A stretch of 30,903 nt of DNA, from positions 1-30,903 of IMG/VR virus record IMGVR_UViG_3300046713_000055; one strand, written 5' to 3'. Below are positions 1 to 30,903 of the stretch, piece after piece. Numbering within the stretch: position 1 is the first letter of the stretch; every line of letters starts with the position of its first letter. The notes beneath the pieces were generated by a model. It searched no databases. It saw nothing but the letters and a program-made list of their open reading frames with translations, and was not told the DNA's origin. Source of the DNA: a virus. The translations under genes and the position numbers were made by a program.

Positions 1-345
1 CACGCGAAGATCGTCGCCCTGTTCCCGCTCGTCTACAGCACCGAGCTGGCCCTGGCCCTGGAAGACACCTACGGGGCGGACGTGTTCCACAGCTTCCAGG
101 CGATGCTGGAGATGAACCCTGCCCCAGCAGGGCAGCCGTACCTGAGCGACGCCTACTTCTCCCGCCGGCGGGAGATCCAGGAGCCGCCTAAGCCCTCGTA
201 CAAGTACAAGCCGTCGCCCACCCACAGCCGTATGGCTGACGCGCTCAAGGCGGGTGCAGTCCCGTGCATGAAGTGCGGCCTGGTGGTTTGCGCCCACGGT
301 CAGGCGAAATGCATCTGGTGCGAAATCACGGACCTCACGGCATGA
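1..345 (+). CDS. Hypothetical protein with C-terminal zinc-ribbon-like cysteines (5' end outside window)
   Basis: Frame 1 is open from the first base of the window to a TGA at 343-345, so about 114 residues are visible and the start lies outside; the GTG at 82 is only an internal candidate. The visible N-terminal part looks like a compact helical segment, followed by a basic Lys/Pro/Tyr-rich linker. The last 30 residues carry CMKC, a further Cys and His, and CIWC, a four-cysteine arrangement typical of small zinc ribbons. I do not recognise the family. The stop overlaps the next start as ATGA, so the two plus-strand genes are probably co-transcribed and translationally coupled. A nucleic-acid or protein-binding role is only an inference from the cysteines. 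Confidence 0.6.
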   Translation, partial: HAKIVALFPLVYSTELALALEDTYGADVFHSFQAMLEMNPAPAGQPYLSDAYFSRRREIQEPPKPSYKYKPSPTHSRMADALKAGAVPCMKCGLVVCAHGQAKCIWCEITDLTA

Positions 346-644
346 TCCGGCTGGAACTGTACGACCTGGACGGAGAGCTGATGTACGTCCAGACCCTCAG
401 CCTCCCCCTAGGGGCCGGCTACGAGGAGATCACCGGCCACTCGGTGCCACGCAGGATCGGCCGGCTGAAGATCGTGAACACCGGAGACCCTGAGCCCCAG
501 CCGGTAGAACTGGAAGAGGGGCGGTGCCAGCGGTGCGGCAAGCTGGTCACCCGCCACGACGGCGGGCGCTGGACCGACCAGTACGGGCGTGACCGGTGCC
601 GCGCATCCTGGGATGACGATCAGTGCCTGGTGCCTACGGCTTGA
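342..644 (+). CDS. Small hypothetical protein with zinc-ribbon-like C-terminus
   Basis: A 100-residue ORF. The ATG at 342 was chosen over an in-frame ATG at 264 because it forms a 4-nt ATGA overlap with the preceding stop, the rule for gene junctions in this window. The N-terminal 55 residues look like a beta-rich domain (MIRLELYDLDGE and following). From about residue 62 there is CQRCGK, then a His, and later CRASWDDDQC, which could form a zinc-binding knuckle. No family is recognised. The last 11 nt overlap the end of the convergent minus-strand methyltransferase gene, so the two transcription units meet tail to tail here with no visible terminator between them. Confidence 0.6.
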   Translation: MIRLELYDLDGELMYVQTLSLPLGAGYEEITGHSVPRRIGRLKIVNTGDPEPQPVELEEGRCQRCGKLVTRHDGGRWTDQYGRDRCRASWDDDQCLVPTA

Positions 645-1248
645 TGAAGACTCCGCACACCGGGTCGCCGTACTCCTGGTAAGCGAGCAGCCAGCCTTTC
701 TTGCCGGGGTCGTTGCGCCAGTTGACGGCGATCAGCACCGAGTCGCTGGCCATCCGTTCCATCACCAGGTGCTCCAGCTCGTCCTGATTGGCCGAGGGCC
801 GGTTGACGTAGACGATCTGGAAGTCGGAGTAGCCCCAGGCGCCGGTTGTCATCGGCTCGCCCTTGGCGGGGAACTCGAACGCATCCTTGAGCAGGCACGC
901 CGCCCCGTGCGCCTGCGCCTCGGCGATGAACCGGGACACGATGTCAATCCCGTAGGCGTTCAGGCCGAACAGTGCCTGCGCCAGCCGGACCTTGGTGCCA
1001 GGCCCGCAGCCCACGTCAAGGAACCGGGGCTGGCCGTAGGCTTCGTCGTCGCGGGGCAGCATGGCCATACCGCGATCTGGCGGGCCAGGCGGGGAGACGG
1101 CGACTGCTTCAGTGAGCAGGGTGACGTACTGGCCAAGGGGAAACGGAAGCCACGGCACGGCATCCTCACGCGGGTACCGGATGGGCGTGGCGTTCCAGGC
1201 GGTCTCGGTGGCTTGCAGCTCGCGCAGGAAACTTGGCCAGTGAGTCAT
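634..1248 (-). CDS. Class I SAM-dependent methyltransferase
   Basis: A 204-residue protein. The ATG at 1248 is preceded by a good ribosome site (GGAGG, 5 nt spacing). Motif I of Rossmann-type methyltransferases is clear in the middle (FLDVGCGPGTKV, about residues 96-107), followed by an acidic strand end (YGIDIV), as expected for S-adenosylmethionine binding. About 90 residues precede motif I, longer than the minimal fold, and may form a substrate-binding lid. The substrate is unknown. It stands apart from the three methyltransferases at 27.8-29.7 kb and lies downstream of the hairpin at 1270-1313, at the end of the minus-strand genes, so it may need its own promoter or read-through. Sugar, small-molecule and protein methylation are all possible; I see no DNA-methylase motif such as DPPY or PCQ. 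Confidence 0.8.
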   Translation of the reverse strand: MTHWPSFLRELQATETAWNATPIRYPREDAVPWLPFPLGQYVTLLTEAVAVSPPGPPDRGMAMLPRDDEAYGQPRFLDVGCGPGTKVRLAQALFGLNAYGIDIVSRFIAEAQAHGAACLLKDAFEFPAKGEPMTTGAWGYSDFQIVYVNRPSANQDELEHLVMERMASDSVLIAVNWRNDPGKKGWLLAYQEYGDPVCGVFIKP

Positions 1249-1269
1249 GCGGCCTCCAGGTGGGGTGGA

Positions 1270-1313
1270 AGCACCTGGCCGGGAGATCCCCGTGAACAGC
1301 CCGGCCAGGTGCT
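1270..1313 (-). terminator. Perfect 14-bp inverted repeat, likely intrinsic terminator
   Basis: AGCACCTGGCCGGG at 1270-1283 pairs perfectly with CCCGGCCAGGTGCT at 1300-1313 around a 16-nt loop. It starts 17 nt past the stop of the NlpC/P60 gene and precedes the lone methyltransferase gene. The T run after the stem on the minus strand is weak (TTCC), which is common for terminators of high-GC actinobacteria. It probably ends the lysin transcript. Confidence 0.7.
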
Positions 1314-1330
1314 GCCTGCGATACTAGCAG

Positions 1331-1792
1331 CTACCCCGCGCCGCGCACATGATAGTAACCCGTGGGTGCCCACCATGACCCGGAATACCAGCGGTGATAG
1401 TTCACCCGCGTCCCCGGTTCCAGCGCCCCGATCGTCTCATGCGACCACCGGTACAGCTCCACATGCCCGGAGCCGTAGAATACCAGGTCACCTTCACGGG
1501 CCTGGCTGTGGCTGATCCGCACCAGCTTCGAGCTGCCCAGCATCGAGTAGGTGGAGCGCGGCAGGCTGATGCCCTGATGGGCGTAGGCGGCGACGACCAG
1601 GCCGCTGCAATCGTAGCCAGCCCAGCACGGGCCTTCCGCACCCCACGCATACCAGCACCCGCGATGGTGAACCGCGTAGGAGTAGGCACCAGTGCGGTGG
1701 CTGCCCGTGCTCGCCGAAGCCGGCGCGGACGCCAGGACCGGGGCGGCGATAGCCCCGGCGAGCACGAGCGACGCGGCAAGTTTACGGAACAT
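1331..1792 (-). CDS. Exported NlpC/P60-family peptidoglycan hydrolase
   Basis: A 153-residue protein. There are two adjacent ATGs (1795 and 1792). The second is preferred because AGGAG lies 5 nt upstream of it but only 2 nt from the first. Residues 1-28 form a Sec-type signal peptide: MFRK, a hydrophobic Ala/Leu/Val core, then an ASA-type cleavage site. The rest is an NlpC/P60 papain-like domain, with the catalytic Cys in YDCSGLV (Cys62) and the His in SGHVELY (His110). Enzymes of this family cut peptide stems of peptidoglycan, often D-Glu to diamino acid bonds. A signal peptide on a phage lysin implies export by the host Sec system rather than release through holin holes. It overlaps the HNH-like gene by 11 nt and ends before a hairpin. 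Confidence 0.85.
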   Translation of the reverse strand: MFRKLAASLVLAGAIAAPVLASAPASASTGSHRTGAYSYAVHHRGCWYAWGAEGPCWAGYDCSGLVVAAYAHQGISLPRSTYSMLGSSKLVRISHSQAREGDLVFYGSGHVELYRWSHETIGALEPGTRVNYHRWYSGSWWAPTGYYHVRGAG

Positions 1793-2249
1793 CATGGCTC
1801 CTATGTCTGCGGCATGCACACCCAGGTGGGCACTTACGGCTACCCCTGCCGTTACCGGCGATCTGCCTGAGTCTTGCGATTTCCCGCGTTCTGATTTCAG
1901 GGCTGAGGGCGGTCCAGCGAGTTCGGTTACGGGCCGCCAGCACTGCGCCGCGACGCTCTGGCGTCCAGGATTCAGACAGGCGTGCGCGGCGCTTAGCTTC
2001 CTGCTCCTGGGTCGGCGCGTAGAGCCATGACCGGCTGTCCCGGTCATAGGCCATATGGCATCGCCTGCACATAGGCACGTAGTCAGCCCAGATGTCGGTG
2101 CCATCTTCGGTATGAACTTGAGCCCAGTCACGAGCCTGAGCGGGGCAGCGAACGCACTGGTGGTGTTTCGCTGCCCCCCGGTCACGGGTCAGGCGGCTAT
2201 GAAGGCTTCCGTGAGTGAGCAGCGATGCTGGCTTACGTGGCGGGCTCAC
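1782..2249 (-). CDS. HNH-like zinc-finger protein of the actinophage homing type
   Basis: A 155-residue protein starting at GTG 2249, which makes a GTGA overlap with the stop of the upstream lysin; a GTG at 2264 is also in frame but less likely. A treble-clef-like core has CVRC (residues 32-35), a His around 46, and CRRCHMAYD (61-69), the pattern of short HNH-like proteins of actinophages. The C-terminus carries CPPGCACRRH (140-149), a Cys/His knuckle often fused to such proteins. The middle (about 80-135) is a basic helical region that could bind DNA. The family includes homing-type nickases; activity here is inferred because the classical HNH triad is not obvious. It sits between two cell-wall hydrolase genes. 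Confidence 0.7.
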   Translation of the reverse strand: MSPPRKPASLLTHGSLHSRLTRDRGAAKHHQCVRCPAQARDWAQVHTEDGTDIWADYVPMCRRCHMAYDRDSRSWLYAPTQEQEAKRRARLSESWTPERRGAVLAARNRTRWTALSPEIRTREIARLRQIAGNGRGSRKCPPGCACRRHRSHDVP

Positions 2250-3082
2250 GGGGTGCAGACCCACTGCGCCCAGGTGTCACCCGAGGCGTGGAACTTGGAC
2301 ACGGCATTCTCGGCGTTGACCATCGGATCGGTCAGGTCGCCGGCCACCACTGCCCCCAAAATTTGCCACAGGCCGGTGGCTCCCGAGGGGTTGTAGGCGT
2401 CCGGGTTACCCCCACTTTCACAAATCGCCACGTTCGCTGCAGCAGCCTCGGCCCATGACGGGCCTCCCGCGCTCACCCACAGGGACTCCAGGGCCGAGTA
2501 GGAATAGATCCCGCTGACGGGGGCAGCCACTGTGACGGGGACCGGCGTCCCCTGGCCGGCGACTGTGACGCTCGCAGCACGGCGCGGAGCCACCGGCTGG
2601 GGGATCGCCGCCAGCGCCGCCTTCAGCAGCCACAGCTTGTGCGGGTGAGCAGGCAGCGACAGGTTCAGCGTCGTGCCCACTTCCAGCGCAGCCGGGTTGT
2701 GAACATGTGAACGGTTCGCCCACCACAGGGCCGGCCACATGGTGGCGTGGCCGAAGACGCGGGTGGCGATCAGCGACAGCGTGTCCCCATCGCGGACCAC
2801 GTAGGTGGCCGGCAGAGGGGCGTGGGCAGCGCCGGGATGCAGCATGGCCCCTATGGGGCCAGGACTGACGCTGGCGGACTCCAGGGCCGGGGACTGGGTA
2901 ACTCCCTCAGCGACAGCCATGTCGCGGGCTCCAGCGATCCTGAGCCGCTGGAGACGGGGGCTGGCACGGCCGGCGAATGCGAAAGCCGCCACGGTCAGCG
3001 CGAAGACGGTGACGACGGCGGCGAGGATGGGCCAGTGACGAAGGGTTGGGCGTGGTACCTGATAGAGACCAGGACGCAGCAC
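2246..3082 (-). CDS. Membrane-anchored LysM and lytic transglycosylase-like endolysin
   Basis: A 278-residue protein starting at GTG 3082 with GGAGAAG about 6 nt upstream. Residues 18-38 form one membrane segment or uncleaved signal anchor. A LysM peptidoglycan-binding domain spans about 93-142 (YVVRDGDTLSLIATRVFG, ending GTTLNL). The C-terminal 85 residues (194-278) are a transglycosylase-like domain with ICESGG (catalytic Glu222), NPSGATGLWQI and NAENAV. This enzyme class cleaves the glycan strand of peptidoglycan. The same domain occurs at the C-terminus of the tape measure protein. It lies downstream of a strong terminator, so it is probably transcribed from its own promoter. The anchor suggests action from outside the membrane; a structural or resuscitation-type role cannot be excluded. 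Confidence 0.85.
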   Translation of the reverse strand: MLRPGLYQVPRPTLRHWPILAAVVTVFALTVAAFAFAGRASPRLQRLRIAGARDMAVAEGVTQSPALESASVSPGPIGAMLHPGAAHAPLPATYVVRDGDTLSLIATRVFGHATMWPALWWANRSHVHNPAALEVGTTLNLSLPAHPHKLWLLKAALAAIPQPVAPRRAASVTVAGQGTPVPVTVAAPVSGIYSYSALESLWVSAGGPSWAEAAAANVAICESGGNPDAYNPSGATGLWQILGAVVAGDLTDPMVNAENAVSKFHASGDTWAQWVCTP

Positions 3083-3111
3083 GGCGCTTCTCCGGGGTCC
3101 GGGGACAAGGC

Positions 3112-3140
3112 GAGCCGCAGCTGGTTCAGGGCTGCGGCTC
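3112..3140 (-). promoter_or_regulatory. 9-bp hairpin in the leader of the LysM lysin gene
   Basis: GAGCCGCAG (3112-3120) pairs perfectly with CTGCGGCTC (3132-3140) around an 11-nt loop, about 30 nt upstream of the lysin start. There is no T run after it on the minus strand, so it is more likely a leader RNA structure or operator-like dyad than a terminator. Its function is unknown. Confidence 0.4.
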
Positions 3141-3171
3141 GGGTGAACCTACGCCAGCCGGGCCGGCCCCG

Positions 3172-3201
3172 ATAGTGTCACCGGGAAACCAGTGGTGTCA
3201 G
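3172..3201 (-). promoter_or_regulatory. Weak promoter candidate for the lysin genes
   Basis: On the minus strand CTGACA (3196-3201) and CACTAT (3172-3177) are separated by 18 nt. They match 4 of 6 and 3 of 6 bases of the general -35 and -10 consensus. The pair lies between the terminator at 3215-3250 and the LysM lysin start, where a new promoter is expected. The call rests mainly on position. Confidence 0.3.
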
Positions 3202-3214
3202 TCACGGAGAGTAA

Positions 3215-3250
3215 AACCCCCCTGCGCCGGCCGCGTGGCGCAGGGGGGTT
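3215..3250 (-). terminator. Strong intrinsic terminator after the holin candidate
   Basis: AACCCCCCTGCGCC (3215-3228) and GGCGCAGGGGGGTT (3237-3250) form a perfect 14-bp stem with an 8-nt loop. On the minus strand the stem is followed by TTTT and then AC, a textbook intrinsic terminator. It lies 12 nt past the stop of the 67-residue membrane protein gene and probably ends the long tail transcript. Confidence 0.9.
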
Positions 3251-3262
3251 GCCTTGGGGGGG

Positions 3263-3466
3263 TTACGCGGGGGGCTTCTCCGCCGGCTTGTTGCGGGTGT
3301 AGTTGACACCCACGCCGCCACCGGCCGCCGCGATGACCGCAGCTACGAGGGACGCCTGCACGGTGCCGCCGGCCGATGACGCGGCGGCGTAGCCGGCGAT
3401 AGCTGCAAGCAGGGCCGCCACGAGAGCCTTGCGGTGCGTGGCCACCCATTCGCCGAACTTGTTCAT
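3263..3466 (-). CDS. Small two-helix membrane protein, holin candidate
   Basis: A 67-residue protein. The ATG at 3466 is chosen because of AGGAAGGGA upstream and an ATGA overlap with the preceding gene. It has a short charged N-terminus (MNKFGEWVATHRK), two Ala/Gly/Val-rich membrane segments (about 13-31 and 37-54) and a basic/proline-rich tail. Size, topology and position just before the endolysin region fit a phage holin, the protein that permeabilises the inner membrane at lysis. Holins share little sequence, so this rests on context. It is the last gene before the strong terminator, and so is transcribed with the tail genes rather than with the lysin. Confidence 0.65.
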   Translation of the reverse strand: MNKFGEWVATHRKALVAALLAAIAGYAAASSAGGTVQASLVAAVIAAAGGGVGVNYTRNKPAEKPPA

Positions 3467-3780
3467 CGCTGTCCCTTCCTGGCAATTTTCACCCATATGT
3501 ACGAGCGGCGCACCATCGCCGCGAAAGTAGCGAAGAGCACGCCAGCTTCAGCCCAGCCGAGCGCCTGGCTGGAGAACCGGCTAAGGCCGAAGAATAGCGC
3601 GAGAATGAACACTATGGGTGTGACCATGGCGAGCCCGGCCAGCAGCACCAGCGAGCGGCCCACCTGGTTGCGCCACCACGACTCCAGCACGGTGTAGATG
3701 ACCACCCACTGGAGCAGGCCCACCAAAGCGGCGATACTGCCGGCTTTCAGGGCGAGATGTACCCACTGCTCCGAGGTCAC
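3463..3780 (-). CDS. Three-helix membrane protein of the lysis region
   Basis: A 105-residue protein starting at GTG 3780, which gives a GTGA overlap with the upstream stop; an in-frame ATG at 3795 would add five residues. Three membrane segments are visible at about 12-32, 43-66 and 74-91, with a basic C-terminus (YIWVKIARKGQR). The short connection after the first segment contains WWRNQVGRS, a pattern I associate with small membrane proteins of actinophages near the lysis genes. It could be a holin, an antiholin or a partner of the smaller holin candidate that overlaps its 3' end. Which of the two makes the hole cannot be told from sequence. Confidence 0.6.
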   Translation of the reverse strand: MTSEQWVHLALKAGSIAALVGLLQWVVIYTVLESWWRNQVGRSLVLLAGLAMVTPIVFILALFFGLSRFSSQALGWAEAGVLFATFAAMVRRSYIWVKIARKGQR

Positions 3781-4157
3781 GGCAGCCGCCTGCATTTCTG
3801 CCCAGGCGGGTGAACGCACAGGCTGACCGAGACCGTGACCGTGGGGCCAGGTGCCGTCTGGGTGACCGTTGGGCCAGGCGCTGGCCGGGTGACCGTGGGG
3901 CCGGGCACCGGCTGGGGTGAAATGGTTACCGGCGGGACTGTCCCAGCTGGCACGGTCCGGGTAGCTCCGGGTACCCGGATAACCGTCTGCCTGATAATGA
4001 CCGTGGTGTGGCCCGGGAGCCTGATGACAGTCGGCACGACTTTCGTGACTGTAACCGGGGCGGGACGCTGGAGAGCGTTGCCGGCGACGGTGAGCCCGAT
4101 CGCCGAAACGGTTAGCCCGGCTATCACCAGCGGCTTGACCGCGAGCAGTCCTATCAC
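3777..4157 (-). CDS. Membrane-anchored Pro/Thr-rich repeat protein
   Basis: A 126-residue protein starting at GTG 4157 (GTGA overlap with the upstream gene). Residues 5-27 form one hydrophobic segment, probably a signal anchor. The rest is rich in Thr, Val and Pro and ends in a run of PGPTVT units encoded by an exact-length 27-bp tandem repeat (3837-3917). Two cysteines near the C-terminus (CVHPPGQKC) could form a disulfide. The picture is a rod-like stalk held at the outer face of the membrane. I do not recognise the family. Its place among membrane proteins suggests a role in lysis or envelope interaction, but nothing in the sequence fixes this. Confidence 0.55.
   Translation of the reverse strand: MIGLLAVKPLVIAGLTVSAIGLTVAGNALQRPAPVTVTKVVPTVIRLPGHTTVIIRQTVIRVPGATRTVPAGTVPPVTISPQPVPGPTVTRPAPGPTVTQTAPGPTVTVSVSLCVHPPGQKCRRLP
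3837..3917. repeat. Three tandem 27-bp repeats inside the Pro/Thr-rich gene
   Basis: Units at 3837-3863, 3864-3890 and 3891-3917 each begin GACCGT on the plus strand and differ at a few positions. The unit length is nine codons, so copy number can change without a frameshift. On the minus strand it encodes the PGPTVT-type stalk repeats. Confidence 0.8.
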
Positions 4158-4372
4158 TGGTGCCTCCTCCGCCTGAGGCCCTCCACAATCCTGGCTGCAA
4201 TGATGTCCTCATCGCCAGCGAGCCGGGGAAGCAGGTACCGCCGTTCGGCAGCTGCCTGCGCCTCGGCCGCGATTCTCATTTCCCTCGCCTGCCGCACCTT
4301 GCGCTCGGTCTCGGTCAGCGCCCGCTCCGATGCACCCTGGCTCTTGCTGTCGCGCCACCATGGCCACCTCAT
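4154..4372 (-). CDS. Small charged helical protein
   Basis: A 72-residue protein starting at ATG 4372, with an ATGA overlap to the gene upstream and a GTGA overlap to the gene downstream. It is very rich in Arg, Glu and Ala and is predicted to be one long amphipathic helix (ALTETERKVRQAREMRIAAE and beyond). The basic, Trp-containing N-terminus (MRWPWWRD) could touch the membrane. No family is recognised. Both neighbours are membrane proteins, so it may be a cytoplasmic partner of one of them. Confidence 0.5.
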   Translation of the reverse strand: MRWPWWRDSKSQGASERALTETERKVRQAREMRIAAEAQAAAERRYLLPRLAGDEDIIAARIVEGLRRRRHQ

Positions 4373-4635
4373 CGTCTAGTGTCCAGAATGTCGGTTAGCC
4401 GCTTGGTGGCCTCGATCGCCGTGTCGGCCCGCATCGTCTGGGCGGACACGGTCATGCGCAGCTCGGTGTTCTCCTCCTGGCTCTTCTCCCAGGCGCTGTG
4501 CCATCGCTGGGCATCCTCCTCCGCCCGTTTCGTATTCCGGGCCGGGTCAACAACCCCGGTGAGAATCAGGACCACCATGATCGCGGCACCGACCCCAGCG
4601 TTCTGGAGGATCGCCCCGATGAGCGCTGCGTCCAT
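4369..4635 (-). CDS. Small membrane protein with C-terminal coiled coil
   Basis: An 88-residue protein starting at ATG 4635; no strong ribosome site is visible, but the start lies only 15 nt from the tailspike-gene stop. One membrane segment covers about residues 5-28. From about 36 to the end the sequence is charged and helical (AEEDAQRWHSAWEKSQEENT and onwards), fitting a coiled coil. Such single-span coiled-coil proteins are frequent between the tail and lysis genes of phages infecting Gram-positive bacteria, and some act as holin partners. The exact role is unknown. Confidence 0.55.
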   Translation of the reverse strand: MDAALIGAILQNAGVGAAIMVVLILTGVVDPARNTKRAEEDAQRWHSAWEKSQEENTELRMTVSAQTMRADTAIEATKRLTDILDTRR

Positions 4636-4650
4636 CGTGATTCGATGGTC

Positions 4651-5802
4651 TCATGTGAACAGCGTTCCGCTGGCCTGGAACCCGCCGGCGACTGTGACGG
4701 TAGGGCCGACAGCCAGCAGATCTACTGTCCCGCGATTCAGGATTTCATCGCCACCCTGCCCGGTGGAATAGTTCATCCGCCCCGACGCCCACTCCACCGT
4801 TTCTGGCCGCCCGCCCGCCGAGCCTGCCCGCCGCAGGATCAGCGCGTACTTGGGCGCACCAGCGCTGATGTCAGTCTTTGACACGGCGGTGATCACCCCG
4901 GCCATGAACACCCGGTTGCGGCCCCGGATCTCGATCCCGCCGAAATTTCCGCCGAGGCCGCCGTTCTGCCCGTCGCCCTCGAAGCAGCAGCCGGACAGGA
5001 TCACCGGGGCACGCCAGTCGGTGCCGCTGCCCGAGGAGTTGATGATCAGGCACCCGGATTCGCCATTGCGCTCGGTGGAGCAGCCCACCAGCTTCGTCGC
5101 GTCGCCGTAGGTGCCCTTGTGGTCGATCACCCACCCCGAGCCCACGCACAGGTCGGCCCGGCACCCGACGTAGGTCACGTTCCCCGACGAGCCGGCCGTC
5201 GAGAAGAAGCCATACTTTGCCGCTGGGTCGCCGGCATCGCCCGCGTACTGGATATGCACATCATGGATGTTGGCGTCGTTCGCGGGCCGGTGAACGCCGT
5301 TGAGACCTGGCCGCTGGATCATCACAGTCCGCATCTTCAGCCCGTCGCCATCAGTGCCGTCACCACCCTGGAAGAACGCGACACCGTGGCCGGTGACGTT
5401 GGCGATCGACACGCCCTCGATGCGCAGGCCGTTGACGTTGCCGTGGCAGGCGATCCCGTCTACCCCGGGCAGGACCGACAGGTCGTTCAGGATCGCCAGG
5501 TCCATGATCCGGTTCCCCAGGCAGCCGCTGGCCAGGTCGATCACCGCCGTGCCAGCGAAGCCGGCGGTGGGATGGATGACAGTACCGGACGGGTTGCGGG
5601 AGGTGGCACCGTTGACGCCGCCACCGGAGCCGGACAGCTCGTTGCCTGAACTGGGCGACAGTGGTGCGTTAACGAACCAGTCGCCGGGGTCGAGGCTCAC
5701 AACGACGTTGCGGTCGGCATCTGAGAACGCGCCGTTGATCGCGGCGGTGTCGGTGACGCCGGACTGATCTCCTGAAGGTGTGAGAACTTCCACTGCGGCC
5801 AT
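4651..5802 (-). CDS. Right-handed beta-helix tailspike or receptor-binding candidate
   Basis: A 383-residue protein starting at ATG 5802 with GAGGAGA about 8 nt upstream. The N-terminal part matches the usual opening of pectate-lyase-like proteins (DTAAINGAFSDA, then VVVSLDPGDWFVN), where the chain enters the helix. The central 250 residues show the periodic pattern of short strands with turn Gly/Asn/Asp (IMDLAILND, LRIEGVSIANV, IHDVHIQYAG, VTYVGCRADL, PVILSGCCFEG). This fold forms trimeric phage spikes and capsular depolymerases. I cannot identify a catalytic pair, so binding without cleavage is possible. It is the last gene of the fibre block, the usual place for a host-recognition protein. 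Confidence 0.7.
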   Translation of the reverse strand: MAAVEVLTPSGDQSGVTDTAAINGAFSDADRNVVVSLDPGDWFVNAPLSPSSGNELSGSGGGVNGATSRNPSGTVIHPTAGFAGTAVIDLASGCLGNRIMDLAILNDLSVLPGVDGIACHGNVNGLRIEGVSIANVTGHGVAFFQGGDGTDGDGLKMRTVMIQRPGLNGVHRPANDANIHDVHIQYAGDAGDPAAKYGFFSTAGSSGNVTYVGCRADLCVGSGWVIDHKGTYGDATKLVGCSTERNGESGCLIINSSGSGTDWRAPVILSGCCFEGDGQNGGLGGNFGGIEIRGRNRVFMAGVITAVSKTDISAGAPKYALILRRAGSAGGRPETVEWASGRMNYSTGQGGDEILNRGTVDLLAVGPTVTVAGGFQASGTLFT

Positions 5803-5817
5803 GGGTGGGTCTCCTCT

Positions 5818-6195
5818 TCAAACGTCAACGTGGGCGATGACACTCCAGTCGGCCATCGAATACCAGACAGGACCGTTGCCTGAGGCCGACCACTGGTAGC
5901 TGCCGTCAGCCTCGATACGGACCCGCCTGGCGACCATGGTCTCACCCGCGTTGTGCTGAAGCACGTCCCCGCTGCTGACCGCGCTGAAAATCTGCACCGT
6001 CTGCACCGGGATCGCGTTCGGCGGGCCAGCCAGCTGCCCGGAGAACGCTCCCATCGGGCTGATCACCATCGTCCCCTGTCCCGCGCCGTCCGGGCCGAAG
6101 TAGGCCAGGGACATGCCGGTCACCTGGTCGAGGCCGGTGACCCGCGCCTGGAGCACGAAGGCGTCGCCTACGGCAAGGTCCGCGAGGGTGGTCAT
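5818..6195 (-). CDS. Small virion-associated protein of the fibre block
   Basis: A 125-residue protein. The ATG at 6195 is preferred over 6270 because it gives an ATGA overlap with the preceding gene. The sequence is beta-rich: an N-terminal MTTLADLAVGDAFVLQARVT, a Gly/Pro-rich centre and a C-terminal half with alternating strands (ARRVRIEADGSYQWSASGNG). It looks like a small compact structural module, but I do not recognise a named family. Lying between two fibre or tail proteins, it is probably a virion component or a chaperone for the neighbouring spike. Confidence 0.55.
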   Translation of the reverse strand: MTTLADLAVGDAFVLQARVTGLDQVTGMSLAYFGPDGAGQGTMVISPMGAFSGQLAGPPNAIPVQTVQIFSAVSSGDVLQHNAGETMVARRVRIEADGSYQWSASGNGPVWYSMADWSVIAHVDV

Positions 6196-6695
6196 ACGAG
6201 CCTCTGGGCGAGCAGCGCCGAGGTCGCCATAACTGTGGTCGCGGTGCCACTGGAGGTGTTCTGCGCCCACGCGAACGCGAGTGTTCCCGCACCGGAGGTG
6301 ACGACGGTGCCCCAGATGTTGAGGCAGATGACGTTGCTGGTGCCGTTGGTGCCCACGTTGACCGCGACGCCGAATGTGGTGTTCAGGACATCGTTGAAGG
6401 TCAGGCTGGTGATCTGGTGCCGCAGGAAAAACGAGAAGCCGGTAGCACTGGCGGGGGCGTTCACCTGCGCCTGCATGTCCGAGCTGCCGTTGGTGAAGCC
6501 CTTGTAGATGATCGCCATGCGGTATTCGTAGGTGGCACCGCCCACCAGGGATAGTTGCAGGTCTGGGTCATTGGTGACACTGGTATTGCTTGCCCTGCCA
6601 GTGTCACCCGCCTTCACTGCGGCCAGCGGCACGAACCAGCTGTTCACGTCGCTGGAGGTGAGCACTTCCCCCGGCGACCAGGTGGGAATGGACAT
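6192..6695 (-). CDS. Tail fibre or minor tail protein
   Basis: A 167-residue protein starting at ATG 6695 with AGGAGAA upstream. The opening MSIPTWSPGEVLTSSDVNSW is a recurrent start of actinophage minor tail and fibre proteins. It is followed by a beta-sandwich-like domain rich in Thr, Ser and Gly (LSLVGGATYEYRMAIIYKG, FSFFLRHQITSLTF). In known relatives this segment starts with anchoring residues and continues into a jelly-roll-type domain. It lies directly downstream of the large baseplate protein. The function is probably structural; a catalytic role is unlikely. Confidence 0.7.
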   Translation of the reverse strand: MSIPTWSPGEVLTSSDVNSWFVPLAAVKAGDTGRASNTSVTNDPDLQLSLVGGATYEYRMAIIYKGFTNGSSDMQAQVNAPASATGFSFFLRHQITSLTFNDVLNTTFGVAVNVGTNGTSNVICLNIWGTVVTSGAGTLAFAWAQNTSSGTATTVMATSALLAQRLV

Positions 6696-6704
6696 GGCGT
6701 TCTC

Positions 6705-9440
6705 CTAACCGAGGGCGTTGAAGTCGAGCCGGCCCTTGTCGGCGTCATTGAGGATCAGGAAATCGAACCGGTCAGAGTTCTGGAGGCTCCACGTAGTTTC
6801 CCAGGTGCGCGCACTGGCATCGAAGGCGTGGGTGATCGCCCGGACGAGGCACTGCTTCCCGAACCCGGCCATCCCCGGTGGCCGCCGCCACACCTCGATC
6901 AGGTCGCCGACCTCACGGCCGAGAGCCTGCGGGAACAGCTCGGTGGGCGCACGCTGCGGCATCAGCGTCATCGTGTCGAACCGGTCCTCAACCACAATGG
7001 CGATATGCAGGACGTACTGCGCCCAGTTGAGGGTGTCAGAGTCGGACTGGAACATCAGGTCGGAACGGGCATAGGTGCGGGGAAACAGGAATTTGGAGAT
7101 CGACGGGGCGTCTGTCACTTCCTGGAGGTTGCTCCCGCCGGCCATGGTCGCCTGGATGTCGTTGAACAGGGTCGTATCGTCGGACACTTCGATGAGCCCG
7201 AAGTAGGGCAGCTCGACTCCGTCAGCCTGGACGGTGCCGGGCAGGTCGCCGAGCACCGCGTTGACGGAGGTGGAGCGCGTGTCGGTCAGGATGGCGCTGC
7301 GGCGGCGGAACACCGCGTTGCCGCCGCCGTCGATATAGAACTCGCCCGCCTCGGTTTCGGCCGAGACCTGGATCAGGTCGAGCGCACTCGACCCATAGGT
7401 GGCCGCCTGAAGATGGACATCGCCGTCATCGAGATCCCGCAGGGCGTCCGGCCAGCCGGCCGAATCGAGGATGCGGGAGATCCGTGCGCCCGTGTCCTCG
7501 CCCGAGCCGACGCCAGAGCCGAGGGTGGCCAGGTTGACCCCCTGGAGCACGTACATGCCATCGGTGGCGTCCACGCTCACCTCGGCGTAACGCGGGTTGT
7601 TGAGCCCAGCGTCTTTCCAGCTCGTCGCGTAGCCGTAGAACAGGTTGTAGGTGATGCTGTTCCACACGGCCTGAATCCGCAGCGGCACCATCGGCAGCAC
7701 TTCGGAGAACGCTCCCGTCACCACCGCGATGTTGTAGGTGACGCGGATCTGGCCCCGCAAACCGGCCCCGCCAGAACGGGTGCCACCGTCGCCACCACCA
7801 CCGCCGCCGCCACCACCGGGGCCATTGGAAGGTGCCTGGCCATTGAACGGCGACACCGATGAGCCGCCGCCGCGCCCGCCGGGACCACCATCGGTCTGCC
7901 CGGCCCCGCCCGCGCCGAAGTGGCCGACCGTGCCAGCCGAGCCCGCGCTGCCTGTCCCACCAGGCGCACCCGAGCCACCACCACCGCCACCACCGGTTTG
8001 CGACGTGCCAGACAGCAGCCCAGCCCCGCCATCGCCGCCGGGCTGGACCGAGGTCGGCGAGCCGCCGTGCGCTCCGGTACCGCCCGTGCCAGCGGTGCCG
8101 CCCACCGGGCCACCCGCGCCACCGCCAGTGCCACCGTGCGCTATCAGCGCGCCAGCGTCAAAAGTGGTGTCGCCACCGTTCCCGCCGTTGTTGTGGCCCG
8201 AACCGGAACCAGCCGAGCCGGCGGCACCCCGGGAGATGGTGTAGGTGGTGCCGGCGGTCAGTGCATAGTTGTAGGCGACATACTCCCCGCCACCGCCGCC
8301 ACCACCGGAGATGTGGCCACCGCCGGTCGCGCCATTGTTGGCACCACCGCCACCGCCGCCGGCCCACAGTTCCACGATCGGCAGCGAGCCGGCAGTGGAC
8401 AGGTTCGACGGTGCCTTCCAGCTGCTGCCCGACAGCACCACCTGCACCTGCTGCAACGCCAGGCTGTTGATGTAGGGGCCGGCCAGATTGTCCGGGTCGA
8501 ACCGGCCATCACCGTTTTTCAGCACCACCGTCGCGGTGCCCGGCTGATACTGGTACAGCGGCCCCGCGAGCCTGGTCACCGGCCGGGTGATATTGCCAGA
8601 CCGCACATAGGCGCTGATGTCGGTCCAGGAGAATGAGCCGGCCCCGATCGCGCCGAACCCGGCCTGCACGATGACCTGCGGCATCTTCCCAGATGGGGAG
8701 GACAGCTGCTGCCGGGGCGCGGCAGCCTTGGTGAGAGTGGCGGTGACACCCGCGTTGAACACCGGCTGCGCGGCGGCGTTGTGACCCGAGGCGGTGCCGA
8801 GGACCTCGATCGCCACAATCTCGTACTTCAGCGACGTGGGCGCGGTGATCCCGACCGTCTTAGCCCCGATCGCGCCCGCGTCGGAGTAATACGCGCAGTA
8901 CACCGTGTAGTTCGCCGCGTTGCGGGAGTAGACCCGCTCCAGCCCGTTCCCGGCCGTGGGCGTGATGCTGTTAACCGTCGCCCAGGTGCGCGCCGCGCCG
9001 TCAGCGGCGTTCCAGTCCATGGCCAGCACGACGATCGCGCTGTTCGCCTGCGTGGTGGTGATGCTCACGGTGGCGGTGCCGGAAGCACTGTGGCCCTTGA
9101 CCGACGCGCCGACGCCAGCTGTGCCCGAGAACCGGAGCGCGTCGAACCCGAACGGGACGTTAGTGCCGCCTTCGGCGACCGACAGGGTGTAGGTCTGCCC
9201 GGAGCCCGGCAAGGCGGTCCAGCCGTAAATGCCGGTGAACGCGCTAATCGAATCGGACTGCTTCAGCGAATAGGTGAGGCCGCCGCCAGTCGGGGTGTTA
9301 AGGGTGCCGGCAGCGTCAGCAGTACCACCGAGAACGGCCAGCACATCGCCGTTGGCCACAGTGACCGAATGGGTCTTCGGGCTGGTGAGGGACTGCCAGT
9401 CCGAGACCGCGTAGTCGGCGACGAAGGTGGGGGCGCTCAT
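6705..9440 (-). CDS. Large baseplate or minor tail protein with glycine-rich insertion
   Basis: A 911-residue protein. Residues 1-220 form a beta-rich, jelly-roll-like domain. From about 253 a second domain resembles the minor tail proteins that follow the tape measure in actinophages (SWTDISAYVRSGNI, then GTATVVLKNGDGRFDPDNLA). Residues 341-571 are a glycine-rich module that opens IVELWAGGGGGG and returns to a strand at GQIRVTYN, the layout of glycine-rich adhesin domains in phage tail fibres. The tail-protein core resumes at VLPMVPLRIQAVWNS and runs to the C-terminus. The module therefore looks inserted between two strands of the baseplate core. Its probable role is linking the tail tip to receptor binding. 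The gene starts 3 nt from the preceding stop. Confidence 0.75.
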   Translation of the reverse strand: MSAPTFVADYAVSDWQSLTSPKTHSVTVANGDVLAVLGGTADAAGTLNTPTGGGLTYSLKQSDSISAFTGIYGWTALPGSGQTYTLSVAEGGTNVPFGFDALRFSGTAGVGASVKGHSASGTATVSITTTQANSAIVVLAMDWNAADGAARTWATVNSITPTAGNGLERVYSRNAANYTVYCAYYSDAGAIGAKTVGITAPTSLKYEIVAIEVLGTASGHNAAAQPVFNAGVTATLTKAAAPRQQLSSPSGKMPQVIVQAGFGAIGAGSFSWTDISAYVRSGNITRPVTRLAGPLYQYQPGTATVVLKNGDGRFDPDNLAGPYINSLALQQVQVVLSGSSWKAPSNLSTAGSLPIVELWAGGGGGGANNGATGGGHISGGGGGGGEYVAYNYALTAGTTYTISRGAAGSAGSGSGHNNGGNGGDTTFDAGALIAHGGTGGGAGGPVGGTAGTGGTGAHGGSPTSVQPGGDGGAGLLSGTSQTGGGGGGGSGAPGGTGSAGSAGTVGHFGAGGAGQTDGGPGGRGGGSSVSPFNGQAPSNGPGGGGGGGGGDGGTRSGGAGLRGQIRVTYNIAVVTGAFSEVLPMVPLRIQAVWNSITYNLFYGYATSWKDAGLNNPRYAEVSVDATDGMYVLQGVNLATLGSGVGSGEDTGARISRILDSAGWPDALRDLDDGDVHLQAATYGSSALDLIQVSAETEAGEFYIDGGGNAVFRRRSAILTDTRSTSVNAVLGDLPGTVQADGVELPYFGLIEVSDDTTLFNDIQATMAGGSNLQEVTDAPSISKFLFPRTYARSDLMFQSDSDTLNWAQYVLHIAIVVEDRFDTMTLMPQRAPTELFPQALGREVGDLIEVWRRPPGMAGFGKQCLVRAITHAFDASARTWETTWSLQNSDRFDFLILNDADKGRLDFNALG
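7728..8420 (-). repeat. Low-complexity region encoding the glycine-rich tail module
   Basis: About 690 nt built mainly of GGN, GCN and CCN codons on the minus strand, encoding residues 341-571 of the large tail protein. Gly tracts of 6-9 residues alternate with short Ala/Ser/Thr and Asn segments. The near-repetitive DNA gives long artefactual open frames on the other strand. Confidence 0.75.
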
Positions 9441-9443
9441 CGG

Positions 9444-9830
9444 CTACGCCGCCAGGGGAGTGAAGGCGACCGTCAGCACCGTCAGGGTCAGGGTGTCCAG
9501 GTTCACAACCGGCTGCGCCACATTGACCTGCGCGGACAGCAGGAAGTTACCGTTGGTGGAGGCATCCCAGCAGGAGATGTGGGAGATCACCTCCGAGGTG
9601 GTCATCGTCCATGCGGTCGGCGACGACGACTCCGACTTGCTCCCGCCTGACGCCGACGACCAGGTGACCTGGTTACGGGTCGTGACTGCCGAGGCGTTGC
9701 TAGTGCCAGCCGAGCCAGGATCGCCAGTGTGGAGCTTGACCCAGAACGCGGCCGGTGCGGTGAACGCGGACGCGCCGAGCATGTCGAGCCATTTATTCGC
9801 CAGGTTCGTTATCGACAGCCCCGGTGTCAC
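9444..9830 (-). CDS. Tail fibre-like protein
   Basis: A 128-residue protein starting at GTG 9830, preceded by a near-perfect ribosome site (AGGAGGT, about 7 nt spacing) that lies inside the small upstream ORF. The sequence (NLANKWLDMLGASAFTAPAA, then FWVKLHTGDPGSAGTSNAS) is typical of the short phage tail proteins that open with a helix naming a set of wells for strands (KLHTGDPG). The C-terminal 60 residues are beta-rich. In actinophages such genes follow the tape measure and encode small tail or fibre-base components. It stops 3 nt before the large baseplate gene. Confidence 0.7.
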   Translation of the reverse strand: MTPGLSITNLANKWLDMLGASAFTAPAAFWVKLHTGDPGSAGTSNASAVTTRNQVTWSSASGGSKSESSSPTAWTMTTSEVISHISCWDASTNGNFLLSAQVNVAQPVVNLDTLTLTVLTVAFTPLAA

Positions 9831-9918
9831 TCTCCACCTCCTCCTGCGGCTCAGCGTGGGTGACTTCGATCTCAGCGGTCACCACGATCTGCCCGATGAT
9901 GTTCTGCGGTTCGCTCAT
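9793..9918 (-). CDS. 41-residue acidic protein downstream of the tape measure
   Basis: A short ORF starting at ATG 9918 in a 4-nt ATGA overlap with the tape measure stop and ending at TAA 9793-9795. It begins MSEPQNIIGQIVVTAEIEV and has an acidic tail with many Glu and Asp. Its last 38 nt overlap the fibre-like gene in another frame, and its codons supply that gene's ribosome site. It may be a real small tail protein or a coupling ORF. Support comes from the exact overlap geometry and continuous sense. Confidence 0.5.
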   Translation of the reverse strand: MSEPQNIIGQIVVTAEIEVTHAEPQEEVESDTGAVDNEPGE

Positions 9919-12900
9919 TTCGGTGTCACTCCCGGTGGGTAGAGCCGGCCGCCGCCCTTGGTGTGCATCTTGACGTGCTCAGCGATGGCCTGGCCGAGCT
10001 TGCGGTCCGGGGTGGAAGCGGCGATAACCGGGTCCACCTTCACGATGATGGTGGTGTGGCCGCCGACCGGCTCGGGCCGGCCGGTCCGGTTGATCGCCAT
10101 CGTCGCGCCCGGCATCAGCCAGCCGCCCTTATCGAAGCTCTTGACCATGCCGCCCTTATTCATGAACGACAGGTAGGCACCGTTGGTGTAAGCGGACCAG
10201 GCCCGCAGGCCCTGGGCGCGGTAGATGGCGACCGCGTTCTCCGCGTTGATCATCGGGTTGAACAGGTTCCCGCCGATCCGCTGGCTGCCTGGCATGATTT
10301 GCCACAGTCCCGACGCACCGGACGCGTTGTGGGCGTTCGTCCGGCCACCCGATTCGGCCATGGCAATCGCGCCCATGAGGTGCGCGAGGCTGCTCGCGCC
10401 GCCCGCCTGACGCCATAGCGAAGACAGCTGGGTTTCCCGCAGCGACCGGCCGGCTCCCACCCCGCCGAACCCGCCCGGGGGAACGCCAGTGAACATCAGC
10501 GGCATCGCGTGCAGCCCCATCCACTGCGGTCCCATCCCGCCGCCCTGGCTGATGACCTTGCCGGGGGTGTTGGAGACCATGGCGACGTGGCCTGGGGGCG
10601 GGCCGCCGACCGAGCTGATGTAGAACGCCAGGCCACCCGGCTGGGGTGGCCCGCGCTTCACCCACTGGCCCTGCGACTCCGAGGTGCCGGGCGCGTTGAT
10701 CCCGAAATGCTTATAGATGGCCTGGACGAATCCACTACAGTCTGCGCCCGCCGGCCCCAGCGTCCTGGCCCCCCATACGTACGGGATGCGCCCCAGGAAC
10801 GACTTGGCGTAGGCGGCGATAGAGCCGCCCGACCCGGTCGCGGCGGCCTTGACGGCAGCCTTCAGCGCATTCCATGCCGCCTTGACGAACGCCGACGTAG
10901 CCGCCTTCTCGAACTTCATGTCCGCCTTATCCATAAACGGCACGACACGGCCCACGTTGTTTCCCGCCCTGACGAACCCGCCACTGGCGAAGCCGGGCAG
11001 GTGGCCACGCAGGTGATCCACCGCGCCGGCGTTGACCATCGGCTTCGGCACGACCACCTCGCCAGGGGTCAGCATGGCGGGGACGGTGTCCCGGCTGCCC
11101 CACCCGCGAATCTGGCCACCGCGTGCATGGAACTCCAGTGCCCCGGTGTCTGCCCGCTTCTCGCCGGGGATCGCCATCTTGTACTTGAGGAGTCCTTTGG
11201 CGAACGCCTCGGCGGTGATGGTGGTGTGATGGCTCTTGGGGATCTTGAAGATCTGGCCGGTCATCGTCTCGATCAGGCGCTGCGCCGTCTTCGCGTCCAT
11301 CCCCGCCTGACGGAAGTCCTTATACAGCACGGTCGCGTCGTGGTACCGCTTGCCCGCCGAGGAGTTGTTGACGATGTCGCCGGCCAGGGTGTTGATGTCC
11401 TTACCCGCATGGCTGGCGGCGATCTTCGCCTCAACGAACCTGTTGATCAGATCCTGCTTCAGGGTGCCGGCGAGGGCCGAGGCGTCTTTCGCCAGGTCCT
11501 GGATGTTGCCACCCATGCCAGCGACCAGCTTGTCCAGCCTCTTGCCGGCATCATGGGTGTCACCTAGCCCTTTAGTTAGATCCTTGAAGCTCTTGACACC
11601 CTTGATGCCCGCCTCCTGGCCGAGCAGCCTCAGCTCATCACGGCTCCAGTGGGCGTGCTTACCCAGCGGTATCAGCTGGGCGATCATGAGCTTCATCGCC
11701 TCCTTGACCTGCGGGAAACCGCCGGGGGACAGGGAGGACATCAGCCGCAGCGAGTCGATCAGTGATTGCGCCCCACTGAACGCGGTCTGCCAGGTCTGGC
11801 GCAGCTGAAGACTGGCCGCACTGAGGCCATCCATGCTGACGTGGACCGTCTTCGCCTTCCCCGTGACCGCATCAAAGGTCTTCGTCACAAGCCGCGAGGA
11901 GCCACCGACCTGATGGAAAGCCTCCTTGACGGAAAGGATGTCCTGCTCGAAGGTGATGAAGGCCGACTCACCGCCGGTCATGGTCCCGATGATCGTGTCC
12001 CACGCCGAGTTGAGGTTCTGCATGGACTTGAACTGGTCCGACATGGACAGGTTCAGCACGTTAATGTCCTGCTGGAGGACATTCCCCTGCTGGCCCATGG
12101 CCATGTAGCCGGCCCGGGTAGCCTCCACCTGCTGCAAAATCATCAGCCACTGATGGGTACCCGTTTTGAGCATGTCACCCATCGTGACGCCCGAGGCGAT
12201 CAGGAAACCCTGCGCCTCACCCACACCGCCGAGCCCGATCGCCAGCCGGTCCAGCCGGCTGTTGTAAAGGTTCGACTCATTGCTCAGCTGCCGCTGGCCG
12301 GCCGCCAGGTCGCTGCTTTTCTTTACCGCGTTTTCCATGGTGATGTTCATCATGCCGGCCCGGCCCGCGACCACCCTGGTGTCGTTGGCCACATTGGTCA
12401 TGGCGTGATGCACTTCTATCTGCGCCGCCGCCAGGTGACGCGACACTATGACCTGGTCTGCCTGCAATTGCATAAACCCGGTGACCGCGTTCTCCGCCAT
12501 CAGGGTCTTCTGAAGCGAGTCCAGCCAGCTCTGCGTCGCGTCCTTTGCGGTGATGAGCTTGACGGCCAGGAAGCCGACAACGATCGCGGCGGCTGCCGCC
12601 CAGCCCCACGGGAAGCCGGCCAGGCCCTTGAGCTTGCCCGCGAACTTGAACATGGCATCGCCGGCTTTGACGCCAGCGCCGCCCATCTTGGTCAGCGACT
12701 GGCCGCCTTTCAGGGCCAGCCCCGCAAGCCCGCCAATGCCAGCCGTGATCGCCTTGCCGGCGATCGTCGCACCCAGGCCCACATAGACGAGCGCCCCGTG
12801 ACCGATCAGCCCGAAGTTAGCGATCTTCTGCACAACAGCCGTGGAGGTCAGCTTCTCAATAAAACCAGTGGCGTTCTGGGTCGCGGTGAGCAGTATCTGG

Positions 12901-13868
12901 GCGATACCGGGCATGGCATGAAGCAGGTTGCCGATAATGCCGAACAGGTTCCCGAACACGTTGCCGAGCTGCTGCACGTCATCGACGGCGTTACGCATGA
13001 AAACCGAGAAGCCGCCGCTCTTGACGGCGACGGCGATCCGGGCGGCGAGGTTATCCAGGACGCGGGCAGTCCCCGTCGCCAGCTTGTTGAACTCGCCGGT
13101 CTTGGCGTTGACGATCGCCAGCATCTCACCGAACAGCTGGTACACATCCGGCCGGACCGCTTCGTGCATCTTCTCCAGGTTGCGGGTGAACGGCGGGATC
13201 GTCTTCCCCGTCGCGTCCATCGCCGTGTGCATGTTCTGCACCTGACGGAAAACATTCCTGAACGAGTCCGAGCCAGCCAGCGCGAACGCACCGAGCGCGA
13301 GAGTGGCCGGGATGACGATCGCCAGGACTTCAGCGAGCACGTCAACGATCAGGTGCAGCGCACCGATGCCCACAAAGAGTTTCGGTATCCAGCCGAAACT
13401 CTGCCCGCCAAACAGGGGGATCTTCGTCTTGTTGGTCAGCAGGCCCCACAGCCCGGTGAACCGGGCGGTCGTCACATTCGCATCTTGCATACCTTTCTCG
13501 GCTCGCTGCGCTGCCGCTTCCACACCCAGCAGCTGCGCCTGCGCCCTCGTCGCGCCGAGCAGCGTGATCTCCGGGGTGATCCGCTTATCGAGCCGGTTCA
13601 GCAGCAGCACGGTGCGGGTGAGCTGCGCCGCCACCCCCGGGTCGCTCACCTTCAGGCGCAGCTCATAGATCCGCTTGGTCAGCGTGTCCAGATAGGCACG
13701 CAGATCGGTCGCGGCCAGCTTCGCCGCATCGGTCTGCGCACCTATCTTGACCTTGCGGTCCATCCCCGCCATGGCGATATTCAGCTGCTTGTCAGCCTCG
13801 GGGCGGAATCCATCGGAGGTGGGCCTGATCCGCACGAAGGCGTTGGCCAGCGCGAAGGCGTCTGGCAT
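9915..13868 (-). CDS. Tail tape measure protein with NlpC/P60 and transglycosylase domains
   Basis: A 1317-residue protein starting at ATG 13868 with AGGAGGT upstream. The N-terminal 960 residues are mostly helical with Gln/Ala-rich coiled-coil stretches and hydrophobic segments at about 165-198, 357-387 and 420-440, the usual design of a tape measure, which sets tail length and may insert in the host membrane. The C-terminus carries two cell-wall domains. An NlpC/P60 domain has PYVWGA, ADCSGF (Cys1044) and GHVAMV (His1094). A transglycosylase-like domain has AMAESGG (Glu1172), NASGASGLWQI and NAENAV. These probably open peptidoglycan locally during genome entry. It follows the chaperone-like gene, as in other siphoviruses. 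Confidence 0.95.
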   Translation of the reverse strand: MPDAFALANAFVRIRPTSDGFRPEADKQLNIAMAGMDRKVKIGAQTDAAKLAATDLRAYLDTLTKRIYELRLKVSDPGVAAQLTRTVLLLNRLDKRITPEITLLGATRAQAQLLGVEAAAQRAEKGMQDANVTTARFTGLWGLLTNKTKIPLFGGQSFGWIPKLFVGIGALHLIVDVLAEVLAIVIPATLALGAFALAGSDSFRNVFRQVQNMHTAMDATGKTIPPFTRNLEKMHEAVRPDVYQLFGEMLAIVNAKTGEFNKLATGTARVLDNLAARIAVAVKSGGFSVFMRNAVDDVQQLGNVFGNLFGIIGNLLHAMPGIAQILLTATQNATGFIEKLTSTAVVQKIANFGLIGHGALVYVGLGATIAGKAITAGIGGLAGLALKGGQSLTKMGGAGVKAGDAMFKFAGKLKGLAGFPWGWAAAAAIVVGFLAVKLITAKDATQSWLDSLQKTLMAENAVTGFMQLQADQVIVSRHLAAAQIEVHHAMTNVANDTRVVAGRAGMMNITMENAVKKSSDLAAGQRQLSNESNLYNSRLDRLAIGLGGVGEAQGFLIASGVTMGDMLKTGTHQWLMILQQVEATRAGYMAMGQQGNVLQQDINVLNLSMSDQFKSMQNLNSAWDTIIGTMTGGESAFITFEQDILSVKEAFHQVGGSSRLVTKTFDAVTGKAKTVHVSMDGLSAASLQLRQTWQTAFSGAQSLIDSLRLMSSLSPGGFPQVKEAMKLMIAQLIPLGKHAHWSRDELRLLGQEAGIKGVKSFKDLTKGLGDTHDAGKRLDKLVAGMGGNIQDLAKDASALAGTLKQDLINRFVEAKIAASHAGKDINTLAGDIVNNSSAGKRYHDATVLYKDFRQAGMDAKTAQRLIETMTGQIFKIPKSHHTTITAEAFAKGLLKYKMAIPGEKRADTGALEFHARGGQIRGWGSRDTVPAMLTPGEVVVPKPMVNAGAVDHLRGHLPGFASGGFVRAGNNVGRVVPFMDKADMKFEKAATSAFVKAAWNALKAAVKAAATGSGGSIAAYAKSFLGRIPYVWGARTLGPAGADCSGFVQAIYKHFGINAPGTSESQGQWVKRGPPQPGGLAFYISSVGGPPPGHVAMVSNTPGKVISQGGGMGPQWMGLHAMPLMFTGVPPGGFGGVGAGRSLRETQLSSLWRQAGGASSLAHLMGAIAMAESGGRTNAHNASGASGLWQIMPGSQRIGGNLFNPMINAENAVAIYRAQGLRAWSAYTNGAYLSFMNKGGMVKSFDKGGWLMPGATMAINRTGRPEPVGGHTTIIVKVDPVIAASTPDRKLGQAIAEHVKMHTKGGGRLYPPGVTPK

Positions 13869-13896
13869 CGCTTACCTCCTGCGGCCGGTCAGCGGG

Positions 13897-14295
13897 TCAG
13901 GTAACGATCTCTGCCTGGGCGGCAGCGCGGCCATTGGCGCGGCCATTGCGGGTGCGCTTGGAGCCAGCGACCTGGACAGCGCCCATGACCGCGTCGAGCA
14001 CCTGGAGGATGTCCTCCATCTTTTTGGCGATCATGTCTTCCTGGAAGCGCCCCCAGTCGTCGGGGTGGACCGAGTCCTCCAGGATGGCGTGCGCCGAGGC
14101 CAGCGCCCGGCGGTTCCCCACATCGTTGTCGCCGGTCTCGATCGCCCGCGAATACTGCATCAGCGGCCAGATGCCGACCTTTTCGGCGAGCTTGTACTCG
14201 GCCCCCATCAGCTTGAACGTGGCCGGTTCAGGCTTAGACTGCCGGGCGGGCGTCGCGCGGCCCTTCGGCGGCGTGGTGCTGCGGGTGTTCGACAT
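13897..14295 (-). CDS. Tail assembly chaperone-like protein
   Basis: A 132-residue protein just upstream of the tape measure, the standard place of tail assembly chaperones. The N-terminus is basic and Pro/Thr-rich. The core (KLAEKVGIWPLMQYSRAIET, then SAHAILEDSVHPDDWGRFQED and KKMEDILQVLDAVMGAV) matches the helical pattern of actinophage chaperones that bind the tape measure during tail assembly, and the C-terminus is basic. Chaperones of this type are usually made in two forms by a programmed -1 frameshift. Only 28 nt separate this gene from the tape measure and I see no slippery heptamer near its end, so no second ORF fits here. The ribosome site before ATG 14295 is weak. Confidence 0.65.
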   Translation of the reverse strand: MSNTRSTTPPKGRATPARQSKPEPATFKLMGAEYKLAEKVGIWPLMQYSRAIETGDNDVGNRRALASAHAILEDSVHPDDWGRFQEDMIAKKMEDILQVLDAVMGAVQVAGSKRTRNGRANGRAAAQAEIVT

Positions 14296-14382
14296 GTACG
14301 GCCTGCCTGCGTGGGGAGGATGGGCGCGGTGCTATGCGCACGCCCTGTTCTCAACCCGGAGGCCGGGGAAGTGCTGCCAGGC

Positions 14383-14388
14383 TATCAT
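14383..14388 (+). promoter_or_regulatory. -10 element of an apparently leaderless plus-strand gene
   Basis: TATCAT lies exactly 7 nt before the ATG at 14396, so the transcript would begin at or next to the start codon. There is no ribosome site in front of that ATG. The same spacing occurs at 30400-30405 before GTG 30413. Leaderless transcripts are common in actinobacteria. No clear -35 element is seen. Confidence 0.45.
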
Positions 14389-14395
14389 GACGGCC

Positions 14396-14662
14396 ATGAT
14401 CAGGCTCGTGTGCGGGCACCAGGGACGGCGACGGCCCGTCACCGTGTTCGCCTACGACGGGCCGCTGCCGGTCCCCGCCGGTTACACGCCGAGGGGACAC
14501 AGTTCAAGCATCGAGCTGCGGTGCCGGTACTGCGGGTTCGCGCCCCGGCCTGGGGATGAGGGCCTGCGGGCCTTGCTGTCAGCCGCCGCCGGGCTGCCCC
14601 GCCTGACCCTGGACATCAACCCCCGGCCACCCGGCGGCTGGCACACCGAGCCAGGGCAGTAG
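14396..14662 (+). CDS. Small zinc-ribbon-like protein, plus strand inside the tail operon
   Basis: An 88-residue protein starting at ATG 14396 (91 residues if ATG 14387 is used). It opens MIRLVCGHQGRRRPVTV, contains LRCRYCGF (a CxxC knuckle that may pair with the first Cys/His pair) and ends in DEGLRALLSAAAGLPRLTLD, a likely helix-strand unit. Third codon positions are strongly G/C, supporting this strand as coding. It is transcribed against the flanking minus-strand tail genes, divergently from the chaperone-like gene. The absence of a ribosome site and the -10 element 7 nt upstream suggest a leaderless mRNA. Other zinc-ribbon-like small proteins lie at the left and right edges of the window. 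Function unknown. Confidence 0.6.
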   Translation: MIRLVCGHQGRRRPVTVFAYDGPLPVPAGYTPRGHSSSIELRCRYCGFAPRPGDEGLRALLSAAAGLPRLTLDINPRPPGGWHTEPGQ

Positions 14663-14742
14663 CTACAGTAGCCTCCTGGAGACTTAGCCAGATGAGCATC
14701 GTCCGCCGGGTGGCGGCAGACAGGGCATGCAGAATGGTCCAT
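14482..14742 (-). CDS. Doubtful small Cys-rich ORF opposite the zinc-ribbon gene
   Basis: An 86-residue minus-strand ORF. Its first 30 residues (MDHSACPVCRHPADDAHL, then GYCSYC) look like a genuine zinc ribbon, and it sits exactly where the next operon gene is expected, 10 nt past the preceding stop with GAGG just upstream of ATG 14742. The rest, from about residue 30, is antisense to the plus-strand gene 14396-14662 and has poor third-position GC and low-complexity sense. Either a short real gene has an overlapping tail here, or the whole ORF is a shadow. Confidence 0.3.
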   Translation of the reverse strand: MDHSACPVCRHPADDAHLAKSPGGYCSYCPGSVCQPPGGRGLMSRVRRGSPAAADSKARRPSSPGRGANPQYRHRSSMLELCPLGV

Positions 14743-14752
14743 CAGCCTCACG

Positions 14753-15115
14753 TCAATCCAGGTGATAGTCGCGCCCGTCCACGGTCCACATCAGCGCTGT
14801 CGGCAGGAACGGGATATCCCGTTTGATCTGCCGGGCCGGCGGGTCCAGGAACCGCCCGTACCACAGGGCGGCAACATCGGCATACGGGCCGGTGTAGTCC
14901 TTGTCCACATGCGACTGGACCGACGCCTTCAGCCGGCCAGGCACACCGATATAGCCTTTCTTGGCCCACCGGGGAATGGGGGTGCGGCGGCCACGGATGG
15001 GGGCGATCGAACGCGCCACGTCCTCAACTTCGCTGGCGATCCGGGGCAGCAGCGCCGCGTCCACTTCCAGGAAGTACAGCGACAGCGCGTAGGCATCCCA
15101 GACGATGTCAGCCAT
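14753..15115 (-). CDS. HK97 gp10-like tail-completion protein candidate
   Basis: A 120-residue protein. The ATG at 15115 (8-nt overlap with the upstream stop) is preferred; the frame is open further back to 15277 but that extension is Arg/Ser-rich and lies over the upstream gene. The pattern fits small tail-completion proteins of the HK97 gp10 type: an N-terminal helix (ASEVEDVARSIAPI), then a basic stretch ending in GRLKASVQSHVDKD, then GPYADVAALWYGRFLDPPA and a C-terminal FLPTALMW. Such proteins link the connector to the tail tube. Here the gene lies downstream rather than upstream of the tube gene, which is unusual. Confidence 0.55.
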   Translation of the reverse strand: MADIVWDAYALSLYFLEVDAALLPRIASEVEDVARSIAPIRGRRTPIPRWAKKGYIGVPGRLKASVQSHVDKDYTGPYADVAALWYGRFLDPPARQIKRDIPFLPTALMWTVDGRDYHLD

Positions 15116-15692
15116 CACCGGCCTCCTGCTCCTGCTGTGCCGCCCGGTACTCCCGCAGTGCCGCCAGGGCCTCAGCCTCCGGTGACCCCTCATAGCTGAG
15201 GTCGATGAAGAACTCCTCGCGGGAATCCGCGTCACGGCCTTCCAGGCACGTCGCCAGCACCAGGTTACAGGCTTCACGGGCAGTCAGGCTGGTCAGGCCC
15301 CGCGCCGACGTGCGCAGCAGCGTGCCGTCGATCTCCTCCAGGCTGCCAGCGAGATAGCCGAGCAGCCGCATCGCCGGCCAGAAGTTCCGGGCGCAGGTGT
15401 ATTCGATGAGAGCCCTGGCCGCCGCCTGGACATCTTCAAAAGTGACCTTGGCCATGAACGCGGCGGCGCTGAACGCGGTGAAATCCACCAGGCAGTCTTC
15501 CAGCAGCTGGTGCATGGCAGCGAGAGATTTGCGCCCGTCGTCGTCGCCTTCCGGCTTGGACTTCATGTCCGCGAGGACATACCGCAGCAGGGCGGCGAGC
15601 GGGTCGGAGCGGATCTTCCACTGCATCCCGGCGAAGGTGATCTCGGGCGGGCCGGGGTAGCCGGCCAGCTCGCGCAGCTCGTCCTCGGTCAC
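15108..15692 (-). CDS. Possible second tail assembly chaperone-like protein
   Basis: A 194-residue, almost entirely helical protein overlapping its neighbours at both ends. After an N-terminal substrate-like strand pair (PPEITFAGMQWKIRSDP), the segment AAMHQLLEDCLVDFTAF, AKVTFEDVQAAARALIE repeats the helix pattern of the chaperone-like protein at 13897-14295 (LEDSV, AKKMEDILQVLDAV). The C-terminal half (LTSLTAREACNLVLATCLEG, then DADSREEF) resembles the C-terminal extension of long chaperone forms in actinophages. It may be a full-length chaperone made without frameshifting. The family assignment is tentative. Confidence 0.5.
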   Translation of the reverse strand: MTEDELRELAGYPGPPEITFAGMQWKIRSDPLAALLRYVLADMKSKPEGDDDGRKSLAAMHQLLEDCLVDFTAFSAAAFMAKVTFEDVQAAARALIEYTCARNFWPAMRLLGYLAGSLEEIDGTLLRTSARGLTSLTAREACNLVLATCLEGRDADSREEFFIDLSYEGSPEAEALAALREYRAAQQEQEAGDG

Positions 15693-16414
15693 CGGTTCTT
15701 GGTGTAATACGGGGTGCCGCGCCGTGGCCGCAGCGCCGCGAGCTTCGCCTTATCGGCGTCGGTGTAGGAGGCGGCCGACAGCCCCATCAGCTGAGCCGCC
15801 GTCGTGCCCCGGGCGTTCGCCACCGAGGCCCAGCTGTTGAGCCCGGTGAATTCCTTGCGGAACGGACCGGGGTCAGCAGGCGGCGGGGCAGCGCCTGACA
15901 CGGTGGCCAGCCAGGTGCCCGAGAACACGTTCGTGTCATAGAACTGGCCGGACGCGAACTGGACGCCCATCACCGGGTACGGCCCTGACGCAGCCACCAC
16001 CAGGGCAACCGCCGAGGCGTCCGACAGGTTCCAGTTCGCTACCCACAGGCCAGGCCCCGACGTGACCCCGCCAGCGATCAGCGCGTTCACCAGCGGCGTC
16101 ACATTGCTCGCGCTGGTGTAGATAGCCGGGTGACGCTGCCCCGGCCGGGTGGCCGCGTTGAAGCTGGCCAGCGCCCGGCGGTACCAGCCGGCCGACTCGC
16201 CGTTGGTGGCCGCGCCGCGTTCCACGTCGAGCACGTCGGCGGTCGCGTCCACGGCACCCGCGTCCTGGTCGATCCGCACCGCACCTGGGTGGGCGTGCCA
16301 GTCGGCCGCAGTCCACTTGATGTCCGGCGAGCCGGTCGTATAGCCGGCCGCCATCCCTGGCGGCAGGTGTGACACGTTGGCATGGATGGCGTCGTGAACG
16401 ACAGTGACGGACAT
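15689..16414 (-). CDS. GH25-like domain protein with small C-terminal repeat motif
   Basis: A 241-residue protein starting at ATG 16414 with GGGAGG 5 nt upstream. Residues 1-180 look like a GH25-type (lysozyme-like) barrel as found in many actinobacterial and actinophage proteins: an N-terminal VVHDAIHANVSHLPPGMAAG, then ADVLDVERGAA with the family's Asp-x-Glu pair (Asp63, Glu65), HPAIYTSASNV and WVANWNL. After a Pro-rich linker, the last 55 residues carry a LysM-like helix unit (NSWASVANARGTTAAQLMGL). GH25 enzymes cleave glycan strands of peptidoglycan; activity is unproven here. No signal peptide is seen. A second protein with the same fold is at 22558-23781. It ends with an ATGA overlap into the next gene. 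Confidence 0.65.
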   Translation of the reverse strand: MSVTVVHDAIHANVSHLPPGMAAGYTTGSPDIKWTAADWHAHPGAVRIDQDAGAVDATADVLDVERGAATNGESAGWYRRALASFNAATRPGQRHPAIYTSASNVTPLVNALIAGGVTSGPGLWVANWNLSDASAVALVVAASGPYPVMGVQFASGQFYDTNVFSGTWLATVSGAAPPPADPGPFRKEFTGLNSWASVANARGTTAAQLMGLSAASYTDADKAKLAALRPRRGTPYYTKNR

Positions 16415-16461
16415 CGCGGCCTCCCAGGATTAGCTGGGGGCAGCGTAGCAGGCAGGCCCGG

Positions 16462-16881
16462 TCAGCCGAAGCCTTCCACGGGAGCATATTTGATGATCGC
16501 GGTCGAGGCCTTCCAGTTGGCCTTGATCGAGATCGCTTCGGAAATTCCACCCGAAATCTGAAAATCGGGCAAAATGTTCCCAAACCAGTACATGTTCGGG
16601 TCCGCGACAGTGTTCGGGTACAGATAGAACGACCTGGCGATACCGTCACGGGCGGCGGTGTAGATCTGCCGGCTCGCGTCATCGAAGAACCCGGTGAAGT
16701 CACCGGATGCGTCAGGCAGCCCGGACACGTAGATCTTGTTGGCGTCACCGAACGCCGTGACCTCGGGCTGGTCCACGGTGAAGTTGATGTTCCAGTTGGT
16801 CAGGAACGCGATCGGGCTGGCCGTTCCGCCCGAGGGGATCGCCATGTAGACGAAGCCGCTCTTTCCATGAAGCCTGGCCAC
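16462..16881 (-). CDS. Major tail tube protein
   Basis: A 139-residue protein starting at GTG 16881, preceded by AGGGGA. The sequence fits siphovirus tail tube proteins: an N-terminal GKSGFVYMAIPSGGTASPI, then LTNWNINFTVDQPEVTAFGD, SGDFTGFFDDASRQIYTAA and a C-terminal strand-rich part ending ISIKANWKASTAIIKYAP. Hundreds of copies would form the tail tube. It is of typical length for the small tube proteins of actinophages. It lies between the connector genes and the chaperone/tape-measure genes, as expected, though a GT, an HTH protein and a GH25-like protein are interposed on either side. Confidence 0.8.
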   Translation of the reverse strand: MARLHGKSGFVYMAIPSGGTASPIAFLTNWNINFTVDQPEVTAFGDANKIYVSGLPDASGDFTGFFDDASRQIYTAARDGIARSFYLYPNTVADPNMYWFGNILPDFQISGGISEAISIKANWKASTAIIKYAPVEGFG

Positions 16882-16982
16882 AGTGTTCCCCTGTATCCGT
16901 GGGGTTCTATGGCGGGCTCCAGCCGGATACCGGGATTCCCCTCGGCTGCGGCCTGACGGGGATGGCCTACTCCGTCGCCCCT

Positions 16983-17010
16983 ATCTTAGCGGGAAGAATC
17001 GGGAAGTCAC
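16983..17010 (-). promoter_or_regulatory. Promoter candidate upstream of the tail tube gene
   Basis: On the minus strand GTGACT (17005-17010) and TAAGAT (16983-16988) are 16 nt apart, each matching 4 of 6 consensus bases. They lie at the 3' end of the HTH gene and the start of a 125-nt gap, one of the few gaps in the operon. An extra promoter here would boost the tube protein, needed in many copies. Confidence 0.35.
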
Positions 17011-17243
17011 TCCCCGTTGAGCATCCATCTGTCGATAAGGCAGCGGGCGTAGACCACCCGGCCCTTGGCCTTGAAGGAGACCGGCCCTTCGCCGAGACTG
17101 CGCCAGTTAGCCAGGGTCTTGGGCTGGGCGCGGACATGCTCAGCCGCCTCGGCCTCGGTGAGCCATTCCACCCGGTGCAGGTCACTGCCACAGGCGTCGC
17201 ACCACATTACCGGCTGGTAACCCTCTGCCCACGCCTGATCCAT
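17007..17243 (-). CDS. Zinc-ribbon and helix-turn-helix (excisionase-like) protein
   Basis: A 78-residue protein starting at ATG 17243, with GAGG 5 nt upstream, 6 nt after the glycosyltransferase stop. Residues 15-18 are CDAC, half of a possible zinc knuckle. Residues 27-76 match the HTH_17 or MerR/Xis-type DNA-binding fold: WLTEAEAAEHVRAQPKTLAN for the two helices, then GPVSFKAKGRVVYARCLIDR for the wing. Members act as transcription regulators or excisionases. A regulator between the connector and tube genes is unusual. The promoter candidate just downstream makes autoregulation or control of tube expression a reasonable guess. Confidence 0.7.
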   Translation of the reverse strand: MDQAWAEGYQPVMWCDACGSDLHRVEWLTEAEAAEHVRAQPKTLANWRSLGEGPVSFKAKGRVVYARCLIDRWMLNGE

Positions 17244-17249
17244 GTCGCC

Positions 17250-18320
17250 TCACAGCTCGTCCAGCGCACCAAGTAGCTTCTGGACATTGGCGGCGAAGGT
17301 ACGGGGGCGGATAGCTGCCCGCGCCTGGATAGCCGCGATCCCCCGCGCCGCGTCATGGTCCAGCCACCAGCGCAGCTGCTCGGCCGCGTCCTCCGGGCTG
17401 GCGTAGGTGGGCAGCATGGGGAACAGCTCGTCCGACTCGGGCCGGGACTCGCGCAGGAAAAACAGCCCGCACGCGGCCATCTCGATCTCGCGGGGACTGG
17501 CCGACCAGCCTTCGGTGGTGTCGTCGTCGTTTTCGCGCCGGAACATGTTGAGCCCCACCTTGGCGGACTTGTAGATCCGGGTGGTGAGCGCGTTATCCAC
17601 GCATTCTTTCCGCTCATGCGACAGCAGCTTCATCAGCGGGTCGGTTTCTTTCACCGTCGCCCAGTTGCCGCCGAACGTGGTGTCGAGCCCCTCGAACGCC
17701 CCGAGCGCCAGCATCTTGCCGAAGAACTCCTGCCGGGAGGCGAACATGGTGCCGATGAAGACGAAGTCGGTCATGAACTGGTCCTCGCCCGGACCTGGGT
17801 AGTGCAGCCCAGGCCGGTAAGCATGCGGCATGTAGAGGGCGGGAATGCCCTCCTCGTCATACATGCCGATCAGCAGTGGGTCGTTCAGCAGCACCAGGTC
17901 AGCGTGGCGGGCACGCTCCAGCTGCCGCTTCTCCTCATACGGCGACTCGGTGAACAGGAGCACCACCTTGATACCGCGTGAGCGGAGCACGTCCATGAAC
18001 TCAGTGGGGATGAAGAACGCCGAGACGATGATCACCACGTCGGGCCACCACTGGAAACAGGTGGCGTAGATCCCGTTCGCCGACACCCCGATAACCATCG
18101 CCTTGTCGTGGAATGCTTTCTTGAACTGGGGGTTGCCCTGATCGTCGTGCTTGCCGGTGTAGAGGTAGGCCGAGTCGTGGAATGCGATCCGGTCCTCAAG
18201 GTTGTAGTCCCGGCAGGCGATCCCAGCCTCGATGAAGGCTTCCTGCCAGCCGGCGAAAACATCGTGGACGGAAAACTGCGGCCCGGGGTGCACTATAAGC
18301 ACCCGCTTGGGGATCTTCAC
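17250..18320 (-). CDS. CgeB-like glycosyltransferase (GT-B fold)
   Basis: A 356-residue protein. GTG 18320 is chosen for its AGGAG site and a GTGA overlap with the preceding gene. The N-terminal half has a Rossmann-like start (PKRVLIVHPGPQFSVHDVF) and strands such as VVIIVSAFFI and KVVLLFTE. The C-terminal domain carries the donor-site signature of the glycosyltransferase family that includes spore protein CgeB: SPREIEMAACGLFFLRE (about residues 275-291) followed by LPTYASPEDAAEQLRWWL. Such enzymes transfer a sugar from a nucleotide donor. It sits inside the connector/tail-tube block, far from the other three glycosyltransferases, so a tail protein is a plausible acceptor. Acceptor and sugar are unknown. 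Confidence 0.8.
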   Translation of the reverse strand: MKIPKRVLIVHPGPQFSVHDVFAGWQEAFIEAGIACRDYNLEDRIAFHDSAYLYTGKHDDQGNPQFKKAFHDKAMVIGVSANGIYATCFQWWPDVVIIVSAFFIPTEFMDVLRSRGIKVVLLFTESPYEEKRQLERARHADLVLLNDPLLIGMYDEEGIPALYMPHAYRPGLHYPGPGEDQFMTDFVFIGTMFASRQEFFGKMLALGAFEGLDTTFGGNWATVKETDPLMKLLSHERKECVDNALTTRIYKSAKVGLNMFRRENDDDTTEGWSASPREIEMAACGLFFLRESRPESDELFPMLPTYASPEDAAEQLRWWLDHDAARGIAAIQARAAIRPRTFAANVQKLLGALDEL

Positions 18321-18550
18321 GATTCTCCTCTGGCTGCGTCCTTGCCGCTGGGTACCCCCATGACGGCGAAATCCCATTCTCTGGTCACGATCACGATAGG
18401 CAGGTCGGGCAGCTTGAGCGTAGCCCGCAGCCGGTCCACAATCATCCGGGCCTCTTCCTGGCTGACCTCATCCCGGTTCACGTAGGCGAGCAGCCGGTCA
18501 CCCGGCTTAACCTGCCACCGCTGGATCTCGGTGATCTCGGGCAGCGTCAT
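18317..18550 (-). CDS. Small conserved-looking tail-block protein
   Basis: A 77-residue protein. ATG 18550 gives an ATGA overlap with the terminator-protein gene and is preferred over 18604. The sequence is well ordered: an N-terminal strand and turn (IQRWQVKPGDRLLAYVNRDE), a helix (SQEEARMIVDRLRATLK) and a final strand (LPIVIVTREWDFAVMG). I have seen this compact arrangement in unnamed actinophage small proteins, but cannot name the family. Its position between the tail terminator and the GT suggests a tail or neck accessory role. Confidence 0.6.
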   Translation of the reverse strand: MTLPEITEIQRWQVKPGDRLLAYVNRDEVSQEEARMIVDRLRATLKLPDLPIVIVTREWDFAVMGVPSGKDAARGES

Positions 18551-18957
18551 GTGGCCAGCACTGTGACGAGCCCCTGGGCACCGAGGTACTGCTGGCCGGC
18601 CCATTCCATCAGGCCGTACCCCCTCATCGAGTCCAGGTTCACCGATTCTGCCGCACCGCCGAGCCGGGGGTTAGCCAGGATCACCGCCGCGATCGAAAAC
18701 TGGCCGGTGGTGGCCATGTAGGAGTTGAGCTGATTCACCGAGGAGGAGTCCTGGACGTACTGGGCGAGGATCACGATCCGCAGCAGGTAGCTGATCCCGC
18801 CGCCCATCGTGTCGAACCGCAGCGACTGGGACGGCTGTGGCATAACGATCGCCATCGGCGGGTTCACCTGGGACGTGAACCCGGAGCTGACCCGCAGGCC
18901 CGGGATCGTATCGAGCACGGTGGCGAGCGCGTTGCAGACGCTGGTCAGGTCAGCCAT
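18547..18957 (-). CDS. Tail terminator (neck) protein
   Basis: A 136-residue protein whose start (ATG 18957) shares one base with the connector stop (TGATG). It matches the pattern of siphovirus tail terminators: an N-terminal helix ending in IPGLRVSSGF, then NPPMAIVMPQPSQSL, SYLLRIVILAQYVQDSSSV, and a C-terminal AVILANPRLGGAAESVNLDS with a final strand. The protein forms the ring that caps the tail tube and joins it to the head connector. Order (connector, then terminator, then tube protein) agrees with this. Confidence 0.75.
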   Translation of the reverse strand: MADLTSVCNALATVLDTIPGLRVSSGFTSQVNPPMAIVMPQPSQSLRFDTMGGGISYLLRIVILAQYVQDSSSVNQLNSYMATTGQFSIAAVILANPRLGGAAESVNLDSMRGYGLMEWAGQQYLGAQGLVTVLAT

Positions 18958-19904
18958 CAGATCCCGACCTTGTGCATCGGGCTAGCGTAGTCGCAGAGCA
19001 GGCTCGCCACATAAGGGTTGCCGCCCCGGGGAAGCCGCACCATGCCGAACTCCGACGTGCCGGCCAGGCCGAACGGTGAGTCCTTCAGCTTGAACAGCTC
19101 GCTGGCGACCTGGAGGGTGGCCTGCTTCACCCGGTATGGCACCGTGGGCCAGCCCCACACGCCAATGATCTGGATGCGGTCGAGCCGGCTGAACGGCCAG
19201 GTGTAGGGGAAGAACTTCCCGCCGCCGGCCGCGTTGATCGCCCGGATCTGGGTGTAGGGACGGGCCTCGCCAGTGACGTTCTGGTTGAACTCCCACATCC
19301 CGAACGCCAGCTCGAAGTCGGTGCCCAGCACCCATGACTGCTCGAACACACCGTCGCCGTCCTGGTCGGTGGCCATCGACGTGACCGAAACGAGATCATC
19401 GACGGGCAGGCTCCAGATGTCATACGGCATGTAGGTGCGGGTCTCGGCCACCTGGTAGAAGAACCGGCCGCAGTAGCTCTCAACCGACCTCGCCGCCGCC
19501 TGCACGGCCAGCTCCAGCTCGAAGTCGCTGACCGTGTCGGTGATGTTCAGCCGGGACTTCAGCTCCTCCACGCTGGTGTAGAACTGGTGGATCGTGCCTG
19601 CCGGGTTGACCGTCCAGGTGCCTGCGTCCAGCTCTGACGCGGTGCCGGTGCCGGTCCACTGGAATGACCACATGCCGACGATCGTGGAGCCGATGAGCAG
19701 CTGGTAGACGCCAGTGGACAGCTTGGTGATGTCGGCAGGCGAGGGGCCTGCGCCAACCGTGTGCGTGGTGGCCGCGCCAGTCGGGTCGGTGATGACACAC
19801 GTGACGGCGGTGGGATCAGCGTTGACGTTATTGACCTGGAAGGTCATCCCCAGGGTGGCGATGTCGTTGCCAGCCTGGTTCTGGAAGAACACGGTCGCGC
19901 CCAT
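18957..19904 (-). CDS. Head-tail connector protein with extra N-terminal beta domain
   Basis: A 315-residue protein starting at ATG 19904, with GAGGGTGG upstream. Residues 108-315 match HK97 gp6-like connectors: LKSRLNITDTVSDFELELAV, AARSVESYCGRFFY, then DDLVSVTSMATDQDGDG, RIQIIGVWGWPTVPYRVKQA and a final LFKLKDSPFG with a C-terminal tail. Residues 1-100 are an additional beta-sandwich-like domain (VTCVITDPTGAATTH, YQLLIGSTIVGMWSFQW) that simple connectors of about 110-200 residues lack. It could project from the neck. The connector ring joins the portal to the tail. No portal or capsid gene is found upstream of it in this window. Confidence 0.8.
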   Translation of the reverse strand: MGATVFFQNQAGNDIATLGMTFQVNNVNADPTAVTCVITDPTGAATTHTVGAGPSPADITKLSTGVYQLLIGSTIVGMWSFQWTGTGTASELDAGTWTVNPAGTIHQFYTSVEELKSRLNITDTVSDFELELAVQAAARSVESYCGRFFYQVAETRTYMPYDIWSLPVDDLVSVTSMATDQDGDGVFEQSWVLGTDFELAFGMWEFNQNVTGEARPYTQIRAINAAGGGKFFPYTWPFSRLDRIQIIGVWGWPTVPYRVKQATLQVASELFKLKDSPFGLAGTSEFGMVRLPRGGNPYVASLLCDYASPMHKVGI

Positions 19905-19947
19905 GCGGCAGCCACCCTCGGGTCAGCGCGGCCTACCTGTGGCCAGT

Positions 19948-20235
19948 TTAGTCCGGCCACTCACCTGCATAAATATCGTGCTGCCGGTCGTATTCGGTGA
20001 GCCGGTAGACCGCGTTCCGGTCGTGGGCGCGGATGGTGACGACGCTGCCGACGCCAACCGGGCCAGTGGACACTTCGAGGCAGGACATCGTCTCGCCCCG
20101 GCGTGCCATGCGGAGCAGTTCGCCACCGAACAGGGCGCGGGGCTCGGCGTGGACGATCTCCAGCCAGTATTCGCCGCCTGCGTCCCAGTGGCTGTGCAGG
20201 GTCAGCCCGTCTTGCTCGCGCCACAATTCAGCCAT
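19948..20235 (-). CDS. Small hypothetical protein upstream of the connector
   Basis: A 95-residue protein starting at ATG 20235 (AGGA 8 nt upstream), 6 nt after the repeat-protein stop. It looks like a single beta-rich domain: LTLHSHWDAGGEYWLEIVH, then a short basic helix (GGELLRMARRGE), then VVTIRAHDRNAVYRLTEYDR ending in AGEWPD. Similar unnamed small proteins occur in the head-tail region of actinophages. It may be a head or neck accessory protein; I cannot name the family. Confidence 0.6.
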   Translation of the reverse strand: MAELWREQDGLTLHSHWDAGGEYWLEIVHAEPRALFGGELLRMARRGETMSCLEVSTGPVGVGSVVTIRAHDRNAVYRLTEYDRQHDIYAGEWPD

Positions 20236-20241
20236 GGAGAT

Positions 20242-22485
20242 TTATCCTACCGAGCCGCCAGGCCCATCCCTGGGGTCGGCGACGGTAGCGATGCCGCTGC
20301 GCGGATCGGTGGCCGACGTGATGCCAGTGGCAGCCTCAGCCACCGAGGGGATGCCGCTGCGCGGGTCCGCTACTGACGTGATGCCGCTGCGCGGGTCGCT
20401 GACAGTTGCGGTTCCCGTAGCAACAGAGATCAGTGGTGGCGGGGTAGCGAACGCCGGCAGGAGCGTGGAGTCCGAGCGCCCGGACCGGTATGGGCCTGGC
20501 AGGCGGGCACGCACCGGTCCCTGGAGCGGCCTGACCTTGGGGCCAGTCTGGGCGTAGGGGCCGCGCTGCGAGCCCGTCCGTCCCCGGGTGGGTGGCGGTG
20601 GCTGCTGACGGCCGACACCGGCAGGCGCATGCCAGACCCTGGCGGGTGGCCCCGCTTGAGCGAAGGTGCCGGCCCGGCGAACGACCCGGCCACCAGTCAG
20701 CGGCTGGCGCTTCGCCTGAACCGGATGGCCCAGCGGGTAGATGGGCGGACCTTGGCCAGTGGCGACGAACGTGAAGGTGCCAGCCCTGCCCTGCGCCCGG
20801 CCACGCGGCGGAAGTGGCTGACGGGCCTGGACAGGTCCATCCCACTGCCTGACCGCTGGCCCCTGCTGATCGAAGGTGCCGTCGCGGCTGGCGTTCTGGC
20901 CACCCCGGATGGGCAGACGCTTCGCCTGGACCGGATGACCCAGGGGATAGACAGGTGGCCCCTGGCCGGTAGCGACAAATGTGAACGTCCCGGACCGGTT
21001 GCTGGTACGGCCACGGGCTGGCAGCGGCTGGCGGGCCTGGACCGGCCCGTCCCACTGCCGTACCGGCGGCCCGGCCTGATCAAAGACGCCGTCGCGGGTG
21101 GTGACCGAGCCGCCACGGGTAGGCCAGCGCTTCGCCTGAACCGGATGGCCCAGCGGGTAGACCGGCGGCCCGGCCCCGGTGACGACGGTGACGAAGGTGC
21201 CAGCCCTGGTAACGATCCGGCCACGGACGGGCTGCGGCAGCTGCTGACGGCCCACCCCCACAGGCGCATGCCACTGCCGGACCGGCGGGCCAGTCTGAGC
21301 GAAGACGCCGTCGCGGCTGGCGACCCTGCCACCACGGACCGGGGCGGGGATAGGTGCGCGGACCGGGCTGTCCCACTGCCTGACCGGTGGACCGCTCTGG
21401 CCGTAGAAGCCGGTGCGTGTGGCGACGTGACCGCCGCGCCCAAGCGGTGGCCGGGCCTGAACCGGCCCAGTCCATATGCGGACCGGTGGCCCAGCCTGAC
21501 CGTAGACACCACGCTGGCCAGTGACCCGGCCACGCGGTGGCGGCACCCGGGGCTGGACGGACGCAACCGGGCCGTCCCACATCCGTACCGGAGGCCCAGC
21601 CTGGGCGAAGACACCCCTGCGGTTGCTAGTACGCCCGCCTTGCAGTGGCGGGTACTGCTTCGCCTGGATGGGGTGACCGAGCGGGTAAACCGGCGGCCCA
21701 GATACGGCAGCGGTGATGACAGAAACCGGCGGCTGCTGCTGCTGGTGGTGGAACCTGCGCAGCCACGTCTTACCGGGCCGTGCCGTCCCGGGGCCAGGCG
21801 GCGAAGCCACCGGACCGAGATAGTCGGCGTCGGACGCGCCAGCGTCGTCTATCCAGTACGGCCCGGCGTTCGCGATCGACGTGCCCGTGATGCCGAACGC
21901 TGCCCGGGTGATCGCGGCGTTCGTGTTCAGGTTCGCCGCAGAGGTCTGCGTCTCATCGGCCGTGGCGCTGTCCAGCGCGGTGGTGAACAGCTTGAACTCG
22001 ATCTGCCCCACGGCGGCGTCGCCGGTGATGAACCCTTCGATCCGGAACCACTGATTAAGCGGGATCGAGGCGGTGGACGTCAGGACCGCTGTCCCGGCGG
22101 CGTTCTGCGCGACGACTTTCCCGGCCGTGCTGATGTTGATGCTGCCGCAGACAGCGGCGGCCAGCGCGGCGAAAACACGGTGCTGAGCGGCGGGGTTAGC
22201 CGTGAAATACAGGTATTCGCGGAACCACACCGTGGGGATTGTGGAACCGGTGAGCGACGTCGTCCACGAGCAGCTCGAACCACCGGCGGTGCCACCGGTC
22301 GCGACCTTAACACCCAGGTTGCCGTGCGCGGCGTGGGTGGAGTCGGAGGCGAGCGTCCCGCCGGCGACGATCGTGATGGTGTCGAAGAAGCTGCCGGATA
22401 CGCCGCCGGTGTTGCCACCCGCCCCAGCGGTCAGCGTGGTGCCGCTGGGGGTGATGCCCTCGAAATTGTTGACCAGGGTCGTCAT
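20242..22485 (-). CDS. Repeat-rich virion-like protein with lectin-like N-terminus
   Basis: A 747-residue protein. Residues 1-225 look like a concanavalin-type beta-sandwich (HGNLGVKVATGG, WFREYLYFTA, NQWFRIEGFITG, GPYWIDDAG), a fold used for sugar binding. After a Gln-rich hinge, residues 263-673 hold twelve repeats averaging 34 residues, each with GPPV, an aromatic or PLGHP segment, a PVxAR segment and an RGGR-type turn. Two subtypes alternate (GPPVYPLGHPVQAK and GPPVRQWDGPVQAR), making a higher-order unit near 70 residues. The last 75 residues contain five short SVADPRSGI-type units. It is extremely rich in Pro, Gly and Arg and so probably extended. Position next to the connector suggests a virion surface fibre or decoration. 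Function unknown. Confidence 0.65.
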   Translation of the reverse strand: MTTLVNNFEGITPSGTTLTAGAGGNTGGVSGSFFDTITIVAGGTLASDSTHAAHGNLGVKVATGGTAGGSSCSWTTSLTGSTIPTVWFREYLYFTANPAAQHRVFAALAAAVCGSINISTAGKVVAQNAAGTAVLTSTASIPLNQWFRIEGFITGDAAVGQIEFKLFTTALDSATADETQTSAANLNTNAAITRAAFGITGTSIANAGPYWIDDAGASDADYLGPVASPPGPGTARPGKTWLRRFHHQQQQPPVSVITAAVSGPPVYPLGHPIQAKQYPPLQGGRTSNRRGVFAQAGPPVRMWDGPVASVQPRVPPPRGRVTGQRGVYGQAGPPVRIWTGPVQARPPLGRGGHVATRTGFYGQSGPPVRQWDSPVRAPIPAPVRGGRVASRDGVFAQTGPPVRQWHAPVGVGRQQLPQPVRGRIVTRAGTFVTVVTGAGPPVYPLGHPVQAKRWPTRGGSVTTRDGVFDQAGPPVRQWDGPVQARQPLPARGRTSNRSGTFTFVATGQGPPVYPLGHPVQAKRLPIRGGQNASRDGTFDQQGPAVRQWDGPVQARQPLPPRGRAQGRAGTFTFVATGQGPPIYPLGHPVQAKRQPLTGGRVVRRAGTFAQAGPPARVWHAPAGVGRQQPPPPTRGRTGSQRGPYAQTGPKVRPLQGPVRARLPGPYRSGRSDSTLLPAFATPPPLISVATGTATVSDPRSGITSVADPRSGIPSVAEAATGITSATDPRSGIATVADPRDGPGGSVG
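20260..20406 (-). repeat. Short repeats encoding DPRSGI units
   Basis: Five imperfect 30-nt units at the 3' end of the repeat-protein gene. On the plus strand the block GATGCCGCTGCGCGG recurs three times. They encode SVxDPRSGI-type segments at the C-terminus. Confidence 0.75.
20467..21699 (-). repeat. Twelve imperfect repeats of about 100 bp, higher-order unit about 210 bp
   Basis: The DNA encodes residues 263-673 of the repeat protein. Units diverge at the base level but keep the codon phase, and lengths vary by whole codons. Copies 6/7, 8/9 and 10 are the most alike, suggesting recent duplication of a two-unit block. Confidence 0.8.
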
Positions 22486-22557
22486 CTAAGCGCCCCCCGG
22501 GTACCGCGCAGGCTGGGCACAGCAGCCTCCTATTGGGCCGTCAGCCCAGCGCGGGAT

Positions 22558-23781
22558 TTACGGGCCGGCGAGCGACACCAGCACGCCAGCGTTGACCACC
22601 GACGTAGACGAAGCGCCGTTCTCGTTCCCGGTCGCGCCCGCCGTCGCCAGTTCCTGGTCTGCCAGGATCGTGCCCTCGTTACGGCCTATCGTATTGCTGG
22701 TGTTGTTCTGGGCCGATTCTGTGGTGAACCCGGACGGGACGGTTATCACGCCGGGAGTGGCCCCGGATGGCCCAGTGGTCGCGCCGAACCACACCAGCTC
22801 ATCGTTGGCTATCGTGGTGGTCACGCCGGGAACCGTGATGGTGGTGCTCGCGTTGTTGATCTGACCGGAACTGGGTGGCACCGGATCAAGCGGGGTCACC
22901 GAGCTGACTCCTGCGTAGTCGGCGGCTATCAGCGACTCGTTGAACCCGGGCGCGAAGCCGATACTCACACTCGACCCCTCGGTACCGTCCGCTACCCGGG
23001 TGAACATCTTGATCCCGATTGTGTTCGTGACCTTGGTGTAACCCGTCCAGCCCGTGAGGGTGGGATTGGTGCTGGTGCCGTTCCATGTCATCCAGATGAC
23101 GAGCATGTCGCCCACCTGGATGCCACTTGGCAGATTGACGGTGATAGTGGACCCGGTATTTCCGGTGCCGCTGTTCTGCAAGGTCTCACCGCGAAGCACT
23201 GGCACGTTCACTGTTGACAGCGCCGCTGGATTGGTTACCAGCGATTCATCTATCTTGTCAGTGCCGGGGAAGCCGGGGCAGTTGTCGGTGCCGCTGCCGT
23301 AACCGCACCACTGGGTGGCGATCTCGTTGGACGGGCCGTTGTAGGTGTGCTTTGTCCCGGTCTGGTCGGCCACCCAGAAGTAGTAGCTGAAGCCGGCCAG
23401 GTCGGCCTGCACGGTGGCGATGTTGTTGTGATTGGTGTAGACGGTGCCTGGGCCGAGGCCGAGGGCCTGATGCTGCTGCACCCAGTTCACCAGCGCCGAC
23501 TGGGTGAACACGCACTTGGTCTCGAAGTCGACGACCTCGGCAGTGTAGTTGGTGCCGGTACAGGAAATGTGGACGTGCTGTGCATTCGGGAACATGGCAT
23601 AGTCGGCCGGCGTCCAAGCGTCCCCGCCCGCCACCATCTGTGCATTGGATGGGATCTGGGACACCGTTGCGTGGCCGGTGTCATACAGGGTCGTGCCGAT
23701 ATCAGCCTGCGCAGCGGGCAGACAGAAGGTCAGCAGTACCAGCAGCGGGGTCGTCAGCACGAGGATCTTCCGTATAACCAT
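22558..23781 (-). CDS. Exported two-domain protein: GH25-like domain plus beta-sandwich
   Basis: A 407-residue protein. ATG 23781 is chosen for its AAGGGGG site and because it starts a clear Sec signal peptide (residues 1-26: MVIRKILVL, hydrophobic core, AAQA cleavage site); the frame is open upstream but only as antisense-like sequence. Residues 28-182 resemble the GH25-like barrel: VAGGDAWTPADYAMFPNAQH, EVVDFETKC with an Asp-x-Glu pair (Asp85, Glu87), TVYTNHNN, YYFWVADQTG and IDESLV. Four cysteines suggest disulfides. Residues 195-407 form a beta-rich domain (ITVNLPSGIQVGDMLVIWMT). Export from inside a virion operon implies action at the host envelope, such as wall remodelling or exclusion of other phages. 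Confidence 0.65.
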   Translation of the reverse strand: MVIRKILVLTTPLLVLLTFCLPAAQADIGTTLYDTGHATVSQIPSNAQMVAGGDAWTPADYAMFPNAQHVHISCTGTNYTAEVVDFETKCVFTQSALVNWVQQHQALGLGPGTVYTNHNNIATVQADLAGFSYYFWVADQTGTKHTYNGPSNEIATQWCGYGSGTDNCPGFPGTDKIDESLVTNPAALSTVNVPVLRGETLQNSGTGNTGSTITVNLPSGIQVGDMLVIWMTWNGTSTNPTLTGWTGYTKVTNTIGIKMFTRVADGTEGSSVSIGFAPGFNESLIAADYAGVSSVTPLDPVPPSSGQINNASTTITVPGVTTTIANDELVWFGATTGPSGATPGVITVPSGFTTESAQNNTSNTIGRNEGTILADQELATAGATGNENGASSTSVVNAGVLVSLAGP

Positions 23782-23798
23782 GACTACCCCCTTACGGG

Positions 23799-24416
23799 TC
23801 AGAGTAGGCCGAAGACGTAAAAGTTTGTAAGGGTGGTCGTCGGCGCGTTCGTGGTCGCGTCCCACGTGTTGAACACTTCCAGGTAATACGAGGTCAGCGT
23901 GTTGAACGTGACCGCCGTCTGCGGGGTGCCGATCATGAACCGTGATGCGTTGTTGCTGCTGTAGGTACCGAACGTGCCTGTGGCGGCATTGTTGGCGACA
24001 CCGTATTCCACCCAGCCGACCGCATTGAGGGTGCCCGCCGTCGCGCCGACGCCCTGCGCGGTCATCGTGACCAGTACCTCGAAGTCGAACGCGGCGGCAG
24101 TGGCCTGGACAACGGTAGTCAGCGTGCCTGTTTTGGCGAGAGTGATTCCCAGCGTGCCGGCGGTGGTGTCCAGGCCCACCGTGAAGGCGGTGGTACGCGC
24201 GGCGGTAGCGGTAGCCCACGACCCGCCGCCCTTCAGCAGCAGCGCTTTCCCCGGCGTCGTACCGCTCTGCACGCTGAAATAGTTCGCGGGCAGAGCGTAC
24301 GCCGGGTTCGCCGCCGTGCTGCCCGACATCACCGTTATCACGGCAGCGGTGACCGCCGAGCCCGACGCGGGCATTGAATATAGCAGCTCGGCCTGGGTGC
24401 CAGTCAGGAAAGACAC
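23799..24416 (-). CDS. Beta-rich virion structural protein candidate
   Basis: A 205-residue protein starting at ATG 24416, 3 nt after the preceding stop. The sequence is rich in Thr, Ala, Gly and Val with alternating strands (AFTVGLDTTAGTLGITLAKT, FDFEVLVTMTAQGVGATAGT, SYYLEVFNTWD), typical of a jelly-roll or beta-sandwich capsid-associated or tail module. It lacks any enzyme motif. It shares composition and general fold with the next protein, 24420-24935, and may be its partner, for example in a decoration or fibre complex. The family is not recognised. Confidence 0.6.
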   Translation of the reverse strand: MSFLTGTQAELLYSMPASGSAVTAAVITVMSGSTAANPAYALPANYFSVQSGTTPGKALLLKGGGSWATATAARTTAFTVGLDTTAGTLGITLAKTGTLTTVVQATAAAFDFEVLVTMTAQGVGATAGTLNAVGWVEYGVANNAATGTFGTYSSNNASRFMIGTPQTAVTFNTLTSYYLEVFNTWDATTNAPTTTLTNFYVFGLL

Positions 24417-24419
24417 GGA

Positions 24420-24935
24420 TTACTCGGTGTATTCGACTTCGCCGTGGAACGTGGTGCCAGTACCAGCCGAGGTCGCGGTGACGAACAGCGCGAACTGGGT
24501 GGAGATCGGGATCGGGATCTCGAACCCCGGCGTGAACCACTCGCCCCAGTTGCTGCCCGCCGTGAATGGGATGTTCTGCGCCCACAGTTCGGTGGTCATC
24601 GTCAGGCCGGTGATCGCCGCCGCCGTGGTGCCGCCCGCCGTCTTCCACAAGATGTTGGAGGCGAGCGCGTTGCCCGTGAGCTGCCGGGCCAGCGCCGTCT
24701 GCCCGCCGGCCTGCGAGCCCGTGTTGATGTTCAGCGACAGCGTCACCGAAGCGTTCGCCGGGAACGTTGCCGCACCCAGGACGCTGCCCCGGACGCAGGA
24801 GATGTAGCAGTCCGCCGTCGAGGTCGTCACCCCGTACAGAATCGGGATGGGGGTCGTCACCGTATCGGTCGCGCCCGTGGCGAGGGGCGTCGAGGTGTCG
24901 AAGACACCAACCTTGTAGGCCCGCGCAAGTGCCAT
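24420..24935 (-). CDS. Beta-rich virion structural protein candidate
   Basis: A 171-residue protein starting at ATG 24935 (GTGGAG about 8 nt upstream), first of the beta-rich genes after a 78-nt gap. Features include ALARAYKVGVFDTSTPLA, a central strand set (CYISCVRGSVLGAATFPANA) and a C-terminus ending FALFVTATSAGTGTTFHGEV. No catalytic motif is seen. At this size it is too short for an HK97-type major capsid protein. A decoration, fibre or head-surface protein is the best guess. The gap in front holds a short palindrome (GCTGATCAGC) that might belong to a promoter region. Confidence 0.6.
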   Translation of the reverse strand: MALARAYKVGVFDTSTPLATGATDTVTTPIPILYGVTTSTADCYISCVRGSVLGAATFPANASVTLSLNINTGSQAGGQTALARQLTGNALASNILWKTAGGTTAAAITGLTMTTELWAQNIPFTAGSNWGEWFTPGFEIPIPISTQFALFVTATSAGTGTTFHGEVEYTE

Positions 24936-25013
24936 GGTTCAGGCTCCACTGAACTCGATGGGCGCGGCCCTTCGCTGATCAGCTTAACGCATCGGGTCCA
25001 GTGTGGCCCGCAC

Positions 25014-25289
25014 TCACTTCGGCTTGTTGAGGCTGCCCGGAGGCCGGCCTGGGCCACGCCGGATTGGCTCCTCCACAGGCGGCTCGGGCTCGGCCCGCAC
25101 CTCCACGGTGGGGTCAGGCGGCGGCGCGGCGATTTCCACCTTGCGCTCCTCCACCACCGGCACCGCGATTCCGCCGGCACACAGATCCCGGCCTTCGGCG
25201 TCGGGCACCTCGAACTCGACACCAAAGTCTGGCCAGTCCCGGCCGTCGTAGCGGGGGCCGCTCATCTGCTGGATCAGCTTCACCTTCAC
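25014..25289 (-). CDS. Small protein with C-terminal AT-hook-like motif
   Basis: A 91-residue protein. GTG 25289 has a perfect AGGAGG site and a GTGA overlap with the glycosyltransferase stop. Residues 1-45 are a small beta-rich unit (KVKLIQQMSGPRYDGRDWPD, then VEFEVPDAEGRDLCAGG). A Pro/Glu-rich acidic linker follows, then a basic tail with RRGPGRPPGSLNK (78-89), close to the GRP core of AT-hooks that bind the DNA minor groove. In actinophages such short proteins often lie beside head genes. Here it separates the sugar-modifying block from the virion proteins. Its role is unknown. Confidence 0.65.
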   Translation of the reverse strand: MKVKLIQQMSGPRYDGRDWPDFGVEFEVPDAEGRDLCAGGIAVPVVEERKVEIAAPPPDPTVEVRAEPEPPVEEPIRRGPGRPPGSLNKPK

Positions 25290-26317
25290 TGCAATACCTC
25301 CTGGTAGGCGGCGGCCCACTTATCCCAGTTGCCCTCGATCGTATGCTGGGCAGCCAGCTCGCGGGCTTTGGCCCCCATGCTCTCACGCAGGTCAGCATCA
25401 GCCACCAGCTCACGGATACGGTCCCGCCATTCGCTTTTGCTGCGCACCAGGAACCCGGTGACGCCGTCCACCACGAACCCCGGGTAGGGGCCGAAGTCGG
25501 AGGCGACGACGGGGATGCCCATCGCCGCGTATTCGAGCGCCTTCAGGTGGCTCTTCGACTCGTTGAACCGGGTGGCCGCGAGCGGCGCGAGCCCGATGTC
25601 GAAATCCAGGTTCTCGCCCATGCTCAGGCAATACTCAGCCGGGTCATCCACCCATCGGGTGTGGTAGGCGTGGTTGTGGCCGAAGGTGGGCCGGTAGTCC
25701 ACGCCCACGATGTGCAGCCGCAGGCTGGGATCACGGTCGAGCACCTTGCGCACCGTCGTGGCAACCATCGAGACGTCCATGGCGTGACTCGACCCGCCGG
25801 CGTAGCCGATCGTCACATGATCGCGGCGTTTGCGTTCGAGGGTCAGCACCGAGGCGGGCAGATAGTTCCCGATCACCTTCACGTTGGGATGATTGGTATG
25901 TTCACGGACCGCCTCAGCCAGCGGCTCGGTGGTCACGGTCACCAGGTCGGAGGCGGTGATTGAGCTTTCAACCGCGTCGATGACCGAGTAACGGGTGAAC
26001 ACGCTGTAGGCGCTGAAGTTCGTCACATCGACGTTCCATATGTTGTCGTCTATCTCGTAGGCGAGGCGGTGATTCTGCCGCAGCCGTCGCCAGGCCCCGA
26101 GCACCTGAGGACGGTCCAGCCGCTCGCCCACGATCAGCCGGTAGTTCGCCACCTCAGCGGGTGGGGTGAATGCCTGGGCGTGCACCTTCCACCCGTGCGC
26201 ACCGAGCTGCTCCAGCGGCAGCTTGATGCGGAAGTAGCCGCAGCCGGTCGGCATCGGGTTGCCCTCGGCCTGGGCGTCATGTATACCCCACACCGACAGG
26301 GGCTCAGCGGTAAGCAC
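25286..26317 (-). CDS. GT4-like glycosyltransferase (GT-B fold)
   Basis: A 343-residue protein starting at GTG 26317 with a 14-nt overlap to the GT2 gene. It has an N-terminal sugar-acceptor domain (GCGYFRIKLPLEQLGAHGWK), an inter-domain strand (VTIGYAGGSSHAMD, about 168-181) and the GT4 donor-site signature NESKSHLKALEYAAMGIPVV (252-271), followed by GVTGFLVRSKSEWRDRI. Such enzymes are retaining transferases using nucleotide-sugar donors. The block around it includes an epimerase and methyltransferases, so it may add the sugar that they make or methylate. Acceptor unknown; virion protein or host glycan are the two main options. Confidence 0.85.
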   Translation of the reverse strand: MLTAEPLSVWGIHDAQAEGNPMPTGCGYFRIKLPLEQLGAHGWKVHAQAFTPPAEVANYRLIVGERLDRPQVLGAWRRLRQNHRLAYEIDDNIWNVDVTNFSAYSVFTRYSVIDAVESSITASDLVTVTTEPLAEAVREHTNHPNVKVIGNYLPASVLTLERKRRDHVTIGYAGGSSHAMDVSMVATTVRKVLDRDPSLRLHIVGVDYRPTFGHNHAYHTRWVDDPAEYCLSMGENLDFDIGLAPLAATRFNESKSHLKALEYAAMGIPVVASDFGPYPGFVVDGVTGFLVRSKSEWRDRIRELVADADLRESMGAKARELAAQHTIEGNWDKWAAAYQEVLQ

Positions 26318-26924
26318 TGGGCCACACGTCCACTGTCACCCACGGAATGAACTCGGCCTTGACGCCCCGTTCCATCCACCGGTTCACCAGCCTCCAGTCT
26401 TCCATCGAGTCGGGCGGTCCCCAGGTGGAGATTTCCAGCAGCTCCCGGCGGTGCATGATCATGGGCGTGCCGATAGAGCACGGGCCGAGGTCGCCCGAGC
26501 CGATGATAGCCATGGCCTCTTTCTCGATGACGCCGCCGTGGCTGGCCATCTGGGTGTAGGCGAACCCTGCCTCGGGATGGCGTTCCAGTGCCCGCACCAG
26601 CTGGGCGCAATGGTCCGGCCGGTAGGAATCGTCGTCATCGAGGTAGGCGATCAGGTTAGCCGTGGCCAGTTCCAGGCCACGGAGCCGGGCGCGCGTCCCC
26701 CACCGGGGGTCCGGGTTGGGGGACATCTGCTCGAAGATCAGCGAATAGTTTTCCGGCATCTCCATCTGGGCGATCAGTCCGGCCAGCTCCGGGTCGGGAC
26801 CATCGGAGACGATCACATGCTCGATGTTGCGGTACTCCTGCGCCTTCACCGAGGCGATGCAGCGATCGAACAGCCACTCGTGCCGCTGCCAGGTCGGGCT
26901 GATGACCGAGACCAGCGGGTCCAT
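26304..26924 (-). CDS. GT2-family glycosyltransferase (GT-A fold)
   Basis: A 206-residue protein starting at ATG 26924 with GGGAGAA upstream. Typical GT2 motifs: VSVISPTWQRHEWLFDRCIA at the N-terminus (nucleotide-binding start), VIVSDGPDPE, and the acidic metal site LIAYLDDDDSYRPDH (Asp96-Asp99). The C-terminal region has STWGPPDSMEDWRLVNRWME, with the ED pair expected near the catalytic base. Length is close to the minimal catalytic domain, and no membrane segment is present, so it is a soluble inverting-type transferase. Its 5' part overlaps the epimerase gene by 79 nt in another frame, an unusually long overlap for this operon. Confidence 0.85.
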   Translation of the reverse strand: MDPLVSVISPTWQRHEWLFDRCIASVKAQEYRNIEHVIVSDGPDPELAGLIAQMEMPENYSLIFEQMSPNPDPRWGTRARLRGLELATANLIAYLDDDDSYRPDHCAQLVRALERHPEAGFAYTQMASHGGVIEKEAMAIIGSGDLGPCSIGTPMIMHRRELLEISTWGPPDSMEDWRLVNRWMERGVKAEFIPWVTVDVWPSAYR

Positions 26925-27793
26925 AATTCTCCCAGGGCGCGGCGTATGCCCTCATCGAGGGTGACACGCGGCTGGTAAAACTTCCGCATCCGGCCCGGGT
27001 CAGCGACGCGGTAACCGACCCCAGCCGGCGCACCTGTCTTCAGTTTAAATCCCGGCGTGTAGCCGGCCGCCTTAGTGAACCGCTGTGCAAGTTCCTTCAT
27101 CGTCACCGGCTCACCCCAGCCGATGTTAACGGGCTCCTCGATGTCTGCTTCCGCCACGGCCAGGGTGGCGCTCACCACGTCATCGACGTGGACGAAGTCG
27201 CGGGCCTGCTGCCCGTCGCCCCAGATGGTGAACGGGTCTTCATGGCGGCGGGCACGGTCAGTGAACGCACCGAACGGGTAGTCGGTGTCCTGGTCTTCGC
27301 CATAGCCCGAGAACGGGCGCACCACCGTCACCGGGAGCCCTTCGCGCCGGGCGAGCCGGGCCAGCCGCTCGCCCGTCAGCTTCACCCAGCCATACAGCTC
27401 ATCCGGCAAGGCGGGGGCATCCAGGTCGATCATGTCCTCGCTGAGCCGTATCCGGCCGCTGCGCTGGATACGCTCCGGATAGGCGGCGGAGGAGGAGAAG
27501 TAGATCACCCGGCCGGGACGGGTGCGCAGCGCCCACTGGAACAGGGCCGCGTCAAGTTCGAGGTTGACCGCCTGGTCGAGTGGCGTGTGCTCGATCACCT
27601 GCCGGCCACCAACGACGGCAGCGCAATGCACCACCAGGTCATAATGGCCGGTATCACGCCGGAACAGGTCGCGGGCATCACGGGGCTTGGTGGCAGCGAT
27701 GTCACAGCCGTCCACCTCCCAGCCGTCAGCTTCCAGTCTGGTCCTGAAATGCCAGCCGATGAAACCACAGTGGCCGGTGATCAGCGCCTTCAT
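26846..27793 (-). CDS. NAD-dependent sugar epimerase/dehydratase (extended SDR)
   Basis: A 315-residue protein starting at ATG 27793 (ATGA overlap). The N-terminus has ITGHCGFIGWHF, the GxxGxxG dinucleotide-binding loop (residues 7-13). The active site follows the SDR order: a Ser in VIYFSSSAAYPE and the YxxxK pair in LYGWVKLTGER (Tyr134, Lys138). RARRHEDPFTIWGDGQQARD, DFVHVDDVV and NIGWGEPVTMKELAQ fit sugar-nucleotide epimerases or dehydratases. It probably converts a nucleotide sugar for the neighbouring transferases. The C-terminal 24 residues after LGELW are Ser/Arg-rich, unlike the family, and are encoded where the GT2 gene overlaps in another frame, suggesting the stop was lost and the reading extended. 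Confidence 0.85.
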   Translation of the reverse strand: MKALITGHCGFIGWHFRTRLEADGWEVDGCDIAATKPRDARDLFRRDTGHYDLVVHCAAVVGGRQVIEHTPLDQAVNLELDAALFQWALRTRPGRVIYFSSSAAYPERIQRSGRIRLSEDMIDLDAPALPDELYGWVKLTGERLARLARREGLPVTVVRPFSGYGEDQDTDYPFGAFTDRARRHEDPFTIWGDGQQARDFVHVDDVVSATLAVAEADIEEPVNIGWGEPVTMKELAQRFTKAAGYTPGFKLKTGAPAGVGYRVADPGRMRKFYQPRVTLDEGIRRALGELWTRWSRSSARPGSGTSGCSIAASPR

Positions 27794-28539
27794 GGTTTGA
27801 CCGCCACGAACATGCCATGGTCGGGGTAGGCACCGCCTGACCCCTGGACCGTCTGGGTACCTAGTGGCCCGCGCCAGTCAGGCACTTCGGACACCTCCGT
27901 GAACCCAGCCTCGTGGAGGCTGAGCAGCAGGTCGTCTTTGCATAGCCAGAACGATTTAGTGTTGCCGTAGCTTTCCCACCGGCCAGCCGCTTCGTGATAC
28001 CAGTGCCCGGTGCGCCCCTCGTGCTGCGACTGGACGGGATCACACCAGCTAGCGGAGGGCAGGTGGGCGTCTTCCGGGTGGCCGTTCTCCATCGAGTAGT
28101 GCGTGTGCAGGATCAGCATGCGGCGGGTGACCTTGCCCAGCAGGTTCAGGAACGCGACCGGGGCGTCGAGGTGATAGAGCAGGCCAGAGCAGAACACGGC
28201 GTCGAACTCCGTACCCAGCAGTAGCGTACGGACATCACCCTGAAAAAAGCCCAGATTCTCAAGCCCGAGCGCATCCTTCAGCCATACCGCATTGTCGTAG
28301 TTTTCCTGCCGGGCCTCGATGCCGTATGCGTCATACCCGGCGCGGGCGAACTCGGCGGTATACCCGCCTTCCAGGCAGCCCAGGTCCGCCACACTGATAC
28401 CAGAACGCGGGCCGGGGCCGAACTCCAGTTCCAGGGCACGCAATGTCATCTGGCATATGCCGGACACTGCTACCAGCGGCTGGCCCAGGAGAGTCTGCGT
28501 CCCATCTGGCAGCAGAACATTGTGTGAGCTGAAGTTCAC
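27790..28539 (-). CDS. Class I SAM-dependent methyltransferase
   Basis: A 249-residue protein. GTG 28539 gives a GTGA overlap with the previous gene and is preferred over GTG 28551. Motif I is SVADLGCLEGGYTAEFARAG (about residues 49-68), the acidic end of strand 2 is YGIEAR, and the next strand has FDAVFCSGLLYHLDAP. These features match the methyltransferases often found in sugar-modification clusters. The C-terminal half has a Trp/His-rich segment (SYGNTKSFWLCKDDLLLSLH) likely to shape the acceptor site. Position 5' of the epimerase and next to two more methyltransferases supports sugar O- or N-methylation, though no substrate can be read from sequence. Confidence 0.8.
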   Translation of the reverse strand: MNFSSHNVLLPDGTQTLLGQPLVAVSGICQMTLRALELEFGPGPRSGISVADLGCLEGGYTAEFARAGYDAYGIEARQENYDNAVWLKDALGLENLGFFQGDVRTLLLGTEFDAVFCSGLLYHLDAPVAFLNLLGKVTRRMLILHTHYSMENGHPEDAHLPSASWCDPVQSQHEGRTGHWYHEAAGRWESYGNTKSFWLCKDDLLLSLHEAGFTEVSEVPDWRGPLGTQTVQGSGGAYPDHGMFVAVKP

Positions 28540-29072
28540 CGGCACCCCCACAGCTGGAAGTGGGCGAGCGGGTGCAGCACGTCCCGCTGAATTTCCGGCA
28601 CCCAGCCGGCAGCTTCCAGCATTTCCCGCACCCCGTCATGATCCCAGCCCCAGTAATGCTGCGGGTTAATGTCGGTGAACTCCGCGAGCGGGGTGGAGAA
28701 CACCAGCGAGTCGGCTTTCTCCCGGATCTTCACCATCATCGCGTCGGGATCGTCCAGATGCTCGGCCGTCTCCGAGCAGATGAACATGCCGACGTGCCCG
28801 ATCATGTCAATGGTGTCCTCGATCATCCCGGTGATCTCATAGCCGGACGCGAAATCGCCGAGGATCAGCCGGTCCGGGGCGAGCGCCCGCCCGATCGCCG
28901 CGTCACCACACGCCAGGTCGGCGACCACGGAGGGGACGCCCATGTCCCGGGCCAGCTGGATCGTGTCGTCCACCCTGACGATGTGGTCAGGCCAGTGCGT
29001 GTGGTCGTGAGGACGGGGGCAGAACGCCATCAGCTGATCGCGGCTCCACGCTGGCCGTAGCCGCACCCTCAC
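28536..29072 (-). CDS. Small SAM-dependent methyltransferase-like protein
   Basis: A 178-residue protein starting at GTG 29072 with a GTGA overlap. Motif I is VVADLACGDAAIGRALA (about 49-65), with LILGDFASG as the next strand and IDMIGHVGMFICSETAEHLD for the acceptor-side strand. It is shorter than the other two methyltransferases and lacks the C-terminal extension. It ends in HFQLWGCR. The sequence fits a methyltransferase of the same fold acting in the same pathway; a non-catalytic partner is possible. It lies between two methyltransferase genes, all overlapping by 4 nt. Confidence 0.75.
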   Translation of the reverse strand: MRVRLRPAWSRDQLMAFCPRPHDHTHWPDHIVRVDDTIQLARDMGVPSVVADLACGDAAIGRALAPDRLILGDFASGYEITGMIEDTIDMIGHVGMFICSETAEHLDDPDAMMVKIREKADSLVFSTPLAEFTDINPQHYWGWDHDGVREMLEAAGWVPEIQRDVLHPLAHFQLWGCR

Positions 29073-29695
29073 TGTGGTGCCCGGTCCGCGTGGATGGCCT
29101 GGAACCGCTGCTGGCGCGTCACGCCACCGTGCCAGTTGACCCCGCCGTCACATTCGCGGTGCTCCAGCACCCGCCAGCCGCAGCGTTCCACTAGGTCGGC
29201 GTAGCCGGGCATATCCCACGCCCATGCGTGATGCTCATAGTGCCATTCACCGGTTTCCGCTGACGGGGACGACAGGATCAGTGCTTTGCAGTCAGGCAGG
29301 CCCCGCAGGAACTTCTCGGGCTCCGCCAGATGCTCCACGACTTCAGAGGCGATGAGCAGGTCACCGTACTCCAGCCCGCTGAAAATATCCGCCCGGCGCA
29401 CGTCAAGCCCCAGTTCGGCGGCACGCTTCAGGTTGCCCTCACCCAGGTCGTAGCCCCACGCCTCCACTGGCAGGCCGCGCAGGAGGTGCAGGAGGCTGCC
29501 GTCGCCGCAGCCGAGGTCAGTCAGCGACTTGATGTCAGCCTGTTGCGTGAGCACGAAGCTGACCATCTCGCCGACCATTGCCTGCCGCTGCGCGTGGCCA
29601 GCCTGGTTTGCCGGCGGCACCCAGGGGTGGGCCGCGAAGAATTCCGGGGAGGAGAAGTATGGGGCCGGCCCCTCGAACAGCTTCCACTCACTCAC
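29069..29695 (-). CDS. Class I SAM-dependent methyltransferase
   Basis: A 208-residue protein starting at GTG 29695 with an 8-nt overlap to the glycosyltransferase gene. Motif I is SLTDLGCGDGSLLHLLRG (about 57-74), then EAWGYDLGEGNLKRAAELGL and DLLIASEVVEHLAEPEKFLR, the classic sequence of small-molecule methyltransferases. The C-terminus has YEHHAWAWDMPGYADLVERC, with a His/Trp-rich acceptor loop. It is the first methyltransferase after the leading glycosyltransferase. Sugar methylation is the likely role from context. Confidence 0.85.
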   Translation of the reverse strand: MSEWKLFEGPAPYFSSPEFFAAHPWVPPANQAGHAQRQAMVGEMVSFVLTQQADIKSLTDLGCGDGSLLHLLRGLPVEAWGYDLGEGNLKRAAELGLDVRRADIFSGLEYGDLLIASEVVEHLAEPEKFLRGLPDCKALILSSPSAETGEWHYEHHAWAWDMPGYADLVERCGWRVLEHRECDGGVNWHGGVTRQQRFQAIHADRAPQ

Positions 29696-30374
29696 CGCGC
29701 CACGCTGCTTCCCGCAGCCGGGCTAGGTCGCCGGGCCACTGGGTGGTCATGAATCGCTGGTAGGTGGCGGAGTCGGTGTTGAACTGCTGCACCGAGTTCA
29801 CCCGCACATATCCCTCGTCCCAGCTGGCCTTGCCCGCCACTGGGTGCATGTGCTCAATGATCACATCCTCCAGGTAGGTGAGGGAATCCAGTTCGCGCCC
29901 GAGGGTCAGCCAGAAATCATCGAAATACAGGTGCATCAGCCCGGGCGGCACGAAATATCCCAGCGCCTGCACAATCCCCGCCGACATCGCCACGGCGGTC
30001 GGCAGGTTGCGCCCCTGGAACAGGTCGTTGCCGTAGGCGACGCCGGGCAGCGCATCCACCAGGGCCTTGTCCCAGCCGGGCGTGCGTGGCCGGTGATCGT
30101 CGCCCAGGAACCCGACCGCTCCGCCGTGCTGGGCGATGGCCGGCATGACCGAGTTGAGGATCGGCCCGAGTCGGCGGGGCTCCTCGATCACCTGTATCCC
30201 GGCATCGAGATGCTGGGATAGGTAGCCGTCCAGTTCCGGGTCGTCGTCATCGACCAGGACCAGCAGCCGCGCCTTCGCGTCGGTCTGCTCCCAGCAGATG
30301 GCCAGTTCCGCAATATTTCCGGGCCGGCCACGGGACGGGCAGACCATGGTCAGTTCGGCGGCTTCCACCGGCAC
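29688..30374 (-). CDS. Glycosyltransferase-like protein (GT-A fold), first gene of the minus-strand operon
   Basis: A 228-residue protein starting at GTG 30374 (a GTG at 30368 is also possible); no strong ribosome site is visible. The start MVCPSRGRPGNIAEL resembles the nucleotide-binding loop of GT2-type enzymes. VLVDDDDPELDGYLSQH and VGFLGDDHRPRTPGWDKALV (with GDDH, 91-94) supply acidic residues of the kind used for metal and donor binding. The middle part (GNDLFQGRNLPTAVAMSAGI) and FDDFWLTLGRELD fit a compact GT-A domain. The assignment to a named family is less sure than for the next two transferases. It is preceded by a divergent promoter region shared with the plus-strand genes. Confidence 0.7.
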   Translation of the reverse strand: MPVEAAELTMVCPSRGRPGNIAELAICWEQTDAKARLLVLVDDDDPELDGYLSQHLDAGIQVIEEPRRLGPILNSVMPAIAQHGGAVGFLGDDHRPRTPGWDKALVDALPGVAYGNDLFQGRNLPTAVAMSAGIVQALGYFVPPGLMHLYFDDFWLTLGRELDSLTYLEDVIIEHMHPVAGKASWDEGYVRVNSVQQFNTDSATYQRFMTTQWPGDLARLREAAWRGE

Positions 30375-30399
30375 AGGTTACCGCGTGGGTGGCCTGCGC

Positions 30400-30405
30400 T
30401 ACTAT
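30400..30405 (+). promoter_or_regulatory. -10 element in the divergent promoter region
   Basis: TACTAT ends 7 nt before the GTG at 30413, so the plus-strand transcript would start at the start codon (leaderless). The overlapping minus-strand sequence reads GATAGT (4 of 6 consensus bases), which could serve the glycosyltransferase operon in the other direction. No convincing -35 element was found. Confidence 0.45.
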
Positions 30406-30412
30406 CGCGTCT

Positions 30413-30547
30413 GTGCCGCACACCCTGAAGCATTTTTGCGTCCTGAACGACGGGCACGCGGGGGGACATCAGTGCTGGTGCGCCGGGCCGGTGAAATCCT
30501 GCCCGTCTACTCGCGGCGAATGCGAGGAACCGATGCCATGTGGGTGA
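30413..30547 (+). CDS. Small Cys/His-rich protein, probably leaderless
   Basis: A 44-residue ORF from GTG 30413 to TGA 30547. It contains six Cys and four His (MPHTLKHFCVLNDGHAGGH, then CWC and further Cys), which suits a tiny zinc-binding protein. No ribosome site is present, but TACTAT lies 7 nt upstream, as in front of the plus-strand gene at 14396. Its end is followed closely by the GatZ-like gene. Evidence for translation is the Cys/His pattern and the promoter geometry. Function unknown. Confidence 0.5.
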   Translation: MPHTLKHFCVLNDGHAGGHQCWCAGPVKSCPSTRGECEEPMPCG

Positions 30548-30551
30548 TGCG

Positions 30552-30903
30552 ATGAAGCTGTGCGTGGGGGCCGCGTCCCGGCGCGTGGTCGAGGAGGCGG
30601 CGAAGCTGCGGGTGGCGCAGATCGTCGCGTCCCGCCGGCAGGTTGGTGAATTCGAGCCCGGTTACACCGGCTACAACAGCGCCACCCTCGTGCAGGCAGT
30701 GAAGATCTTCAGCGGCGGGGAGACCGAGGTGGTGCGGGACCACGGTGGCCCGTACCAGAACGGTGACCCTGACGACAACTGGCTCACCGCCCTCGATGCC
30801 GACGTTGACGCAGGGTTCGATGTGCTGCATCTCGACGTCAGCAAGCTGGCGCAGGACATGCAGCCCATCGAACTGACCCGGCTGTGCCAGCGCTACGGCG
30901 GCA
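30552..30903 (+). CDS. GatZ/KbaZ-like aldolase-family protein (3' end outside window)
   Basis: An open frame from ATG 30552 to the window edge, about 117 residues visible; GTG 30540 in frame is an alternative start with GAGGAA upstream. The sequence follows the N-terminal half of the class II tagatose-bisphosphate aldolase GatZ/KbaZ family: ASRRQVGEFEPGYTGYNSAT corresponds to the family's QV...GYTG segment, EVVRDHGGPYQNG to the DHxGP segment, and VDAGFDVLHLDVSK to the AGFxxxHLDxS strand of the TIM barrel. Members take part in cleavage of ketose bisphosphates, usually as a partner of a catalytic subunit. In a phage next to a sugar-modifying block, a role in making a sugar precursor is plausible, but only the family is supported. 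Confidence 0.7.
   Translation, partial: MKLCVGAASRRVVEEAAKLRVAQIVASRRQVGEFEPGYTGYNSATLVQAVKIFSGGETEVVRDHGGPYQNGDPDDNWLTALDADVDAGFDVLHLDVSKLAQDMQPIELTRLCQRYGG

Follow-up and report, generated by a model that had tools for sequence, protein, structure and literature searches.

The window, a 30,903-nucleotide stretch of DNA from a soil actinobacteriophage, carries seven overlapping genes on the minus strand between positions 25286 and 30374, with successive overlaps of 14, 79, 4, 16, 4, and 8 nt. An earlier note, made from the letters and their open reading frames, had described this block as two GT-A transferases, one GT-B transferase, three SAM methyltransferases, and a sugar epimerase overlapping by 4-79 nt. 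All the reading frames were confirmed on that strand and at those coordinates, and the gene identities were borne out by family scans and, for one methyltransferase, by paralogy. The gene order is preserved in three phage lineages and the pN/pS values of the block genes against sister phages are low, about 0.12-0.44, so the reading frames represent real genes. Chance reading frames, contamination with host DNA, and sugar hydrolases of tail fibres were also considered and rejected. Scans for promoters and terminators found no more candidates in the block than in shuffled sequences, and no close DNA relative of the window was found among isolated phages.

The lowest-numbered gene of the block, GTB_1 (25286..26317, minus strand, 343 aa), encodes a GT4-like glycosyltransferase of the GT-B fold (PF13692, 2e-11; phrog_7162, 1e-53), with a pN/pS of 0.29 against the sister sequence L007; a second comparison, with L010, was discarded because the upstream L010 frame appears broken, which upsets the codon register. 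GTA_2 (26304..26924, minus, 206 aa) is a GT2-family glycosyltransferase of the GT-A type (PF00535, 7e-16; pN/pS 0.23), and EPI_3 (26846..27793, minus, 315 aa) is a nucleotide-sugar epimerase/reductase of the SDR type, matching the NAD epimerase family PF01370 (6e-35). The closest solved relatives of EPI_3 are GDP-L-fucose synthase and GDP-mannose 3,5-epimerase (PDB 7ll6, 3e-22); it retains the SSSxxY and YxxxK motifs and is missing the cysteine of the fucose synthases. The 79-nt overlap is accounted for by a C-terminal extension of EPI_3; most homologues from other sources are only some 288-301 aa long. Three methyltransferase genes follow on the same strand: MT_4 (27790..28551, minus, 253 aa; PF13649, 1.5e-8; TIGR04290, 1e-11) and MT_6 (29069..29695, minus, 208 aa; PF13489, 1e-7), both class I SAM methyltransferases, and between them MT_5 (28536..29072, minus, 178 aa), which has no Pfam or PHROG match, contains a class I SAM motif, and is a paralogue of MT_6 (29% identity over 73 aa, E 5e-6). 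No gene of the block evolves more slowly than MT_5 (pN/pS 0.12). The block is completed by GTA_7 (29688..30374, minus), a GT-A-like phage glycosyltransferase that matches phrog_14945 (9e-46) and no Pfam family.

The operon continues past GTB_1 with a small gene that overlaps its end (25014..25319, minus; phrog_2616, 0.002) and is conserved in sister phages. Further along the minus strand lie the virion genes for a head-tail adaptor (18957..19904, phrog_442, 3e-23), a tail terminator (18547..18957, phrog_17840, 1e-19), a major tail protein (16462..16881, phrog_10528, 2e-10), and a tape measure protein with a lytic domain (9915..13868, phrog_329 and phrog_6090). The fusion to a phage tail operon that had been proposed stands as a link to the virion operon, but the block lies outside the actual tail operon, between head genes and head-tail connector genes. 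Nor does the locus end at 30374: it runs past the contig end, and the seven genes are only half of it. The window stops inside a divergent eighth gene, TIM_8, of which the 117 N-terminal residues are present (30552..30902, plus strand). In near-identical contigs that extend further, TIM_8 is followed by a cupin gene, a fused nucleotidyltransferase-kinase (NTK_9), another transferase (GT_10), and then capsid, protease, and portal genes. The window contains the distal half of this phage glycan locus, which has the major capsid gene on one side and the head-tail connector genes on the other. This location, between capsid and head-tail adaptor, recurs in five lineages (that of the window and those of G001, G004, G312, and G313), and the G312 and G313 loci are fully collinear. 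Besides the sugar-nucleotide cassette beyond the contig end, two genes had escaped the earlier note: a further GT-B glycosyltransferase in the connector region (17250..18377, minus; PF13524, 4e-13), whose homologues in G001, G004, and G313 occupy the corresponding position and are 45-89% identical, and, at the left contig end, a candidate for a further SAM methyltransferase (634..1248, minus; PF13649, 4e-5, below the family cut-off).

Full-length TIM_8 comprises 291 aa (L004:10001-10876). Its AlphaFold model, built from 58 sequences, reaches a pLDDT of 93.5, while an earlier model from 3 sequences was poor (pLDDT 50), and the predicted fold is a class II aldolase TIM barrel. The top matches by TM-score are UxaE/tagatose 4-epimerase (0.66-0.68), followed by class II aldolases; a PDB sequence search with a four-row TIM profile found nothing. 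Asp63, His64, Glu126, and His187 are invariant in the 58 sequences and match the Asp/His/Glu/His site of GatZ, a demonstrated fructose-6-phosphate 4-epimerase (PMC11907403), that is, the catalytic Asp and the His/His/Glu metal ligands. With the GatZ/KbaZ D-tagatose-6-phosphate 4-epimerases (PF08013), TIM_8 shares the class II aldolase fold, the metal site, and the RDHGGP, GxE, and KxHN motifs. It is much shorter, about 290 aa against 420, 29% identical to the comparison protein, and carries Asn at the position of GatZ Lys279. The full-length protein has no Pfam match and the truncated part reaches only E 0.054 against PF08013; since this is below the Pfam cut-off, TIM_8 is called GatZ-like here and is not filed as a member of that family.

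NTK_9 combines an NTP_transf_3 domain (PF12804, 6e-12) with an APH domain (PF01636, 8e-8), and its motifs G-x-G-x-R, CDT, and HGD...N...IDWR are invariant down to 28% identity. The cupin is of the mannose-6-phosphate-isomerase type (PF01050, 4e-8), and its Q-x-H...E metal signature is retained in 39 of the first 40 cassettes examined. Cupin, NTK, and TIM genes occur together within 6 kb in 68 of 79 viral NTK loci, compared with none of 27 control loci, and the distances among the three proteins co-vary (r 0.82-0.95). This part of the kit recurs in many apparently aquatic phages, and no description of it was found in the open-access literature searched. In the marine virus AG-345-E15 and similar viral cassettes the three genes are adjacent, as they are here, but in the order cupin-NTK-TIM instead of TIM-cupin-NTK, and the AG-345-E15 cassette, unlike the present one, sits in a larger sugar cluster. 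Some relatives also have a HAD gene, a putative phosphatase; in G312 and G313 these genes are short and match PF00702 only weakly, and a search of the relatives with HAD_2 found nothing.

Within the block, GTA_7 is the core gene of a recurring module. Its P-x-RGRP, GDD, and H-x-HP motifs are conserved across 12 diverse phages, methyltransferases and/or the epimerase adjoin it nearly always, and the core GTA_7-(methyltransferase)-epimerase is present in 14 of the 16 distant viral loci that are not truncated, as well as in 7 of 8 genomic matches. Where examined, this core adjoins tail-fibre and terminase genes, and it is also found in actinobacterial prophages; the block is accordingly present in many phages and prophages and is neither absent from relatives nor confined to hosts, the outcomes that the earlier note had named as counting against it. 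Matches to GTA_7 among phages are limited to those of Streptomyces, Arthrobacter, Actinoplanes and, weakly, Pelagibacter, with none in mycobacteriophages, and GT_10 and the GT-B at 17250 had no match among 50,697 phage records. When a GTA_7 profile was run against the PDB, nothing matched except, weakly, a polyphosphate kinase, and this was attributed to chance. In Streptomyces phages of the Stanwilliamsviridae, a GTA_7 homologue lies away from the virion operon (amid replication genes in MeganTheeKilla), together with a nucleotidyltransferase and a further transferase, so members of the family need not be associated with virions.

Virion glycosylation in phages is known as the work of a few transferases, presumably using host sugars. 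Among the closest known systems are mycobacteriophage genes, Corndog gp35-gp38 and Che8 gp110, where transferases and an O-methyltransferase lie inside the virion structural region, as here (in Corndog between portal and protease; PMC4351075). Modification of capsid and tail proteins by these enzymes has been either proposed or demonstrated (PMC4351075, PMC12363180); the latter cites virion glycosylation in Che8, Corndog, and Myrna. The present locus likewise has glycosyltransferases within a virion structural operon and methyltransferases linked to them, but no mycobacteriophage homologue was found for GTA_7, GT_10, or the GT-B at 17250, and the precedents, as described in those papers, comprise at most four genes and no sugar-nucleotide synthesis genes. 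In the isolated Actinoplanes phage phiAsp2, pas33-pas35 encode a glycosyltransferase, a fusion of a glycosyltransferase with an O-methyltransferase, and another glycosyltransferase after the tail genes; the N-terminus of the fusion, a single polypeptide, belongs to the GTA_7 family, while the 18.6-kb region inspected, unlike the present locus, has no annotated epimerase, cupin, kinase, or GatZ-like gene. Streptomyces phage KimJongPhill has a UDP-glucose dehydrogenase, a methyltransferase, and a GTB_1-like transferase (gp4-gp6) just upstream of the terminase, a set of only three genes in which gp6 alone, 31% identical to GTB_1, has a homologue here. The O-methylated sugar suggested in the earlier note gains support from the phiAsp2 fusion and from the adjacency of GTA_7 to methyltransferases and epimerase. 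Virion glycosylation linked to an O-methyltransferase has precedent in Corndog and Che8, while a complete sugar-nucleotide pathway in a virion operon, as predicted here, is a new variation on it.

The full locus comprises about 10-12 enzymes whose sequences suggest that together they could synthesise an unusual sugar, activate it, methylate it, and transfer it to an acceptor. They probably form a pathway of the phage's own by which virion proteins are decorated with a rare, O-methylated sugar. We infer both the glycosylation and its location on the virion, as well as the sugar, the acceptor, and every enzyme activity. TIM_8 would epimerise a ketose phosphate at C4, with a substrate of the fructose-6-phosphate type suggested by its family, and the cupin would turn the product into an aldose phosphate. 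A phosphatase, the HAD protein in some relatives and otherwise one of the host, might release the free sugar, which the kinase/nucleotidyltransferase fusion, to go by its domains and motifs, would convert to a sugar-1-phosphate and then to an NDP-sugar. EPI_3 may alter the configuration or oxidation state of the sugar, GTA_7, GTA_2, GTB_1, and GT_10 would attach it, and the three methyltransferases would O-methylate it. The position of the locus and the mycobacteriophage precedent point to a virion protein from the same late operon as the most likely acceptor.

The same enzymes could instead remodel a surface glycan of the host, for receptor masking or seroconversion. Cytosolic sets of glycosyltransferase, epimerase, and methyltransferase typically serve the synthesis of cell-wall glycans, some relatives are temperate and occur as prophages, and the marine cassette of AG-345-E15 lies within a capsule/LPS-like cluster; yet the block lacks a gtr-type flippase, a polymerase, and a membrane transferase, no block protein has a membrane segment, and in all five lineages the locus lies within the late operon of head and tail genes and not beside lysogeny genes, which makes this unlikely. 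Hypermodification of the phage DNA with a methylated sugar, as a guard against restriction, appears quite improbable, although phage DNA glycosyltransferases are known, related phages carry a C5-cytosine methyltransferase (G003, G312, G314, G315) and, in G314/G315, a thymidylate-synthase family gene, and the MeganTheeKilla homologue keeps company with replication genes. Neither of those genes is found in G004 (74 kb), G313 (108 kb), or G001 (55 kb), and the block adjoins capsid genes. A TET/JBP search had no match, nor did its own positive control.

The group activated by NTK_9 might not be a sugar, since the nearest solved relatives of its nucleotidyltransferase domain are inositol-1-phosphate and phosphocholine cytidylyltransferases (glucose-1-phosphate cytidylyltransferase also matches) and the kinase fused to it belongs to the APH type. 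That the transferases attach such a CDP-linked polyol or phosphocholine-like headgroup is nevertheless very improbable, given that in those 68 of 79 loci NTK is linked to a mannose-isomerase-type cupin and an enzyme resembling ketose epimerases, and in actinophages to a nucleotide-sugar epimerase. Metagenomic contigs can carry passengers, but the idea that the block consists of host genes which were captured recently, are non-functional, and do nothing for the phage is scarcely credible: it is contradicted by purifying selection and by an order and position conserved in several lineages, and a search of 297 Actinomycetota genomes, run without a positive control, gave no full-length match to the kinase fusion (E <= 1e-15).

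Beyond the proposed virion glycosylation with an O-methylated sugar at this locus, a broader and more tentative proposal, which we consider possible though somewhat doubtful, is that phages own a dedicated route to a sugar nucleotide unknown in their hosts, consisting of a short GatZ-type C4 epimerase, a cupin isomerase, a fused anomeric kinase/nucleotidyltransferase, and an optional phosphatase. Soil actinophages would couple this cassette to an epimerase, transferases, and methyltransferases in the head-tail operon and use it to coat the capsid; in other phages, most of them apparently aquatic, it would operate within other sugar clusters. The cassette annotates a viral gene family in more than 100 IMG/VR loci and offers a concrete three-enzyme target, the product of which can be determined in vitro. 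If the interpretation is true, phages invest in one specific glycan for their particles, methylated and probably rare, and the possession of their own sugar-nucleotide pathway would bear on phage stability, host recognition, and immune recognition.

The window, the whole of an IMG/VR viral record, comprises 30,903 bases at 65% G+C, carries no tRNA genes and has most of its genes on the minus strand, where the tape measure protein is followed by the major tail protein, the tail terminator, the head-tail adaptor, unassigned structural-like genes and then the sugar-modification block. A search of 50,697 phage records with its distal 10.7 kb yielded no close DNA relative, and an actinobacterial host is suggested by the related loci that Streptomyces, Nonomuraea and Sphaerisporangium genomes carry. 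Near the left contig end, a probable methyltransferase gene (634-1248) lies close to lysis-type genes, and an NlpC/P60 gene adjoins a LysM plus SLT transglycosylase gene (1331-3082); the latter two are probably lysis or tail-associated wall hydrolases. A 747-aa structural-like protein (20242-22485), with imperfect repeats of a 210-bp unit and the motif GPPVYPLGHPVQAK, has no family hits. Its place is taken in the sister phage G001 by a different long protein, and the tail genes of this sister include a phosphoesterase (PF04185) that bears an Ig-like domain (L049:5791-7287).

The seven ORFs of the block (25286-30374; overlaps of 14, 79, 4, 16, 4 and 8 nt) lie where the earlier note had placed them, and Pfam, NCBIfam and PHROGs identify one GT-B, one GT2-type GT-A, one SDR epimerase and two clear methyltransferases. 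The third methyltransferase, MT_5 (28536-29072), has no Pfam or PHROG match and is recognized as a paralogue of its neighbour; it evolves slowest in the block (pN/pS 0.12). GTA_7 (29688-30374), also with no Pfam match, belongs to the phage glycosyltransferase family phrog_14945, and its RGRP, GDD and HxHP motifs are kept across 12 diverse phages. The 79-nt overlap (26846-26924) comes from a C-terminal extension of the epimerase EPI_3 (26846-27793), whose last 26 codons run into the beginning of the GT2 gene in a different frame; this extension is largely absent from the homologues of other phages, which mostly end earlier.

Although all seven ORFs are real, the locus is larger than the seven-gene extent first described. 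The window ends within a divergent gene starting at 30552, and the locus continues in the near-identical contigs L002-L005 and in two sister lineages (L007, L010) with TIM_8 (291 aa), a cupin (122 aa; PF01050, 4e-8), NTK_9 (495 aa), in which an NTP transferase is fused to an APH-type kinase, and GT_10 (254 aa), which has no family hit and is read as a putative GT-A from its QDD motif. These are followed by small Ser/Thr/Gly/Pro-rich proteins, the major capsid protein, a 161-aa gene, the protease and the portal. In the more distant phages G312 and G313 (91 and 109 kb), the entire set keeps the same order, flanked by the capsid and adaptor genes, and takes in a short HAD-type phosphatase gene, while the 74-kb G004 has a smaller set (GTA_7, MT_5, MT_6, EPI_3 and a GT), likewise between structural genes and the adaptor. 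A further GT-B gene, CgeB-like (PF13524), lies among the head-tail connector genes (17250-18377); it is kept in G001, G004 and G313, is found elsewhere in G312 on the other strand, and has no match among isolated phages. The 161-aa family beside the capsid gene (L004:16298-16783) also occurs in a 443-aa opposite-strand gene (L047:18448-19779), joined to a methyltransferase-like domain (PF13578).

The cupin, NTK and TIM genes form a cassette, present within 6 kb in 68 of the 79 viral loci found with NTK versus none of 27 control loci; several of the 11 loci without the full trio are cut off close to it. The three proteins co-vary (r 0.82-0.95, reached by 0 of 2,000 permutations), and their genes stand in the order TIM-cupin-NTK in 10 actinophage-type loci and cupin-NTK-TIM in 54 others. 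Across block and cassette genes pN/pS is 0.12-0.44, compared with 0.20 in the major capsid protein. The nucleotidyltransferase and kinase motifs of NTK_9 persist in homologues as distant as a marine one with 28% identity, and the nearest solved relatives of its nucleotidyltransferase domain are cytidylyltransferases. A search of 297 Actinomycetota genomes for the fusion, run without a positive control, gave nothing at E <= 1e-15, and plasmid records contained no full-length match. Cassettes of cupin, kinase/nucleotidyltransferase and GatZ-like genes are widespread in other viral contigs (L046:9646-12474 and L093-L151), apparently largely aquatic, and in the marine virus AG-345-E15 the cassette belongs to a large sugar cluster that also holds HAD, GHMP-kinase-like and epimerase genes.

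Along its full length, TIM_8 is similar to GatZ/KbaZ (comparison protein PF08013, 4e-15). The E. coli enzymes GatZ and KbaZ form tagatose-6-phosphate from fructose-6-phosphate, and their predicted site consists of Asp87, His88, Glu171 and His257 (PMC11907403). By alignment, this site maps to Asp63, His64, Glu126 and His187 of TIM_8, all invariant in 58/58 sequences, whereas GatZ Lys279 is replaced by Asn. A confident model built from the 58 viral homologues (pLDDT 93.5, pTM 0.91) has as best solved neighbours the fructuronate-tagaturonate epimerase UxaE and a tagatose 4-epimerase (TM-score 0.66-0.68), followed by class II aldolases. Unverified 'Listeria phage' records (OR848179 and similar) also contain GatZ-like, HAD and methyltransferase genes of bacterial look, possibly as contamination.

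EPI_3 comes after GTA_7, frequently with one or two intervening methyltransferases, in 14 of the 16 untruncated distant viral loci and in 7/8 bacterial-genome hits; where examined, the latter adjoin tail-fibre-like genes and, in Nonomuraea, also HNH and terminase-like genes. Actinoplanes phage phiAsp2 encodes a 596-aa protein that has the GTA_7 homologue at its N-terminal end and is annotated as a putative O-methyltransferase; this fusion, together with adjacency in other phages, is good evidence that transferase and methyltransferase act on the same product. The PHROG family phrog_2675 is named 'DNA methyltransferase', probably wrongly; the phiAsp2 protein of that kind resembles a glycosyltransferase-O-methyltransferase fusion. 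EPI_3 keeps SDR motifs and is probably not a fucose synthase, since the GDP-fucose synthase cysteine is absent at the aligned position. The simplest pathway would start with C4 epimerization of a ketose phosphate, isomerization to an aldose phosphate and dephosphorylation, then C1 phosphorylation and nucleotidyl transfer; EPI_3 would modify the activated product, which several transferases would transfer, with O-methylation.

Virion proteins are the favoured acceptor, given that the locus sits in the late operon of five lineages, that membrane proteins are lacking and that there are precedents. Corndog carries transferases and an O-methyltransferase between its portal and protease genes, and they have been proposed to modify the capsid (PMC4351075); for Che8, Corndog and Myrna, glycosylated virion proteins are reported by Freeman et al. 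(2023), as cited in PMC12363180. The small Ser/Thr/Gly/Pro-rich proteins beside the capsid gene might, as a guess, be acceptors. Evidence against a strict virion link of the GTA_7 family comes from Stanwilliamsviridae Streptomyces phages, where its homologue lies outside the virion operon with another transferase and a nucleotidyltransferase.

Modification of phage DNA by these enzymes would fit the C5-cytosine methyltransferase of G003 (1611-2099), G314 and G315, the last two also with a thymidylate-synthase family gene, but is disfavoured, as G001, G004 and G313 have no base-forming genes, with all of the records being possible fragments. Modification of the host glycan is disfavoured too, both by the location of the locus and by the absence of membrane components from the block.

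The several locus genes tested showed no homology to mycobacteriophage transferases, and no description of a phage cupin-NTK-TIM cassette was found in the open-access papers searched. The locus would work like phage virion-glycosylation loci, with virion proteins as the favoured acceptor, and is classed as a so far undescribed variant of them.
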